This document shows positions 1-64,000 of a DNA stretch of 64,000 nucleotides, in pieces (position 1 is the first letter of the stretch; every line of letters starts with the position of its first letter). The position numbers and the translations under genes are program-made. The stretch is from positions 1-64,000 of the forward strand of contig NZ_BATQ01000082.1 of assembly GCF_000739635.1 (NCBI RefSeq), read 5' to 3'. This DNA is from Verrucomicrobium sp. BvORR034. Its GTDB lineage: Bacteria; Verrucomicrobiota; Verrucomicrobiia; Verrucomicrobiales; Verrucomicrobiaceae. The notes beneath the pieces were generated by a model. It saw nothing but the letters and a program-made list of their open reading frames with translations. It ran no database searches and was not told the DNA's origin.

Positions 1-198
1 CACTGGGACATGTCTCCCTACCTCCTGGAACTAAACCTCCGCGTGCTGGATCCCAAGACGCGCAGCCTCATCGTCAAGACTCGCAACTACCGCACCTCCC
101 TGGCTCGCCGCAACCCCAAGACCATGGCCCAGGAAGCCCTCCGCTCCACCTTCGGCCTGCCCAAGAAGCTGACCGTCTGGGTGCCGAGCAAGGAGTGA
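1..198 (+). CDS. Hypothetical protein, C-terminal part (5' end cut by window)
   Basis: The frame is open from base 1, so the gene begins upstream of the window; the ATG at position 10 is probably internal. The visible 65 residues are basic and have no signal or membrane segment. I do not recognise the family. The stop codon lies inside three exact copies of an 8-bp unit (GAGTGATG, 193-216). The last 30 codons occur again, with small changes, at 980-1069, so the gene was duplicated locally and the second copy decayed. Confidence 0.6.
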   Translation, partial: HWDMSPYLLELNLRVLDPKTRSLIVKTRNYRTSLARRNPKTMAQEALRSTFGLPKKLTVWVPSKE

Positions 199-216
199 TG
201 GAGTGATGGAGTGATG
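193..216. repeat. 8-bp tandem repeat, three units
   Basis: GAGTGATG is repeated three times without change. The first unit contains the stop codon of the upstream gene, so slippage here would not alter the protein. Confidence 0.8.
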
Positions 217-302
217 GTTGGGGCGGGGAGGGGAGAGGTGTGCGTTGGCACCGGCTCATCTCCTCGCAGGCTGCTGGCATGGCCTCCCTTCCTCTGTCCC
301 GC

Positions 303-866
303 CTATTGCTGCTTTGGCAGAAGGGCCAGAACTTCCTTTTTGAAGTCGGCGACCGGAATGACCCGCCCGCCAAAGTCAGGGGTGGGGTCGGAGTTCATGC
401 CGAAGTCGGACACCTTGCCCTCCTTGATTCGATGCGTGGAGGCTGGATCCAGCGGGTGATACAGGTTGGCCCCCATCGCCTGCAGGAAGACCACGTAGCT
501 CTTGCCCTCCGTCAGGCTGGAAGGGCTTTCATCGTACGTGTACTGGCAAGGCACCATGATCGTCTTGGGCAGCGAGAGGGTCCTGTCCTCGGTGGGCGAG
601 AATGCCGTCTTCCTGCCAGTGTTTTTCCAAACCTCCTCGAGCTCCACGGTCGCAATGCACAAAGGACCGTTGTACAAGCCCTGCGTCTTCTGATCCGCCC
701 CTTCATTGGGCTTCTCCGGCATGATGCGGGTCACCTTGCGTACCGTCACCTTCGCGATGACATCGGCTTGCGAGACCTTTTCGTCGAGACTCAGCGGAAC
801 GAAGAAGCCCAGAGCGAACTGGCAGAGCAGGAGGGAGGTGAGGAGGATGGGGACGGGGAGTTTCAT
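303..866 (-). CDS. Secreted protein of unknown function
   Basis: This encodes a 187-residue protein starting MKLPVPILLTSLLLCQFALG, a clear Sec signal peptide, so it is exported. An in-frame ATG 69 bases further upstream would put a charged stretch before the signal and is less likely. The mature part has beta-rich segments and phrases such as TVELEEVWKNTG and SYVVFLQAMG, which resemble small periplasmic proteins with a single beta-sandwich domain, but I cannot assign a family. It sits on the opposite strand between the two copies of the duplicated gene at 1-198 and 945-1069, so it may have been part of the same duplication event. Confidence 0.75.
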   Translation of the reverse strand: MKLPVPILLTSLLLCQFALGFFVPLSLDEKVSQADVIAKVTVRKVTRIMPEKPNEGADQKTQGLYNGPLCIATVELEEVWKNTGRKTAFSPTEDRTLSLPKTIMVPCQYTYDESPSSLTEGKSYVVFLQAMGANLYHPLDPASTHRIKEGKVSDFGMNSDPTPDFGGRVIPVADFKKEVLALLPKQQ

Positions 867-944
867 TGAGCAATTGGGGTGGCGATCTTTGCCTTTTGGG
901 GATCTGAGATGGCAGGTGCCAAAAAGGGACTTCAAGACAAGCTG

Positions 945-1069
945 TATTGGGGCATGTCCCTTTATCTACTGGTGGTGGGCGTAACCCCAAGACCATGGCC
1001 AAGGAAGCCCTGCGCTCCACCTTCGGCCTGCCCAAGAAGCTGGCCGTCTGGGTGCCGAGTAAGGATTGA
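945..1069 (+). pseudogene. Broken second copy of the gene at 1-198
   Basis: Bases 945-976 match the start of the window (YWGMSLYLL against HWDMSPYLL). Bases 980-1069 match 109-198, encoding RNPKTMAKEALRSTFGLPKK and ending in a stop. About 70 bases in between are missing and the two parts are in different frames. This is therefore an internally deleted, frameshifted paralogue rather than a gene. Confidence 0.75.
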
Positions 1070-1142
1070 TCAAGGAAAAGTTATTGATGTCTGGAACTTC
1101 ATCACTATTCTGCGTTCGCGAAAAATTCGATCACCTCCCAAA

Positions 1143-1772
1143 ATGAGCACTAGCTCCTCAAACGAGTGTTGTTATCTTTGTGGTTCAGTTTTTGAACTCA
1201 CTCGTGACCACATACCCCCTAAGAATTTGTTCTTGCGGCCGCGTCCTTCTAACCTGGTGACGGTTCTGTGTTGCAGGAAATGTAACAATTCATTCTCGAA
1301 AGATGATGAGTATTTCCGTATGGCTGTTAGTTCAATGATTAACCGGTCAGGGGATGGTGAGAGGATTTGGTCTGAGAAGGTCGTTGGCTCTACATTAAGA
1401 GACAGACGAATCGGTCCCCTGATCGATGAGGTGGTCTCTGAATCTCAACCTTCGTTTGTTAAGACGGAGTTTGGTGCGTTGCCCGCACTGGTGATTCCGT
1501 TTCGGTGTGATGAAATTGAACGCGTTCTTATAAGAATGACGAAAGGATTCCTGCGAAAAACATACCCTGATGTTGATGCTTCTCACTTCCAGTTTAAGGT
1601 GGGGATGGTTCAGCAGTTCCAAGTTGAAGAAGTGTACGGAAGTTTGAGGAATCTGCACTATTTTGAATTGGGGAATGGGGTGTTCCGAATGTGGTATGGC
1701 ATTTCCCGAGAGTATGCTGGAATATGGGCCTACCTTTTTTACAATTCTGCCGGGTACTTTGTGTCGCACTGA
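1143..1772 (+). CDS. HNH endonuclease-like zinc protein
   Basis: A 209-residue protein. The N-terminus has a compact zinc/HNH-type signature: C10-x2-C13, then R21-D22-H23 followed by IPPKNLF, then C44-x2-C47-N48. This order (CxxC, xDHIxP, CxxCN) is typical of short HNH nucleases. The rest, with an aromatic C-terminal part, has no motif I recognise. The ATG at 1143 is chosen because the longer open frame upstream runs through the pseudogene at 945-1069. Its A+T content is higher than that of the housekeeping genes further on, which suggests recent acquisition. It converges on the ShosTA-like pair, so a role in defence or mobile DNA is possible but unproven. Confidence 0.75.
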   Translation: MSTSSSNECCYLCGSVFELTRDHIPPKNLFLRPRPSNLVTVLCCRKCNNSFSKDDEYFRMAVSSMINRSGDGERIWSEKVVGSTLRDRRIGPLIDEVVSESQPSFVKTEFGALPALVIPFRCDEIERVLIRMTKGFLRKTYPDVDASHFQFKVGMVQQFQVEEVYGSLRNLHYFELGNGVFRMWYGISREYAGIWAYLFYNSAGYFVSH

Positions 1773-1820
1773 ACAGCACCACGGCGAGGGAAATGCATCA
1801 CATTCAGAATTCTTTGCGCC

Positions 1821-3503
1821 CTAACTGCCTCCAATAGCTTGAATGTGTTCTGGGTTCGGCGCTTCGGGTTGAATTGCGGCAAGGACTAAGTGATTGAAAA
1901 GCAACGTCAACATTGAAAGCGGAATAGACTGGGCATCTTTTGAGGCCAGGCTGTGGAGCGGATGGCGTGAATCACAAAGTGACTTCAGAATGTCCACTAT
2001 GCGAACTTTCCCAAGTGTTTTCTGTATCTCCGGCGGAATACTGCGGTTCCGAAACGTCTTGTTCAATTGGTCGAAATTCTGGGAGAGCATGGGGGCATCT
2101 CCTACTGTGATATCATGTGCATTAAGTGAGCGTGCTGTTCTCAGCATTTGTGAAATAAGATTTTCAACCGCAAAGTGCTGACGTGCTGGGAGCTTCGGTG
2201 AGGGAGGGGGAGTGGCGTTTAGCTTGCAAAGCAGCCTGACAGCCTCATCAATATATTCAAGCCGTTCAAGTATTGAAGGTCCTCTGGTGCTATCGCGTAG
2301 TGCTGCGTCGGTGCGATCGGCCGCAGTAAGTATGGAGTTCGCAAGGTCCTCACAACTTACGTCGAGATCATTCACCAATGAATATTCCTCTCTAGAATCT
2401 GAGCTTGTTTCAGCTATGAGAATCCTGCTATCTGGAATGGTCGTCTGTATAGGAGACTCGGGGATATCTTTGTCGGTGAGCTTGGGTTCAGTAGACTCTT
2501 GGATGGCTGAGCGCGGGTCGGCCATCTCTGTGGAAACTGGGTCGTTGATCTGAAATTTGGCGTTGCCAGTTCCAAGCATCCCGAAATAGTCCGCTCTTCC
2601 TCGTAGAATTAGCACCGAAGATAAATCATCTAAAGAGCAACGAAGCAGCTCGATCCGTTGCTGATCATTGCCATCGGCTATCAAAAGGTTGGCTTGAACC
2701 TTGGGTTCACCTTTGTCGCGATCCTTGCTGGTTGGGTATGGCACAGCGAGCCAACGTCCGTAGTCGAGGGCGGCTCGGGACGCGTGCAAGCTTCCACCCT
2801 TAACATCTGACTGGATCATCACAACTCCTCGGGCCAGACCGGCCTGAGTCCTGTCCCGTTTTACGTATTGTTGATTTTGAACATTTCGCCCAAAGGGATA
2901 CTCGCTGACAAGTGCTCCGTTGGATGAAAGTATTTCTTCGGCGAGCTTTTTGTGCCTAGAAGGGGCAATCATGTGGAGGCCATGGGCCATAACCGCAACT
3001 GTGTGTCCGCCTGCGGATATTGTTGCTTTGTGTGCGACTGCGTCGCAGCCAATCGCCAATCCACTTACGACGCTCCAACCTTGATCGACGAAGAAGTGAG
3101 CAATGCGTTCGGTAATCAATTCGCCATGTGCCGTGGGCTCACGAGTTCCAATTATTGCCGCACAATCGCAGGGAGAAGGTGAAAATCTTCCCTGCACATA
3201 AATGACGCAAGGATCGTCATGGGTTGCTCGCAAAAGTTGGGGGTATTCATTGTCGCATCGCGACAATATTCTTGCGCCATAGGTACAAGCTTCTCTGATC
3301 TGCTTCTCAGCTGCAAATTGGGCGCTTGACCAAGCACTTTCATCTGCCAAAGCCCGCGCCACCTGCGGAATTGTCGCGGCGACGTAGTGTAGGGGTTCAG
3401 TCCAGAACTCTCCGATGGAGGCTATCTTGCGCAGAGCGGCTGGACCAACCCCTTTGAGCATCGAGAGCTCAAGTAGTTTTCGAGTTTGCTCCGAGATTGT
3501 CAT
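1821..3503 (-). CDS. shosA: DprA/Smf-like protein, ShosA-type antitoxin
   Basis: A 560-residue protein. Residues about 95-260 form the DprA Rossmann fold: AAIIGTREPT (115-124), SGLAIGCDAVAH (147-158), KRDRTQAGLA (215-224) and GGSLHASRAALDYGR (236-250). An N-terminal helical segment with GVGPAALRKI resembles a helix-hairpin-helix. True DprA loads RecA on incoming single-stranded DNA; this protein differs by a 300-residue C-terminal extension rich in Asp, Ser and Thr, with no familiar domain. Its ATG overlaps the stop of the upstream HAD-phosphoribosyltransferase gene (ATGA, 3500-3503). Paired DprA-like and phosphoribosyltransferase genes define the ShosTA toxin-antitoxin phage-defence module, where the DprA-like protein is the antitoxin. 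The assignment rests on this pairing plus domain content. Confidence 0.75.
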   Translation of the reverse strand: MTISEQTRKLLELSMLKGVGPAALRKIASIGEFWTEPLHYVAATIPQVARALADESAWSSAQFAAEKQIREACTYGARILSRCDNEYPQLLRATHDDPCVIYVQGRFSPSPCDCAAIIGTREPTAHGELITERIAHFFVDQGWSVVSGLAIGCDAVAHKATISAGGHTVAVMAHGLHMIAPSRHKKLAEEILSSNGALVSEYPFGRNVQNQQYVKRDRTQAGLARGVVMIQSDVKGGSLHASRAALDYGRWLAVPYPTSKDRDKGEPKVQANLLIADGNDQQRIELLRCSLDDLSSVLILRGRADYFGMLGTGNAKFQINDPVSTEMADPRSAIQESTEPKLTDKDIPESPIQTTIPDSRILIAETSSDSREEYSLVNDLDVSCEDLANSILTAADRTDAALRDSTRGPSILERLEYIDEAVRLLCKLNATPPPSPKLPARQHFAVENLISQMLRTARSLNAHDITVGDAPMLSQNFDQLNKTFRNRSIPPEIQKTLGKVRIVDILKSLCDSRHPLHSLASKDAQSIPLSMLTLLFNHLVLAAIQPEAPNPEHIQAIGGS

Positions 3504-4756
3504 TCTCCTAAGACATTACTGATATTCTTCGCCATGGAAAGACATTTAACATCGCGGGCACCAGCCTGCCTCAAATACTCACGGGCATAGATTAAGGACG
3601 CCCCTGTTGTTGTGACATCGTCGATTATCAAGAAGGAATTCCCAGGAGCTGCAAGTTCAGGCTTGGCCACGATCAGGTGATCCCTCACGTTGGCGAAGCG
3701 AGTGGGCCTGTCCAGATGCTCGGTGTGATGAGAGCGGACTCCGTCAGTGTACCTGAACATCCCAGGCTCAACCGAGATTCGAGAAGTCCGCATGGGCTTG
3801 TCGATTAGCGATTGGCCAAACTGGGCGAGAAATTGCTCCAACCTTGGAGTTCTTCCCGGGCGATGTGGGATTGATGTTACTATCAGTTGCGTTGAGGCCC
3901 CAAAGTGCAATTCTATAAATTCTAGGGAAATGAATGAACGCACGGTCTGTATCCAAGAGTCGGGGAATTTGTTTGCATCCTTATGTTCAGCAATTGCCTT
4001 CGTCAGTGGATGCCACTTCTTGCGTTCCGCTAGTGACGGGTAGTTGGCAAATGATCTGCCACTTGCGAAGATAGGGTAGGCAGTGGTGTCTCCTCCGATT
4101 GATTTCGGTATGAAGTGGTTGATTTTATCGAATCGCGAATGGCGAGGGTATTTAGCTTCCTCCTCAACCATGATTGACTCTAGTTTTGGGAAAAATGGAA
4201 AAGGCTCTTCCAGGAAATGTGATAGAGATTCAGAGTCACTTAGCAGTGCATCTGGCATAAGGCTCAAGGCGTTCCAGTTATCCGTTGACCTTTTTGGTGG
4301 CCAAGCCCTGCTTTCTAATGCGGCATAGCAGCCGCAATTGTACGATGCCTTAATGTCAACGCTGGAATCGCCCACAAGTACCACATTGTCTAAGTATTCC
4401 AAGTTGAAGTGGTCCATAGCTTGGATGATGCCATCGCCGTGAGGCTTGGTGTTTTGTACATCCTCATGTGCAATAACAATGTCCCAGGCGAAGGTGGGGT
4501 AAGCCAATTCGAGTATGAGATTTGTGTAGCTTCTTGGCGATCGCGTAAAGACTCCCATCTTCAGTTGAGGGAACTTTTGGCGTATCGCAAGCAGTTCGTT
4601 CGTGCTATACACTGCACGTTCTTGGGTGCCAAATTGAGATCGGACTCTATCTAGGTTGCTGCGATCGGCGTTGTTGGCGCATGCTTCTCTAAGGCCCTGA
4701 AGGTCTCCGGTCCGTAGAAGCGTGTCATCGAGGTCAAATAGACATAGTTCGATCAT
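3500..4756 (-). CDS. shosT: HAD-phosphoribosyltransferase fusion, ShosT-type toxin
   Basis: A 418-residue two-domain protein. The N-terminal half is a HAD-type hydrolase: DLDDT (8-12) carries the nucleophile, then a TRS segment, then LVGDSSVDIKAS as the metal-binding loop. The C-terminal half ends in FLIIDDVTTTGASL (375-388), the PRPP-binding signature of type I phosphoribosyltransferases such as ComF. An RBS (GGAGG, complement of 4765-4769) lies 8 bases before the ATG. In ShosTA modules the phosphoribosyltransferase partner is toxic and is held in check by the DprA-like protein encoded next. Downstream overlap of 4 bases with that gene implies translational coupling. The substrate is unknown; nucleotide or NAD-precursor metabolism is a guess. 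Confidence 0.8.
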   Translation of the reverse strand: MIELCLFDLDDTLLRTGDLQGLREACANNADRSNLDRVRSQFGTQERAVYSTNELLAIRQKFPQLKMGVFTRSPRSYTNLILELAYPTFAWDIVIAHEDVQNTKPHGDGIIQAMDHFNLEYLDNVVLVGDSSVDIKASYNCGCYAALESRAWPPKRSTDNWNALSLMPDALLSDSESLSHFLEEPFPFFPKLESIMVEEEAKYPRHSRFDKINHFIPKSIGGDTTAYPIFASGRSFANYPSLAERKKWHPLTKAIAEHKDANKFPDSWIQTVRSFISLEFIELHFGASTQLIVTSIPHRPGRTPRLEQFLAQFGQSLIDKPMRTSRISVEPGMFRYTDGVRSHHTEHLDRPTRFANVRDHLIVAKPELAAPGNSFLIIDDVTTTGASLIYAREYLRQAGARDVKCLSMAKNISNVLGE

Positions 4757-4845
4757 CTCAATATCCTCCGGTGATAGTCACAGCTGACTTGTTGTTGATT
4801 AGAACTTGGCGGGAGTTGACCTCCAGAACAAGGGGATGCGATGGG

Positions 4846-5406
4846 TTAAAGTAATGTTGTCCAGTCGTTTCCCGCAGCACTGTAGCAATCCCAACAGACA
4901 GATATGCCTGCAATTGTTGGTTTGCCGCAAAGTCGGCAATGTGAAGGGATTGACCCAAATTTGGAGATTACCCAGTCAGAGAGTACTGGGAATGGGTGAC
5001 CATAGTCGAGGCTGCGAGGTGAGATAATGCAGCAGCCTGATACAGGCATTGGTCCTACCGTTGTGTAACGAGAGACGCCAGACCCGATAATCTCGGGTAT
5101 GAATGTAATGCAGACGTCATTAGTATGTTCGCGTGAATTTACTGTGTACCAATTGCCATAGTTTAAGGTGAACTCCACAAGTTTTTGGATTTTGCTATGC
5201 CCAACTACGTCAAATGAGCAGTTCCATCCTTTTCGTAGCAGAGGAACGTTATTGCCGCTTACGAGTGTCGTGTGCTCATCCCACTTGTCTTGTTGCCATG
5301 AGTTTAAGGCTGTTCCGTCCAAATGAGAAAGATCTGCGCCACATTGCGAACAGGGATAGTGGATCGGAGTGTCGCTTGGATGTTGACACGAGAAGCAATA
5401 GAACGT
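4846..5406 (-). CDS. Double zinc-ribbon protein upstream of the ShosTA-like pair
   Basis: From the ATG at 5406 this is a 186-residue protein with a zinc ribbon at each end: C5-x2-C8 with C20-x2-C23, and C157-x2-C160 with C171-x2-C174. The frame stays open to 5634, but the extra 76 residues look unstructured and the first CxxC begins right after the internal Met, so the shorter form is preferred. The second ribbon resembles the zinc finger that precedes the phosphoribosyltransferase domain in ComF. Here that domain lies in the next gene, so the two proteins may together rebuild a ComF-like arrangement. An 89-bp gap separates them on the same strand. No RBS is obvious, and the function is unknown. 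Confidence 0.6.
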   Translation of the reverse strand, partial: TFYCFSCQHPSDTPIHYPCSQCGADLSHLDGTALNSWQQDKWDEHTTLVSGNNVPLLRKGWNCSFDVVGHSKIQKLVEFTLNYGNWYTVNSREHTNDVCITFIPEIIGSGVSRYTTVGPMPVSGCCIISPRSLDYGHPFPVLSDWVISKFGSIPSHCRLCGKPTIAGISVCWDCYSAAGNDWTTLL

Positions 5407-5709
5407 CATAAGGGAGTGGTCGGACTGTGATAGAGTGTGCGCAAACCATTGCGTCTGCCAACTTGTTTTTTTGGCGAGCGTTTTACAAGCGGATGAAAAT
5501 GAATGCCAATGGGCGACGATCCTCGTCACAATGGCGGCAGGGTATACTGCTAGGCTGACTGATCGCCGGCCATTCTTTTGCAACTTTCGATGCCCGTGTT
5601 TGGCGAGGTAAATTCCTGTGGAGAATTTTTCCAATGAGGCTAGGTATTGTGGTTCACTTGCCGCATAGGCAAAAGGTCACCGGATGGAAGCGTTGATAAT
5701 GAGCACATT

Positions 5710-6657
5710 ATGAAGAAAAGCGGCAAAAAGGTCACCACCCCTTCGATCCAGGGGCAAGCCCTAATGAACCTGGGGTCAGTGCTAGAGAAGGAGATTGACG
5801 GCATTGGCATGGGGGTTATGCCGGACGGGTCCGCTTATTTGACGGCTCGTGGGTTAGCGAGGATGTGTGGCATCGACCATACCATCGTCCTTGATTTGGC
5901 AAACAATTGGGAGTCCTCCCAGTTTAAGCCGCGCGGCACCAAGATCGCCAACCTTCTTCAGGACCAAGGCTATGAGGCGAGCTCCTTATTTGTAGAAGTT
6001 GATGCCAACGGATCTAGGCATCATGCTTTCCCTGACGCGGTCTGCATGGCTTTTCTTGAGTACTACGCGTTTGATTCCGGTGCCCAAGTGCAACCTTCGG
6101 TGAAGGAACATGCGTTGAAAAATTACCGGCTTCTGGCTAGGTCATCGCTCCGCGTATTCATCTACACGCAGGTCGGCTACGATCCCAACCATAAGATTCC
6201 CGACGTTTGGCGGGAATTTCATGACCGGGTTTCTGCAGCTTACAATAGCGTGCCAGACGGCTGCTTCAGTGTCTTTAAGGAGATCTCCGACATGGTTGTA
6301 ACTATGATTCAAAGTGGAGTGCCGGTGAATGAAAAGACCGTGCCCGACATCAGTGTTGGAAAAACTTGGGCGAACTTCTGGGCGGATCGCTGCCTTGAGA
6401 AGCTTCATGGCGAGCGAATTCGATACGAGCACAACTACCCCGACTACTTCCCACAGGCAGCGTCCAATCCCCAGGAAAGCTGGGCTTACCCAGAAGGCGC
6501 TTTGGGCTTGTTTAGGAAGTGGATGAGAGAGGTGTATTTTTCGGAGAAGTTCCCAGCCTATATTACTGGGCAGGCTAAGAAGCATGGGCTCCCTCCATCA
6601 ATCGCCACATTAGCCATCGATGCAGTGAAACCGAAGGCACTCAGAGATTCCGAGTAG
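5710..6657 (+). CDS. Phage-type protein, possibly BRO/KilA or P63C-like
   Basis: A 315-residue protein divergent from the zinc-ribbon/ShosTA-like block. The N-terminal half (about 35-150) reads like an antirepressor-type DNA-binding domain: YLTARGLARMCGIDHT, then a short linker, then HHAFPDAVCMAFLEYY. The C-terminal half has a conserved-looking aromatic stretch (NYPDYFPQAASNPQESWAYP, then FRKWMREVYFSEKFPAYI). The two-part layout recalls phage-borne P63C or KilA/BRO proteins, but I cannot assign it firmly. The longer frame from 5647 starts in an unlikely stretch; the ATG at 5710 is preferred. It could regulate the neighbouring island. Confidence 0.65.
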   Translation: MKKSGKKVTTPSIQGQALMNLGSVLEKEIDGIGMGVMPDGSAYLTARGLARMCGIDHTIVLDLANNWESSQFKPRGTKIANLLQDQGYEASSLFVEVDANGSRHHAFPDAVCMAFLEYYAFDSGAQVQPSVKEHALKNYRLLARSSLRVFIYTQVGYDPNHKIPDVWREFHDRVSAAYNSVPDGCFSVFKEISDMVVTMIQSGVPVNEKTVPDISVGKTWANFWADRCLEKLHGERIRYEHNYPDYFPQAASNPQESWAYPEGALGLFRKWMREVYFSEKFPAYITGQAKKHGLPPSIATLAIDAVKPKALRDSE

Positions 6658-6968
6658 CAAACTGCCCTTGCGCATCAACTGCCTGTTAAGCGATGTCGAG
6701 TCGTGGATCTGGACGAGAGGGTTGGGCCTGAGGATGTCTCTCGCGGCCCTTCGAGCAGCCGCTCGTGGGGGTGATTTACCCAGGGGCTCCGTCCATTTCT
6801 TGGCCTTTGCCCCAAGGGCTGGACTCTTTGGGGCCTTCAGGCCAGAAGCATCTTTTCGACTAGTCGTGATTGGCAGCGGTCAGCGGTTATGGGATGCAAT
6901 CGCCGGGCTGCCCGGATGCGCTCCGGTCACCCGCGGGGCTGGGAACCCCCGCCTCCTTTAAGCTTCCC
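6658..6968. other. Non-coding stretch with short GC hairpins
   Basis: No convincing gene on either strand. The stretch holds several short self-complementary GC runs, for example around 6815-6845 (GGGGCCTTCAGGCC) and 6905-6950. It leads directly into the 98-bp repeat array. Confidence 0.5.
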
Positions 6969-7268
6969 GGCGGGCGCTGCGTTGGGAATGTAGCAGAGCC
7001 GTCTCGGCTCTTGGAGGTGCTGGGTGATTTGGGGAACAAGAACCGAGACGGTTCTTCTACGTTGGCGGCAGGTGCTGCGTTGGGAGGGGAGAAGCGCCGT
7101 CCCGGCTCTTGTGGGCGCTGGGTGATTTGGGGAACAAGAACCGAGACGGTTCTTCTACCTTGGCGGCTGGCGGTGCGTTGGGAGGGTAGAGGAGCCGTCC
7201 CGGCTCTTGGGTGTGCTGGGTGATTCGGGGAGCAAGAACCGAGACGGTTCTTCTGCCTTGGCGGCGGG
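6969..7268. repeat. Tandem array of three 98-bp repeat units
   Basis: Landmarks recur at exactly 98-bp spacing: the segment around GCTGCG falls at 6976 and 7074, its variants follow at 7172 and 7270. Each unit carries two short inverted repeats, AGCCGTCCCGGCT-type and AACCGAGACGGTT-type, about 45 bases apart. Units differ at scattered bases, so the array is not brand new. A fourth single copy lies at 30337-30434. The open frames across the array are periodic translations of the repeat and are not genes. Confidence 0.9.
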
Positions 7269-7384
7269 TGCTACCTCGCCGGAACGGACCGCGGCGCTCT
7301 TTTCGCGCACGATCGTGTGATGGCGCATGCGGTGCGGTGCTCCTTTCGCACGCATAGAATCGGCAACGAAATCTCCCTCTCTCT

Positions 7385-10300
7385 ATGCCCATGCGCTCTC
7401 GATTTGTTCTGCTGTTCCTCTCTGTTCCAGGCTGGCTGGGATGCGCGGTGTTTGCGCTCCTCTCCACAATCGTCGCCCATTCCGCAGATCCAAAAGCAAA
7501 AGCAGCAGACGCAGAACCGCCCGTGGCCCAGTGGAAATTCGAGGGCGGGGATGGACTGGGGGTGTGGCAGGGGAAGGGCTCTCGCCAGGTGCCGGGCCCG
7601 CAGGGGCCGGGGTATCCGACGTTTGCGGCAGGCAACCGGGCGATGGAGCTGGCTGGGCAGGATGCGGCGTTGGTGGTGCCAGACATGCCGGAGCTGCGAT
7701 TTCAAAAGGGCAACTCCATCACGATCGAGATGTGGGTGAAGGTGCGCAAGATCCGCGACGGACAGATCGTGCATCTCATGGGCAAAGGGCGCAATGGAAC
7801 CAGGGAGTTTGGCGACAACAACCAAAACTACGGGCTGCGACTGAGAGGTGGGCAGGGGAGTGCGGCGATCGGGTTTATCTTCACCAGTGCCGCGGCGGAC
7901 GGGCAGGCGGCCAAGTGGCACCGCTGGTGGAGCAACGCGACGTTTCAGACCGACACAGGATGGCATCACCTCGCGGTGACTTACACGTTTGGCAAAAAGG
8001 ACAGCCTGCGGGGATACATTGACGGCGTGGAGGTCAAGGGCGCCTGGGATCTGGGCGGTGCGACCGATGCGGGGCCGGTGCGCGATGGCGATACGCTGGT
8101 CATTGGCACCGGATACACGCGCGGCACGGCGGAGACGCTGGATGGCTGGCTGGACGAGGTGGCCATCCATCGCACCGCGCTGTCTGCGGCCACCTTGAAA
8201 ACGCGCTTCGCGGTGGCTCCGGCACCGGCTCCAGAGATCGATCGCAGCAAGCTGCCGGGCGGACGAGTGCTGGTGGAGCTGTGCGAGAAAGGCGTGCCCC
8301 AGAAGCCCATGTGGCCCGCGGAATCGCCTGTCGCGACGGAGTCATATGTCGAGGAGGTGTTCGGCTTCTCCGAGCTGCCGCAATACTATGTGGCGACCGG
8401 CGTGCGCGGGGATCGCGCGGCGACCTTTATGCTGCGTGCTTCAGCGATGGTGCGGCTGCCGAAGGGTAAAAACCGGCTGCTGCTCCGCGGGCTGGGTGCC
8501 GCCCGGTTGTTCATCGATGGCCAGGAGGTGTTGAAGACGCCATTTCCGCAGCGCGACCGGGCAGGCTATGCCCCTCTGACAGATCAGGACAGCTATCTGG
8601 AGCTCGGCCCCGATTTCCGCTTCGCGCCGCCGGGAAACAGCGAGGTGACGGGCACCTTCACCGGTGATGGTGAAGAGCGCATGGTGGTGTTGGAGACGGT
8701 GGTGGGCGGTGGCTCCGCGGGCAATCCCTTCAGGCCGGAGTTAGGGGAGACGGTGGTGGCCGTTTGTCCAGAGGGAGACACCACCTGGTCTCTGCTGTCC
8801 CCTGGTTCGCGGCAAGTACCCTACACCGACGCGGGCTGGGCGGCCTACGAGGCGGAACGGAGCGCCCACTTCGTGAAGGTGAATGCCGAGGCACGCGCAG
8901 CGCGACGCCACGAGCATGCGCCCTACTGGAATGCACGACGGGATGCCGCGGCTAAGTGGCTGGCTGCCACGCCAGAAGTGCCGGTGCCGGATCTGCCGCC
9001 GGGGTTCCCCATGCACAATACGATTGATCGGTTCCTCGCGGCACGCATCGCCGGGATCGCGGAGGATCGCTCCGCCACACCGGCTGACGGGGTGGACTAC
9101 TACCGCGATGTGCAGCCGATCTTGGAGGCCAAATGCTACAGTTGTCATCAGGGTGGCAGTGCCAAAGGCAAGCTGGGGCTGGACACGCTCGCGGCAGCGC
9201 TGAAGGGCGGCAAATCCGACGGCCCGGCCATCGTGCCAGGCAAGCCTGCGGAGAGTGCCTTGTTCATCCGTGCGACAGCGGATCCGGATGAAATCATGCC
9301 CCCAGAGGGCAAAGGCGAGCCGCTCAATCGTGCGGAGCTGGCAACCCTGGAGCGCTGGATTGCCGAAGGGGCACACTGGCCGGACTTGCGCTTTTCCACG
9401 CTGAAGATGACGCCGCTTGCCGACGATCTGACGTTTCTCCGCCGCGTGACGCTCGATACGGTGGGCCTGGTGCCGAGCGAGAAGGAGGTTCGCGACTTCA
9501 CCGCGGATGAGTCGCCAGACCGGCGTGCGAAGGTGATCGATCGTCTGCTGGCGGACCCTCGCTGGGCGGATCGCTGGATGGGCTACTGGCAGGATGTGCT
9601 GGCGGAGAATCCTAATCTCCTGAACCCTACACTGAACAACACGGGGCCGTTCCGCTGGTGGATCTACGAGTCACTTCTGGATGACAAGCCGATGGACCTG
9701 TTCGTGACGGAGCTGATCCGCATGGAAGGCAGCAGACTCTTTGGCGGACCAGCGGGGTTCGGCATGGCTTCGCAAAATGATGTGCCGATGGCGCAGAAGG
9801 CCATGATCGTGAGCAGCGCCTTTCTGGGGGTGGAGATGAAGTGTGCCCGGTGCCACGATTCCCCGGCCAACCTGACCAAGCAGCAGGATCTTTTCGAGCT
9901 GGCGGCGATGATGGGGAGAAAGCCGATCAAACTGCCGGAGACGAGCAGTGTGCCGCTGGACAGGATTCATCAGAGTGGGCGTGAACCGCTCATCAAGGTC
10001 ACGCTCAAGCCGGGCAGCACCGTGGAGCCCAAGTGGCCGCTGGGCCAGATGAGTTCCGAGAGCGCGGCGGCCTCGCTGGCGATGAAGCCGGATGATTCGC
10101 GCGACCGGCTGGCGGCACTGCTCACCGCGCCGCAGAACACCCGCTTTGCCCAGGTGGTGGTGAACCGCTTCTGGCAGCAGCTCATGGGGCGCGGCATCGT
10201 GGAACCGGTCGAGGACTGGGAGAAGGGGAGGCCTTCGCATCCCGAGCTGCTGGAGTGGTTGGCGCGTGAGTTTGTGCGCTCTGGCTACAGCGCGAAGGCG

Positions 10301-11122
10301 ATCCAGCGTCTCATCCTGAACTCGCACGCCTACCAGCGGCAGGTGGATCCCATGCTGGCTGCCCAGGAGCCCCTCTTTGTCTCGCCTGCGCCACGCCGAC
10401 TGGCAGCAGAGCAGATTGTTGATTCCCTGTTCACCGCCACGGGCAAGCCCTTTGCGCTTGAGGAGATGAGCCTGGACGTTGATGGCGACCGTCGAGCGGA
10501 TTTCGCACTGGCGCTGGGCAAGCCGCGCCGTGCCTGGATGCTGGCCTCCACTTCGAATGAGCGTGACCGCCCGAGCCTCATGCTGCCGCGCATTCAGGCG
10601 GTGGCAGATGTCTTGGAGATCTTTGGCTGGCGGGGAGCTCGCGTGGACCCGGTCAGCAAGCGGGAGACGGCGCCCAATGTCTTGCAACCCGCGATCATCT
10701 CGAACGGCACCGTGGGGGGCTGGCTGACGCGGCTCAGTGATGATCATGCACTCACGCAACTGGCGATGGAAGATCAACCCGTGGATGCGCTGGTGGAGCG
10801 GCTCTTTCTGCGATTGCTCACCCGCAAGCCTTCGGCGGAAGAGCGCACCCTCTATGTCTCTCTGCTAACGGCGGGTTATGCGGAACGCATAGTTCCTGTG
10901 GAAAAACTTCCCAGAGCAACCCCGCCACCTCGCGTGCGTGAGAAATATGTTAGTTGGTCGAACCATGTGGATGCCGCAGCGAATGTGCTGCGCGAGAAGC
11001 ACGCCGAGCTGGCCCGCCGTGGCGATGCGCCTACCTCACGCCTGGAGGCTGACTGGCGGGGCCGCCTGGAAGATGTGGTGTGGGCATTGATCAATGCGCC
11101 GGGCTGGATCACCGCCCCTTGA
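7385..11122 (+). CDS. LamG / planctomycete cytochrome c / DUF1549-DUF1553 protein
   Basis: A 1245-residue exported protein. It has an N-terminal signal (to about residue 34) and a LamG/concanavalin-like lectin domain (about 50-275, IEMWVKV and [11 protein letters not shown]). A linker follows, then a single c-type haem site CYSCH at 584-588 in a planctomycete cytochrome c (PSCyt1) domain. DUF1549 (from about 670, with a second CARCH at 820-824) and DUF1553 (from about 890) complete it. Proteins with this domain set are thought to act at the cell surface in polysaccharide use or sulfatase-linked degradation; the exact reaction is unknown. It is the first gene of a co-directional run with a DUF1501 gene and a two-component system. 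A start two codons later (7391) is equally possible. Confidence 0.9.
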
Positions 11123-11177
11123 TGCAGACACACACACATACACACACTCTCTTTCTTTTACTCCTTCCCCCTCGATC

Positions 11178-12473
11178 ATGAATACCACCTCAACCCGCCA
11201 CCTCAGCCGTCGCCGTTTTCTACAGCAGAGCGCCGCGTTCGCGGCCGCTCCCTTGTTGCCGGGCCTGATGAAGGCGGCCGCGCCGATGCCTGTGGGCAAA
11301 GCGGAACACTGCATCTTTATCTGGCTGGGCGGCGGCATGGCGCAAGTTGATACCTTTGACCCCAAACGTCGTGGTAACCCCAAGGCGTCGCCAAAAGTAG
11401 CAGGCTCGGATTACGCAGCGATCGACACCTCCGTGCCCGGCGTGCAGTTCACCGAGCATCTCCCCCAGCTCGCCCGTATGGCGGAGCGGATGACGGTGGT
11501 GCGTACGGTCAATCATCATGTGGTGGATGAGCACGCCTTCGCCACCAACCTGGTTCATACAGGGCGGATGATCAGCGGCACGGTGATCTATCCTTCCATC
11601 GGCTCCATCGTGGCCCAGCAACGCGGCGCGGCCGATCCGGACGTGCCTGCCTACATGCTCATGGGATTCCCTAGTGTGAGCCGGGGTCCGGGATTTCTCG
11701 GGGCGCGCCATGGCTATGTCTATCTCACGGACACGGAGTCTGGACCGGCGGGATTCACACGCCCTGAATGGGTGAACATGGATCGCACCGCGCGGCGGCA
11801 GGCCTTGCTGAAACCGTTGCTGGAAAAAGCGCCGGAGGGCACCATGGCCGGGGAATACGAAGAGGCGCAACGTGAAGCCTTGCGGCTGGCGGGACCGGGC
11901 TTCATGCGGCACTTCAAGCTCGATGAAGAGCCCGGTACCCTGCGGCAGCAGTACGGAGGCGAGTTCGGCCAGCGCTGCCTGCTGGCTCGGCGGCTGGTGC
12001 AGGCTGGAGTGCGCTTCATCGAGGTGTCGCAAAATCTGAATTTCATCAACGGCACCGGCTGGGACACGCACAACGAAGGTCAGATCAATCAGCACACGCT
12101 CATCCGTGATCTGGACACTGCCGTCTCTGCCTTGCTCCTGGATCTGGAGGAGAAGAAGCTGCTCGACAAGACCCTGGTCGTGATGGCCACAGAGTTTGGC
12201 CGCCCTCCAGAGTTCGACGGACGCGGTGGGCGTGGACATCAGGGCACCACCTTCAGCATGGTGCTGGCGGGTGGCGGATTGAAACACTGCGGCGCCTATG
12301 GCGTGACGGATGAGCTTTCTAAAAACATCGCGGAGAATCCGGTGTCGATCCCGGACTTTCACGCGACGATTCACGCGGCCATGGGCATCAATCCCCATCG
12401 GGCGCTGATGGACGGTTCGCGCCCCATCCCCATCACGGATGAAGGCAAACCTATTGCCTCGCTGTTCGGTTGA
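11178..12473 (+). CDS. DUF1501 family protein with Tat signal
   Basis: A 431-residue protein beginning with a twin-arginine signal ([11 protein letters not shown], then an Ala-rich stretch), so it is exported folded. The body has alkaline-phosphatase-superfamily-like DUF1501 features: [17 protein letters not shown] near the start, GWDTHNEG in the middle and [20 protein letters not shown] near the end. DUF1501 genes nearly always follow DUF1549/DUF1553 genes, as here, and the two are assumed to work together on sulfated or complex glycans. The 55-base gap holds a CA-rich simple repeat. The longer frame from 11094 begins inside the previous gene and is rejected. Confidence 0.9.
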
Positions 12474-12489
12474 TGTGTAGAGTGCCTGA

Positions 12490-14586
12490 ATGCCTCCGCG
12501 CCCCTGCATGATCGCAATCCGCCTGCCAGCCTTGAGCTGGCTGGCCGTGCTGGGAAGCAGTCTGGTGTGCGCGATGGCGTTCGGCGTGGAGACGCCCTTG
12601 AGAACCGCTCTGGAGGTGCGGTCACTGTCGCCGGAGGAAGCGGAAAAAGAGCTGCCCGTGGCGCTGCAGGGGACGGTGATCTTTGTGGACCCGCGAGGAT
12701 CGGTGCTCGTCCAGGACAAGACGGCGGGAACGTTCTTTCGCGGCTCAGACGTGATGTCGCTGCGGGTGGGGGATGAAGTGGGGGTTCGAGGTGTCACCTC
12801 GCCGGGCATGTATCTGCCGGGCATCCAAAAAGCCACTTTTGAAAAGCTGGGGCATGGGGCGACGCCACCTGCTGCCCTGGTGTCCTACGCTGATCTGCTC
12901 TCCGGCCGCTATCACTACCAACTGGTGGCGGCGGAAGGCATCGTGCAGTCCGTGACGGCCAGTGGAGACGGGGATCACACGATCCTTCACCTGGCGATGG
13001 ATCAGGACCTGCTGGAGGTGGATGTCTACGCGCCGCCGAAGGAAAGGCATCTGCTGGTGGACAGCCGGGTGCGAATCGAAGGGCTGGCCGCCGGGACGAT
13101 CAATCACCGGCGGCAGCTCCTCCAGCCCATCTTGTGGTTGCAGGACTGGAGCTGGCTCAAGGTGTTGAAGGCTGCTCCTCCCGTGCAGGATGTGCCGACC
13201 ATCTCCGCCAGCAAGCTGCTGGCCTTCAGAGTGGTGGGTCAGAACGGACATCGCGTACGCGTCGCGGGCACGGTCGTCGCTGCCTTTTCAGACGGCACGG
13301 TCTTTATTCGCGATGGGACGACGGCGCTCGGTCTGCAACTTCACCCACCCATTTCGTTGAGTGCAGGCGCATGGATCGAAGCCGTCGGCTTTCCGAAGAT
13401 ACAGCGCTTTGGCGCATCCCTGGTCAACACGCACCTCATTCGACAGGGGCCTGGGCCAGAACCTCCCGCGATTGAGTCGAGCCTGACCGATCTCTTGAAC
13501 GGTGCGCATGACAACGATCTGGTCGCTGTGACCGCGACTCTCACCGGCAGCTTCAGAGCGGAGGAGGGGCAGGTGCTGGTGCTGCAGGAGGGCGGCATCA
13601 CCTTTCGCGTCTCGGCACCGCTGCTGGAGCATGAGCCGCCAGTCGGCACACGCGTACGTGTCACCGGAATTTGCCAGGTGGACTCTATCAAGATGACTCC
13701 TTCAGGCATCCAGTCAGTGCCACGTACGGTAAGCCTGCGCTGCCGCCGTGCTGATGACGTGGCGGTGCTCAACTCGCCCTCATGGTGGACGGTGCGGCGG
13801 TTGGCCCTGGTGGTGGGCGTGCTGCTGTTCGCGATGGGGCTGGCGGGGCTGTGGATCACGGTGCTACGGCGTCAGGTGCGGCGTCAGACGACGGCATTGC
13901 GCTGGCGGATCGAGCGCGAAGCCGCGCATGATGAGCGGCAGCGGATCGCGCGTGAGTTTCATGATACCCTGGAGCAGGGACTCACCGGGCTGCTGCTGCG
14001 GCTCGAGGCCGTGCAGGCACATGGTGTCAATGAAAAAGGGGATCACCTGCTGCGCGCCTCTCGCGGCCTGGTCTCGCAGATGCAGGTGGAGACGCGCAGC
14101 CTGGTCTCCGAGTTGCGCGTGCCTTCCCAGGAAAACGCGGACCTCGTGGCGGCGTTGCAGGCCATCGTGGACGAGCACCCTCTGGGCTGTGGTCCCGTTC
14201 TGAAACTGGAAGCCAGCGCCCCCATGCCTCCACTTCCATCCCGCACCGTTCATCATCTGCGCATGATCGCGCGAGAGGGGGTGACCAATGCGCTGAAACA
14301 CGCCCGCGCGGGCTGCATCCGCCTCGCTCTGGCAGTGGAAGGGAGCCGCTTGCGGATGACTATCGCGGACGATGGACAAGGCTTTGACTCCGAGGCGCTG
14401 CACGGCGGACAAACGGGACACTTCGGCTGCATTGGGATTGAGGAGCGTTGCGCAAAGTTCGGCGGTATCGCCCTCTGGCGTTCCGCATCAGGGCAGGGCA
14501 CCACCCTGGAGATCGAACTGACGCTGGAAACCTCCGCCGCGGCTGCCCATGGGCACGCCGCCAAACATTTGCTGCTCCATTCATGA
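12490..14586 (+). CDS. Membrane sensor histidine kinase (NarL-type, HisKA_3)
   Basis: A 698-residue kinase. After a signal/anchor at the N-terminus come about 400 periplasmic residues with roughly three repeats of an OB-fold-like pattern (for example GTVIFVDPRGSVLVQD). One transmembrane helix follows (LALVVGVLLFAMGLAGLWIT, about 438-457), then a HisKA_3 dimerisation domain with phospho-acceptor His491 in REFHDTLEQG. The HATPase_c domain has an N box TNALKHA and a G box DDGQGFD. An alternative start at 12508 gives a tighter signal peptide. Its stop overlaps the start of the response regulator by 4 bases. The unusual sensor domain and its position after the DUF1549/DUF1501 genes suggest it senses their substrate or cell-surface state. 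Confidence 0.9.
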   Translation: MPPRPCMIAIRLPALSWLAVLGSSLVCAMAFGVETPLRTALEVRSLSPEEAEKELPVALQGTVIFVDPRGSVLVQDKTAGTFFRGSDVMSLRVGDEVGVRGVTSPGMYLPGIQKATFEKLGHGATPPAALVSYADLLSGRYHYQLVAAEGIVQSVTASGDGDHTILHLAMDQDLLEVDVYAPPKERHLLVDSRVRIEGLAAGTINHRRQLLQPILWLQDWSWLKVLKAAPPVQDVPTISASKLLAFRVVGQNGHRVRVAGTVVAAFSDGTVFIRDGTTALGLQLHPPISLSAGAWIEAVGFPKIQRFGASLVNTHLIRQGPGPEPPAIESSLTDLLNGAHDNDLVAVTATLTGSFRAEEGQVLVLQEGGITFRVSAPLLEHEPPVGTRVRVTGICQVDSIKMTPSGIQSVPRTVSLRCRRADDVAVLNSPSWWTVRRLALVVGVLLFAMGLAGLWITVLRRQVRRQTTALRWRIEREAAHDERQRIAREFHDTLEQGLTGLLLRLEAVQAHGVNEKGDHLLRASRGLVSQMQVETRSLVSELRVPSQENADLVAALQAIVDEHPLGCGPVLKLEASAPMPPLPSRTVHHLRMIAREGVTNALKHARAGCIRLALAVEGSRLRMTIADDGQGFDSEALHGGQTGHFGCIGIEERCAKFGGIALWRSASGQGTTLEIELTLETSAAAAHGHAAKHLLLHS

Positions 14587-15206
14587 CCACTCCGCTGACC
14601 GTTCTCATTGTCGATGATCATTTCGTCGTGCGGAGCGGTCTGGCCGCGGCGCTCGAGGTTGAGAGCGACGTCAAGGTCGTCGGCGAAGCGAAGCGTGGAG
14701 AAGACGCGCTGGAGGTGTACCAGCTCCGGCGGCCTGGTGTGGTGCTGATGGATCTGCAACTGCCTGGGATCACCGGCGTGCAGGCCACAGCCGTACTGCG
14801 GGCTCATGATCCACAGGCCCGCATCCTGGTTTACTCCACCTTTGCCCACGATGACGAAGTGCAGATGGCGCTGGACGCCGGGGCGGCGGGCTATCTACAG
14901 AAGACTGCCTCTCGCGACGAGCTGCTGACGGCGCTGCGGCGGGTGGCCGCGGGCGGAAGCTATCTTTCGCCTGAACTGGCGCAACGCCTGGCGGATCTGC
15001 GCCTGTGCGTCGGGATCTCCATGCGTGAGCGGGAGATCCTGGAACTGATCGCGAAAGGACACGCGAACAAACAGATCGCCGCATTGTTTGCCATCTCCGA
15101 AGACACGGTGAAACGCCATGTGAGCCACATCCTCGAGAAACTCGGTGTGCATGACCGCGCGCAGGCCACTGCGGAAGCCATCCGGCGTGGGATTGTGAGA
15201 GTCTGA
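14583..15206 (+). CDS. NarL/LuxR-family response regulator
   Basis: A 207-residue protein with a receiver domain: acidic pair D11-D12, phospho-acceptor D57 in VVLMDLQLPG and a conserved lysine in YLQKTAS. A LuxR-type helix-turn-helix follows: MREREILELIAKGHANKQIA, then SEDTVKRHVSHILEKLGV. It is translationally coupled to the kinase at 12490-14586 by an ATGA overlap and is its obvious partner. Phosphorylation should let it bind DNA as a dimer; targets are probably the upstream DUF1549/DUF1501 genes, but no operator is evident. Confidence 0.95.
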   Translation: MTTPLTVLIVDDHFVVRSGLAAALEVESDVKVVGEAKRGEDALEVYQLRRPGVVLMDLQLPGITGVQATAVLRAHDPQARILVYSTFAHDDEVQMALDAGAAGYLQKTASRDELLTALRRVAAGGSYLSPELAQRLADLRLCVGISMREREILELIAKGHANKQIAALFAISEDTVKRHVSHILEKLGVHDRAQATAEAIRRGIVRV

Positions 15207-15418
15207 TCCCGACCTCGTCCTTGCGGACGGTTATCCAGGTCTCACGAGCACTTGGGTATGCCGTCAGAGGTGATGAGAAATGCCGGGAAATTGCAGCAAT
15301 GGATTTTGTCAAGGGACCAGGTGTCCCCAAATGGTGCATGATGAGAGGGAGACGGGGTGGGGTGGTTTTGCCATGATCTTGATCAATATCAAGCAGTGCT
15401 TCCACTCCAAAGCGTTCT

Positions 15419-16288
15419 ATGAAACTATCTTTTGCGACCTTGAAAACGGCCAGACCGGCCACATCACGATTCTCCGGTGGAATGAAGGGCAAAGGCTCCT
15501 TCTGCCTGACGTTGCTGGCTCTGGCGTGTCTTGTGGTACCGGCTCAGTCTGCGGTGACCCTTGGACTGTGGGATTTCAATAATGCGGCGGAGCTAAATTT
15601 CCTGAATACGGCACAGGGGGCTGGACCCTATGCTGGAAGCACCTACTCGAACGCTGCTGGTGCCGTACCCCATCTGACCGTATCGAGCCTCAGCGTGGGT
15701 TCGGGCTTGAGAACCAACGGTGGAGCAGGAACGATTAGCAGTGTCGGCACAGCGGTTTCGCCCAGCTACAACGGCGTCATGGGTGTAGGGGGCAGCAATC
15801 CGTATGTCTTTCCTTCAGCAGCGGCAGCGACAGCATCGCCCGCCGCCGCGATGACGGCGAGCGACTATTTCTCCGTCACGTTGACCCCTGAGAGCGGCTA
15901 CGCGCTTAACTTGACCGAGATCAGCTTCTACGCTTGGGCAAATCAAACCAACACGTCAGGCAGCTATACCTATTTTGTGCAGAGCAGCGCGACGGGCAGC
16001 ACCATCCTTGGCACCACGACCAAAGCCTACAATACTACGGGCGCGGTGGTGGACAATAGCACCGCGCCATCCTCCTCCAATCTCTACTCCTTTGACCTGA
16101 GCGCCTACTCGGCTGATCTGATGAACGTCAGCACCCCGATCACGTTCACCGTAGGCGTGTACTCAACGACCAACGGCAGCCTGCGTCTCGACAGTCTTCA
16201 GATTCAGGGAGACGTCGTTCCCGAACCCTCCCGGGCTCTCCTCCTCGGCGTGGCCCTGGGCTGCTGCCTGCTGCGCCGCCGTCGTTGA
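15419..16288 (+). CDS. PEP-CTERM sorted secreted protein
   Basis: A 289-residue protein with a signal peptide (hydrophobic core about residues 29-43, cleavage after AQSA) and a C-terminal PEP-CTERM tail: VPEPS, a hydrophobic helix, then a terminal run of four arginines. Such tails are cut by exosortase and the proteins go to the cell surface or into exopolymer. The body is rich in Ser, Thr, Asn and Gly and looks like a beta-sandwich adhesin. A start at 15482 (MKGKGSF) gives a more standard signal length. It lies alone between the response regulator and the GntR gene. No exosortase gene is in the window. Confidence 0.85.
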   Translation: MKLSFATLKTARPATSRFSGGMKGKGSFCLTLLALACLVVPAQSAVTLGLWDFNNAAELNFLNTAQGAGPYAGSTYSNAAGAVPHLTVSSLSVGSGLRTNGGAGTISSVGTAVSPSYNGVMGVGGSNPYVFPSAAAATASPAAAMTASDYFSVTLTPESGYALNLTEISFYAWANQTNTSGSYTYFVQSSATGSTILGTTTKAYNTTGAVVDNSTAPSSSNLYSFDLSAYSADLMNVSTPITFTVGVYSTTNGSLRLDSLQIQGDVVPEPSRALLLGVALGCCLLRRRR

Positions 16289-16377
16289 GGGCTGGCTAGG
16301 TCGATGATCTCCCTTTTGGCCCTCCTGACGTGGGTCCGGTTGCCGTGCTCCCCACTTTTTTCACCTTTCCGCCAAAA

Positions 16378-16391
16378 AAGTGTCGACACTT
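16378..16391. promoter_or_regulatory. Operator 1 for the GntR regulator
   Basis: A perfect 14-bp palindrome, AAGTGTCGACACTT. A second copy of its 12-bp core is centred 32 bp downstream, about three helical turns away, so two dimers could bind the same face. Confidence 0.75.
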
Positions 16392-16410
16392 TGCGTCACT
16401 TTGTATTTAT

Positions 16411-16422
16411 AGTGTCGACACT
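16411..16422. promoter_or_regulatory. Operator 2 for the GntR regulator, next to its start codon
   Basis: A perfect 12-bp palindrome, AGTGTCGACACT, ending 2 bases before the GntR start codon at 16425. Binding here would block expression of the regulator gene and of anything read through from it. Confidence 0.75.
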
Positions 16423-16424
16423 TA

Positions 16425-17174
16425 ATGACCCCCATGACAAAAAATCTGCCTCATCCCCGCCGCAATCTGGCCAATGAGATCGTGTCTGTGCTGCGTAGCG
16501 ACATCATCTCCGGCGTGATCAATCCTGGTGAAGCTCTCGCGGAACCGGTGCTGGCCAAGCGTTTTGGCGTCAGTCGCGCACCGGTGCGTGAGGCCATCAT
16601 CGAACTGGAACGTGCCGGCCTGGTACAGTTCGAGACGACGGGGAGAACTCGTGTGAGAACGCTGGAGGAAAAGGATCTGGCGGAGATTGTGGAAACCCGG
16701 ATCGCCCTGGAGTCGATGGGGGCCCGGCTTGCCGCGACTCACTGGGGGCCGGAACACACCCTGCGGGTGCAGCAATTCATCGCCGAGCAGGAGGCGGCCA
16801 CGACGGACTCAGAGTTCAGCCTGCTGGATATTGCCATGCATGAATACATCATGAAACGCAGCGGCAATGAGCGGCTGGTGGTACTTTGGCAATACATCCG
16901 CTGGCAGTTTGAAATGGCTCTGACGTACATTCACCGCCTGCAGATCAACACGGCGCACGACCTCCGCCGCTTCACCGTGGCGGGGCACTGGAAGGTGCTG
17001 GAGACACTGGCTGGTCGCAAGCCGGAGGCCGCAGCCAAAGTCATGGCGCAGCATATCATCGGCTCGCTGGAATGGTCCGTCACCGAGACGACGGAACACC
17101 CTCCCACGGCTGGCTCCGGTCCTCGTAAGGGTCATGTGGCGAAGATGAAAAAGGGGTCGAGCGCTTCCTCATAA
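16425..17174 (+). CDS. GntR/FadR-family transcriptional regulator (FCD domain)
   Basis: A 249-residue regulator. The N-terminal winged helix-turn-helix carries the GntR signature (ANEIVSVLRSDIISGVINPG, then LAKRFGVSRAPVREAIIELE). The C-terminal part (about 80-225) is all-helical like the FCD ligand-binding domain of the FadR subgroup, which senses small organic acids. It lies directly upstream of the DUF1549, DUF1501 and aldolase genes. Two palindromes overlap and precede its start, implying autoregulation and probably control of the downstream run. A sugar-acid ligand would fit the aldolase, but this is inference. A start at 16434 (MTKNLP) is also possible. Confidence 0.9.
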   Translation: MTPMTKNLPHPRRNLANEIVSVLRSDIISGVINPGEALAEPVLAKRFGVSRAPVREAIIELERAGLVQFETTGRTRVRTLEEKDLAEIVETRIALESMGARLAATHWGPEHTLRVQQFIAEQEAATTDSEFSLLDIAMHEYIMKRSGNERLVVLWQYIRWQFEMALTYIHRLQINTAHDLRRFTVAGHWKVLETLAGRKPEAAAKVMAQHIIGSLEWSVTETTEHPPTAGSGPRKGHVAKMKKGSSASS

Positions 17175-17196
17175 GTCTGACCTGGTAACACCATGC

Positions 17197-20100
17197 ATGG
17201 CCAGGCGCCGTTTCTGGTGCCGGCTGACCGTTTGTAGTTTTTTTGTCATGAGACGCCCAGGTTTACATCTTCTCCTCTTGTTGCTCGCTTCTGCCGCATC
17301 CCCGGCTGTGGCGACGGACGACTTGCAGCGTGCGACGATGACTTTCTTTGAAAAGGAAGTGCGGCCCATTTTGGTTTCACGATGCTATGACTGCCACAGT
17401 GAGAAGAAACAGAAGGGCGGTCTGCGGGTGGACCATATCGGGTACCTGAAGACGGGCGGGGATACCGGACCGGCGCTGGTATCCGGGAAGCCGGAGAAAT
17501 CCGCTCTCATGGAAGCGGTGCGTTTTACGAACCCGGACTTCCAGATGCCGCCCAAGGAGAAGATGCCGGATGCGGAGATCGCGATTCTGGAAAAGTGGAT
17601 CAAGATGGGCGCCCCGTGGCCTGAGGATGCCGCGAAGAAGGTGGTGATCACCGAAGGCGGCTTCACGCAGGAGCAGCGGGACTATTGGTTCTTCAAACCT
17701 GTGGCAAAGGTGACGCCGCCGGAAGCAGGGAGCAGCTGGGCTCGCAATGAGATTGACCGTTTCATCGCGGAAAAGCATGTGGAGATGAAGCTGGCCCCAG
17801 CACCGGAAGCGGACCGCCGGGAACTGGTGCGCCGTTTGACGTTTGACCTTCACGGCCTGCCTCCCACGAAGGAGCAGACAGACGCCTTTGTGCAGGACAA
17901 TGATCCGAGGGCGTATGAAACGCTGGTGGACACGCTGCTCGCCAGCCCGCGCTATGGTGAGCGCTGGGCCCAGCACTGGCTGGATCTCGTGCGCTATGCA
18001 GAGAGCGATGGGTACAACGTGGATTTCTACCGCTCGTCCGTCTGGCCTTATCGTGACTACGTCATCAACTCGCTCAACGAAGACAAGCCTTACGACCAGT
18101 TTGTGCGTGAGCAGATTGCGGGCGATGAAATAGCGCCCGATGATCCGCAGGTCCTCATCGCCACAGCGTTCCTGCGCCATCCCATGTATGAATATAACCT
18201 GCGGGATGTACGCGGTCAGTGGGAGGTCATTCTGACGGACATGACGGACACGACCGGGGAGCTTTTTCTCGGCCTGAGCATGGGCTGTGCGCGCTGCCAC
18301 AATCACAAGTTTGATCCCATTCTTCAGAAGGACTACTACGCTCTGCGGGCCTTCTTGACGCCGGTGCACTGGCGTGATGACCTTAAGCTGGTGCCTGCGG
18401 CGGTCAGGCAGGCTTATGATGAGCAACAGGCCAAGTGGGAAGAAGCCACTGCCGGGATCCGAGCTCAACTGGAGAAGCTCACCAAGCCAGGCGTGGATGA
18501 GGCGGTGGAGCGCTGGCGCGTCAGTTTCCCTGAGGATCTTCAGGCCATGACGCACAAGCCCGTGGCTGAGAGAAACGAACTGGAAAAACAACTGGCCGGT
18601 CTGTGCGACCGCCAACTTGAGTATGCACGCAGTACCTTCAACGCGGACTCCTATCTCAAGTCGGCGGAGAAAAAGGAGGAATACAAGAAACTGCGTGAGA
18701 GCTTGAAGCAGTATGACCACCTGAAGCCGAAGCCGCTGCTGGACGCGTTTGTCGTCACGGACGCGGGACCCAAGGCGCCCGCAAATCCTCTGAAGACGCG
18801 CAAAGGCGAGCAAGACGTGCCGCCTGGCTTCCTCACCATTGTGGATGCCAGCCCGCCGCAGATCACGGCCACTGCGACCTCCACCGGACGCCGCAAAGCG
18901 CTGGCGGACTGGATCACACGCCCCGACAACCAGCTCTCCACGAGGGTCATCGTGAATCGCGTGTGGCAGTATCACTTCGGTCGCGGCATCGTGGGGACGG
19001 CGAGTGAATTCGGCAAGCTGGGCGAGGCACCGACCCATCCTGAGCTGCTCGACTATCTCACCACGAAATTCGTGTCCGGTGGCTGGCGGCTCAAGGCGTT
19101 GCATCGTGAGATCCTGCTTTCCGCCACGTACCGCCAAACCGCGCGTCGTGAGCCTGATGAGGCGACAGCGCAGATTGATCCATCGAACCGCTATTTGTGG
19201 CGCTTTCATCCGCGTCGTCTTGATGCGGAACAGGTGCGCGATGCGTTGCTGGCGGTCAGTGGCGAGCTTGACGGGAAATCCGGCGGCCCTGCTAGCGACG
19301 GCAATGGCACGCGGCGCTCCGTCTACACGATGAAGAAGCGCAACAGCCCGAACGAGCTGCTGCGCGCGCTGGACATGCCGGGTGGTTTTGCCAGCACGTC
19401 TGAACGCCAAAGCACCACGACGCCGACGCAAGCGCTGCAATTGCTCAACGGCGACTGGCTGCTCTCACGCGCCAGCAAGCTTGCCTCCCGCGCGAAAACC
19501 ATCGACGGTGCCTGGTGGGCGGTCTTGGGGCGTGCGCCGACGGATCAGGAGAAGGCTGCGGCAGAGGGTTTCTTGCAGAAACGGATCGAGGCGGCGGCAC
19601 GGGTGGTGGCAGACGCGCAGGAAAGTGAGCCCGCGACGGCAGGCTTCAAAGTGAACACCGCCCATGAACGCGTGCTGGTGGAGACGAGCGAGAAGGAAGG
19701 CGATGACTTCACGGTCGAGGCCATCGTGAACCTTGCCAGCATCGACGCGGGGGCTGAGTTGCGCACGCTTGTGTCGCGATGGGACGGCGGCAAGGACAGG
19801 CCGGAATCCTTCGGCTGGAGCCTTGACGTGACGGGCGAAAAATCGCGCTACAAGCCGCGCCACCTGCTCATGCAGATCGTGGGTCACGATGAGAACTCGA
19901 ACATCGGCTATCAGGTGGTGGCCTCAAACATCTACCTTGAGACGGGCCGCCGCCATCATCTGGTGGCGCGTGTTTCCGGACCCCGCCGTCAGGTCACCTT
20001 CACCGTGCGGGATCTCGATACCCCTGGTGCCGCGGCACGGTCATCCGTGGTGCCTCTGGACGGCCTTTCAAAGATCAGCCAGGGGGCCTCGCCGATTGTT

Positions 20101-20382
20101 CTTGGTGGCTTGAGCAAACGCACGCCAACACGCCAGTGGGACGGGCAGATTGAGGCGTTGCGCATCGTGGAGGGTTATCTTCATGACGGGGCGCTCAATG
20201 CCGAGGCCAGGAACTGGAAAGAGGGCGTGGTCGTCTGGCGCGCCGCGGATCCGCTGGGGGCCTCCTTCACCTGGAGCGGTGCCGACACCAAGTCCGCTCA
20301 GGAGAACGATCCCTTCCGCCAGGCCATGAATGATCTCTGCCTCGCTTTGCTGAACACAAACGAGTTCTTCTACCTTCACTAA
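17197..20382 (+). CDS. Planctomycete cytochrome c / DUF1549-DUF1553 protein with internal LamG-like domain
   Basis: A 1061-residue exported protein. A signal peptide follows the Met at 17248 (MRRPGLHLLLLLLASAASP), which is the likelier start. Domains in order are PSCyt1 with one haem motif CYDCH (about 63-67), DUF1549 (about 185-390, including CARCHNHKFDP), a coiled-coil-rich middle, DUF1553 (about 565-780) and a LamG-like beta domain near the C-terminus (about 820-1010). The protein at 7385-11122 has the same parts but carries LamG at the N-terminus. The gene is followed by DUF1501 and aldolase genes on the same strand, a likely operon for breakdown of a complex glycan or sugar acid. Confidence 0.9.
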   Translation: MARRRFWCRLTVCSFFVMRRPGLHLLLLLLASAASPAVATDDLQRATMTFFEKEVRPILVSRCYDCHSEKKQKGGLRVDHIGYLKTGGDTGPALVSGKPEKSALMEAVRFTNPDFQMPPKEKMPDAEIAILEKWIKMGAPWPEDAAKKVVITEGGFTQEQRDYWFFKPVAKVTPPEAGSSWARNEIDRFIAEKHVEMKLAPAPEADRRELVRRLTFDLHGLPPTKEQTDAFVQDNDPRAYETLVDTLLASPRYGERWAQHWLDLVRYAESDGYNVDFYRSSVWPYRDYVINSLNEDKPYDQFVREQIAGDEIAPDDPQVLIATAFLRHPMYEYNLRDVRGQWEVILTDMTDTTGELFLGLSMGCARCHNHKFDPILQKDYYALRAFLTPVHWRDDLKLVPAAVRQAYDEQQAKWEEATAGIRAQLEKLTKPGVDEAVERWRVSFPEDLQAMTHKPVAERNELEKQLAGLCDRQLEYARSTFNADSYLKSAEKKEEYKKLRESLKQYDHLKPKPLLDAFVVTDAGPKAPANPLKTRKGEQDVPPGFLTIVDASPPQITATATSTGRRKALADWITRPDNQLSTRVIVNRVWQYHFGRGIVGTASEFGKLGEAPTHPELLDYLTTKFVSGGWRLKALHREILLSATYRQTARREPDEATAQIDPSNRYLWRFHPRRLDAEQVRDALLAVSGELDGKSGGPASDGNGTRRSVYTMKKRNSPNELLRALDMPGGFASTSERQSTTTPTQALQLLNGDWLLSRASKLASRAKTIDGAWWAVLGRAPTDQEKAAAEGFLQKRIEAAARVVADAQESEPATAGFKVNTAHERVLVETSEKEGDDFTVEAIVNLASIDAGAELRTLVSRWDGGKDRPESFGWSLDVTGEKSRYKPRHLLMQIVGHDENSNIGYQVVASNIYLETGRRHHLVARVSGPRRQVTFTVRDLDTPGAAARSSVVPLDGLSKISQGASPIVLGGLSKRTPTRQWDGQIEALRIVEGYLHDGALNAEARNWKEGVVVWRAADPLGASFTWSGADTKSAQENDPFRQAMNDLCLALLNTNEFFYLH

Positions 20383-20415
20383 GTTTAACTCTCGAACCAT
20401 CCTCTCCACACCGTC

Positions 20416-21846
20416 ATGTCCTGTCATCGCTATGATCAACCCACTTCGCGCCGCGACTTCCTGCAAACGGCCGGTGGCGGCTTCGGTGCCGTCGCGCTTG
20501 CCGCATTGATGGGCGGCCAGGCCCAGGGCTCCCAGGCTCAGGCCTCGTCTGGCCGTCTGCCGCATCGTGCTGCGAAGGCGAAGAGCGTCATTTTCCTGTT
20601 CATGGAAGGCGGGCCCAGCCACCTGGACACCTTTGACTACAAGCCGCTGCTGAACCAGCTGGCGGGTCAAACACTGCCTCCGAGCTTCGGCACGCCACTC
20701 ACCGCGGCGGGAGAAGGCAAATCACCGCTGCTGGAGAGCAAACGTGCGTGGAAACAACATGGACAAAGCGGGCTGTGGGTTTCTGACTGGTTCAGCCATG
20801 TGGGCAAACATGCGGATGACCTTGCGGTGATTCACTCCTGCACCTCCAGCGGCATCAACCACGCTGGCGGCGTCTGCTCGATGAACACCGGTTCCATCTT
20901 TGGAGGTCGTCCGTCGCTCGGCGCCTGGGCTTCTTATGGACTGGGCACGGAAAATCAGAATCTGCCTTCCTTCGTCGTCATTAAGGACAGCGAGGCCACC
21001 GTCGTCAACGGCGTGCGCAACTGGGGCAGCGGCTTCATGCCGGCGGTCTATCAGGGGGTAGAGTTCAGCTCCGACGGTTCGCCGATCCGATACCTCGAAA
21101 ATCCGAAAGGGGTCGATCGTCAACGCCAACGTGACCGGCTTGATTTCCTTGGTGGACTCAACCGCGATTTCAATGCCAGCCGGGCCAGCAACACGGAGCT
21201 GGATGCGCGCATCAAGAGTTTTGAGCTCGCCTACCAGATGCAGGCGGAAGCTCCCGACGCGGTCGATCTGAGCAAGGAAACCGCCGCCACGAAGAAGCTC
21301 TACGGCATGGACAACAAGGCGACGGCCACCTTTGGCCGCAACTGCCTTCTTGCCCGTCGCCTGGTGGAAAACGGCGTGCGATTCGTGCAGCTCTACAGCG
21401 GTGCTGGCAGCAAGTGGGACAGTCACAAGGAGATCGAAAGGAATCACGCGCAACTGAGCCATTCTGTGGACCAACCCATCGCTGGCCTCCTGGCAGACCT
21501 GAAGTCCCGCGGCATGCTGGAGGAGACGCTGGTCATATGGGGAGGTGAATTCGGTCGCACACCGATGAGCGAACAGGGTGACGGCCGGGATCACAATCCC
21601 ACCGGCTTCACCATGTGGATGGCGGGCGGCGGCGTGAAGGCGGGGCAAACCTACGGTGCCACAGACGACCTCGGCCTGCATGCTGTGAAGGACCGTCTTC
21701 ATGTCCACGACATTCACGCCACGATTCTCCACCTGATGGGCATCGACCACACTCAGCTGATCTATCATCACAAAGGGCGGCCTGAGCGCATCGACCAGAA
21801 TGAAGGACATCCGTTTACCCGGCTGCTTGGGTCTGACCTTGCCTAG
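20416..21846 (+). CDS. DUF1501 family protein with Tat signal
   Basis: A 476-residue protein with a twin-arginine signal (TSRRDFLQTAGGGFG). It shows the DUF1501 core: VIFLFMEGGPSHLDTFDYKP near the start, SKWDSHKE in the middle and WGGEFGRTPMSEQGDGRDHN near the end. These are metal-site-like motifs shared with the alkaline-phosphatase superfamily. It starts 33 bases after the DUF1553 gene. It belongs to a different subgroup from the DUF1501 protein at 11178, being longer with an inserted segment after the signal. The likely role is periplasmic, with the DUF1549/DUF1553 partner. Confidence 0.9.
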   Translation: MSCHRYDQPTSRRDFLQTAGGGFGAVALAALMGGQAQGSQAQASSGRLPHRAAKAKSVIFLFMEGGPSHLDTFDYKPLLNQLAGQTLPPSFGTPLTAAGEGKSPLLESKRAWKQHGQSGLWVSDWFSHVGKHADDLAVIHSCTSSGINHAGGVCSMNTGSIFGGRPSLGAWASYGLGTENQNLPSFVVIKDSEATVVNGVRNWGSGFMPAVYQGVEFSSDGSPIRYLENPKGVDRQRQRDRLDFLGGLNRDFNASRASNTELDARIKSFELAYQMQAEAPDAVDLSKETAATKKLYGMDNKATATFGRNCLLARRLVENGVRFVQLYSGAGSKWDSHKEIERNHAQLSHSVDQPIAGLLADLKSRGMLEETLVIWGGEFGRTPMSEQGDGRDHNPTGFTMWMAGGGVKAGQTYGATDDLGLHAVKDRLHVHDIHATILHLMGIDHTQLIYHHKGRPERIDQNEGHPFTRLLGSDLA

Positions 21847-21894
21847 CCTGCCGCCGCTTTCACCACTCACGCCCATTTTACGATCCCACTGCCT

Positions 21895-22740
21895 ATGAAC
21901 ACCAGCACTCTGCGCCAACGTCACCCGCAATACGGCACCTGGCTGCAAACCGGGTCATCCGTCGTCGCCGAACTTGCGGATGCGAGCGGCTTCGACTGGT
22001 TGCTCATTGACCTCGAACACGGCTGCGGCGTTGACGCGACGGTGCTGCCGCAACTCCAAGCCATCCGGCGTGCCGCAGGCATCGTCCGTGTGGGCTCGCC
22101 GCGTTCTGATCTCATCATGCGGGCGCTGGACTGGGGGGCGGCTGGCATCATGGTCCCGATGGTCTCCACGGCGGAGACAGCAGAGGCGTGCGTGCGGGCG
22201 ATGCAGTACCCACCACGCGGAGACCGCGGCCTCGCCAGAATGGTGAGGGCCTTTCAATACGGACTCGACAACGAGGCACCGTCCCCCGTCTTTTTTGCCC
22301 AGATTGAGACCATTGAAGCCGTGGAAAACGCGCGCGCCATCGCCGCAGTCGATGGGGTGGATGTGCTCTTCGTCGGGCCTATGGACTTGCAGCTCAATCT
22401 CCGCTCCTATCCGGAGCAAGCGACTCGCGACTACGCAGCCTGCTTGCGTGAGGTGGCTGAGGCTGCCAAGTCCGCAGGCAAAGTGTGTGGATTGCTCATG
22501 CGCCAGTCTGACGATGCGGCGGCGATGCATGCGCTCGGCTTTACCCACCTCGCATTCGAGACAGACATCACGTTCTTGCGCGAGAGCTATCGCCATCTCC
22601 TGCACTCCTTGCGGGGCGAAGCTCGCAACGGAACGGGATTTAATGGTTTGAACGGATCGTCAAACGGGTGCCTGCAGCATCCGCAGCGCGCCATGGCAGT
22701 GGGGGCGAACGGAAGTGATTCAAACAGGGGACAGGGGTGA
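21895..22740 (+). CDS. HpcH/HpaI-family aldolase
   Basis: A 281-residue class II aldolase of the HpcH/HpaI group, which cleaves 2-keto-3-deoxy acids to pyruvate or a pyruvate analogue and an aldehyde. Visible features are the early GTWLQTGSSVVAELADASG segment, the base-type DLEHGCG, VRVGSP, GIMVPMV, the metal ligand in FAQIETIEAVENA and the second acid in VLFVGPMDL. The last 30 residues are Gly/Asn-rich and beyond the normal fold. It closes the GntR-DUF1549-DUF1501 run, supporting a sugar-acid or deoxy-keto-acid pathway. The exact substrate (for example 2-dehydro-3-deoxyglucarate) cannot be told from sequence. Confidence 0.9.
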   Translation: MNTSTLRQRHPQYGTWLQTGSSVVAELADASGFDWLLIDLEHGCGVDATVLPQLQAIRRAAGIVRVGSPRSDLIMRALDWGAAGIMVPMVSTAETAEACVRAMQYPPRGDRGLARMVRAFQYGLDNEAPSPVFFAQIETIEAVENARAIAAVDGVDVLFVGPMDLQLNLRSYPEQATRDYAACLREVAEAAKSAGKVCGLLMRQSDDAAAMHALGFTHLAFETDITFLRESYRHLLHSLRGEARNGTGFNGLNGSSNGCLQHPQRAMAVGANGSDSNRGQG

Positions 22741-22773
22741 TGGCGCGGGTCGTTTTTTGATGCTTATGCTGAT

Positions 22774-22795
22774 TTGTTAACAAGCTAATCGATTA
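22774..22795. promoter_or_regulatory. Two adjacent palindromes before a PEP-CTERM gene
   Basis: TTGTTAACAA (22774-22783) and TAATCGATTA (22786-22795) are perfect 10-bp palindromes two bases apart in the A+T-rich leader of the next gene. The second has the central CG typical of LacI-family operators. No LacI-type regulator is in the window, so this is only a candidate site. Confidence 0.4.
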
Positions 22796-22804
22796 AAATA
22801 TCTT

Positions 22805-23677
22805 ATGACAGCCGCCCTCACATTCTTAAAAGCGCTCAAGCCGGACAGATCACTCCTCTCTGGTGCCATTCTCCTCGCCTTTGCCAGTCTGGCCTACAAC
22901 GCCGAGGCCGTGACGCTCGCCGTGAGCGGTGGATACGACGAGAATGCTTTTGCGACAAATAGTGTGGACAGCCAGGCTCCAGGCAATGCCATGAGCTCTG
23001 GCAGTTTCGGCACCGCTGTCAGCTCGGCCTTCACGGCCGGCAGGGGAGGAGTCATCAACTTTGACCGGCCCAACGGGGGCAACAGCGACGACGACAACAA
23101 CCCTGCCTCCGAGACGATGATCATCAGCTATGGCAGTGGCAAGAGCTTTAACATCACCAGCAACGCCGCCTACGACATCCATAACTTCTCGAGTCTCACG
23201 GCCATTTCTGGGTTCGACAACTCACTCGATGTGCCTGGAGGGAACACCCCGGATCTAACCCATAAAGGCATCGCCCTCACCAGTACTTCCGTTTACTCGT
23301 GGACGCTCGATTTCGGCGCGATCTCGGGCGGCATCCCTGGAGAGGCAATCACCACCGCAGGTTTCACCCTGCTGTCACGCAACCTTATCCAGCAAGACGT
23401 CACCATTGACTGGCTCCTCAATGGTTCTCCCACCTCAGCGGCGGCACAAACCGACAACATCGCCATCGGCAAAGCCGTGGATGACACGTTCTTTTCTTAC
23501 ACCGCCCCCGCCAACAGCTACATCAGCGGCGTCAGAGTCACATTCGGTGGGACCACCGGAGACCTTCGTTTGGGCATTGATGATCTCGGCTTCGTCACCT
23601 CCGCCGTTCCGGAGCCTTCCCGGGTTCTCCTGCTCAGCCTCGCGCTAACTGGCTGCGTCCTGCGCCGCCGTCGTTAG
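22805..23677 (+). CDS. PEP-CTERM sorted secreted protein
   Basis: A 290-residue protein with a signal peptide (to about residue 36, cut after AEA) and a C-terminal VPEPS motif, hydrophobic helix and RRRR tail, the mark of exosortase-sorted proteins. The mature part is rich in Gly, Asn, Ser and Thr. It directly precedes the Verru_Chthon pseudopilin operon. A short GC hairpin (GGGGCTTGCCCC) follows the stop at about 23684-23695. Confidence 0.85.
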   Translation: MTAALTFLKALKPDRSLLSGAILLAFASLAYNAEAVTLAVSGGYDENAFATNSVDSQAPGNAMSSGSFGTAVSSAFTAGRGGVINFDRPNGGNSDDDNNPASETMIISYGSGKSFNITSNAAYDIHNFSSLTAISGFDNSLDVPGGNTPDLTHKGIALTSTSVYSWTLDFGAISGGIPGEAITTAGFTLLSRNLIQQDVTIDWLLNGSPTSAAAQTDNIAIGKAVDDTFFSYTAPANSYISGVRVTFGGTTGDLRLGIDDLGFVTSAVPEPSRVLLLSLALTGCVLRRRR

Positions 23678-23720
23678 GAAGAGGGGCTTGCCCCCTCCAA
23701 CACAGGAGCTGCACCATGCG

Positions 23721-24437
23721 ATGTCGCAGTTTCCTAAACCCATCCTCATCATGATCATGAACTCGTTTCCGGTCTCAAGCCGCCTTTGCACCACACGTTC
23801 CCAGTCAGGTTTCACGCTGGTGGAGATCCTGGTGGTGATGGCGGTCATGCTGGTGATCCTGGCCATGGCCTTCACGGGACTGGGCGGGACGCTGCGCGGA
23901 CTGGCGCTGACGGACGCGGGCAACAAACTGACGCAGCTGTGCGATGCGGCACGTCAGCGTGCCATGAGTGCGAATGTCCTGACGGCGGTCGTGGCGTTGA
24001 CCCATCTGGGCGTGCCAGAGGACGGACGGGCCTTTTGCGTTTTGGAGTGTGCTCCGGGCGGGCCGTGGAAGCAGACCAGGGAGTGGGAACTCTTTCCGGA
24101 TGGAACCACTCTGGATGTCTCGGCCTCTGGAGACAATCTGGACACCTTTGCCAAGCATTCCCCGGCGGTGTTTCCGTTCAATGGCGGGCAGACGGGCGCT
24201 CCGGTGGCTTTCCAGCAGCATGCCATGCTGCCTGCCGGGACGTATGCGGCCAGGATCTTCCTGCCAGGCGGCAATCTGAAAAACGCGAATGAACCTGCCC
24301 GATTCCAGATAGTGGAAGGGACCACCTCTGGCGGCCAGACCACTTACAAACATACCGGAGGCGGTCAGTCACCGCTGAACTACTACCGGATCACGCTGAT
24401 CGGCGCGACCGGAGGCACCAAGGTGGAAAGACCATGA
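23721..24437 (+). CDS. Verru_Chthon cassette protein D, pseudopilin-like
   Basis: A type IV pilin-like protein of about 238 residues. It has a prepilin peptidase site (QSG before FTLVEILVVMAVMLVILAMA), an N-terminal hydrophobic helix and a variable globular part. An AGGAG at 23704-23708 precedes this ATG; the frame opens at 23688 and another Met lies at 23751. It is the first gene of a four-gene operon in which each start overlaps the previous stop. The set of three pilin-like proteins plus one large protein, next to PEP-CTERM genes, matches the Verru_Chthon cassette known from Verrucomicrobium and Chthoniobacter. The letter is assigned by length and order. Confidence 0.8.
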   Translation: MSQFPKPILIMIMNSFPVSSRLCTTRSQSGFTLVEILVVMAVMLVILAMAFTGLGGTLRGLALTDAGNKLTQLCDAARQRAMSANVLTAVVALTHLGVPEDGRAFCVLECAPGGPWKQTREWELFPDGTTLDVSASGDNLDTFAKHSPAVFPFNGGQTGAPVAFQQHAMLPAGTYAARIFLPGGNLKNANEPARFQIVEGTTSGGQTTYKHTGGGQSPLNYYRITLIGATGGTKVERP

Positions 24438-24892
24438 CGCTTCCAACAAAACAGAGTCTGCGGCGGGGCTTCACGCTGGTGGAGGTGGCCCTGGCCCTGG
24501 CAGTGGCCAGCATGGCGATCATGTCCGTCATGGGCCTGTTGCCGATGTTGCTGGATTTCGAAAGAAAGAACACGGCCACAAGTCTGCTCCCGGCCATGAG
24601 TTCGCAGGTCATGGGTCGATTGCGGGAGGAGCCGTATGCCACCACCTTGCCGACCGGGTCCCGGTTTTTGTATTTTACCGATCAAGGGACCTTTACCGCA
24701 AATCCCCGGGATGCTGTGTATGAGTGCGAGATCACTCATAAAGCTCTCCCTGTGGAAGCAACCAGGCCGGGCGGAGCGCATCCTCCGACACCGGGAGATC
24801 ACTGTCATATGGTGCAGATGAAGTTTCACTGGCCAGTCGGTACGCTGGGAGGGGAGGTCCGTATTTTCCAAGCCACACTGGCCAATGATTGA
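24434..24892 (+). CDS. Verru_Chthon cassette protein B, pseudopilin-like
   Basis: A 152-residue prepilin-like protein: a short basic leader, RG before FTLVEVALALAVASMAIMSV, a hydrophobic helix and a small globular domain. Its start overlaps the stop of the preceding gene by 4 bases and its stop overlaps the next start by 8. It is processed, by family knowledge, by a prepilin peptidase and is a likely minor subunit of a pilus- or type II secretion-like assembly. Confidence 0.8.
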   Translation: MTLPTKQSLRRGFTLVEVALALAVASMAIMSVMGLLPMLLDFERKNTATSLLPAMSSQVMGRLREEPYATTLPTGSRFLYFTDQGTFTANPRDAVYECEITHKALPVEATRPGGAHPPTPGDHCHMVQMKFHWPVGTLGGEVRIFQATLAND

Positions 24893-25835
24893 ACCGAAGA
24901 ACACATCTAACTTGCGGGCAGTAAGTCCTCGTACCCGCGCGACCGGAGAAGGCTTCACCCTGGTGGAGATCATGGTGGCTACCGCGGTGCTGGCGTTGTT
25001 GCTCGTTTCCCTGGTGCAGGTGGCCAGCGCGGTGGCTGATACGTGGAGCACCGGTCACAGTCGCGCGGAACGGCGGCAACATGGCCGGGCCATTGTGGAC
25101 TTCATCGGCCGGGAACTTCGCTCTGCGGCGCTTCCTGTGCATCGTGCCGTGCTCAGTGACAAGGCGGACTTGCAGTTTGTCCTGAATCCCACCTCGCTAG
25201 GCGCAGCATTGAAGAATCCTCATGCGCTTTTCTGGCAGGCACCCGTTGCCACCGACACCAGCCAGGGGGCTCTGGCCCAGGTGGGCTACTTCGTGCATTG
25301 GGATGGCAACAAGCCGATGTTGTGCCGCAAGTTTGTCAATCCAGGCAGCAGTGACTATTTGATCTATGATGCGAACAAGATCGGCTCCTGGATGAATGCG
25401 GGCATCACCAATGCCGCGACGCCTGCCGTGCAAAACGGATGGGTGGGACTCTTCGCCGAGGATGTGGTGGGGTTCTGGGTCCGGTGTCTGGACCGGAACG
25501 GCCAGCCCATCGTGCAGAACTGCGGCGCCGGACTCTTTGATTCCAGAGTGCCCTACAGCAGCACGGTGGACGGTGTCACCACGGCCTATGAAGCGCCCGT
25601 GTTGCCCTTCTGTGTGGAGGTTTCCATCGTCACCGTTGACTCCCGCGCGACAGCGGGGTTCGATGCAAGTACGAAGGCGGCCATCATGGACATGGTGAAG
25701 AGTCCTGGCACGGTGAATGCCGCCGCTTTCATTGAGGCATTGAAGACGAAGGCCGAGACCAGGAAAGATCTGCTTCCTGTGCTGCGCAGCGCGGTTCCGT
25801 ATCAGATCCAAGTCTATCTGGAGAATTCCCCATGA
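24885..25835 (+). CDS. Verru_Chthon cassette protein C, pseudopilin-like
   Basis: A 316-residue prepilin-like protein with leader, cleavage site (EG before FTLVEIMVATAVLALLLVSL) and a larger globular part. The position of the conserved Glu in FTLVE and the size resemble type II secretion GspJ-like minor pseudopilins. It overlaps its neighbours (8 and 4 bases), so all four proteins are made in step. Confidence 0.8.
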   Translation: MIEPKNTSNLRAVSPRTRATGEGFTLVEIMVATAVLALLLVSLVQVASAVADTWSTGHSRAERRQHGRAIVDFIGRELRSAALPVHRAVLSDKADLQFVLNPTSLGAALKNPHALFWQAPVATDTSQGALAQVGYFVHWDGNKPMLCRKFVNPGSSDYLIYDANKIGSWMNAGITNAATPAVQNGWVGLFAEDVVGFWVRCLDRNGQPIVQNCGAGLFDSRVPYSSTVDGVTTAYEAPVLPFCVEVSIVTVDSRATAGFDASTKAAIMDMVKSPGTVNAAAFIEALKTKAETRKDLLPVLRSAVPYQIQVYLENSP

Positions 25836-28816
25836 AGCCTGCAACGCACTTTCCTCTGGTGGCATGTCGTGATGGAGCGGCCCTCATCATGACCATCATC
25901 ATCCTGGCCTTGATCACAGTCATGGTGCTGGGGTTTGCTAATCTTGTGCGGAATGAAACCGCGTCGTCCAGTTCCCACCAGGATCGCGGCCGGGCCTTGC
26001 TCTACACGCAGATGGGCACGGACATGGTCACTTCCACCTTGCGCAATCTGACTGCGAATCCCGCGCTCACCTGGGCCAGTCGGCCAGGCGCGCTGATCAC
26101 CGCGAGTCCCAGCGAGCCCACGATACTCGTCAACCAGACCGACCTGCATTCTGGCATGCCTTCCGCACGCCTGCTGGATGCCGCCTCCGACGTCAAAGCT
26201 GTCCTGCGTCCGGCCAACCTGAATGTGGCCACGCTCAATGACGATGGCAGTCATCTTATCACGGACGAGGTAACTGCGGGCTCCACACCGATGGCTTTGC
26301 CTGTCCGTTGGGTCTATGTCCGCGAAGATGGCTCCTTTGACTATGCGGAGGAACCGAACCTGACGGATGCAGCCAATCCCATCACCGGGCGATTCGCCTA
26401 CTGGACCGACGATGAGTCCAGCAAGATCAACATCAATACCGCCTGGAAGCGCAACGCGCCGGGGGACAGCGCTGCTGCGGCGAACTACAACACCTTCCTG
26501 CCCACCCATCCCAGCGGAGTGAATTTGGGCAGCCTCTTCACCGCCGCCGATCCGGCGCTCACGCCGGAAGACGCGCGGCTGAAGGCTGATTTCCTGCATG
26601 CCGCCATCACTCCCAATCATCGCTATACCGACCTGACCAGCGGTGCCGGGCGCTTCTTCAATGATCTCTCGGAGATGCGTCGCCTGGACCATCTGACGGA
26701 TTCCCCCGGCGGCTTTGCGAAGGCGCTCTCCAGCGCGAAGTTTCAGCTCACGCACTACAATCACGATCCCGATACGACGTTCTTTAATGAGCCGCGTTTC
26801 GTCCTCACCACGCAGGAGAAATATGCGCCCCGCAATCCTGATGGTACCCTCATGAAAGATAAGAATGGCGTGCCTTACTTTCTGGATATCCTCAAAGTGG
26901 CCAACAGCGACCCAGGCCAGGCCTCGAAGGAGAACATTGATCGGGTCAAGCTGGACAAGACCATCCGCAAGCTCATCACTTATCTTCAGCGCACGGACTG
27001 GCCCATGACGACAGATCCCTCTTCAGGCGCGCGAAGCAGTCTTCAATCCAAGTACTATCCTGCAGCGAATGAACTGCGGCTGGCGCAGCTCGCGCTCAAC
27101 ATCGTGGAATACGTGCGCAGTGCAGAATCCTCCCTGCAACTGGTGGAGCCTATGCGGGCCATCATCGACCTGGCGGGCACCTATGGCGCACGGGGTGCCT
27201 TTGTCACCAACGCGCATGTGCCAGATGTCATCAATGTGGGCAACTATGTGGCCAATATCTACAAAGGCAGCACCCGCAGCCTGTTCATCACGGAAGTGTC
27301 CGCCTGGGTGGGAGATACCCCGGTGATCAACAGCGGCACCACTTACTGGCCGTGTGAATTGTACTGTGAGATTCATCTGCCCAAGCACGGTGGGTTGGAC
27401 GAGATCGATCTGGCCAATGTGGATGGGAAAATGGTTTCCGTCGGCTACTCCTACTATCTGAAGGATCCGGGGGAGTTCTTCTCACCGGCGACCTTTGCTC
27501 CCTTCACCGGCAAGTATATTCCCTGCCATCCCACCACGATCGTCGGGGGCAGCACGGTGATCAGGGCAGGGGAATACCGGGTGGCGTATCTCAGGGCCCT
27601 GATCAAGGTCAAGAACCGTCCCGCCACGATGCCGATGCGTCTGGGGCTGGCACTGGGTCCTAAGTTGACGGCGAGTCAGGTGGCGACAGAAGGCGTCCCT
27701 GATCCCGGCTCTGTGTTTGACAATGCCCGTCGTCTGGAACTGGCACCCGCCGGCCAACCGTTCACCATGACGGTTGATGCGCCCACCGTGAGCAAGGAGA
27801 ACATCCGATCCTATGAGGTCACGGAATACAATGTCAACAGCGTCGCCAGCAGTTGGACGCGGGATGAAAACGGCGCAGCCATCACCCCGGGTCCACATAC
27901 CTTCGGAAGCGTCAACCGGCGCACCCTTAATGTCCTGGGTAAGGCTGCTGCCTCGCTGGATTTTCCTCCCAGCAGTGCTCCGCAGTTTGACACAGACAAG
28001 GACGGTAACGTGACCGATGCAGGCCTGCGCATGCCTTATCCCAAGGGGCACGCGAAGAACCCTGCCGGCATTATCTCTACCGCGGGAGAACTGGGCTACA
28101 TTCACACGGGCATCGAGTCCGACCGCAACAGCACCCGCGGAGGCGTGCCTTTCCGCACCCTCCGGCTGCAACCCAGCAGGCATGACACCAGCGTGGTACC
28201 AGACTGGGCTTTCATGGACTTGTTCTCCGCACCCGTCGTGGTTCCCGCCTCCGCACGCCCCATCTTTGCGCCCAACGATTCCGCCGTTGCAGGGCGAGTC
28301 AATGTCAACTGCCTGGTGGAACCCTATGCGGACCAGACACGCCACCCACAACTGGCTGCGGTGCTGGAACGGAATCTCCCGCTCATCGCCGTGTTGGCCG
28401 GAGTGCCCAACCCCTCCGAGACGGATCCAGCCCGTCTGCTCAGCACGGCGGATGCACGGGAGATTGCTGCCAGCATCTACCACCGCCGATTTGCCACGGC
28501 TGGCAAAAACTACGGTTATGCGGGAGCTTATGATTCGCCGGGCGAGATTGCAGAAATCGCCGGAGTCGCCGACCAAGGAGAGTTGTCCGAGGCCGTCCTA
28601 CGCGGGATCGCCAGTCTCATCACCACGCGCGGCAGCGTGTTCAGCATTTATACCATTGGTCAATCGCTGCAACAAACGCGGAGCCATGAACTCCGCGTCA
28701 CGGGGGAGCAGCGTCAACGCACCCTGCTGGAAGCCTTGCGGCAACTGGATCCGGCCACCGGTCTCGCCACACAGGTGAAGTTCCGCAAGGTGAGCCACGG
28801 CGATTTGTATCCCTAG
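25832..28816 (+). CDS. Verru_Chthon cassette protein A, large pilus-tip-like protein
   Basis: A 994-residue protein with an N-terminal hydrophobic anchor (ALIMTIIILALITVMVLGFA, about 15-34) but no FTLVE cleavage motif, as in GspK/PilX-type proteins. The rest is a long, mostly polar exported domain. It ends the D-B-C-A operon with a 4-base overlap. GspK-like proteins cap pseudopilus tips, so this protein probably organises the tip formed with the three small pseudopilins. The function of the cassette has not been established; the link with PEP-CTERM proteins suggests surface export. Confidence 0.85.
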   Translation: MKPATHFPLVACRDGAALIMTIIILALITVMVLGFANLVRNETASSSSHQDRGRALLYTQMGTDMVTSTLRNLTANPALTWASRPGALITASPSEPTILVNQTDLHSGMPSARLLDAASDVKAVLRPANLNVATLNDDGSHLITDEVTAGSTPMALPVRWVYVREDGSFDYAEEPNLTDAANPITGRFAYWTDDESSKININTAWKRNAPGDSAAAANYNTFLPTHPSGVNLGSLFTAADPALTPEDARLKADFLHAAITPNHRYTDLTSGAGRFFNDLSEMRRLDHLTDSPGGFAKALSSAKFQLTHYNHDPDTTFFNEPRFVLTTQEKYAPRNPDGTLMKDKNGVPYFLDILKVANSDPGQASKENIDRVKLDKTIRKLITYLQRTDWPMTTDPSSGARSSLQSKYYPAANELRLAQLALNIVEYVRSAESSLQLVEPMRAIIDLAGTYGARGAFVTNAHVPDVINVGNYVANIYKGSTRSLFITEVSAWVGDTPVINSGTTYWPCELYCEIHLPKHGGLDEIDLANVDGKMVSVGYSYYLKDPGEFFSPATFAPFTGKYIPCHPTTIVGGSTVIRAGEYRVAYLRALIKVKNRPATMPMRLGLALGPKLTASQVATEGVPDPGSVFDNARRLELAPAGQPFTMTVDAPTVSKENIRSYEVTEYNVNSVASSWTRDENGAAITPGPHTFGSVNRRTLNVLGKAAASLDFPPSSAPQFDTDKDGNVTDAGLRMPYPKGHAKNPAGIISTAGELGYIHTGIESDRNSTRGGVPFRTLRLQPSRHDTSVVPDWAFMDLFSAPVVVPASARPIFAPNDSAVAGRVNVNCLVEPYADQTRHPQLAAVLERNLPLIAVLAGVPNPSETDPARLLSTADAREIAASIYHRRFATAGKNYGYAGAYDSPGEIAEIAGVADQGELSEAVLRGIASLITTRGSVFSIYTIGQSLQQTRSHELRVTGEQRQRTLLEALRQLDPATGLATQVKFRKVSHGDLYP

Positions 28817-29401
28817 TCGTCAACAAGCCAGACGTTGCCAGAGGTCATAGCATACGATGGCCAGGTCACCTACAACCTCTCCGATCGCCGGGGCTTGGAC
28901 TTCCGCTGCCTTTGTTTCCGCGATGCTTGCACCCTGCAATATGCACTTGAGGTTGAGGTGAGAAAGCATGGCGCTCTCGGCATGTTGATTGGAACGTCTG
29001 TGCTGCGCTGGAGACCGCTTGTCTGTAGTGTGAGACCACCAAAACGATGGCCGTGGTTTCTTTCGCCGGGTTGCCACGGCAGTGACAACAATTCAAACTT
29101 GTCCAGAATCATCCGACGATTTCCTCACAACGCGCTCCAACGCCCATCCGACAAAGCTACCAGACAATCTTGAGTAAAATTGGAATTTGCCAGGACGATG
29201 AGCCATTTCGATCGTCTTTAACCCCATACTTTTTCTCGTCGCTCGGAAGCGGTAGCCAGTAGGTGCAATGTTTCTGCACTGGCGGGCGGCGGCGGACAGA
29301 TCACGGGTAGACACCCCGGCGTCGCGCCTCCTACCTCATTTTACCGCCCGGAAACATCAGTCCTGAACCATGTTTCCTCATCGAGCTCACCCATCTGACA
29401 G
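28817..29401. other. Gene-free stretch between two convergent genes
   Basis: Several short open frames exist on both strands (the longest about 110 codons) but none has a start signal or a recognisable product. Codon use changes along the stretch and nothing repeats elsewhere in the window. It may hold a decayed gene near 28820-29080 on the minus strand. I see no clear regulatory element. Confidence 0.4.
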
Positions 29402-30070
29402 TCAGGAAATCCGACGACGTCTTAAGGCTAAGATTAGAAAACCACCACAGAGTAACAATGCTGATGACGGTTCGGGAACTGCATCAATGGAGAGAAACAT
29501 GACCGGTTGCTGCGTAGTCGTGGTAGGAGAGCCATAATACACTTGCCCCGTAACATCAGTGTCAATGAAAACCGTGTCCAGCAGGGCATGCGCGCCCGGG
29601 TCCGAGTGCCACCACGATTTTACGCTTTCGAGGCCGTCTGTGGTGAGCGCGCCCGTCCAGAGATCCATATCCCTGCTATGGATCAAGGCCCAGGCGGCAC
29701 GCTGAAAATCCCGTGCGACACCTTCTCCAGTCAGATCCGCCTGGATGGCGTCAATATTGTTGCCATAAATATTGATGAGAGAGGTTGCGATTGAATTCCT
29801 CGAATCCTCACCGAAGCTGTCCCACATGGATCCGCCCAAGTCGTGAATCTCAGTCGAGATCAAGTATGATTGAGTGCCGCTTGGAGCCGTGGCACCATTG
29901 TCCATGCAGAGCCAAAAATAATCGTCTCCAAAGAGCAAGGTGGGTGCCGTGTCTCTATTGGCACCGTAAAGAGGACCAAAGGTCACATCCAGCGTTTGGG
30001 CGTTGGAAGATAGACGGGAAAATCCCACTAATACAGCGACCGTTGCAAGCAGCAAATTAGACATTCTCAT
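29402..30070 (-). CDS. PEP-CTERM sorted secreted protein
   Basis: A 222-residue protein from the ATG at 30070: signal peptide (MRMSNLLLATVAVLVGF, cut near NAQT), a mature part with aromatic and acidic residues, and a C-terminal VPEPS-hydrophobic-RRRR tail. The frame is open further upstream to 30187, but that part reads poorly. It faces the Verru_Chthon operon on the other strand and is the third PEP-CTERM protein in 15 kb. Unlike the other two it is not dominated by Gly and Ser. Confidence 0.8.
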   Translation of the reverse strand: MRMSNLLLATVAVLVGFSRLSSNAQTLDVTFGPLYGANRDTAPTLLFGDDYFWLCMDNGATAPSGTQSYLISTEIHDLGGSMWDSFGEDSRNSIATSLINIYGNNIDAIQADLTGEGVARDFQRAAWALIHSRDMDLWTGALTTDGLESVKSWWHSDPGAHALLDTVFIDTDVTGQVYYGSPTTTTQQPVMFLSIDAVPEPSSALLLCGGFLILALRRRRIS

Positions 30071-30231
30071 AAAAATATCTGCATTTGTGCAATGAACTGA
30101 TTGTATTGAAGCAATCAATGAAATCAAGAGTAATTTTGCCTTTTCAAGGCGAGCGATCCATTGGCCACAGTGATCGAAGACGATCAAGCCTTCTGGTCAA
30201 GTAACGGGCTACCTTTAATCCTTTCAACAAG

Positions 30232-30336
30232 CTGCACTGTTTGCCCGCTTCATGGATGAGTAGCTTTCATAGTCCCGCCTCCTGCATCTGTCGGAGGTTG
30301 TCCATTACGCTACGGCGTCGGATGGCTTCGATGTCC
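30232..30336 (-). pseudogene. Relic of the coiled-coil gene found at 45212-46558
   Basis: This sequence matches two parts of the N-terminal coding region of the 45212-46558 gene. One is the stretch around 46350-46425 (shared GCACTGTTTGCCCGCTTC and CCCGCCTCCTGCATCT). The other is 46515-46534 (GGCGTCGGATGGCTTCGATG). About 90 bases between them are deleted and several substitutions are present. It cannot encode a product. It ends exactly where a 98-bp repeat unit begins. Confidence 0.7.
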
Positions 30337-30434
30337 GGCGGGCGCTGCGTTGAGAGAATAGAAGAGCCGTCCCGGCTCTTTGGGGTGCTGTGTGATGTGG
30401 GGAACAAGAACCGGGGCGGTTCTTTTACCTTGCC
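30337..30434. repeat. Single copy of the 98-bp repeat
   Basis: It shares the same landmarks as the three-unit array at 6969-7268: GGCGGGCGCTGCGTTG at the start, then AGAGCCGTCCCGGCTCTT, then GGGGAACAAGAACCG, then a C/T-rich end. It is more diverged in the second inverted repeat (GGGGCGG in place of GAGACGG). Confidence 0.8.
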
Positions 30435-30435
30435 C

Positions 30436-30640
30436 GAGCCGCACGGCCATGAGGCCGAATTTACGGAAGGTTTCGGCGATGTGTTCGTGGGTCATGCCCA
30501 AGGTCTTCCCATTCTCCTCGGCGATCAGCAGGCCGTGGCTGAGAGCAAGCTGGCGGGCAAACCATTTGATGCCCCGCAGTGCTCAGGTGGCGATGGCTTC
30601 TTCTTCGACGGTGAAATCCGATTCCGCACCCACACGCTGA
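30436..30640 (-). pseudogene. Decayed open frame of unknown origin
   Basis: On the minus strand this reads as a helical protein fragment (FTVEEEAIAT, then a stop, then ALRGIKWFARQLALSHGLL and MTHEHIAETFRKFGLMAVRL) interrupted by an in-frame TGA. The protein-like composition on both sides of the stop suggests a broken gene. I do not recognise the family. Confidence 0.35.
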
Positions 30641-30643
30641 GAC

Positions 30644-31390
30644 TCATCGTGCACTGTCGATGATCATCCCGCCATCCGGGACCAGGCTATAGCCCGTCAC
30701 AAACTGCGCATCCTTGCTCGCCAGAAACAGAACAACAGGAGCAATGTCCTCTTCAGGCGAGCCGAAGCGTGAGAGCGCATTGGGAGGCGGCGGCGCATTT
30801 GATTCTGCTGCACCCCATGTGTCCGCCACGGGCAGCATGTTGTTTACCGTAATATTGTCGGGACCCCATTCGCGGGCCGCTGCCCTGGTGAGCGCCCGAA
30901 CAGCTTCCTTGGCCATCGCGTAGGGAGTGTAAGGCAACAGGGCTACGACTCCGGCAGCCGATGCAAAATTGATGACACGCCCCTGCCCACTAGCCTTCAA
31001 ATGCGGGTAGCAGGCTTGCATTAAACGCAAGTAGGCTATCGGTCCCATTTCGAAATTACGTTGCAATTTCTCGACTGACATATCGATGACCGAGGAGAAG
31101 ACGGCAGACGGATCGAAGGCGTTATTCACCAGGATGTCAACTCCGCCGAAGGCAGCAACGACCTTGTCCACAGCTTTCTTGATCTGATCGGCATCGCTGA
31201 TATCGCACGCCACGCCAAGCGCGGTGCCTCCCGCAGCCTCGATTTCAGAGACCACCGCATTCACATTGGCAGGAGTAAGTGATACTACTGCCACCTTTGC
31301 GCCTTCAGCCGCAAACAGTTTGGCTGTCGCACGGCCGATGCCGCGACCTGCACCTGTAACAATTGCAATTTTACCTTCTAGTCGGTTCAT
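30644..31390 (-). CDS. Short-chain dehydrogenase/reductase
   Basis: A 248-residue classical SDR. It has the NAD(P)-binding loop TGAGRGIGRATA (about 12-23), the NNA motif in DILVNNAFDPS, and the catalytic Ser and Tyr-x3-Lys in FASAAGVVALLPYTPYAMAK. The DGGMIIDSA ending is typical of SDRs near FabG. The normal NNAG is NNAF here. The ATG at 31390 has a GGAAA upstream; the frame extends 23 codons further but into a poor region. It is divergent from an HxlR regulator, the usual layout for redox- or aldehyde-induced reductases. The substrate is unknown. Confidence 0.9.
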   Translation of the reverse strand: MNRLEGKIAIVTGAGRGIGRATAKLFAAEGAKVAVVSLTPANVNAVVSEIEAAGGTALGVACDISDADQIKKAVDKVVAAFGGVDILVNNAFDPSAVFSSVIDMSVEKLQRNFEMGPIAYLRLMQACYPHLKASGQGRVINFASAAGVVALLPYTPYAMAKEAVRALTRAAAREWGPDNITVNNMLPVADTWGAAESNAPPPPNALSRFGSPEEDIAPVVLFLASKDAQFVTGYSLVPDGGMIIDSAR

Positions 31391-31475
31391 AGTAGTTTCC
31401 TTTTTGTTGTGGATTGTTTTTTGGCCATTCGTGTCTTTTGTTGGCCATGATTGAGGCAACGATCGGATTTTAATC

Positions 31476-31495
31476 CTTTACTTTCTTTTGTAAAG
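31476..31495. promoter_or_regulatory. Inverted repeat between SDR and HxlR genes
   Basis: CTTTAC and GTAAAG are separated by 8 bases, 40 bp upstream of the HxlR start and in the only space shared by the divergent promoters. Size and position fit a HxlR-type operator. Confidence 0.5.
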
Positions 31496-31534
31496 TAGGC
31501 ACAATAAAGGAAGCGAGTTTGCAAAAGGAAAGTA

Positions 31535-31876
31535 ATGGCCAAGTCTGAACCTCAAACATCACAAGATCACCTCCCCAAACTTCTCGATCTCCTCTCGGGG
31601 GTTTGGACGATGAATATCCTCTATGTGCTGCACAGTAATGGACCGACTAGATTTGGAGAGCTGAAGCGACATCTGGGATCAGTATCCACAAAAACACTCA
31701 CGGAACGTCTCAGGACGTTGGAGGGTGAGGGGCTTGTTTCCAGACACTATGAGCCCACTGTTCCTCCTCAAGTTACCTATTCTCTTACCCCAAAGACCGG
31801 GGAGCTTGAGGTAGCTATTGGAGAATTGCAACGAGTCGCAGATCGATGGTACGGGGGCAGCGGTTCGAAAAGCTGA
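31535..31876 (+). CDS. HxlR-family transcriptional regulator
   Basis: A 113-residue winged helix protein. The HxlR pattern is clear: LLDLLSGVWTMNILYVLHSN, RFGELKRHLGSVSTKTLTER, LRTLEGEGLVSRHYE and VTYSLTPKTGEL. Members often respond to aldehydes, quinones or reactive chlorine through cysteines, but this one has none, so ligand sensing rather than thiol chemistry is likely. It is divergent from an SDR gene that it probably controls. Confidence 0.9.
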   Translation: MAKSEPQTSQDHLPKLLDLLSGVWTMNILYVLHSNGPTRFGELKRHLGSVSTKTLTERLRTLEGEGLVSRHYEPTVPPQVTYSLTPKTGELEVAIGELQRVADRWYGGSGSKS

Positions 31877-31964
31877 TGCCTGGAGTGCAGACGTCCCTCA
31901 TTGTGGCTTCTGGACAAGTTCATCTACAACTTGCTGTTGTCTCTGGTCCACACCCTTCAATATC

Positions 31965-32942
31965 TCACCGCCGTCCGGTCGAAGTCCGCTTTCCACTTGA
32001 TTCCACTTTAGGAAGAGCGGCGTTATGGGAGCGGTATTTGCCTGGCGAAACTCCCATGACACGGCGGAAAGCTTTGCCGAACGAACTTTCCGACTCGTAC
32101 CCCGTCGCTAGTGCTACGTCGGCCAGCTTCATCGGTGGGGTTGCTCTCATCATGCTGCCTGCTCTCACCATCCGCCATTGTGTCAGATGGTCCAGCGGTG
32201 TTTCCCCGACCAGCCTGCGGAACCGTTCGGCGAAGGCAGAGCGGGACATGGAGACACTGCGGGCCAGGTCTTCCACGGTCCACTGCCGCTCGGGTTCTGC
32301 GTGCAACAGTTGGATGGCTTCGCCGATCTGCGGGTCATTCAAAGCATGCAGCCAGCTGGGATGATCCGCAGCGGATGAGGAGCCAATGCGGGACCTCATC
32401 GCCTGAACAAAGAGCACTTCCGCAAGGCGATCCACGATGGCGGTTCCTCCTGGCAGGTTTTGAGAGACTTCTGAAGCAATGAATTGCAGGGTGGATTGGA
32501 ACCAGGGTGTCGCATGACTTCCCGAGCCTTGAAGGTGGACCATCGGGGGGAGGTGTTTGATCAGTAAATTCCTTTCGGGCGAGGCCAACGAAAAACAACC
32601 TGCAACAATAGAAGTCGATGGACCCCGGCCCCCATCGAAAGTGATCAATCGTGTACGGTGGAACTCTTCCTGTGAGGCGACCTCAAGCATCGAGCGAACC
32701 GATACCTCCGGGCTGCTGCGAATGGTGTAATACTTGGGTGTGGGGAGGAAGACAAAATCCCCTCCAACAAGAGACACCTGCGGTGAGTCATCGACACTAA
32801 GAAAGCAAGAACCGCGCGTGACGATGATGCAAACCCCATCGTCGGCGGGAAACCGGAATCCAAAGGGTGCGGAGAACTCAAGGCGACCGTACAACGAGCC
32901 CTTCGTCCGCATGAGGGACATCATATGAGCGAGAACATCCAT
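31965..32942 (-). CDS. AraC-family transcriptional regulator, cupin type
   Basis: A 325-residue regulator. The N-terminal half is a cupin-like sensing domain (AraC_binding, GVCIIVTRGSCFLSV and GDFVFLPTPKYY). The C-terminal 100 residues hold two helix-turn-helix motifs (WTVEDLARSVSMSRSAFAER, then LADVALATGYESESSFGKAF, then MGVSPGKYR). The annotated frame begins with TTG at 32951; the ATG at 32942 is more likely the start. It is divergent from the SDR at 33074, with direct and inverted repeats between them, a usual arrangement for AraC proteins that activate a neighbouring oxidoreductase. Confidence 0.9.
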   Translation of the reverse strand: MDVLAHMMSLMRTKGSLYGRLEFSAPFGFRFPADDGVCIIVTRGSCFLSVDDSPQVSLVGGDFVFLPTPKYYTIRSSPEVSVRSMLEVASQEEFHRTRLITFDGGRGPSTSIVAGCFSLASPERNLLIKHLPPMVHLQGSGSHATPWFQSTLQFIASEVSQNLPGGTAIVDRLAEVLFVQAMRSRIGSSSAADHPSWLHALNDPQIGEAIQLLHAEPERQWTVEDLARSVSMSRSAFAERFRRLVGETPLDHLTQWRMVRAGSMMRATPPMKLADVALATGYESESSFGKAFRRVMGVSPGKYRSHNAALPKVESSGKRTSTGRR

Positions 32943-32964
32943 AGTAGGCAAAGCATGGATCAGA

Positions 32965-33031
32965 TCATTGAAAAGTCCATTGAATCTGGACGATTGGACC
33001 AGACATCAGGACTTTCAGCCATTGAAAGTCC
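32965..33031. promoter_or_regulatory. Repeated sites between AraC and SDR genes
   Basis: GGACTTTCA and TGAAAGTCC form a perfect 9-bp inverted repeat with a 5-base spacer (33009-33031). The right arm belongs to CATTGAAAGTCCA, which repeats upstream as CATTGAAAAGTCCA (about 32966-32979). Direct repeats at about five helical turns fit AraC-type binding, and the hairpin sits 43 bases before the SDR start. Confidence 0.55.
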
Positions 33032-33073
33032 AGAAAAATCGTCTACTGTCACCAAAGAAAGGACGGTCACTTT

Positions 33074-33910
33074 ATGAACCAATCAACAGACATATCCACC
33101 ACCGGCGTCACCGCTTCCCCCACCGGCATCAGCTTCGATCTTCACCTCAAAGGGCGTCGAGCCTTGGTCACTGGGGGAACTAAAGGGGTCGGTGCCGCTG
33201 TTGTGCAAGTACTGCATGAGGCCGGCGTTAGCATCGTGACCACGGCACGCGAACTGCCGAAGAATCCGACGGCTGGCGTGCACTACATCGCCGCTGACGT
33301 GGCGACAGCCAAGGGGTGCGTCACCGTTTCTGAGGAGGTGCTTCGCCACCTCGGCGGGATTGACATTCTCATCAACGTCGTTGGCGGCTCAAGCGCCCCG
33401 GGTGGCGGTTTTGCCAGTCTTGATGATGATGTCTGGCAACGTGAGCTTGATCTGAACTTGATGAGCGCAGTTCGCCTCGACAGGGCGCTGCTGCCGCCGA
33501 TGATCGAACAGGGGGCCGGGGTCATCATCCACGTGACCTCGATCCAGCGCGAGCTTCCGCTGCCGGAATCGACGACGGCTTATGCGGCGGCCAAGTCTGC
33601 GCTCTCGACTTACAGTAAAAGCCTTTCAAAGGAAGTCACTCCCAAGGGCATTCGCGTTGTTCGTGTTTCGCCAGGGTGGGTGGAAACAGAGGCCGCCGTC
33701 GCATTGGCGGAACGCCTCGCGGTCAGTGCGGGCACCGACTACGAGGGGGGAAAGCAGATGGTGATGGACGCACTCGGCGGCATTCCTCTAGGGCGGCCGG
33801 CCAAGCCGAAAGAGGTCGCCGACCTTATTGCGTTTCTCGTATCGCCGCGCGCTTCAGCCATCACTGGGACAGAGTTCGTCATCGACGGCGGCACGGTGCC
33901 GACAGTTTAG
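33074..33910 (+). CDS. Short-chain dehydrogenase/reductase
   Basis: A 278-residue SDR. It has a cofactor loop [12 protein letters not shown] (about 33-44), LINVVGG in place of NNAG, catalytic Ser in [25 protein letters not shown] with the Tyr-x3-Lys pair, and FVIDGGTVP at the end. About 25 extra residues precede the fold, and a later start is possible. It is divergent from an AraC regulator and followed 70 bases downstream by a VOC protein, so the three may form one [14 protein letters not shown] unit. Confidence 0.9.
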
Positions 33911-33980
33911 TGCAAAAGTGTGCCGACAATGTGCAGCAAAAAAGCCAGAACCAAAGCCGAACCATTCACCAGGGAATCTC

Positions 33981-34367
33981 ATGATCGACCACATCATCAT
34001 CACCGTCAGCGATCTCAATAAGAGCAAGGAATTCTACCAAAAGGCTCTTGCTCCTTTGGGTTACTCCGCCACGCCAGAATACACCTCAGGAAGCGCGAAA
34101 GCGAAAGGAGTGGGATTTGGAGTGGAAGGCCAGGGGCATGATTTCTTCATCCAGGAAAACCAGGAATTGATTGCGCCTTGCCATATCGCATTTCGCGTTC
34201 CCACCAGGGAGCAAGTGGAAAGCTTCTACAAGGCGGCTATTGCGGCGGGTGGGAAGGATAACGGCGAGCCGGAGCTAACTCCAGACCATGGCCCCGACTA
34301 TTACTCCGCCTACGTTTTTGATCCGGACGGCTACAACATCGAAGTCGTCTGCTGGCAGCCAGTTTAA
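33981..34367 (+). CDS. VOC-superfamily (glyoxalase-like) protein
   Basis: A 128-residue single-domain protein with the paired beta-alpha-beta-beta-beta units of the VOC fold: IDHIIITVSDLNKSKEFYQ at the start, CHIAFRVPTREQVESFY in the middle and SAYVFDPDGYNIEVVC at the end. His3 and the late Glu of NIEVV are the usual metal ligands. Such proteins include glyoxalases, dioxygenases and resistance proteins; the substrate is not evident. It follows the SDR gene on the same strand. Confidence 0.9.
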   Translation: MIDHIIITVSDLNKSKEFYQKALAPLGYSATPEYTSGSAKAKGVGFGVEGQGHDFFIQENQELIAPCHIAFRVPTREQVESFYKAAIAAGGKDNGEPELTPDHGPDYYSAYVFDPDGYNIEVVCWQPV

Positions 34368-34416
34368 CTGAATGAATCCACCCCCGGAAACTCTTCAATC
34401 CTCTACCCACAATCGA

Positions 34417-34854
34417 ATGAAACATGCATTTCTTGTTATAGCCAGTGTTCTCGCCGCCATGACTTTGACTGCCGGCGATTCCGCCGAGAAGGAAGCGCGC
34501 ACCGGAGCCGTTAAAGCTACTGCTCCGATCCCGGAACAAAAGGTCCAAGTCGCGAAACCGGCCTACGTTGTCTTCACTCGTGAAAAGACTCTCGACCAGG
34601 CCGAGCTGGAGACTTATTGGAAGAAGGTGGCCGCCTCGCTTGAGGGGCACCCCATGAAGGTGCTCTCAGGTTATGGGCCGTATGAAGTGCTGGAAGGCGA
34701 CAAGACAGAAGGCGTCGTGATTGCGGAGTTCCCCAGTATGGAAGCCGCCAAGGCTTGGTATTACAGCCCCGCCTACCAGGCAGCCCGGGAACACCGGCTC
34801 AAGGGCGCAGTCTATCGCGGGATACTCGTCGAGGCAACGACACCTCGGGATTGA
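34417..34854 (+). CDS. DUF1330-type secreted protein
   Basis: A 145-residue protein with a signal peptide (MKHAFLVIASVLAAMTLTAG). The mature part has the DUF1330 dimeric alpha-beta barrel pattern: AYVVFTREKTLDQAELETYW, then VLSGYGPYEVLEGDKTEGVV, then FPSMEAAKAWYYSPAYQAA. Most DUF1330 proteins are cytoplasmic and about 95 residues, so the signal peptide is unusual. The ATG at 34417 is chosen for the signal; the frame opens at 34372. A terminator follows. Confidence 0.8.
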   Translation: MKHAFLVIASVLAAMTLTAGDSAEKEARTGAVKATAPIPEQKVQVAKPAYVVFTREKTLDQAELETYWKKVAASLEGHPMKVLSGYGPYEVLEGDKTEGVVIAEFPSMEAAKAWYYSPAYQAAREHRLKGAVYRGILVEATTPRD

Positions 34855-34901
34855 GTCCAGTCGAATGGGCGTCACTCATTCTCTGACTTTGAAACGACAA
34901 A

Positions 34902-34934
34902 AAACAGGCGGCACCCTTGAGGTTCCGCCTGTTT
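34902..34934. terminator. Bidirectional terminator between convergent genes
   Basis: AAACAGGCGG and CCGCCTGTTT form a perfect 10-bp stem with a 13-base loop, A-rich on the left and T-rich on the right. It lies between the DUF1330 gene and the converging hydrolase gene and can serve both. Confidence 0.85.
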
Positions 34935-34947
34935 CTGCGACGTGAGG

Positions 34948-35742
34948 TCACTTCACCGCTTTGAGGGAGTTTTGCGCCGCTTTTTCAATCACTGCCGCCA
35001 CTTCTTTCGGCTTGGTGACGAAAGGTACATGGCTGGCTTCCACTTCCACGATCTCTGCACCGATGCGTGTGGCCTGCTTGCGCAGCAGCTTGGGGGCGAT
35101 GGCCTTGTCCTGAGTTGCAACGATGAACCAACTCGGCTTGGTGCGCCACGCAGCTTGCGTGAGTTTCGTTCCAAAGATCGCCATGTTGATGGGCACTTGC
35201 GAGTCGCGCAGGAAGGCGGCATCCGCATCCGAGGTGTCATTGGCGAAACCTAACTTGAACTTCTCCAGGTTCACGAAGCCAAAACCATCCGGCCCAGGCT
35301 CAATGACGAATTCCGGTGGAGCAGGGATTTCTACAAACTGATCGCCGGTGGACTCCCCAACATCCGGCGCGAGCGCGGACACATAGACCAGTCCAACCAC
35401 CTTCTCATCGACACCGGCTTCGGTGATCACCGTTCCACCGTAGGAATGACCGACAACGATGGTGGGGCCATCCTGGCGTGCAAGAATGCGTCGCAGGGCG
35501 GCGACGTCGTCCGCCAGGGAAGTGAGGGGATTTTGCACAATGGACACGCGATAGCCCTTGCGGGTGAGTTCGTCATACACACCTCTCCAGCCAGAGCCAT
35601 CGGCAAAGGCACCATGCACCAGCACCACGTTTTTGACCTGTGGCACCTTGGCCACGGGTTCTGCGGACGATATTGCCGCGAACGCGTGCATCATGGTGAA
35701 AGCGCCAACGGCTGATCGGAGGATTCTGCTCGTCATTTTCAT
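34948..35742 (-). CDS. Exported alpha/beta hydrolase
   Basis: A 264-residue alpha/beta-hydrolase with a signal peptide (about 1-27). It has VVLVHGAFADGSGW as the oxyanion-hole loop, nucleophile Ser in VGHSYGGTVI, and His in ASHVPFVTKP near the end. The family includes esterases, haloperoxidase-like enzymes and salicylate-esterase-like proteins; the substrate is unknown. It is divergent from an OhrR-like regulator with a strong operator between them, suggesting induction by organic peroxides or a related stress. Confidence 0.9.
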   Translation of the reverse strand: MKMTSRILRSAVGAFTMMHAFAAISSAEPVAKVPQVKNVVLVHGAFADGSGWRGVYDELTRKGYRVSIVQNPLTSLADDVAALRRILARQDGPTIVVGHSYGGTVITEAGVDEKVVGLVYVSALAPDVGESTGDQFVEIPAPPEFVIEPGPDGFGFVNLEKFKLGFANDTSDADAAFLRDSQVPINMAIFGTKLTQAAWRTKPSWFIVATQDKAIAPKLLRKQATRIGAEIVEVEASHVPFVTKPKEVAAVIEKAAQNSLKAVK

Positions 35743-35858
35743 GTCTTCTTTGTGGTTTGTGGTCGATTTTGAGGCTGTGATCCGGGACGCATTGTTCGGT
35801 GGTTGTGGCGTGCAGGATTGAGCATCGTTTTACCTGGGAACAATCCAGTGATTAACTT

Positions 35859-35879
35859 GTGCACGATTAAATCGTGCAC
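35859..35879. promoter_or_regulatory. OhrR/MarR-type operator
   Basis: GTGCACGATT and AATCGTGCAC are perfect 10-bp arms around a single A. The central GATTAAATC resembles known OhrR sites. It lies between the divergent hydrolase and OhrR-like genes, 86 bp before the regulator start. Confidence 0.8.
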
Positions 35880-35964
35880 GATATGTTGAGCATAAATCTT
35901 GATTCGTCAACCCGTCCAGATCAAATTTCCGACGAGAATTTAGATATCCGTTCGCCGCTCACCC

Positions 35965-36459
35965 ATGAAATCACGTAACCCCTCGACGAAGAAGCCAGGA
36001 GCAAACGACACTGACCTCGCAACAAATCTCGGAGATTTTTTGTGCTTTGCCGTTTACGCCTCAAACCTGGCGTTCAATCGCGTTTACAAACCCCTCTTTG
36101 CCGAGCTTGGACTCACCTACTCACAATATGCTGCGCTAGTCGCCCTCAAGGAAGAAGACGGCCCGACGGTCAGCCAGTTGGGGAAGAAGCTCTTTCTTGA
36201 ATCGAGCACCCTCACTCCTCTTCTGAAAAGAATGGAAGCATCTGGCTACGTCACCCGCCAGCGGAATCCCAGCGACGAACGCGAGGTGCGCATCACACTG
36301 ACGGATGCGGGGCACGGTGTCTTCGAAAAAGCCTTCTGCGGGCGCAACCGGGTGATTGCGGCCACAGGGTTGACCCCTGACGAATTTACCCGGTTGCAGA
36401 GGGATCTGGTCAAACTGCGCAATAATCTGCTGAAAGCCTCGCAAGCTGGCGATGCCTGA
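35965..36459 (+). CDS. OhrR-like MarR-family regulator
   Basis: A 164-residue MarR protein. The segment LGDFLCFAVYASNLAFNRVY, GLTYSQYAALVAL is close to OhrR, and C27 sits where OhrR carries its peroxide-reactive cysteine. The winged helix (SQLGKKLFLESSTLTPLLKR, ASGYVTRQRNPSDERE) is intact. OhrR represses organic hydroperoxide resistance genes until its cysteine is oxidised. No ohr gene is in the window; the divergent alpha/beta hydrolase is the probable target. Confidence 0.85.
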   Translation: MKSRNPSTKKPGANDTDLATNLGDFLCFAVYASNLAFNRVYKPLFAELGLTYSQYAALVALKEEDGPTVSQLGKKLFLESSTLTPLLKRMEASGYVTRQRNPSDEREVRITLTDAGHGVFEKAFCGRNRVIAATGLTPDEFTRLQRDLVKLRNNLLKASQAGDA

Positions 36460-37048
36460 GTTCTATTCGCAGACCATCTCATAAGCCGTCGATGGTGATC
36501 GACAGACAGGTGCAGCGGTGAACATTATACAATCGTCCGGCGCTGAAGCGCGACCTCGGTCTTCCCGGCGCGGGTGGGGGTCGGGATGCTGGCGGTGATC
36601 GGAGCTGGGGTGCTTCGGGGTTCCTATTTGTCTCCACCTTTTCCAGGGTGGCGGCTCGTGCCTCGCCATACCTTGGGCGCCTATGTCAGCCACCGTTGGC
36701 ATCAAATGCAGCTACGGGCGACCAGAAATCCGAAACCACGCGGCATGTCATTCTCATCCTGACGCGAAAGCGCGATCCTCTCTCTCTCCGGCAATGGTGC
36801 AACCCAGGCTCGCGGGCCATGGGCCGACGTTGTTCGCGGGGCTGTCGAAGTATATCGTCTTGAAACTCGTAGGCCGGAAGGAGTTCCGCTCAGGGGCGGT
36901 CGTGATGCGGTATGAGCCGAGAAGGCAGCCATCGAGAATGGAATTTCTGGCGATGGAGGGGAAGTGGGCTGAGGCCCTGCTTCTTTCCAATCTCCTCGGT
37001 GATCTGTTTTTCGCTGCGTTCAGTGAGGTTGACGTGCCCACGTCTTGG
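36460..37048. other. Gene-free stretch
   Basis: Several overlapping open frames on both strands have no start signals or family features. The composition is G+C-rich with short palindromic runs (for example TCCGGCGCTGAAGCGCG around 36537). I see no repeat elsewhere in the window, and no RNA gene. Confidence 0.4.
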
Positions 37049-37930
37049 TTACGGCCGAGAGCGATCGGCATGTAGGATCTCTTCCATTGCCGTCGGGTCG
37101 AACATGGAGAACGTTGTTCTCAGCCCGAAAAGTGGCTTTGCCTGACCGCCGGTAACGATGCCAACCAAGTGCCCTTTGCTGCTGACCACGGGCGCGCCGC
37201 TCATCCCTCCACGTCCCACGAGCGTGGACTCATAGATCCAGCGCAATGAGCCGTTGTCGAGAACGCGGACATTCGTGATCTTCCCGGCAGTGCGGAAATC
37301 ACCGTTCCCGAACGAGGTTCTGATCAGATCGTTGAGGTCATATTTGCCACTCGCGTTCAGTCGTGTGAGGCGTATGCCGCTGTTCAGCCCACTTGCTCCG
37401 CTGAATACGGCTTCTCCCTCTGCGAGCGGAGACTGCTGTGCGCTGAACCGTGCCGAAGGCCGGTATCCGAATTTCACAATGGCAAGATCCGCCGAGCTAT
37501 CGTGCCACACGACTCTGCCAGGGTATTCGACGACCCGGAGTGGGTTCGCTGAGGAGACTGAATTCGAGAGGCGAAAATCGCCCTTCTCCACCACATGCCA
37601 CGCCGTCAGGTAATATCCATCCTCGCTAATCGGTGCCGCCCTTCCCACGGGCAGTATCCCCCCTTTGACCGTTATCAAACCGACCTTGTTCTTGAAGAAT
37701 CCGTCGATACTTTCACCGGCAATCGGCCGGTCTCCGTATTGGGATACACTCGCCGCCTGGAGAGCTCTCACCTGCGGATTGTCATCACGCCGGTTGCTGA
37801 ACCCGCTAGCGCTACAGCCAACAAGAGCCGACAACGAAAACAACCATAGCGCGACTCGAAGCGAACTGCTCGCTTTCGGCGCTGCTGCTCTACGCCGTGA
37901 GAAGATGGGGTTCTTGTCGCGAGTGCTCAC
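37049..37930 (-). CDS. Trypsin-like serine protease lipoprotein
   Basis: A 293-residue protein. A basic N-terminal segment and hydrophobic stretch end in a lipobox (LSALVGC, Cys39), so it is likely a membrane-anchored lipoprotein. The trypsin fold is complete: His112 in TAWHVV, Asp148 in SADLAIVKF and Ser244 in GRGGMSGAPVV. A DegP-like PDZ domain is absent. The N-terminus could start later (the Met at 37930 gives a long basic lead). The likely role is envelope proteolysis or stress signalling. Confidence 0.85.
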   Translation of the reverse strand: MSTRDKNPIFSRRRAAAPKASSSLRVALWLFSLSALVGCSASGFSNRRDDNPQVRALQAASVSQYGDRPIAGESIDGFFKNKVGLITVKGGILPVGRAAPISEDGYYLTAWHVVEKGDFRLSNSVSSANPLRVVEYPGRVVWHDSSADLAIVKFGYRPSARFSAQQSPLAEGEAVFSGASGLNSGIRLTRLNASGKYDLNDLIRTSFGNGDFRTAGKITNVRVLDNGSLRWIYESTLVGRGGMSGAPVVSSKGHLVGIVTGGQAKPLFGLRTTFSMFDPTAMEEILHADRSRP

Positions 37931-38325
37931 TCACTCAACTATAAATGGGTGACTGTGAGAGCTCAACACTCTGTGTCCAGCAAGGGGCCGCAGGTGTGTC
38001 CACGGAATAATGGCGGTGCGGGCGAGCGCACTTTACGAACCTCCTACGGGATTAATCTGGTTTTGGGCCTGCTGGGATCGTTTCTTACGTTTCAGGTCTC
38101 TAGAGCAGAATGATCAAACGAGTCGGCACGCAACGCCTCTGAATCTGTTTTGTGTAAGGATTTCTGGCCAGTTCAAGCTTTGCAAAAAATCAGTCGGCGA
38201 CACCTCGCCGCCCGTAGGGACTGGAGCATCGACAGAGCCAGAATAGTTTGGGGGCAAGATGGATCAAATGGGTGGCGACCAGTGGCACATCCTTTTGAAA
38301 ATGCCTTGACGCCATCCAGATGGAA
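37931..38325. other. Gene-free stretch containing a deletion copy of the 57.5-58.2 kb region
   Basis: Bases 38007-38073 match 57543-57605 and bases 38090-38180 match about 58102-58192. The roughly 490 bases between those matches at 57.6-58.1 kb are absent here. No gene is evident. Confidence 0.6.
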
Positions 38326-38781
38326 GTGTATATGCACACCATGTCCCAACAATTGGATATGTCGTCTGTGGCGAATTGTGTCTGTTTCAACTTGAGTCGG
38401 GTGACACGGGTGGCGAGCCAATTCTTTGACGCTGAGATGCGGCGGCACGGCATCCGCACGACGCAGGGGGCGATTTTGCAGGCATTGAATGCCAAGGAAA
38501 ATTGGAGCATGGCGGAATTGAGCAGTTGGCTTGGAATGGACCGGACTACCTTGGTGAGAAATCTCCGGCCATTGCAACGGGACGGTTGGGTGGAGATTGT
38601 GGGTGGTGGGCGGGGCAGCCGGGTGGAACTCCTCATTACAGCGAAAGGCCGGGAAAAAATCAAAGAGGTCATGCCAGCCTGGCGCTCAGCCCAAAAGGCT
38701 GCCGTCAAAACCTTGGGTGAACAGCGGTGGTCCGCCATCCTGTCCGATCTTGAAACGGCGGCGCAGGCCCTCAGCAAGTAG
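38320..38781 (+). CDS. MarR-family transcriptional regulator
   Basis: A 153-residue MarR protein: a helical dimer region (NCVCFNLSRVTRVASQFFDA), winged helix (WSMAELSSWLGMDRTTLVRN, RDGWVEIVGGGRGSRVELLI) and C-terminal dimer helices. Three candidate starts (38320, 38332, 38341) exist; the operator-like palindrome lies across the first two, so 38341 may be the true start. It is followed by an SDR and an RND efflux pair, with a copy of the same palindrome in front of them. This suggests it represses itself and the pump. Confidence 0.85.
   Translation: MEVYMHTMSQQLDMSSVANCVCFNLSRVTRVASQFFDAEMRRHGIRTTQGAILQALNAKENWSMAELSSWLGMDRTTLVRNLRPLQRDGWVEIVGGGRGSRVELLITAKGREKIKEVMPAWRSAQKAAVKTLGEQRWSAILSDLETAAQALSK
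38326..38338. promoter_or_regulatory. MarR operator at the regulator start
   Basis: GTGTATATGCACA is a near-perfect palindrome (TGTG-N-ATAT-N-CACA). Its exact reverse complement occurs at 38824-38836, before the SDR/efflux genes. Confidence 0.65.
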
Positions 38782-38823
38782 TTTTCAAGCCTCGAATATT
38801 TAAAGCGATGAGTCGCTTCAACA

Positions 38824-38836
38824 TGTGCATATACAC
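38824..38836. promoter_or_regulatory. MarR operator before the SDR/efflux genes
   Basis: TGTGCATATACAC is the reverse complement of the site at 38326-38338. It ends 6 bases before the SDR start codon, where a bound repressor would block translation or transcription. Confidence 0.65.
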
Positions 38837-38842
38837 ACTACT

Positions 38843-39643
38843 ATGAAAAACACCGACCGACCGACACCCGAAAAATCATGGGTTCTAATTACCGGTGCAT
38901 CGAGTGGCTTCGGCGAGGAGTTTGCCCGCCAATATGCCACGAAAGGCCATTCGTTGGTCTTGGTAGCCCGACGGCTGGATAGGCTTCAAAGTCTCGCAGA
39001 AGCGCTAGGTCGGCAATATCGCGTTGAGGTCATTGTGGAGCAGGTGGACCTCTCAGATATTGCGGCGGTCAGCCAGTTACACCAGCGGCTTCGCGAGCGG
39101 GACATCGCGATCGATATTCTTATCAACAATGCCGGACACGGACTACAAGGTCCGTTTTTGGGGGCTCAGTTGGACGCGGCGTTGGCAATGGTGCAGTTGG
39201 ATGTTGCAAGTCTGACAGCCGTCACGCACGTCTTTGCTCAAGACATGCGGGCTCGGGGAAGCGGGAGAATTCTGCTGGTGGCCAGCCTGTTGGCTTATCA
39301 GGGCGTGCAGAATTTCGCCGTCTATTCAGCCGCCAAAGCTTATGTATTACGTTTGGGTGAAGCGCTGCATCGCGAACTCAAACGCGATGGAGTCACCGTC
39401 TCGGTGCTCTGTCCCGGTATGTCGGACACAGGATTCGCACAGGCGGCTGAAATGAAGATCACGCCCACGTTGCGTCTTTTGATGATGCAGCCGTCAGCCG
39501 TGGTGCGCTCCGGGATCCGCGCGCTTGCCGCGGGACGCATGAGTGTGGTGCCGGGTTTGTCCAACAAGGCCATGGTGCTCTTTACCTGGGCCACGCCACG
39601 CTGGTTGCACCAGCGTTTTTTGTCCTACGCCATGAATGCGTGA
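38843..39643 (+). CDS. Short-chain dehydrogenase/reductase
   Basis: A 266-residue SDR with VLITGASSGFGEEFARQ (cofactor loop), NNAGHG, catalytic Ser in LLVASLLAYQG and YSAAKAYVLRLGEAL (Tyr-x3-Lys). Gly-Phe-Gly replaces the usual Gly-Ile-Gly. The ATG at 38843 follows the operator. It shares a run with an RND adaptor and pump whose adaptor frame begins 14 bases after its end. It may modify the pump substrate or a signal molecule. Confidence 0.9.
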   Translation: MKNTDRPTPEKSWVLITGASSGFGEEFARQYATKGHSLVLVARRLDRLQSLAEALGRQYRVEVIVEQVDLSDIAAVSQLHQRLRERDIAIDILINNAGHGLQGPFLGAQLDAALAMVQLDVASLTAVTHVFAQDMRARGSGRILLVASLLAYQGVQNFAVYSAAKAYVLRLGEALHRELKRDGVTVSVLCPGMSDTGFAQAAEMKITPTLRLLMMQPSAVVRSGIRALAAGRMSVVPGLSNKAMVLFTWATPRWLHQRFLSYAMNA

Positions 39644-39656
39644 ACCGCGAAAATTT

Positions 39657-40811
39657 ATGAAGAACACACTAATCGGGCTGACGCCTCTTACAAAGTTTAC
39701 GCCCGCAGTCTCATGGGTGACCATTGGTCTTCCTGCGGGAGTGCTGACGATGGCCTTGATGGTCGCTGGCTGCTCCAAGCCAGCCGCAAAAGATCCCCGT
39801 CTGCAGTCTCCGACCGTGGAGGTCTTTAAGGTTGAAGCCGCTGGATCGAAAAGCAATACCTTCACCGGGGTCGTGGAAGCCCGGGTGCAAAGCGATTTGG
39901 GTTTTCGGGTCGGAGGGAAAATCCTGGCGCGATCCGTGGATGTAGGACAGCGCGTTCGCAAAGGCCAGATTCTGATGCGGCTGGATGCCGTGGACCTGGA
40001 ACTCGCATTGGCCGCGCAACAAGCAAACGTCGAGGCGGCCCGGGCCAGATACACGCAAGCCAAGGCGGATGAAACGCGGTATGCCGCGCTGGTCAAATCC
40101 AATGCGGTATCGCATCAGGAGTATGATAACGCCCGGGCGATGCTGGAGAGCACCAAAGCACAGTTGGAAGCGGCGGAAGCTCAGGCTAGGGTCAGCAATA
40201 ACTCCAGCGAGTATGCCGTGTTATCTGCCGATGCCGATGGGGTGATTGTTCGCACACTAAGCGAACCAGGTCAGGTCGTGTCTGCCGGGCAAACGGTGAT
40301 CCAGTTGGCGCATGATGGCCCGCGGGAAGCCTTGATCAACCTGCCGGAGGGCGTGAGGCCGGATATAGGTGCGACCGCCCCGGCGCGGCTGTATGGGCAG
40401 GATAAAACCTATCAAGCCAAGTTGCGCCAGCTTTCCGAAGCGGCTGATCCGGCAAGCCGAACTTTTGAGGCCCGCTACGTGCTCGAAGGTGATGCCGCTT
40501 CGACGCCACTCGGCTCGACCGTCACCGTCACCGTCACATTACTCACCGAAAACACCGCTGGCAATGAGTCTGTCCGCGTTCCCATCGGAGCGGTGCATGA
40601 TCGGGGAACAGGGCCGGGCGTCTGGATCGTGGACGACAAATCGGAAGTGAAGTTCCGCGCCGTGGACATTGCCTCAATCGGACAGGAAGAGGCCGTCGTG
40701 TCGCGCGGAGTTGAACTCGGGGAAAAGTTGGTGGCGTTGGGGGCGCATCTTCTGCACGACGGACAAGTCGTTAACCCAGCAAAAGAGGAGAAGGCATATG
40801 GGAAGTTTTAA
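39657..40811 (+). CDS. RND efflux periplasmic adaptor lipoprotein
   Basis: A 384-residue HlyD-like adaptor. The lipobox (MVAGC) lies at the end of the signal. The order of barrel-sandwich half, coiled-coil hairpin (long Ala/Gln-rich helices with LEAAEAQARV) and second half is standard: FTGVVEARVQSDLGFRVGGK, VLSADADGVIVRTLSEPGQV, then the beta-barrel and membrane-proximal parts. It couples an inner-membrane RND pump to an outer-membrane channel; none is encoded here. It overlaps the pump gene by 14 bases. Confidence 0.9.
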   Translation: MKNTLIGLTPLTKFTPAVSWVTIGLPAGVLTMALMVAGCSKPAAKDPRLQSPTVEVFKVEAAGSKSNTFTGVVEARVQSDLGFRVGGKILARSVDVGQRVRKGQILMRLDAVDLELALAAQQANVEAARARYTQAKADETRYAALVKSNAVSHQEYDNARAMLESTKAQLEAAEAQARVSNNSSEYAVLSADADGVIVRTLSEPGQVVSAGQTVIQLAHDGPREALINLPEGVRPDIGATAPARLYGQDKTYQAKLRQLSEAADPASRTFEARYVLEGDAASTPLGSTVTVTVTLLTENTAGNESVRVPIGAVHDRGTGPGVWIVDDKSEVKFRAVDIASIGQEEAVVSRGVELGEKLVALGAHLLHDGQVVNPAKEEKAYGKF

Positions 40812-43800
40812 TCTCTCCGCACTGGCAGTGCGGGAACGCGCCATCACCCTGTTCTTCATCTTTGCTTCAGCATTCGCTGGCATCTATGCCTATTTTCAGT
40901 TGGGGAGGGCGGAAGATCCCTCCTTCACGGTAAAAGTTCTCACGGTTACCGCCGTGTGGCCCGGAGCCACCGCGCAGGAAATGCAGGATCTCGTGGCGGA
41001 GCCGTTGGAGAAAAGGCTCCAGGAACTTCGTTGGTATGATAGGGTGGAAACCACCACGCGACCGGGACTGGCGTTGATGACGCTGCAACTGATTGACAAA
41101 ACGCCGCCCAAGGAAGTGGCCGATCAGTTTTATCAGGCGAGAAAAAAACTGGGGGACGAGGTGCGCAAATTGCCGCAAGGCGCGATCGGGCCTTTCGTCA
41201 ACGATGAGTATTCGGACGTTTCCTTCGCACTCTACTCGGTGGAGGCTCCCGGTTTTCCCCTTCGAAAACTCACCCGCGTAGCTGAAGATCTCCGGCAGCG
41301 ATTTCTGCATGTGCCAGGAGTCAAGAAGGTGGACATCGTGGGCGAACAACAAGAGAGGATATTCGTCGAGTTTTCTTATCGGCGACTGACAACCCTTGGC
41401 ATCTCGCCAGCGGACATCTTTTCTGCTCTCACGCGGCAAAATGCGGTGACCCCTGCAGGATCGGTTGATACGGATGGCGCACAGGTGTTCGTCCGCCTCG
41501 ACGGGGCTTACACCGACATTGATACAATCCGCAATACCCCGATTGTGGCCGGACAGCAAAGCTTCAAGCTATCGGATATCGCGAATGTCACGAGAGGTTA
41601 CGAAGATCCGGCGACCTTTGTCATCCGTCACAATGGAGAATCCTCCCTGTTGTTGAGTGTCGTGATGAAAGAAGGCTGGAACGGGCTGGACCTGGGCAAG
41701 GCCTTGCAGGAGGAAAGCGCCCGAATTTCCTCCAGCCTGCCGTTGGGGGTTAGCCTGAAAAAAATCACCGATCAGGCCATCAACATCAGTTCGGCGGTGA
41801 ACGAATTCATGGTCAAGTTCGCCATGGCCGTCGCCGTGGTGATGCTGGTCAGCTTGCTGAGTTTGGGTTGGAGAGTTGGCATGGTCGTGGTGGCGGCAAT
41901 CCCGCTGACCTTGGGCACGGTGTTTGTGATCATGATGATCACGGATCGGGCTTTTGATCGAATCACACTGGGCGCGCTCATTATCTCGCTCGGACTCTTG
42001 GTGGACGATGCCATCATCGCCATCGAATCCATGGTGGTAAAGATGGAAGAGGGAATGGATCGCATCCAGGCTGCGGCTTATGCCTGGAGCCACACCGCGG
42101 GTCCAATGCTTGCCGGGACTCTGGTAACCGTCGTCGGCTTTCTGCCGGTTGGCTTTGCCCGTTCAACTGCGGGAGAATATGCCGGAAACGTCTTCTGGAT
42201 TGTTGGATTCTCTCTCATTGTTTCATGGGTCGTAGCGGTGGTCTTCACTCCTTATATGGGGGTGAAACTTCTCCCTGACATCAAGCCCATCGAAGGTGGC
42301 CACGCCGGGATCTATTCCACTCCCGGATACCAGCGTCTCCGCCGTTTCGTCACCTGGTGCGTGAGGCGAAAATATCTCGTCGCAGGAGTTACTGTGGCTG
42401 CGTTCCTGATGGCGGGTGGGGGGATGGCCGTGGTGAAGAAGCAGTTTTTCCCAAACTCTGACCGCCCGGAATTGTTGGTCGAGGTTCAGCTTCCATTGGG
42501 AACCAGTATCGAGACGACCAGCGCAGCGGCCAGGAAGATCGAACTTTGGCTGTCGGAACAACCCGAATCAGAAATCGTGACCTCCTATATCGGAGCGGGC
42601 GCACCACGTTTTTTCTTTTCCTACAATCCGGAACTGCCCGATCCCTCCTTTGCAAAGATCGTGGTGTTGACCAAGAGTGCGGAGGCAAGAGATCAGCTCA
42701 AATTGCGTCTCCGCCAAGCTGCCACCGATGGCTTGGCATCGGAAGCCAGGATTCGCGCGACGCAGTTGGTTTTTGGACCCTATTCTCCGTTTCCCGTTGC
42801 TTTTCGGGTCATGGGACCTGATGCGGCAAGGCTGAGGGAAATTGGCAGCAGCGTAGAAGAGATCATGCGCCATGATCCAGACATGCGTACGGTGAATGTG
42901 GACTGGGGGCAACGCTCTCCCACCTTGCACTTCGTTTTGGATCAAGAGCGATTGCAGCTTATTGGATTGTCACCTGCTGAAGCAGCCCAGCAGTTGCAGT
43001 TTCTTCTCAACGGTCAGACGATCACCCAGGTTCGAGAGAATATTCGTGCGGTCAGTCTGGTGGTGAGAAGTGCTGGGTCGGAGCGGCTGGATTCTGCCAG
43101 CCTGGAAGATTTCGCCCTCACGAACCGGAACGGAAAACCGATCCCTTTGAGCCAGATCGGGCGGGTCGAAATTCAACCGGAAGATCCACTCATCAAACGG
43201 CGCGACCGGATTCCCACCATCACTGTGAGAGGTGACAATGTGGAAGGCTCCCAACCACCGGATGTCTCCTCCCGAATTTGGGGAAAGCTTTCGGCGCTCC
43301 GAGCATCGCTCCCGGAAAACTATCGTATCGAGATGGCGGGCTCGATCGAGGAAGCATCGAAAGCCAACTCAGCGCTGGCTCCACTTTTCCCCGTTATGAT
43401 CCTGTTTATGCTGGCCATCATCATCATCCAGGTGCGCTCATTCTCAGCCATGTGGATGGTCATGCTCACCGGGCCGCTTGGACTCATCGGGGCGGTTCCC
43501 GCGCTGCTGATTTTTCAGCAACCATTCGGATTTAACGCCATCCTTGGTCTGATCGGTCTTTCTGGAATATTGATGCGGAACACTCTCATTTTGATCGGTC
43601 AGATTCATACCAATCAAGGAGATGGTCTGGACCTTCATCATGCGATTATCGAGGCCACCGTCCAGCGGTCACGACCGGTCATTCTGACAGCACTGGCTGC
43701 CGTGCTGGCCTTTATTCCGCTCACCCATTCTGTGTTTTGGGGCTCCATGGCTTATGTGTTGATCGGAGGGACCGCTGTCGGCACAGTGTTGACACTCGCT

Positions 43801-43869
43801 TTCCTCCCCGCTCTTTATGCCATCTGGTTTCAGGTCCGCAGGGAGAAGGCTGCCCCAACTGCAACCTAA
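40798..43869 (+). CDS. RND-family efflux transporter, inner-membrane permease
   Basis: A 1023-residue AcrB/MexB-type pump. The ATG at 40798 is preceded by GAGGAG (40785-40790). The twelve-helix pattern is split by two large periplasmic loops. TM4 carries the proton-relay acids (LGLLVDDAIIAIESM), and the loops carry AEDPSF and PEDPLI segments typical of RND pumps. It exports drugs, dyes, metabolites or detergents using the proton gradient. With the MarR regulator and adaptor it forms a likely stress-inducible pump; the substrate is unknown. Confidence 0.95.
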   Translation: MGSFNLSALAVRERAITLFFIFASAFAGIYAYFQLGRAEDPSFTVKVLTVTAVWPGATAQEMQDLVAEPLEKRLQELRWYDRVETTTRPGLALMTLQLIDKTPPKEVADQFYQARKKLGDEVRKLPQGAIGPFVNDEYSDVSFALYSVEAPGFPLRKLTRVAEDLRQRFLHVPGVKKVDIVGEQQERIFVEFSYRRLTTLGISPADIFSALTRQNAVTPAGSVDTDGAQVFVRLDGAYTDIDTIRNTPIVAGQQSFKLSDIANVTRGYEDPATFVIRHNGESSLLLSVVMKEGWNGLDLGKALQEESARISSSLPLGVSLKKITDQAINISSAVNEFMVKFAMAVAVVMLVSLLSLGWRVGMVVVAAIPLTLGTVFVIMMITDRAFDRITLGALIISLGLLVDDAIIAIESMVVKMEEGMDRIQAAAYAWSHTAGPMLAGTLVTVVGFLPVGFARSTAGEYAGNVFWIVGFSLIVSWVVAVVFTPYMGVKLLPDIKPIEGGHAGIYSTPGYQRLRRFVTWCVRRKYLVAGVTVAAFLMAGGGMAVVKKQFFPNSDRPELLVEVQLPLGTSIETTSAAARKIELWLSEQPESEIVTSYIGAGAPRFFFSYNPELPDPSFAKIVVLTKSAEARDQLKLRLRQAATDGLASEARIRATQLVFGPYSPFPVAFRVMGPDAARLREIGSSVEEIMRHDPDMRTVNVDWGQRSPTLHFVLDQERLQLIGLSPAEAAQQLQFLLNGQTITQVRENIRAVSLVVRSAGSERLDSASLEDFALTNRNGKPIPLSQIGRVEIQPEDPLIKRRDRIPTITVRGDNVEGSQPPDVSSRIWGKLSALRASLPENYRIEMAGSIEEASKANSALAPLFPVMILFMLAIIIIQVRSFSAMWMVMLTGPLGLIGAVPALLIFQQPFGFNAILGLIGLSGILMRNTLILIGQIHTNQGDGLDLHHAIIEATVQRSRPVILTALAAVLAFIPLTHSVFWGSMAYVLIGGTAVGTVLTLAFLPALYAIWFQVRREKAAPTAT

Positions 43870-44125
43870 ACGGAAGAACGCAAAGCGGCTGTTCCACAGC
43901 ACATGCTGATCCTTGTATGAGACAGGCACACGGGGACATCTTCCCCGGCTCATTCATTGTTAGAGACTCTTCTCACGTCGACGATCAGCGCACTAATCTT
44001 CCTCCCATATGGGAGCATATGGGGAAAGGGGAGAGATTCGACCCCTCGGTAGCTCTTGGTTAGTCGCCCAAGTTTTCGAGTCGTGCACCTCAAACCGGGC
44101 TGAGTCATCCGCCTGCCAAGGGAGA
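43870..44125. other. Intergenic stretch, no gene
   Basis: A short space between convergent blocks. It contains a small hairpin (GGGGACATCTTCCCC, about 43931-43945) that may end transcription from the pump gene, but there is no T-run. Confidence 0.4.
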
Positions 44126-44791
44126 TTACTTCGGCGGTAGCAGACCGAAGTGACTGTAGGCGACGAAGACTAAGGGCTTGGCCCAGGCGGGTATGTCCGT
44201 CAAGGCCTCCGGGGGTGGATAGCTGAGTTGCTTCTCGTCGATCGCCAGCAGCAGTCGGGGCTCCGGGGGCTGGCCCTGGGCAGGGTCCCGCTCGGCGGAA
44301 TTGTCATAAACCCGCAAGGTTGTTACTGAAGGGATCAGGCGGATGAGATTGGCCATACTGGCGGTCCAGCGCTTGCGGATTTCACGCTCAGGGATGTCAT
44401 GGCCGCCTTTGCGAATTCTTGCGGCTACGCGCTGCAGATGCAGTTCCACGTTCGCCAGGCCAGCATACCAGATTTGCAGTCTCGCTCCTGTAGCGGCCGC
44501 TTCCAACAACAGCCGCGTGATGGTGTTGCCTCCTAGAGTGGTCTCGAAAGTGAAATGCCCGCCTTCGGCAATGGCCTTTTCCAATCGCCGTTTGCCCTCC
44601 TGCCAAGCCAGGCCGTTGGATTCGGAAACGTCAAGGCCCGGCTGGATCGTCATCAGCTTCCGCGCGGCTTCATCCGGATTGAAGTACTCAGCGCCTTGCG
44701 CCCGCAGATGCGCGCCGCCGATACTGCTCTTGCCAGCGCCATTCACGCCCGCAAGCACGGTAATAACTGCCTGTCGTTCCGGGGTGCTCAT
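44126..44791 (-). CDS. Zeta-toxin-like P-loop kinase
   Basis: A 221-residue protein. The P-loop AGVNGAGKSS (14-23), then FNPDEAARKL and FTFETTLGGNTI, match the zeta/PezT toxin layout, in which the kinase phosphorylates UDP-N-acetylglucosamine and stops wall growth. Its start overlaps by 4 bases the stop of a Phd-like antitoxin gene. That pairing differs from classic epsilon-zeta, where the antitoxin is a different fold. The last 40 residues (proline-rich) are outside the core. Confidence 0.8.
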   Translation of the reverse strand: MSTPERQAVITVLAGVNGAGKSSIGGAHLRAQGAEYFNPDEAARKLMTIQPGLDVSESNGLAWQEGKRRLEKAIAEGGHFTFETTLGGNTITRLLLEAAATGARLQIWYAGLANVELHLQRVAARIRKGGHDIPEREIRKRWTASMANLIRLIPSVTTLRVYDNSAERDPAQGQPPEPRLLLAIDEKQLSYPPPEALTDIPAWAKPLVFVAYSHFGLLPPK

Positions 44792-45162
44792 TCACCCTGA
44801 GCGGCGGCGGCTTTCACAGCGGATTTACCCAGCTCAGTGGGGGTGGCGCTGAAGAGGGAATTCACTCCTCGTTGGGCTGAGGGGGTGTTCATTCTTGCCA
44901 CCATGGCATCGAACTCTGCGCTCAGCGCTTCAAGAGGCATCTGATGAGTGCGCTGGAGCTCCAAATATTTCGCAGCAGGGAGCAGGACGAACTCTGGCCG
45001 GTTGTGACGGGTAATGGCCAAGCCGTTACCCGCCGCCTTGAGCAGGGCCTCACCGATGTGATTTTTCAGACTGCTGGCGCTCATGGCCGGCAGTTTTTTC
45101 AAGGTGGCAAGCCCGACGTCAGATGTGGCTGGATCCGCGCTCATATTGGCTATTTTAGCCAT
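44788..45162 (-). CDS. Phd/YefM-type antitoxin
   Basis: A 124-residue protein with a prevent-host-death core: SASSLKNHIGEALLKAAGN, GLAITRHNRPEFVLLPAAKYL. The N-terminal part is the usual DNA-binding and dimer domain of Phd proteins; the C-terminal part would bind and neutralise the neighbouring zeta-like toxin. The ATG at 45162 is chosen (a second lies at 45144). A palindrome overlaps it. The frame runs open to 45270, but that part lacks a plausible start. The gene is followed with a 4-base overlap by the toxin gene. Confidence 0.8.
   Translation of the reverse strand: MAKIANMSADPATSDVGLATLKKLPAMSASSLKNHIGEALLKAAGNGLAITRHNRPEFVLLPAAKYLELQRTHQMPLEALSAEFDAMVARMNTPSAQRGVNSLFSATPTELGKSAVKAAAAQGE
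45147..45161. promoter_or_regulatory. Palindrome at the antitoxin start codon
   Basis: TGGCTA and TAGCCA flank TTT, a perfect 15-base inverted repeat overlapping the start region of the Phd-like antitoxin gene. Phd proteins repress their own operons at such sites. Confidence 0.6.
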
Positions 45163-45211
45163 TTTATGCAATTTGTCCAATTCGAAGTGTCCGACACGTA
45201 GCTTTCCATCT

Positions 45212-46558
45212 TCACGCCCTGGACGCACCGCCCAATCCCTCTCTGCGCGGCACGTCTCGTCCTTGTTCACCCGCCGGGTTCGGCACCGCCTTCAGCGGGA
45301 TCGCTCCCGCTGGGTGGGCGTGCACCAAACTGGCCTGGAAGCCTTCGTCGCTCAGCACATCGCGGGCTTTTTCGAACTCGTTGCACCAGGTTTCCTCGAC
45401 TTCGCGGTCGCGGAGGGGATCGCGGCCGGAGGCATTGAAGGCGACGACGCGGGATTGGACGGCGTTGCCTTGGGCGGGGGCGCTGAGTTCCACGCCGTAG
45501 GCGGCGTCGCCGGGCTTGCGGAGGACGATGCGGCCCTGTTCCACCCAGGCGGTGGTCATGCCCTCACGCACCTCATAACCGGCGGCGCTGAGGGCGCGGA
45601 GGACAGCGGCGCGTTGCTCCTGGCGGGTTTCCTCGGCAAAGGTCTGATCGACCCAGGAGCGGGCTTCTTGAACGAGGGCGCGGGTGGACTCCAAAGGGGC
45701 GGCTGACGGGCCGAGCGCGGCGGTGAGACGTTGCTTCCAGTCGGCGACAGCAGGCGAGTGGAGTTCCTCCATCTCGGCGAGCAGCAGGGCCAGCTCTTTG
45801 CGGAGGGCGAGGGCGGCCCGGCGGTTTTGCAGGGAGGAGGACAGCTCCAGCGCTAGGGAATCGAGGAGCAACGCCTGCTGGTCCGCAGGAGAGGTGGTGG
45901 TACGCCGGGCCTTTTCGGTCAGGTCTTGAAGTTCGGGTGAGTCCGCGGAGTCCACCACGGCGGAGAGCTCGGCAAGGAGGGCCCAGCATTTTTCCAAACG
46001 CAGCTCCTGGGGATCGGCGGGAAGCTGGGGAAGGGGCGAGTTCGATGAAACGGCATCGGGATCCATGAGACCAGTGGCGAGCTCGCGCAGTCGGCTGGAG
46101 CTTTCCTGATGCTGCTGCTGTCCGATGAAGTCCAACGCCTCGCCCAGGGCGCTCTGCTGCTCCGCGGGATCCGCACTACGGAGTTGCCCAAGAAGGCGGT
46201 CCCGCTCTGGGGTGCCGGGCAGGGTTTGCAGTTGGGCGGTCATCTGGGTCGCCCCCTGCAGGAGCCGATGGGCGCGGCGCAGGCTGGCCGCCTGATCGGC
46301 GACCTGACGCTGGCGCAGGCGGCGGGCCTCTTCCTCATAGAAGCCGCACTGTTTGCCCGCTTCCTGGATAAGAGGCTCCCAGAGCCCCGCCTCCTGCATC
46401 TGGCGGAGACGGTCCATCACGCTGGAGGTCTGGGACTCCGCCGCCTGCCAGCGATCGCAATCGGCGAGAGCGGCATCGAGCCGTTGGAGCAGGGCCAGGC
46501 TTTCACGCTTCTGACGGCGTCGGATGGCTTCGATGTTGATGACTTTGGGGCCGCTCAT
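45212..46558 (-). CDS. Large coiled-coil protein of the kinase-helicase block
   Basis: A 448-residue acidic protein with long amphipathic helices: heptad-like Gln/Arg/Glu/Leu repeats from about 10 to 320, then a more compact C-terminal domain (YEVREGMTTAWVEQGRIVLR, then GDAAYGVELSAPAQ and SGRDPLRDREVEETWCNEFE). I know no family. It is on the same strand as the kinase-helicase gene with a 266-bp gap and is the last gene of the four-gene block. It may be the structural or adaptor subunit. A decayed fragment of a second copy lies at 30232-30336. Confidence 0.7.
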   Translation of the reverse strand: MSGPKVINIEAIRRRQKRESLALLQRLDAALADCDRWQAAESQTSSVMDRLRQMQEAGLWEPLIQEAGKQCGFYEEEARRLRQRQVADQAASLRRAHRLLQGATQMTAQLQTLPGTPERDRLLGQLRSADPAEQQSALGEALDFIGQQQHQESSSRLRELATGLMDPDAVSSNSPLPQLPADPQELRLEKCWALLAELSAVVDSADSPELQDLTEKARRTTTSPADQQALLLDSLALELSSSLQNRRAALALRKELALLLAEMEELHSPAVADWKQRLTAALGPSAAPLESTRALVQEARSWVDQTFAEETRQEQRAAVLRALSAAGYEVREGMTTAWVEQGRIVLRKPGDAAYGVELSAPAQGNAVQSRVVAFNASGRDPLRDREVEETWCNEFEKARDVLSDEGFQASLVHAHPAGAIPLKAVPNPAGEQGRDVPRREGLGGASRA

Positions 46559-46824
46559 TGTCGGTAAGTGGTGGGGCGGTAAGTGGTAAGTGGTGGGCCG
46601 GGAGTTGTACGGAGTACAGGCTTCAGCCTGCGGAAACTCTCGTGCTTGGTGCTTGGCAGTTGGCGTCGGTCAGTGCCGGTCCGGCGTCCCTCCAGGACGC
46701 GAGGTGATGGTAGCTGTGAATCCGGTGGTTGGCACCACCGGCTAAGTTCCATGGTCCCTCCGGGACCGGGGGCGTGCTTGGCAGTGGGCAGGGCGATAGG
46801 TGGAGCGGTGGAGGTTTGAAGTTT
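46559..46824. repeat. Hairpin-rich repeat-like intergenic region
   Basis: This stretch contains several short inverted repeats typical of REP-like elements: CAGGCTTCAGCCTG (46617-46631), CCGGTGGTT/ACCACCGG (about 46721-46741) and GGTCCCTCCGGGACC (about 46753-46768). Such runs are common in Verrucomicrobia and Planctomycetes genomes near small IS200-type transposases. No gene is evident. Confidence 0.6.
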
Positions 46825-49800
46825 TCAAGCAGATAGGGCGCGCTGGATGGCGGTGCGGAGGCGTTGCTGTTCTGAGGGGCGGTCGTGATACCAGCGGCGG
46901 GAGTTGACCCTGTGCAGGTGGGGGATGGAACTGCGGAGGACGGAGGGACGCCAGAGCTCGCGGGCGCGGGCGGAGGCGAGCACGGGATGATGGTGGGAGT
47001 CACACTCAATGCCGAGCCCAAACTGCCCGGTGGTGGGGTGGGTGATGGCGAAGTCCAGGCCGAAGGCATCGCCCTGGGCGGGGACGGGTTCGTGCCCCAA
47101 CTGGCGGATGAACGCGCCGACCTCCTCCACAAAACGGGAGGCTGCGGCCCTTCTCTGATGCTGGGGGAAGTGCGAGGCGTGCTGCCCGTTGACGGCATGC
47201 AGGAGCTGGCGGCTCTGCTCGAACTCACCAGCATGCAAGCGCTCCGCATAGGCGAGCCAGCCCTGGAGGAAATCCCGCGGAGTGGACGGTGGGCGGCGTC
47301 CGCCTTGACCTGACCAGGTGCTGACCTCCCCCACGGGCATGGAAGTGATGAGCAGCACCTTCTCCCGCGCACGAGTGACGGCGACATTCAAGCGGCGCTC
47401 GCCGCCGTGCTGACCCAGCACGCCGAAGTTCCGACGGAAGATGCCGCGATGATCCCGGCTGAAGGTGGTGGAGAAGATGATCCAGTCCCGCTCATCGCCC
47501 TGGACGTTCTCCAGGTTCTTCACGAAGAAGCCCATGTCCTCCCCGTTCTGGGTGCGGCTTAGCTCCTCGATCCAGGCCGTGCGGAAGGCCTCATCCTGCT
47601 CGGCCAGATCTTCCATCTCCTGTTCGATCAGCTCCGCCTGCTTGAGGTTAAAGGTGACAACACCGATGCTGGGCCGCTGCTCAGCGGGCTGACGCCAGAT
47701 CTCCTGAAGGCGGAACACGACGCGGGCGGCCTCGTCTTCATTGGTCTGATCAAAGTACTCGCCCTCCACGCGATCCACCTCCATCGGCCGGGCGCGGAGG
47801 ATCTCGCTATCGGGGTGGCGGGCGGGGACGCTGAGGCGGTTCGCGTAGAACGCAGCGTTCGAGAAATCAATGAGCTGGCGGTAGCGCGAGCGGTAGTGGA
47901 TTTCCAGCGTGGCGGTGGGCAGGAGGTTCTGCGCCAGGGTGAGGAGGTCCGGGCAGTCCTTCACCTCGCGACGTCCCGCGGCCTGGGCGAGACGCTCCCT
48001 CTCGAGTTCGTCCAGGCCCGCGTCATCAGCGGCCAGCCACGAGTCGGCATCCTCCTCCTCATCCGACTCCAGGTGGGAGCCAAAGAAGCGCGAGGGCGGC
48101 ATCTGTTTCTCATCCCCGCTGACCACCATGCGCCTGGCGCGGAACAGGGCGGGGAGCGCACTCTCCACCGGGAGCTGGGACGCCTCATCGAAGATGACCA
48201 CGTCAAACAAGCCGGGCCGCAGCGGGAAAAGGCGGCTGACCATTTCCGGGTTCATCATCCACACGGGGCGGAGGTGGAGGAGACCGAGGGGCTCACCCCG
48301 CTCCACCACCTCCCTGAGACGGCGGGCCCGCGGGCCGGTGAACATGACCACGTCATCCCAATGACTGCGCGGGGAGAGCGGAGCATCTGCGGCGCACCGG
48401 CTGAGCAGGTGGCGGTTCGCCTCGCGGAACTCCTGGTCCTTCTGCCCCAGCAGGCGTACTTTTTCCTCGAACTCATCGCTCTCGATCAACAGCGAGGGAT
48501 GGGACTCTTCCAGCAGGCGCTTCCATTCCAGCAGGGCCTCGCGCTGCAGGGTGGCGGTGACCTGATCCGGGAGGCGGGAGGAAGGCAGCGCAGACCAGGT
48601 GGCCTCCTTCTCGCGCAGCTTCGCGTACACCGCGAATGCCACCGGGCTGAGCGACTGGGCGCGGGCGCGGAAGGTCTGAAACTCCGGCAGGGTGGGAAAG
48701 GCGGCGGCCAGCGGCTCCAGGGGCACGCTGCCCGGCGCATGGGTGTCGATTTCCTCTAACCGGGTGCTGATCCACCCGGGCGTGAACCACGGGCGCAACT
48801 GGTCCAGCCTGAGCTTGCTCTCGCAGTCCGCCGGCCACAGGGAGAGGCTGGCGTGGCAGGCGTCCAGTACTGAGGCGCAGAGGGCGGGGTCGCCCCCTTG
48901 GAGGAGGGTGCTCGCGGCGAGTTGGACGGGGCAGGATTGCACACGGCGGGCGGCGGCGAGCACGAGCTGCATCTGCTCGATGAGGGGCCGGATCTGGCGC
49001 TGCATCACAGGCAGAGGTGTCGCGCTGCCCGGCTCGATGAGGCCCAGCACCTCCAGCCACTGCGTCAGCATGGGCCGGTCCTGGCGCAGCTCGTTTTCCA
49101 GCTCGGCGGCCTGGTGGAGCGTGGTGAGATCCACATTGTCCGGGCCCACCCCGGCCTGGGTGAGCCAGCGGTGCAGCTTGTTCCGCGCAAAGAAGCGGGT
49201 GGGGTTGAGCTTCTCCCAAAAGGAGGCGGGCGCAGCCAGGCGTGCGGCATCGCGGGAGAGCTGCCGCAGAGGCGCATCGCCGCGCTCAGCGAGCCTGGCG
49301 TAGAGCCTGGCATCCAGCGTCCAGCGGGTGAGCACGGCCAGCTTCTGGCTCAATCCCTCCAGCCAGGGGACGAGTTGATTTGCGGAAGAGGATGCGTCCG
49401 TGCCCCCCTTGGCGAGATGGGCCGCCCATTGCGACAGGTGGCGGACGACGGGGGCGGGCAGGGCCCGCAGGGCAGCCTCATGCTCGGCAAGCCAGCTTTT
49501 CAACTGCTCCGGTGAATCGAGGCTGAAGAAGTGGTCGTGCTGACGCAGGAGGGCATGGCGGTGCCGTTCCGCCTGCTGAAAGGCCTCGAACGCCTGGCGA
49601 AACTCGACGAGCGTGGACTCGTTCGTACTGAAATAGCTCAGGTCATGCAGCGGGCTCTGCTCATACTGCGCCCTCAGCCACAGCGGTGTGAGCGGGGCCA
49701 TCTCTGCGATCATCTGCCAGGCCCCGGCGTGATCGAGTTCGCGGAATAACGCGCCCACGCCCGGATGAGAGGTGATGGGGGAGCGTTCGCTTTCGAGCTG

Positions 49801-52800
49801 GAGGAGCTCGTCCAGCACCTCGCGGTAGGAGAGGTGGCCAGGTCGGTCGGCGGGCCCCTCATGCAGGGCCAGATGGGCGCTGGTGAGCTCCCTCTCCAGC
49901 GAGTCTATATGGCGGGCCAGTCCTTCGCGCTCGCGTTGCAGGCGGGCATTGTCGTGGGGGGAGTGGGCGGGCTGCTCCAGCTGGCCGCGCAGATCCTGCA
50001 GGGTGGGGCGCCGGTCAGAGGTGGTGTCCTTCAGGTAGAACAGGCGTCCCCCCAGGCCCTCGGTATCCAGGCGCTTGCGGACCACCTCCAGCGCGGCCTG
50101 CTTCTGGCAGACGATGAGGACCCGCTCCCCGCGGCCGATGGCATCGCTCACGATATTGACGATGGTCTGGCTCTTCCCCGTGCCGGGAGGTCCCTGTACC
50201 AGCAGGCCGGGGCCGTGACGGGTGCGGAAGACGGCGCTCTGTTGCGAGGGATCTGAGGCCGCGGTGAAGTAGCGGTCCAGCTCCGCGGGCAGAGTGGACG
50301 GGGGCTCTGGTGCATCGGTGGCATCCCCCGCGCGGATCGCTGTCTCCAGGGCGGTGCCTTGCAAGGGGATGCCCTTCGAGATCTGGTCGATGTCCTGTGC
50401 GATGGTCTGGCCGGAGAAGTCACAATGAAATAACACCGCCGCCGCATGGAGCTGGATGGCACCTGGGGTGCCAGTGACGGTGGCGGGCGGCAGCGGACAC
50501 AAATCGGGACCCGACTCCATGGCGGGCGGCAGCGTGGCCAGTGGGCTGAACGCATCCAGCACGGCCTGGAGATCGAGGTGGTCCCGGGCGCGGAGGTCAT
50601 TCAGCATGTCCCGCCAGCTGGGGAAGGCGGGGCCGAGCAGCCCCTCCAGGGCAGGATTCGGGCGGATCTCGCGTTCTTCATCGAACCCGAGCTTCACCGT
50701 GCTTCGCTGGCCGGCGGGCATGTCCAGCCGCACCGGCCAGAGCAGCACGGGGGCGATGCGGGGCTTGGCCGACTCTGAGGCGCGTGCGTCCCGCAACACA
50801 ATGAAGGGGAAGCCGAGGTAGAGCGGATTGATGCCCGTGTCCCGGCGGTAGGAGAGGGCGTTCTGCGCGAGACGGCGCAGGCGTTTCTCGCGGAGCGGCT
50901 CTGCCAGCAGCGGGGTGGGATCCAGGCTGAGCGGCAGCTGGAGCCGGGTCAACACGGCATCCAGCAGGGCGAGGGCGGGCCGCCCGGGGCCGCCAAGTTC
51001 CGTGAGATCCAGCCGGGCAGAGGTGCGGCCGATGGTCATGCGGATGAGGCCGCCGCGTTGCAGGCCGGTGACGAGCCGGCGGTGGAAGAAGTGCAGGATG
51101 TTCCGCACGTACTCCTGCCGGGCGGGCTCACGCCACTCCTCCTGGGGAATGGCCAGCAGCACGAGGGCCCGAGCGAGGGTGATGCGACGGTCCTGACGGA
51201 AGTCATCCGCCCACTGATCCGGGATCTGGCGACCGCAGCGGGCGAAGTTTTGCAGCCGCTGATCCACGGCCTTGAGGATCTCCGCCCGGCTGTGTGCGAA
51301 CCACGCGGCCATGGGTTCAGGAGTAAACGGAACCTGCGCACGATGGGCCTCCCGGCCGGCCTCCTTCAGCACATCCGACGCGGGGCGGAAATGGGCCTGG
51401 GATGCGGAGATGAGCAGGATGAGGTCCTCCTCAGTGGGGCTGCGGCGCTGGGCGAGGGAGATGAGGGCGGGGTGCTCTGCCTCCGGGTAGAGACGGCGCT
51501 GCTGGGCCCAGCGATTCTCCAGCATGGTCTGGGAGGTGGCCAGCATGGCGGCGGAGAGCTGGGTTTCATCGAACTCCAGATCCAGCTCCCGCACGCGGGT
51601 CCGGAGGCGCTCGGCGCGCTCCTTCAGCCGCACGAGCCAGGTCTCGCGGCCCAGTTGCCGCAACCTGTGGGGGAGGGGGCTGTCGAGCCACTGCCAGGCG
51701 GTGTCTGGGTGGGAGAGCAACCAGCTCGGCGTGATGATCTCCCCGCGCAGGCAGAGGGGCAGGTGATCATTGAGCAGGAGCAGGGCGGCGCTCAGGCGGG
51801 CGTCTTCCGGCAGGGTGGTCTCCGCTGCCACATCGCGCACCTGGGCGGCGCGGGTGAGATCGCGTTCACTGCTTCTTTCCTGCAACCACGTGGAAATCCG
51901 GCCGCTCAGGAGGAGATCGCGGGCCTCCTCCCAATGGGCGGCCTCGACGGCGGCGAGGGCGAAACTCTCCGGCGTGGGCCAGGTGCGGCCCCCCAGGCTC
52001 AGGGTGACGCCGGAGGACGGGGACTCGTCGCGATGGTCAGAGTAGCCATGCGGGATGCCGCGCTCGCCCTGGAGCCAGCGTTCCACCTGGGGCCAGCTCC
52101 AGCGCAGGGAGGGATCCCGGGCGAGCAGCCCTTTCAGCAGCTCCTGCCAGTCCGGTGGCAGGTCAGCTGGCACCTGAAGGCCGCGTGTGACCAGGTGGAG
52201 CAGGAAGGCCCGCTCGTGTACGCCCTCGAACCCCCGCCCCTCGGTGAGCATCTCCAGCACCATGACGCCGAGGCTCCACCAGTCCGACGCGGGTGAGCAG
52301 GTGCCGGCGATGGTCTCCGGCGCGGCATAGCGGGTGGTCTGCCGGGAGAGCGTGAGTTGCAGATCGAACTCGCTGACGGTGGCAGTGCTGAAGTCTGCCA
52401 GCACCAGATCCAGCGGCTCCCGGCTCCGCACCAGCACATTGGCCGGCTTCAGATCCCGGTGGATGATGTGGATCTGGGCCAGGGCGTGCAAGGCGGGGCC
52501 GAGCTGGGCAACCACGTGCCGGACGATCTCTGGACGGGCCTTCTCCTGCGGGGGGATGTCGCCCAGCGTGCCGTGCGGATGGTATTCCCAGACTTCATAC
52601 GCCCGATCCTCATGACGCCCGGAATCGAGCAACCGCACACCGTGGGCGGCATCCAGGGTGCGCAGCGCAGGGTACAAGGAAATTTCCGGCTCGATGCCGC
52701 GCCGGTAGTGCTTGAAGACGCCCGTGGCATCCGCCTGGGTGGCCAGGCGCAGGTCAGACTCCCCGGAATGAACCGGCAGCTCCTCGCCCAAGGTCCAGCC

Positions 52801-53157
52801 ATGAACGGTGATCGCTACGGTGTCGGGCGGGGCCGCCTGGGGAGCGGCGGGAGTGATGGCGGGTTCACCGCAATCCAGGCAGAGGAAGTCCCCTGGCTCC
52901 AGCGCGTGCCCGTTGCGGCACAGCAGTCCCGTGGAGGTGGTGCACGTGGATGTGGTGGCAATGGCAGAGCTGGCGGTGCCTTCCGCGAACCCGGTGGTGA
53001 TTTCCTCTGCCGCCGGGGGCTCCTCCCGCGCGGTGGCCGGTGGGGTGGGCAGGATGTCATACAGAGGCCAGCCGCAATGGGCCTCGCTGAAGCGTCCCTG
53101 ACAGAGGAGTTCTTCAAGCGAGCGGTCAGTCTGGCAGCGGGGGCAGTGGCGAATCAT
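46825..53157 (-). CDS. Zinc ribbon-Ser/Thr kinase-DUF4011 SF1 helicase-MTES_1575-type nuclease fusion
   Basis: A 2110-residue protein, probably a defence effector. Domains in order: zinc ribbons (C5-x2-C8; C80 with C93-x2-C96); a Ser/Thr protein kinase (about 118-370) with K149, HRDLKPAN (233-240), DFS instead of DFG (255-257), APE (279-281) and SDWWSLG; a helical linker; and a DUF4011-type segment (about 740-850, including RRDTGINPLYLGF). A superfamily 1 helicase follows with Walker A GPPGTGKS (989-996), DEAS Walker B (1657-1660), then a UvrD-like C-terminal motor (VTFNLKQAEL, VAVTRAREKVLLI). The C-terminus (about 1990-2110) is an MTES_1575/Vsr-like nuclease with D2035 and E2051-C-D2053. DUF4011-helicase-nuclease proteins (Hhe) are known phage-defence factors; the kinase and zinc ribbons are added here. 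Confidence 0.85.
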   Translation of the reverse strand: MIRHCPRCQTDRSLEELLCQGRFSEAHCGWPLYDILPTPPATAREEPPAAEEITTGFAEGTASSAIATTSTCTTSTGLLCRNGHALEPGDFLCLDCGEPAITPAAPQAAPPDTVAITVHGWTLGEELPVHSGESDLRLATQADATGVFKHYRRGIEPEISLYPALRTLDAAHGVRLLDSGRHEDRAYEVWEYHPHGTLGDIPPQEKARPEIVRHVVAQLGPALHALAQIHIIHRDLKPANVLVRSREPLDLVLADFSTATVSEFDLQLTLSRQTTRYAAPETIAGTCSPASDWWSLGVMVLEMLTEGRGFEGVHERAFLLHLVTRGLQVPADLPPDWQELLKGLLARDPSLRWSWPQVERWLQGERGIPHGYSDHRDESPSSGVTLSLGGRTWPTPESFALAAVEAAHWEEARDLLLSGRISTWLQERSSERDLTRAAQVRDVAAETTLPEDARLSAALLLLNDHLPLCLRGEIITPSWLLSHPDTAWQWLDSPLPHRLRQLGRETWLVRLKERAERLRTRVRELDLEFDETQLSAAMLATSQTMLENRWAQQRRLYPEAEHPALISLAQRRSPTEEDLILLISASQAHFRPASDVLKEAGREAHRAQVPFTPEPMAAWFAHSRAEILKAVDQRLQNFARCGRQIPDQWADDFRQDRRITLARALVLLAIPQEEWREPARQEYVRNILHFFHRRLVTGLQRGGLIRMTIGRTSARLDLTELGGPGRPALALLDAVLTRLQLPLSLDPTPLLAEPLREKRLRRLAQNALSYRRDTGINPLYLGFPFIVLRDARASESAKPRIAPVLLWPVRLDMPAGQRSTVKLGFDEEREIRPNPALEGLLGPAFPSWRDMLNDLRARDHLDLQAVLDAFSPLATLPPAMESGPDLCPLPPATVTGTPGAIQLHAAAVLFHCDFSGQTIAQDIDQISKGIPLQGTALETAIRAGDATDAPEPPSTLPAELDRYFTAASDPSQQSAVFRTRHGPGLLVQGPPGTGKSQTIVNIVSDAIGRGERVLIVCQKQAALEVVRKRLDTEGLGGRLFYLKDTTSDRRPTLQDLRGQLEQPAHSPHDNARLQREREGLARHIDSLERELTSAHLALHEGPADRPGHLSYREVLDELLQLESERSPITSHPGVGALFRELDHAGAWQMIAEMAPLTPLWLRAQYEQSPLHDLSYFSTNESTLVEFRQAFEAFQQAERHRHALLRQHDHFFSLDSPEQLKSWLAEHEAALRALPAPVVRHLSQWAAHLAKGGTDASSSANQLVPWLEGLSQKLAVLTRWTLDARLYARLAERGDAPLRQLSRDAARLAAPASFWEKLNPTRFFARNKLHRWLTQAGVGPDNVDLTTLHQAAELENELRQDRPMLTQWLEVLGLIEPGSATPLPVMQRQIRPLIEQMQLVLAAARRVQSCPVQLAASTLLQGGDPALCASVLDACHASLSLWPADCESKLRLDQLRPWFTPGWISTRLEEIDTHAPGSVPLEPLAAAFPTLPEFQTFRARAQSLSPVAFAVYAKLREKEATWSALPSSRLPDQVTATLQREALLEWKRLLEESHPSLLIESDEFEEKVRLLGQKDQEFREANRHLLSRCAADAPLSPRSHWDDVVMFTGPRARRLREVVERGEPLGLLHLRPVWMMNPEMVSRLFPLRPGLFDVVIFDEASQLPVESALPALFRARRMVVSGDEKQMPPSRFFGSHLESDEEEDADSWLAADDAGLDELERERLAQAAGRREVKDCPDLLTLAQNLLPTATLEIHYRSRYRQLIDFSNAAFYANRLSVPARHPDSEILRARPMEVDRVEGEYFDQTNEDEAARVVFRLQEIWRQPAEQRPSIGVVTFNLKQAELIEQEMEDLAEQDEAFRTAWIEELSRTQNGEDMGFFVKNLENVQGDERDWIIFSTTFSRDHRGIFRRNFGVLGQHGGERRLNVAVTRAREKVLLITSMPVGEVSTWSGQGGRRPPSTPRDFLQGWLAYAERLHAGEFEQSRQLLHAVNGQHASHFPQHQRRAAASRFVEEVGAFIRQLGHEPVPAQGDAFGLDFAITHPTTGQFGLGIECDSHHHPVLASARARELWRPSVLRSSIPHLHRVNSRRWYHDRPSEQQRLRTAIQRALSA

Positions 53158-53831
53158 GCGAATACAGGAACGGAAATGGAGGAGGGCCCTTCGAGGCTCC
53201 CGTCGGTAGCGGTGGAGGCGTAGCCTGCCTCCGCCAGCGTGCGCTGGATCAGCGCGAGGCTGCCGGGGTCGGGGATGCCGGCCATCCAGAGGGTGTCCCC
53301 TTCAAAACACACGTCCAGGGCCTTCGGCAGGGCTTCGCGGAGGGCATGCTGCCACGCGGTGTAGCGCTCGTGGCCCAAGGGGGAGAGCAGGTGCAGGCGT
53401 TGATTGTCTGAACCCCGCCAGGCCAGCGTCTGCGGGGCCGAGCGGAGGAAGGGATCACTGATGACGGCGTCTGCCAGGCCGGGCCAGCGGGCGAGGTGAG
53501 GGGCGATCTTTTCCCAAGGCTGGCCGGAGTAGATGAGCAGGTCCTTGCCCGGGCCGATCTCGCGGCGCAGGGTTTCCAGCAGGGCCTGCAGGGCGTCCAC
53601 CTGCTCAAAGGGTTCGCCTCCGGAGAGCGTGATGCCATCGGCCTCTGCCAGCCAGAGAGAGATCGTGCGCATGACCTCCGCCACCGTGGTCTCGCCCTGC
53701 CCGTGCGCCCAGGTATCCACACTGATGCAGCCCGGGCAGTGCAGGCTGCAGCCCTGAAACCAGATGCCCACCCGGCGCCCGGGACCGAGCGTGGTCACGG
53801 GGAAGTGCAGACGGCTGAGGAAGAGGCGCAT
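53154..53831 (-). CDS. NrdG-like radical SAM protein
   Basis: A 225-residue protein of the small radical SAM/NrdG type. It has an Fe-S cluster motif C28-x3-C32-x2-C35 (QGCSLHCPGCISVDTW) and the SAM-binding GGE motif in ITLSGGEPFEQVDAL. NrdG activates anaerobic ribonucleotide reductase by making a glycyl radical, but no nrdD gene is present, so this copy must have another partner. Its stop and the start of the kinase-helicase gene overlap by 4 bases, making them one translational unit. Its role in the block is unknown; it may make a modified nucleotide or activate a partner. Confidence 0.85.
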   Translation of the reverse strand: MRLFLSRLHFPVTTLGPGRRVGIWFQGCSLHCPGCISVDTWAHGQGETTVAEVMRTISLWLAEADGITLSGGEPFEQVDALQALLETLRREIGPGKDLLIYSGQPWEKIAPHLARWPGLADAVISDPFLRSAPQTLAWRGSDNQRLHLLSPLGHERYTAWQHALREALPKALDVCFEGDTLWMAGIPDPGSLALIQRTLAEAGYASTATDGSLEGPSSISVPVFA

Positions 53832-53849
53832 GAGGGCGGGTGGGGGAGA

Positions 53850-55682
53850 TTAGAACGTGGCTTGCAGGGTCGTCGCTGCACCGCGTTGCAAGCCCGTGAT
53901 GCGCAGGGCGGCACCCGCGGGCACGTTTTCATCAAACAAGAGGCGGGCAAGGGGATTCACGAAGTGGACCTCCAGTTGATTGCGAATGCCGCGACCGCCG
54001 TTCGAGAGATCCCCCAGGCACAGGGCCTGCAAGGCTGCTCTGGCCTCGGGGGTGATCGCGACGCTCACGCCCTGGGATTGCTGTGCCTTTTGCGTCAGGC
54101 CATCGAGCATGGAATCAAAGATCTCCACCGCCACCTCGTCGCGGACGAAGTCGAAGACCATGATGTTCTCCCCCAGGCGGTTCAGGATCTCAGGCCGTCC
54201 CAGGGTGAGCTTGAAGTGCCGGGCGATCTCCTCCTTCACCTTGGCCTGGACGGTCTCATAGGGTTCGTCCGGCAGGACATTGGGCACCCGCTCGCCGTGG
54301 GCGTCCAGACGGTAGATGCCCAGGTTCGAGGTGAATACTAGAAATGCCTCTGAGAAGTACACCCGCTCTCCGCGCCCGGAGGTCAGGACGCCGTCGTCCA
54401 GCACCTGGAGGAACTTGTCCAGGATGCGGGGGTGGGCTTTTTCTATTTCATCGAACAGGACCACGCTGAAGGGCTTCTGCCGTACGGCATTGGTCAGCTC
54501 GCCACCCACATCATAGCCCACGTAGCCGGGCGGTGCGCCGATCAGCCGCTGGTCACTGTGCTCGGCGGAGAACTCGCTCATATCAAAGCGGATGCAGGCA
54601 GACTCATCGCCGAAGAGCAGCTCGGTGATCGTCTTGGCCAGCTCCGTCTTGCCCACGCCGGTGGGCCCGGCCAGGAAGGCGACCCCGCGGGGGCGTCCGC
54701 CGCCGCCTTCCTTGGCCCCCAGGCCGGACACGGCCCGCTTCACCAGATCCAGCATGTGAGTCACGGCGTGGGCCTGCCCTTTGACCCGGCGGTGGATCAA
54801 CTCGCCGGCCTGGCTGAGTTTTTCACGGTTCACCCGCTTCCACGGGTCCTCGGTGACGCCCAGCTTGTAGCGTCGCACGCCTTCCCCGATGTCTGCGAGC
54901 GTGAGCCCCTCGCCCCGGCAGAGCTGGGCAATACCCACCAGGTCACTGACCCAGAGGCCCTCGGTCGATTCCACAAAGAGATTCACCATCCGCGGTACCT
55001 GGTCGGCGGCCAGATCGCCCCGCAGCGTGTTCGCCAGATTCTCCACCACCAGACGGCGCACCGAGTGATCGGGTGTCGGCACTGGGATGTGCCGCATCTT
55101 CGGATTCCCCAGGAGGAACCAGTCTGGGAGGTCGCCCTCCTTGTCCACGATCCAGACCACGGGGTTGAAGAACGGCCTGCCCTCCGGGCCCAGCGGTCGA
55201 GGCAGGATCTGATGAGAGAGCACCAGCGCCCGGGTGAAGCCGCGCTGCTCCGCCTCGGAGGGCAAGTCAGCCCGAATGAGCAGGCGCGAGGCGAAATCGG
55301 CAAAGAGCACGATGGGCTCCCCGGGATGCCGCACGATGACCTCCAGCAGGTCAAAGAAGCGCTCCGGCGTGGCGGCTGCGCGGCCATTCTCCGCCCAGGT
55401 GAGGCCCAGGAGCTTCGCAAAGAACTCCCGCTCTGCCAGCGGATCCAGGCCGGGGATCATCGGCACCGAGAAGCCTTGGGCGGGATCGTAGGTCAGGAAA
55501 TGCGCCATGCCCTCCCGCTGCAACTCCATGCCCAGGCAGGAAACCAGCGGTAACGGTGCCACCAGCCCCGGCTGCAGTTCCACCGGGTACAGGTCCCGCA
55601 CATTCCCAGAGAGCACAAACTGGCTCCGCAGTGGGAGAAAGCGGATCAAATCACGAAGCCAGCGAGGTTGGATTTTTGGCAT
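53850..55682 (-). CDS. ClpB/ClpX-type AAA+ ATPase
   Basis: A 610-residue ATPase. The first half is a diverged AAA-like module without a good P-loop (FVLSGNVRDLYPV, then VLFADFASRLLI). The second half is a full Clp-type AAA_2: GPTGVGKT (339-346), LFDEIEKAH (409-417), FTSNLG, and an arginine-finger segment GRPEILNRLGENI, followed by a ClpB D2-small-like domain. It is the first gene of the minus-strand block, 18 bases before the radical SAM gene. It may remodel the complex or unfold a target during defence. There is no Clp protease gene near it. Confidence 0.9.
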   Translation of the reverse strand: MPKIQPRWLRDLIRFLPLRSQFVLSGNVRDLYPVELQPGLVAPLPLVSCLGMELQREGMAHFLTYDPAQGFSVPMIPGLDPLAEREFFAKLLGLTWAENGRAAATPERFFDLLEVIVRHPGEPIVLFADFASRLLIRADLPSEAEQRGFTRALVLSHQILPRPLGPEGRPFFNPVVWIVDKEGDLPDWFLLGNPKMRHIPVPTPDHSVRRLVVENLANTLRGDLAADQVPRMVNLFVESTEGLWVSDLVGIAQLCRGEGLTLADIGEGVRRYKLGVTEDPWKRVNREKLSQAGELIHRRVKGQAHAVTHMLDLVKRAVSGLGAKEGGGGRPRGVAFLAGPTGVGKTELAKTITELLFGDESACIRFDMSEFSAEHSDQRLIGAPPGYVGYDVGGELTNAVRQKPFSVVLFDEIEKAHPRILDKFLQVLDDGVLTSGRGERVYFSEAFLVFTSNLGIYRLDAHGERVPNVLPDEPYETVQAKVKEEIARHFKLTLGRPEILNRLGENIMVFDFVRDEVAVEIFDSMLDGLTQKAQQSQGVSVAITPEARAALQALCLGDLSNGGRGIRNQLEVHFVNPLARLLFDENVPAGAALRITGLQRGAATTLQATF

Positions 55683-55845
55683 CCGACATCATAAAAAGAG
55701 GGGAGGCGGGGTGCAACGGAAGACGTGGGGGCGACACAAGACTTGAAGACGCAAGACCTGAGGCGCTGGGTGGGCTTCTACCTTGAAGACATGGCGGAGA
55801 GCAAGGGAGACGGGGGGCAGGCCTGCTCTTGGGCGCCGCCCAGCT

Positions 55846-56436
55846 TCAATGTGATGGCAGACCGGGGATGAAGATCTCCTTCGGAAAGAGCAGGACAAGT
55901 GTCTGGCGTAAACTTTCGAGCACATAGGCGTCAAGCCGCCCTTCACGGTTAAGCAGCCATTGCATGGTGGCTCCGGCTAACATCGCCTGCAGGAGGCGCG
56001 ATGCCGCCTTGGATTCGTCCGGAAGACCCTTCGGGAATCGGGCCTGAATTTCCGCTTCCACATACGCATTGCGCCTCTGGGCCAACTCTCTCAAGAGAGG
56101 ATCTTGAGCCTCATGCCAGGCTATCTGAAGATGAACCTCGTAGCTGTCGCCAGGGCCGAATATCTTGCATAGTTCTTGGATGAAGATCCACAACCCTTGT
56201 GGTCCCGTTACGACGGGTAGTTTTTCGAAAAACTCCTTCGTCACTTTCACGGAGCGTTCCAGGGCGCACCGGAGCAAAGTGTCGCGGTTTTCAAAGCGTT
56301 GGATCAGCGCAGCACGAGAGATGCCCACCTCCTTGGCGACGTCGTTCAGCGTTAAGGAAGATGGCCCCCGTCGTTTTAAGACGACTCTCGTCGCATCCAG
56401 AATGGCTTCGTCAGTATGCAGTTTGGGCCGGGGCAT
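55846..56436 (-). CDS. TetR-family regulator beside a macrolide kinase gene
   Basis: A 196-residue TetR protein. The helix-turn-helix (DEAILDATRVVLKRRGPSSL, VAKEVGISRAALIQRFENRD) is intact, and the C-terminal ligand-binding region is helical. The ATG at 56436 gives the usual start (MPRPKLHTDEAI); the frame opens much further upstream. It is divergent from the Mph-like kinase gene with a 28-bp palindrome between them, the same arrangement as mphR-type regulators. The likely ligand is a macrolide. Confidence 0.85.
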   Translation of the reverse strand: MPRPKLHTDEAILDATRVVLKRRGPSSLTLNDVAKEVGISRAALIQRFENRDTLLRCALERSVKVTKEFFEKLPVVTGPQGLWIFIQELCKIFGPGDSYEVHLQIAWHEAQDPLLRELAQRRNAYVEAEIQARFPKGLPDESKAASRLLQAMLAGATMQWLLNREGRLDAYVLESLRQTLVLLFPKEIFIPGLPSH

Positions 56437-56550
56437 TGAGAATATTTTGAAGGGGTGTTTCGCGCATTCTGGGAATCCGATTCCTGGCAGGTTAAGGGAT
56501 TTATACAGGAGGATGCAGACTGGGGAAGGGCACGATTTCGAAATCCAGTT

Positions 56551-56578
56551 GAATGTAACCGACGTGACGGTTATATTC
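56551..56578. promoter_or_regulatory. TetR operator in front of the mph-like gene
   Basis: Two 11-bp arms (GAATGTAACCG and CGGTTATATTC) flank 6 bases and match with one mismatch. It ends 2 bases before the macrolide kinase start, so binding would stop its expression. Confidence 0.85.
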
Positions 56579-56579
56579 A

Positions 56580-57506
56580 ATGAGCCTCCAATTTTGTATG
56601 AACCTATCTCCAACTTCTGCCTCGGAACGCGACCTCGTTTCTGCTTTGGCGCTGCGACACGGGCTTGAGCTTTCGGCCAATCTGGACATCAATGAGCTAG
56701 GTCTCGATTTTCGTGTCGTGACGGCCGCTGATCGTTCCGGCACGCCTTGGGTGCTGAGAATACCTCGGAGAGCAGATGTCATAAAAAAAATCCACCGTGA
56801 ATCAAGGACTTTGGAGCTGTTGAGAAGGCAAGTGCCGTTTGCCGTTCCCGATTGGCGCATTGTGTCCGACGAACTCGTGGCCTATCCCCGGCTAAACGAT
56901 CCCACAGCGATCCATATTGAAGCATCCTCTGGTGAGGTGATCTGGAATATCGACCGGAACACGGATGGATTTGTCGCTTCGCTTGGCAGTGCGTTGGCGG
57001 CGTTGCATCAGATTCCTGCGGAGCAAGCCGTCCAAGCCGGATTAAAGAACTCGTCCCCCGACGATCTACGCAGGCAAGTGGCCTGCGACATTGAGGTGGT
57101 GAACGGCTCGTTTAGCATAGATCCAGGCTTAAAACAACGCTGGGCAAACTGGCTGAACGACGACACCTCATGGCCGGACTTCACGGTGGTAGTTCATGGG
57201 GATCTTTATGCAGGCCACCTGCTAGTCAATTTCCAGGATGCGGTCACCGGGATGATCGACTGGACCGAGGCCGAAATAAGTGATCCCTCGATCGACTTCA
57301 CCTCCCACCTGCTCCTGTTTGGTGAAGGAGGCTTGGAGGGTCTCATTCACCACTACGAAACAGCAGGCGGTAGAATCTGGCCCCGCATGGCGCATCATAC
57401 AAAAGAACGCCTTTCGTTGACCCCAATTAGATATGCCTTGTTCGCGCTAGAAAGCGGTGAGCAGGTTCACATGGATGCCGCCAGGGCTCAGCTTCTTCCG
57501 CCGTGA
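56580..57506 (+). CDS. mph: Macrolide 2'-phosphotransferase-like kinase
   Basis: A 308-residue aminoglycoside/macrolide phosphotransferase-fold protein. It has VVHGDLYAGHLLV (catalytic HGD loop, Asp208) and MIDWTEAEISDPSIDF (metal-binding Asp227). The HGDLYAGH and IDWTEA wording is specific to the Mph group, which inactivates erythromycin-type drugs by phosphorylation at the 2'-hydroxyl. An N-terminal ATP-binding lobe (RVVTAADRSGTPWVLRIPRR) is present. A start at 56598 is possible. It is controlled by the divergent TetR regulator. Whether it truly acts on macrolides is untested. Confidence 0.85.
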   Translation: MSLQFCMNLSPTSASERDLVSALALRHGLELSANLDINELGLDFRVVTAADRSGTPWVLRIPRRADVIKKIHRESRTLELLRRQVPFAVPDWRIVSDELVAYPRLNDPTAIHIEASSGEVIWNIDRNTDGFVASLGSALAALHQIPAEQAVQAGLKNSSPDDLRRQVACDIEVVNGSFSIDPGLKQRWANWLNDDTSWPDFTVVVHGDLYAGHLLVNFQDAVTGMIDWTEAEISDPSIDFTSHLLLFGEGGLEGLIHHYETAGGRIWPRMAHHTKERLSLTPIRYALFALESGEQVHMDAARAQLLPP

Positions 57507-58021
57507 GGGCTTGCTGGCTTGCTGTTAAGCGATTGAAGAACCATGGCGGTGCGGGCACTCATACTTTACGAACTTCCTTCGGGATCAAGCTCGTTTTGGG
57601 CCTGCCCTACTACCAGCACAATCTGGCTCCTTTCGTGACGGAGCCGTTCCACTTCTCCCTTAAATTCACCTCTCAGGGCGAGGTGTCGGAGAAGACCGCG
57701 CAGCAGGACAACGAAGCGGCGCGGCATCCCATCTGGAGAGTCTTCGACTGGCAGCGGCGTCTAGATGAAGACAAGGCCGTGACCAAGGCTCAAATTGGTG
57801 AGCAAGAGGGACTTAGCAAGGCACGCATGACGCAGATGTTCAGCCTTCTACATCTGCCCAAGGACGCTCAGAATTACCTCGCAGATCTCACCGCCCCCGC
57901 GCTCATCAAGGCTTTCAGCGTGCGCCAGTTGATGGGTGTCGCCAAGGCTCCTGCCATCGAACGGGCGGAGGCGTTCCAACGGATGCGGGCGGATTGCGAG
58001 CGACTTGAGAGACGAAGTTGA
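57503..58021 (+). CDS. Probable degraded HTH protein, part of a dispersed repeat
   Basis: A 172-residue open frame overlapping the mph stop by 4 bases. Residues from about 90 (VTKAQIGEQEGLSKARMTQM, then LAPALIK-like PALIKAFSVRQLMGV) look like a recombinase or ParB-type helix-turn-helix fragment. No clean start fits, and the N-terminal part reads as translated non-coding DNA. Its ends match 38007-38180, where the middle is missing. I take it as a gene remnant or part of a mobile unit. Confidence 0.45.
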   Translation: MRACWLAVKRLKNHGGAGTHTLRTSFGIKLVLGLPYYQHNLAPFVTEPFHFSLKFTSQGEVSEKTAQQDNEAARHPIWRVFDWQRRLDEDKAVTKAQIGEQEGLSKARMTQMFSLLHLPKDAQNYLADLTAPALIKAFSVRQLMGVAKAPAIERAEAFQRMRADCERLERRS

Positions 58022-58146
58022 GGTGAATCGTTTCAAGTGAAGCCTTGATGAGTATGATCATTGGCCGGATTCCCGGCCTTTTCTGCTGCACGGATGGTTT
58101 CATGCGTTTCAATGCCAAACACAGAACGACCAAACGAACCAGCACG

Positions 58147-58464
58147 CTACGCGTTAAACCTTTGCTTTGTATATGAATTTTCGGCCAGTTCTTTTGGTGC
58201 AATTAGCTGTTTAAACAGCCAATCAGAGCCATTCACTGCCAGCAAGTGATGCAGCATCGACAGGGGGACATAACGATGACTCACCAGTTCAGAGAATGAC
58301 GAGTGCCAGTTCATCTCGATGCCATGAATGTCTTTTGCGAGCGTGGCCAATTCAGTCTGGAGCTCTTCGGGGGACAGATTCTCGGCGGCATACGCTGTGA
58401 TCGCGTCCCCTCCTTCAACCGAAATTGATTCTCGGCAATCCGTCCAATCCCCAATACGGTCCAA
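58147..58464 (-). CDS. Small hypothetical protein
   Basis: A 105-residue open frame just downstream of the alcohol dehydrogenase gene (27-bp gap) on the same strand. It is acidic and helical at the start, with an aromatic C-terminal half, and has no known motif. Its last 20 codons lie in sequence shared with 38090-38180. It may be a remnant. Confidence 0.4.
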   Translation of the reverse strand: MDRIGDWTDCRESISVEGGDAITAYAAENLSPEELQTELATLAKDIHGIEMNWHSSFSELVSHRYVPLSMLHHLLAVNGSDWLFKQLIAPKELAENSYTKQRFNA

Positions 58465-58490
58465 GCGGCTTCGCTTTCTTCCGGCGCCAT

Positions 58491-59492
58491 TTACCTCATC
58501 TGCACAACGACCTTTCCTTTAGCCCGACCTTTTTCCAGGTAAGCCAAGGCTTCCTTCGCCTGTTCGAACGGAAAGACCTTGTCGATCACCGGCCGGATCG
58601 TGCCCACCGTGAGAAGTTTGCCGATTTCTGCGAGCTGTCCGCTGTCCGGATGGACGAAGAGGAATGAATACGCCGCACCTTTTTTCCTGGCCTGCCGGAT
58701 GATTTTTCCGCTCAACAGACCGAAAACGAACTTCATGAAAAAGTTCATCCCTCGGGTTCTTCCGAAGGCGGCGTCCGGAGGGCCGACGAGTGAAACGATG
58801 CTGCCGTTTGATTTCAGGATGCCGACGGATTTTTTAATGGAATCACCTTTCACCGTGCCCAGCACCACATCGTAATCCCGCAGGACCGTTTCGAATTCCT
58901 GCTTCTTGTAATCGATTACTTCATCCGCTCCGAGGCTCCGGACCAGATCGACGTTACCCGTGCTTGTCGTCGTCGCCACTTTTGCACCAAGGTGCTTGGC
59001 GAGTTGGATCGCGAACGTGCCGATGCCGCCCGAGCCTGCGGGAATAAACACTTTTTGACCTGGCTTGACGCGCGCCCGCTCTTTGAGCGCCTGCCATGCT
59101 GTTAGTCCAACCATCGGGATCGAGGCCGCTTGCACGAAGTCCAGATTCGACGGCTTGAGTGCGGCGGCTTTCTCGGGAACGACGGCATATTCAGCGAGAG
59201 AGCCGGTGCCCGAATCGAACAGGCTAGCGAAAATCGCATCGCCAGGCTTGAAGCGGGTTACACGACTACCCACTTCGGTCACGACGCCCGCCAGATCGCT
59301 GCCCAGCGTGGCGGGCAGTTGGAAGCGGAGGAAGGGCTTGAACGATCCTTTCGGAATCATGGCATCGACCGGATTCAAGCCGACGGCGTGGACCTCGACG
59401 AGCATCTCATCCGGCTTGAGTATAGGACGCGGAAGATCGGTGAATGCGATGTTGTCCGACTTGGCATAGCGGGTGAAGATGAGTGCTTTCAT
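58491..59492 (-). CDS. Zinc-independent quinone/alcohol dehydrogenase (MDR family)
   Basis: A 333-residue medium-chain reductase. The N-terminal GroES-like domain lacks the structural zinc cysteines, as in quinone oxidoreductases. AGSGGIGTFAIQLAKHLGAKV is the NADPH-binding loop. KALIFTRYAKSDNIAFTDLP at the start and GKVVVQMR at the end are typical of the group. The ATG at 59492 gives the standard start. It is the last gene of the TetR-divergent operon after the SDR and OYE genes. The likely role is reduction of electrophilic quinones or enones. Confidence 0.9.
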   Translation of the reverse strand: MKALIFTRYAKSDNIAFTDLPRPILKPDEMLVEVHAVGLNPVDAMIPKGSFKPFLRFQLPATLGSDLAGVVTEVGSRVTRFKPGDAIFASLFDSGTGSLAEYAVVPEKAAALKPSNLDFVQAASIPMVGLTAWQALKERARVKPGQKVFIPAGSGGIGTFAIQLAKHLGAKVATTTSTGNVDLVRSLGADEVIDYKKQEFETVLRDYDVVLGTVKGDSIKKSVGILKSNGSIVSLVGPPDAAFGRTRGMNFFMKFVFGLLSGKIIRQARKKGAAYSFLFVHPDSGQLAEIGKLLTVGTIRPVIDKVFPFEQAKEALAYLEKGRAKGKVVVQMR

Positions 59493-59545
59493 GTCTAACG
59501 ATGCAGGTTGCGGGTTGGTGAGCGGATGAATAAGTTGGTCGGGAA

Positions 59546-60832
59546 CTAGGCCTGCTGCTTTGACCAAGAGCGGTATCGCCGAGCGAGAAACTTGTTCCGC
59601 AACTGGTCCCGGATGACACTGAAAATCGCACTCGCATCGGCCAGAGGCCTCTGGCCATCACCCATACGCTGCAATTGTCTTTGGATAACAGCCATGTGAG
59701 CGAGTGAGGCCAACATCTTGTCCTTGAACTTGATCGCAGGGAACACGCCGTCCTTGGGTTCGCCCTCGGACCATGCCAGCGGCAGGTTGGGCTCCATGGC
59801 CAGAGCGGTGGCGATGCCGACGATGGAAACGCCTTGGGTGAGCACATTTTCAGCGACTTCACGCCGGCGTATGCCGCCCGTGGTCATGATCGGCATCTCG
59901 GCGACCTTCGAGATGTCGCGGGCGAAATCGAGAAAGTAGGCTTCTCGTGCGAGTGTGCGGCCATCGCGGGTCTGGCCCTGCATGGCAGGGGCCTCGTAGC
60001 TGCCGCCAGAGAGTTCCACCAGATCCACCCCGCTGGAGTTGAGCATCTTTACGACCTCGAGAGCATCGTCCGCGTCAAAGCCTCCGCGTTGAAAATCCGC
60101 CGAGTTGATTTTGACCCCCACACAGAAATCCCGTCGCACGGCGGCCCGCACGGCGGAAACAGCCTCTAGCAGAAAGCGGGCGCGATTCTCGATGTGGCCG
60201 CCCCATTGATCGTTCCGCAAGTTCGTCAGTGGTGAAAGGAACTGGCTGATGAGATAGCCGTGGGCGGCATGAATCTCCACGCCGGTGAATCCAGCAGCTT
60301 CGGCTTGGCGGGCGGTGTCGGCAAACCGCTGGATGATCTGCCGGATCTGCATTTCGTTCAGTGCTTTGGGTTTGGCGATAAGATTGGAGTGCCTGCCCAA
60401 GTCCACAGCCACCTCGGAGGGTGCCCATCCGGGTTGGCCGAGTGCGGCCATGGTTTGTCGGCCGGGATGATTAATCTGCATCCAGACTTGCGCCCCGTGG
60501 CTGCGAGCGGCTTTGGCCCATGCCTTGAAGGTCGTTAGATCCGTGCCTTTTTGCAAAACCACGTCTCCCGCACTGCCCAAAGCGAGCGGGTCGATCATGA
60601 CATTGCCAGTGATGATCAATCCGACACCACCTCGGGCAAAACTCCCATCCATGCGTGCCAGCCGGGCGTCCGGCAACTGTCCCGGCCCGGCAAGACTCTC
60701 GGCCATCGCTGCTTTTTCGATGCGATTCGGGATTACGGTTCCGTTCGGCAGCACCAGTGGAGAAAACAATTCGGCGGCGGTGCTTGCGGGCGCGGATGGA
60801 TCGGCGGGAGCGTCTTTGAAAAGCGTATTCAT
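59546..60832 (-). CDS. NADH:flavin oxidoreductase, Old Yellow Enzyme family
   Basis: A 428-residue FMN-binding TIM barrel. Features are LPNGTVIPNRIEKAAMAES (flavin pocket), QINHPGRQ, GVEIHAAHGYLISQFLSPLTNLRNDQWGG split into the usual substrate site (HAAH motif), and a GGIRRREVAE glycine-rich turn near the end. The family reduces the C=C bond of enones and detoxifies electrophiles. It sits 13 bases after the SDR gene, so the two are one transcript with the MDR gene downstream. Confidence 0.9.
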   Translation of the reverse strand: MNTLFKDAPADPSAPASTAAELFSPLVLPNGTVIPNRIEKAAMAESLAGPGQLPDARLARMDGSFARGGVGLIITGNVMIDPLALGSAGDVVLQKGTDLTTFKAWAKAARSHGAQVWMQINHPGRQTMAALGQPGWAPSEVAVDLGRHSNLIAKPKALNEMQIRQIIQRFADTARQAEAAGFTGVEIHAAHGYLISQFLSPLTNLRNDQWGGHIENRARFLLEAVSAVRAAVRRDFCVGVKINSADFQRGGFDADDALEVVKMLNSSGVDLVELSGGSYEAPAMQGQTRDGRTLAREAYFLDFARDISKVAEMPIMTTGGIRRREVAENVLTQGVSIVGIATALAMEPNLPLAWSEGEPKDGVFPAIKFKDKMLASLAHMAVIQRQLQRMGDGQRPLADASAIFSVIRDQLRNKFLARRYRSWSKQQA

Positions 60833-60845
60833 GATGGCGGTTGAT

Positions 60846-61661
60846 TTAGTCCAGCAGGAGTTCTTTGCGAATGGCGCGGTCAAACAGGCTCGCGGGAAGA
60901 AAGCGGCGGAGCCGGCTCAACGTGACACCCTTGCCGACCGGATAGCGAAGCCGGGGCGACTTCGCGGTCAGAGCCGTGAAAACAGCTTCCGCCACCAGAC
61001 GGGGATCGTCTCCGTTCGCGATCCCCTTCTTGACGCTCTGCGAACTGCGTTCGCGGGGACCGGCATACGCATCGAGCCGCAGCCCGGCGTCTTGTCCGCT
61101 GTGGCTGATGTTGCTCTTCGTGAACGCCGGCTCGATGAGCAGCGCACGGACGCCGAAGCTCCGCACCTCGTGGTCCAGCGACTCGGTATAGCCTTCTAAC
61201 GCATGTTTGCTCGCCGCATACATGCCCATGAAGGGCGAGGGGAAAAGGCCCACCACGGAACTGATATTGGCGAAGCGGCCGAAACCCGCCTGCCGCATCC
61301 CCGGCAGCACGGCGCCCGTCACCCGCAGGATACCGAAGAAATTGGTCTCAAACTGTTGCCGGGCTTCCGCGAGGCTGGTTTCTTCCACAGCTCCGCTGAG
61401 ACCGTATCCGGCATTATTGACCACGAAATGGATGGGGCCGGCTTGCCGGACGATGCTCCAGACCGCCGCGGCCACGCTTTCATCGTTGGTGACATCCATG
61501 CCGATCATTTCTACGCCGGGGATCGGGCTGGCCAACATCGGATTGCGTGCCGTGCCGAAGACGCGGACACCCCGCTCGGCGAGTAGTTGTGCGATTTCTC
61601 GTCCGATGCCGGAAGATGCTCCGGTGACGAGTGCGGTTTTGTTTTTCAGGGATGTGCTCAC
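60846..61661 (-). CDS. Short-chain dehydrogenase/reductase
   Basis: A 271-residue SDR: ALVTGASSGIGREIAQ (cofactor loop), NNAGYGLSG, catalytic Ser in FANISSVVGLF and YAASKHALEGYTESL (Tyr-x3-Lys). It resembles SDRs that act on retinol or sterol-like carbonyls, but the substrate is unknown. It is the first gene of the operon divergent from the TetR regulator; OYE and MDR genes follow. Confidence 0.9.
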   Translation of the reverse strand: MSTSLKNKTALVTGASSGIGREIAQLLAERGVRVFGTARNPMLASPIPGVEMIGMDVTNDESVAAAVWSIVRQAGPIHFVVNNAGYGLSGAVEETSLAEARQQFETNFFGILRVTGAVLPGMRQAGFGRFANISSVVGLFPSPFMGMYAASKHALEGYTESLDHEVRSFGVRALLIEPAFTKSNISHSGQDAGLRLDAYAGPRERSSQSVKKGIANGDDPRLVAEAVFTALTAKSPRLRYPVGKGVTLSRLRRFLPASLFDRAIRKELLLD

Positions 61662-61747
61662 GATTGAGAAGATTTCCTGTGGAGAGGGGAGGCTTATCGG
61701 TTACATCACAATAATTACGATCATAATCTAAACGTCAAGCGCTTTTT

Positions 61748-61763
61748 GATGTCAGTTGACATC
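61748..61763. promoter_or_regulatory. TetR operator between the SDR operon and tetR
   Basis: GATGTCA and TGACATC form a perfect 7-bp inverted repeat with a 2-base spacer, centred about 48 bp upstream of the tetR start and in the shared divergent promoter. Confidence 0.7.
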
Positions 61764-61803
61764 ATTGCCTATTTCGCTTTGGTTTCAGCAGGAAATTCCG
61801 AAC

Positions 61804-62367
61804 ATGAAGGTAACCAAAACACAGGCCCGGGAGAACCGGGCGCGCATCGTTGAGACGGCCTCCAAGCTGTTTCGTGAACGCGGCTACGACGGCGTGGGCG
61901 TGGCGGATTTAATGGCGGCTGCCGGTTTTACCCACGGCGGATTCTACAAGCACTTCCGGAGCAAGGCGGACCTGATGGCAGAAGCGGCGGCGAGCGGCTT
62001 TTCGCAGTTGGCAGAAAATACCACGGGGTTCGATGCCGTCGCCTTCGTGAAGGAATACGTGTCTCGGGAGCACCGTGACGCGCCCGGCAGCGGCTGCACG
62101 CTGGCTGCGCTTTGCGGGGATGCCGCGCGCCAACCTGAGTCGATCAAGGAGACATTTGCGGCCGGAATTGAAAGCCAACTGGCAACTCTGGAGCGCGAAG
62201 ATGGCGACGTGGGCGAAAGCGCGAAGCGCGAAGCGCGGGCCAAGAGGATCGAAACGCTTGCGCATGTCGTGGGCGCGATCGTGTTGTCACGAGCCTGTCC
62301 AGACGACTCCTCACTGGCGGATGAGATTCTGGAGGTCTGCCGCACTCGGATTCTCAGTTCACTATGA
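61804..62367 (+). CDS. TetR-family regulator
   Basis: A 187-residue TetR protein: ENRARIVETASKLFRERGYD, GVADLMAAAGFTHGGFYKHF gives the helix-turn-helix, and the C-terminal sensing region is helical. FTHGGFYKHF is typical of the group that controls reductases such as the NemR or YcdC type. It contains cysteines (for example in SGCTLAALCGD) that could sense electrophiles. It is divergent from the SDR-OYE-MDR operon, with an operator in between. Confidence 0.9.
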   Translation: MKVTKTQARENRARIVETASKLFRERGYDGVGVADLMAAAGFTHGGFYKHFRSKADLMAEAAASGFSQLAENTTGFDAVAFVKEYVSREHRDAPGSGCTLAALCGDAARQPESIKETFAAGIESQLATLEREDGDVGESAKREARAKRIETLAHVVGAIVLSRACPDDSSLADEILEVCRTRILSSL

Positions 62368-62650
62368 CCCAAGAGGTGAAGGACCGAACGGGAGGAACCT
62401 GCGGAATGGATGACCGTCAAGATCATCTTGAGAGCAAAGCATTCAGGGTTGCTTACTCCATCGGGTTCACAGCCGAGAGCCTCTTCCCCGACAATCCAGC
62501 TCAGTAATTTTGCTCCCATTCGGAGCAGGAGAGCGGAAGGGGAGGGAGAGGCTCCCGAATCCATCCGCCCCTTGATTATCAAGGGGTTACAAAGGCAACA
62601 TCCTGCCTCAGTGTGCCGTTTCGGTGTAACAGTGCAACCATATTCTGTGA

Positions 62651-63214
62651 TCAGATCTGAATCTTGAATTTGCCTTTCCCCTTGCCTCGCGGAAGTGACA
62701 CTAGCTTTGCTTGGAGATCGGACTTCCTGGCATACAACTTGGACATCTCGACAGCATCCACGTTTGACGCCAGTTCGGAGACGCGGTTCTCATCAAAGTG
62801 GCGATGAATTTTTTCACAGGTGCTTATGTATTCGTGAACCAAGCTATGGTTCCACAAAGCAAGACGCAGGTTGTCTATTTGCTTCTGCTCGTATTTTCTC
62901 GTGGGGTCTGGAATGAAAACAATGCGTGTCTCGCCATCGCGCTTTTTGGTCACGTCAATAAACTTGCCTTCTGGGGTTTGCCATATGGCATGAAATTCGG
63001 CCTCAATCATCACGTTGGGCCACTCCCAGACCTGCCACCCATAAACCAATGCTCCTCCGCACTCTTTAACCTGTCGCTCGACATCCATATAACAGTCGTC
63101 CAGCACTGAGTCATGGCGGGGGACTACTTCAACCCAACTAGCTTCTTCTTTGAGGTTGAATGCCTTCTGAAGCGCCTTAATGGAGTCGCCAATTGCAGCT
63201 GGTGTTGTCATCAT
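62651..63214 (-). CDS. Hypothetical protein, phage-or-mobile-DNA type
   Basis: A 187-residue soluble protein. Segments such as LVYGWQVWEWPNVMIEAEFH and GKFIDVTKKRDGETRIVFIP suggest a small conserved beta fold followed by a helical tail ending in a basic LPRGKGKGKFKIQI. I do not know the family. The A+T-richer composition and the terminase-like neighbour suggest mobile DNA. Confidence 0.6.
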   Translation of the reverse strand: MMTTPAAIGDSIKALQKAFNLKEEASWVEVVPRHDSVLDDCYMDVERQVKECGGALVYGWQVWEWPNVMIEAEFHAIWQTPEGKFIDVTKKRDGETRIVFIPDPTRKYEQKQIDNLRLALWNHSLVHEYISTCEKIHRHFDENRVSELASNVDAVEMSKLYARKSDLQAKLVSLPRGKGKGKFKIQI

Positions 63215-63282
63215 ACTGCCCGCACTAAAATGAACACTCGGGTAGTGTCAAGGCAGCCCCACGCGTGGCTTGGCGGTTCTCG

Positions 63283-63891
63283 CTACTCGCGCAGACGGGC
63301 TCGTTTAATGCTCGTCTGATAGGCGGGCGAGAAAGACGGTGATTGCAACGTCTCCGCTTCCACCTCTGCCAAGGCTTTTGCTTCTGCTTCCTGTTGTTGT
63401 CGGTTCCTCAAAAGGATGCCCCCAAGCTTTGCGGCCAACTCCTTGAGGCCAGTTTGCTTCCTCATTCGCTGCAACACTTCGCAGTCATCGTAAGGGGAAA
63501 TCAACGGCTTCCCTCCCGGTCCGCTGTGTTCAATTTGCTGCTGTCTGGCGAAGTCTGCCGGGAAGCGCCTTTCCAAAATCCAAGCAGCGGCTCGCCAGTC
63601 CCGTTTTGCCGCTTCGCGAATGGCGGAGACGTTCACCTGCATGGCGACGGCTTGAGAGCGCCGGAGTAGCTGGCAAAACTGGCGATATTCAGGAGGGGCG
63701 CTTTCTCTCTGTCCCCGGTTCGTCCAGTGATTCAAGGTGTCGTAAGAGATGCCCGCGATTTCGGCGGCCTCTTTGAGCGGCAACCCTTCCTCAATCGCGC
63801 TCAAAAGCGTGGCTTGCCGCGTAGGGTTCAGAAGAGTGGGTCTGCCAGACATTTTGGTTGGCTTCTTCGGGATGTAAACGGATTTGGGCAT
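63283..63891 (-). CDS. Phage terminase small subunit-like protein
   Basis: A 202-residue protein. An N-terminal helix-turn-helix (RQATLLSAIEEGLPLKEAAE, IAGISYDTLNHW) is followed by a helical region (WRAAAWILERRFPADFARQQ). This combination is common in phage terminase small subunits and related proteins. The C-terminal tail is Glu/Ala-rich. It suggests prophage or phage-derived DNA to the right. Confidence 0.7.
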   Translation of the reverse strand: MPKSVYIPKKPTKMSGRPTLLNPTRQATLLSAIEEGLPLKEAAEIAGISYDTLNHWTNRGQRESAPPEYRQFCQLLRRSQAVAMQVNVSAIREAAKRDWRAAAWILERRFPADFARQQQIEHSGPGGKPLISPYDDCEVLQRMRKQTGLKELAAKLGGILLRNRQQQEAEAKALAEVEAETLQSPSFSPAYQTSIKRARLRE

Positions 63892-64000
63892 GGCTGGGCT
63901 ATCAAGGGAAAGTGCCCGGAACTACCACGCTCAAAGCCAAACCAAGGCATGAACTACGATAGCACCTTACCTCAGCTACCTCAACACATTGAAGGGCAGT
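63892..64000. other. Window edge, no gene seen
   Basis: The last 109 bases contain no supported feature. Confidence 0.4.

Follow-up and report, generated by a model that had tools for sequence, protein, structure and literature searches.

A decayed gene fragment beside a dispersed REPIN, probably left by an extra gene copy in a layered tRNA-Ser(CGA) island region of Verrucomicrobium sp. BvORR034

The DNA analysed here, called the window throughout, is a stretch of 64,000 nucleotides from Verrucomicrobium sp. BvORR034 (contig NZ_BATQ01000082.1, positions 1 to 64,000). It carries a four-gene operon, which we refer to as the block, and a short relic that resembles part of the operon's last gene and abuts a 98-bp repeat. 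The features concerned are the following.

30229-30311, minus strand: 3' segment of the relic, equivalent to gene bases 46341-46423 (residues about 46-73), 69 of 83 bases identical
30312-30334, minus strand: 5' segment of the relic, equivalent to gene bases 46514-46536 (residues 8-15), 23 of 23 bases identical
30335-30432, no strand assigned: 98-bp repeat unit, a GTAG-type REPIN plus flank, with REPs at 30358-30380 (plus) and 30406-30428 (minus)
30433-30648, minus strand: unrelated second relic, derived from the C-terminal part of a regulator of LuxR/GerE type, with one stop and reduced length
45212-46558, minus strand: intact parent gene of the first relic, 448 aa, coiled-coil according to the first-pass annotation, no Pfam family at E 0.001
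46424-46513, minus strand: the 90 bp of the parent gene absent from the relic
46825-53157, minus strand: giant protein with kinase, DUF4011/SF1 helicase and MTES_1575 nuclease (Pfam)
53154-53831, minus strand: radical SAM activase-like protein (PF13353; NrdG-like below cut-off)
53850-55682, minus strand: ClpB-like AAA+ protein (PF07724; ClpB-like below cut-off)

Both segments of the relic match the parent gene clearly, with E values of 1e-19 for the 3' segment and 4e-6 for the 5' segment in a search within the 64-kb window. The first-pass annotation had noticed this resemblance from the letters, and on alignment it stands well above chance, the relic scoring 96 against the gene while the best of 500 dinucleotide shuffles of the relic reached 28. 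At the protein level the match has an E value of 1.4e-5 with the single gene product and 0.009 with a four-sequence profile; an extension of the relic to about 30189 is seen in a gapped protein alignment only and is uncertain. Relic and gene disagree at 14 of 106 bases, and the 3' segment of the relic holds one in-frame TGA. As for the 90 bp, the gene was aligned with three orthologs, and all three have the stretch (one residue shorter in two of them), so the gap is a deletion in the relic and an insertion in the intact gene is ruled out. Combining clear homology with disabling changes, the relic is a pseudogene fragment, the product of ordinary gene decay, and we infer that it has no function of its own. 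The first-pass range of 30232-30434 was correct within 3 bases at both ends, and a deletion-bearing piece of the N-terminal part of the gene does end exactly where the repeat starts (relic to 30334, unit from 30335). The accompanying claim that a second copy of the gene once existed or was copied by recombination is supported in so far as at least the 5' part of the gene must formerly have been here a second time; the same relic lies at the corresponding place in the sister genome G002 (3' segment at C64:28969-29051).

Identity between the window's own genome (G000) and G002 is 98.6-100% over 29.0-32.5 kb and roughly 95% in most of the surroundings, in genes and spacers alike. Selection holding the relic unchanged was considered and rejected, identity over 29.0-32.5 kb being similarly high in genes and spacers; a recently exchanged segment fits the data and explains the high identity better than selection on the relic would. 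Two other segments of high identity between the two genomes are 38.3-43.5 kb (97.6-99.8%) and 54.5-56.5 kb (98.8-99.8%).

The repeat beside the relic has relatives in the window itself.

6967-7260, no strand assigned: three tandem 98-bp REPIN units, recognised by sequence matches to 30335-30432

The unit at 30335-30432 is 84-86% identical to these three, and in both places two inverted REPs form one unit that spans 71 bp end to end (30358-30428 and 6990-7060). The REPs at 6990-7012 (plus) and 7038-7060 (minus) match the pattern exactly, those beside the relic with one mismatch each. Searching for GTAGNAGARCCGNNNCGGYTCTT with at most one mismatch, a procedure that counts a few palindromes on both strands, gave at least 74 matches in G000, at least 97 in G002 and at least 86 in the congener G003; the reversed pattern, used as a control, gave 0. 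The unit thus has many dispersed copies in three genomes of the genus. Folding z-scores against shuffles were -3.5 and -4.9 for two copies, each REP folding separately in the first and both REPs making up one hairpin in the second. In G003 two REPIN arrays, their units about 96 bp long, flank a Y1-transposase reading frame that spans 265 codons from stop to stop (C1:2184994-2186672, L097).

As far as the available parts of the two sources describe them, these features agree with the literature picture of REPINs and RAYT transposases (PMC3116915) and with the GTAG class of REPs reported for the PVC group, in which O. terrae is named (PMC3733652). The likeness lies in the inverted GTAG doublet, the many dispersed copies, the tandem arrays that include flanking sequence and the Y1 frame between arrays in G003. 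Unlike the systems set out in those parts, the pattern has 0 matches in G004 and G014, which belong to the same family, and the Y1 loci inspected in G000 are without REPs: at 10 of 15 Y1 matches, those inspected, no such palindrome or unit was found within loci of 2.2-3.3 kb, nor in two of them widened to about 4 kb.

On the other side of the repeat, a protein search matched the LuxR-type relic at 30427-30648 and found relatives in three other genomes (4 of 288 genomes searched, its own included). The relatives' reading frames in two of them, of 280 and 262 aa, score 23.0 and 29.2 bits with PF00196, for which the cut-off is 23.5. The REPIN therefore sits between two unrelated decayed gene ends. 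Repeats had been taken at first pass to mark the edge of a copied block; because the REPIN is dispersed in three genomes and an unrelated LuxR-type scrap lies on its far side, this repeat is not a block marker and is instead a dispersed REPIN of the genus.

The operon's last gene has further scraps. In G002 a second and separate one, covering residues 359-418 of the 3' part, follows a tandem array of four REPIN units at a distance of about 240 bp; its position corresponds to about 6.7 kb of the window. The metagenome assembly G022 has a 121-bp tail of the gene, 98% identical, in another contig beside unrelated DNA, and this tail copy may reflect strain mixture.

The N-terminal relic and the C-terminal scrap of G002 could be imagined as the two ends of one former gene, parted by 23 kb of inserted DNA through REPIN recombination, since both are on the same strand, in the right order, and have REPINs to the 5' side, directly adjoining (0 bp) in one case and about 240 bp off in the other. 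Their divergence from the intact gene is, however, unequal, with 46 of 180 mismatches in the C-terminal scrap and 14 of 106 in the N-terminal relic (Fisher p 0.016); against the G002 gene the same comparison gave p 0.002, the entry for the G002 N-terminal scrap being 10/106 though only 104 bases aligned. The C-terminal part is, by eye, better conserved than the N-terminal part in the orthologs, yet the C-terminal scrap is the more diverged, and in G003 the segment beside it (window 6785-16288) is conserved but has no copy of the gene. We regard a single split copy as very unlikely. The C-terminal scrap is also about equidistant from the intact genes (60% identity to G002, 58% to G000, 54% to G004 and 53% to G022), and because of this and its greater divergence the two scraps are probably of different age.

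A moving REPIN might also have carried a piece of the gene with it and so spread fragments of the gene. The exact abutment at 30334/30335 and the array near the second scrap, at about 240 bp, would suit such a capture, but among 39 matches to the relic and repeat in the own genome none except the relic itself and the intact gene involved the gene part. Moreover, REPs have 7.3% of the G002 contig's first 80 kb in their neighbourhood of 250 bp (2.3% for the G000 contig), so the nearness of the second scrap to a REPIN is weak evidence, and we give this origin hardly any credence.

Further relics of the AAA+, radical SAM or giant genes had been suggested as something to look for. A search of the own genome with the giant gene returned its intact copy plus ten matches, all of them to the kinase part, and a giant-gene scrap was accordingly rejected; for the AAA+ and the radical SAM gene, searches that covered the window, three G003 stretches and 80 kb of the sister contig brought no relic to light. 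Two candidate pieces of the coiled-coil gene were rejected as well, one at G000 C196 (E 0.06, antisense to other reading frames) and one at G002 C200 (E 0.87). We also screened 38 open reading frames of the window for displaced fragments at E 1e-6; the targets were two stretches of G003, 80 kb of the G002 contig and the frames' own contig as far as 84 kb, counting hits that cover less than 80% of the frame and skipping its own place. Six of the 38 showed hits. The hit of frame 7385 is the edge of a fetched stretch; those of 15419 are such an edge and a gene-end similarity to 22805, whose own hit is this same similarity (PEP-CTERM-like by eye, not called by Pfam); that of 34948 is a synteny break; and that of 57503 is an island end with a displaced copy at 38010-38072. 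This leaves 45212, the last gene of the operon, as the sole frame with displaced fragments otherwise unaccounted for.

The relic could owe its existence to the repair of a break, for example by template switching, in which a short stretch of the gene, 16 kb away, was copied in as filler; a whole second copy would then never have existed here. The clear match is just about 106 bp long and in two pieces, the G022 tail likewise stands alone beside unrelated DNA, and scraps of the other three operon genes were absent where searched. Against such filler, the adjoining LuxR-type relic is internally shortened too, which fits the gradual decay of whole genes, and the 14 differences in 106 bases mean that a capture event would not be recent. 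On balance we think this origin unlikely.

What brackets the block is found at a tRNA gene, and four further features of the window are needed here.

44012-44110, minus strand: decayed tRNA-Ser(CGA) copy on the far side of the block, 80% identical to the tRNA over 99 bp
16288-57549, no strand assigned: stretch of about 41 kb with block and relic, missing at this place in the congener G003
57543-57605, no strand assigned: junction at which homology to the tRNA-side island end of G002 stops (at 57549), with other DNA beyond
38010-38072, no strand assigned: possible island-end remnant, a repeat of 57543-57605, 84% over 63 bp

ARAGORN places tRNA-Ser at C119:75142-75232 in G000, at C64:6067-6157 in G002 and at L072:16996-17086 in G003. 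G002 has a second copy at C64:18377-18474, 94% identical, and its coiled-coil gene ends at about 18350, just before that copy, so that the four-gene operon there lies within about 12.3 kb between the tRNA gene and its repeat. In G000 the corresponding copy is the decayed one at 44012-44110; the window holds no tRNA and no Rfam family at gathering score. Read from the sequence, then, the block has a tRNA-Ser(CGA) gene on one side and a decayed copy of that gene on the other, and these, not the 98-bp repeat, bracket it. In G003 the conserved flanks of 16288-57549 are about 2.5 kb apart with other DNA between them, and homology with G002 stops at G002 6158, one base past tRNA-Ser. Parts of 16.3-28.8 kb have counterparts of 68-75% identity elsewhere in G003.

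Between 57549 of the window and the tRNA at C119:75142, G000 has a further 17.6 kb not seen in G002. This stretch (L099) has genes for an AAA ATPase and an S8 protease and four reading frames without a Pfam match, and a DUF6538/Phage_integrase frame (L099:9249-11078) lies 63 bp from tRNA-Ser. The repeats at 38010 and 57543 share their first seven bases with the tRNA end and could represent ends of related islands, though the shared seven bases are weak evidence because the ten-base word ATGGCGGTGC found in both repeats occurs twice inside the giant gene as well.

Islands usually duplicate only the 3' part of a tRNA gene. The present region shares with tRNA-associated islands that grow by accretion (PMC7563491 and PMC5704250) the tRNA target, the flanking repeat, the integrase beside the tRNA in G000 and the absence at the same place in a relative. 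It differs in that its tRNA copy is full-length, and among the genes scanned in the block island of roughly 12 kb no integrase was recognised. An old tandem duplication of the tRNA gene would give the same bracket, the copy being full-length. A scan of 50 kb around the operon of G004 gave a tRNA-Arg, at a distance of about 16 kb, but no tRNA-Ser.

We consider it likely that the relic is what remains of a further copy, whole or partial, that the operon's last gene once had in a layered tRNA-Ser(CGA) island region. Successive DNA islands would have been taken up at one tRNA-Ser(CGA) gene, with the relic lying in an older layer. The extra gene copy would have come with, or been copied into, that earlier layer and would then have been worn down by small ordinary deletions; the REPIN may have inserted at the edge of the relic, or a deletion may have joined the two. 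Counting against this explanation, the relic sits outside the bracket, 14 kb past the decayed tRNA copy, and since the sequence beside it yielded no remnant of a tRNA or integrase gene, its membership of a former tRNA island is something we infer. A bolder form, which seems improbable to us, has operon-bearing islands entering and leaving the same tRNA-Ser neighbourhood several times, with the last gene as the part that stays behind in scraps. It builds on three different scraps of that gene in three genomes (the N-terminal one in G000 and G002, the C-terminal one in G002, the tail in G022), and on the last gene adjoining the attachment site while the other three operon genes are without scraps where searched. 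On the layered-island explanation that we favour, the relic would be a fossil of an earlier copy, and the block can be studied as a tRNA-hot-spot island with a layered history once the repeat is taken for the dispersed REPIN that it is.

Orthologs of the operon's last gene were found in G002, G004, G022 and at L071; the 448-aa protein occurs in 4 of 57 genomes, its own included, and a profile of the gene matched 2 of 387 genomes of the phylum (its own and one partial match). The order of AAA+, radical SAM, giant and 448-aa genes is kept at L049 and L071, judged from the sizes of the reading frames and the coiled-coil match. The giant protein is ProA- and PDC-S37-like and also resembles Hhe, sharing with ProA (NCBIfam NF058533), Hhe (NF042953) and PDC-S37 (PADLOC) the half that holds the DUF4011-type helicase and MTES_1575 nuclease. 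It differs in its N-terminal kinase domain and in scores that stay below the curated cut-offs (490 bits against 1500 for ProA, 320 against 2000 for Hhe). An anti-phage function of the operon is probable, going by the resemblances of the giant protein and its neighbours. In the available part of PMC10250203, the P. aeruginosa defence hotspot cDHS1 is flanked by a DUF4011 gene, a radical SAM gene and a small gene; in the block, too, a large DUF4011 gene goes together with a radical SAM gene and a hypothetical gene of small size, near variable defence genes, a likeness by description only. Those flanks are core there, whereas the operon's last gene is confined here to the few genomes just counted.

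Two pairs of genes adjoin the block. At 44126-45150, between it and the decayed tRNA copy, lie an AAA_33/Zeta-like gene and a gene for a Phd/YefM-type antitoxin; 80 kb of the G002 contig showed no counterpart of either. The other pair, at the block island's tRNA end, consists of a phosphotransferase-family gene (PF01636) at 56580-57506, which adjoins a TetR-type gene at 55846-56613.
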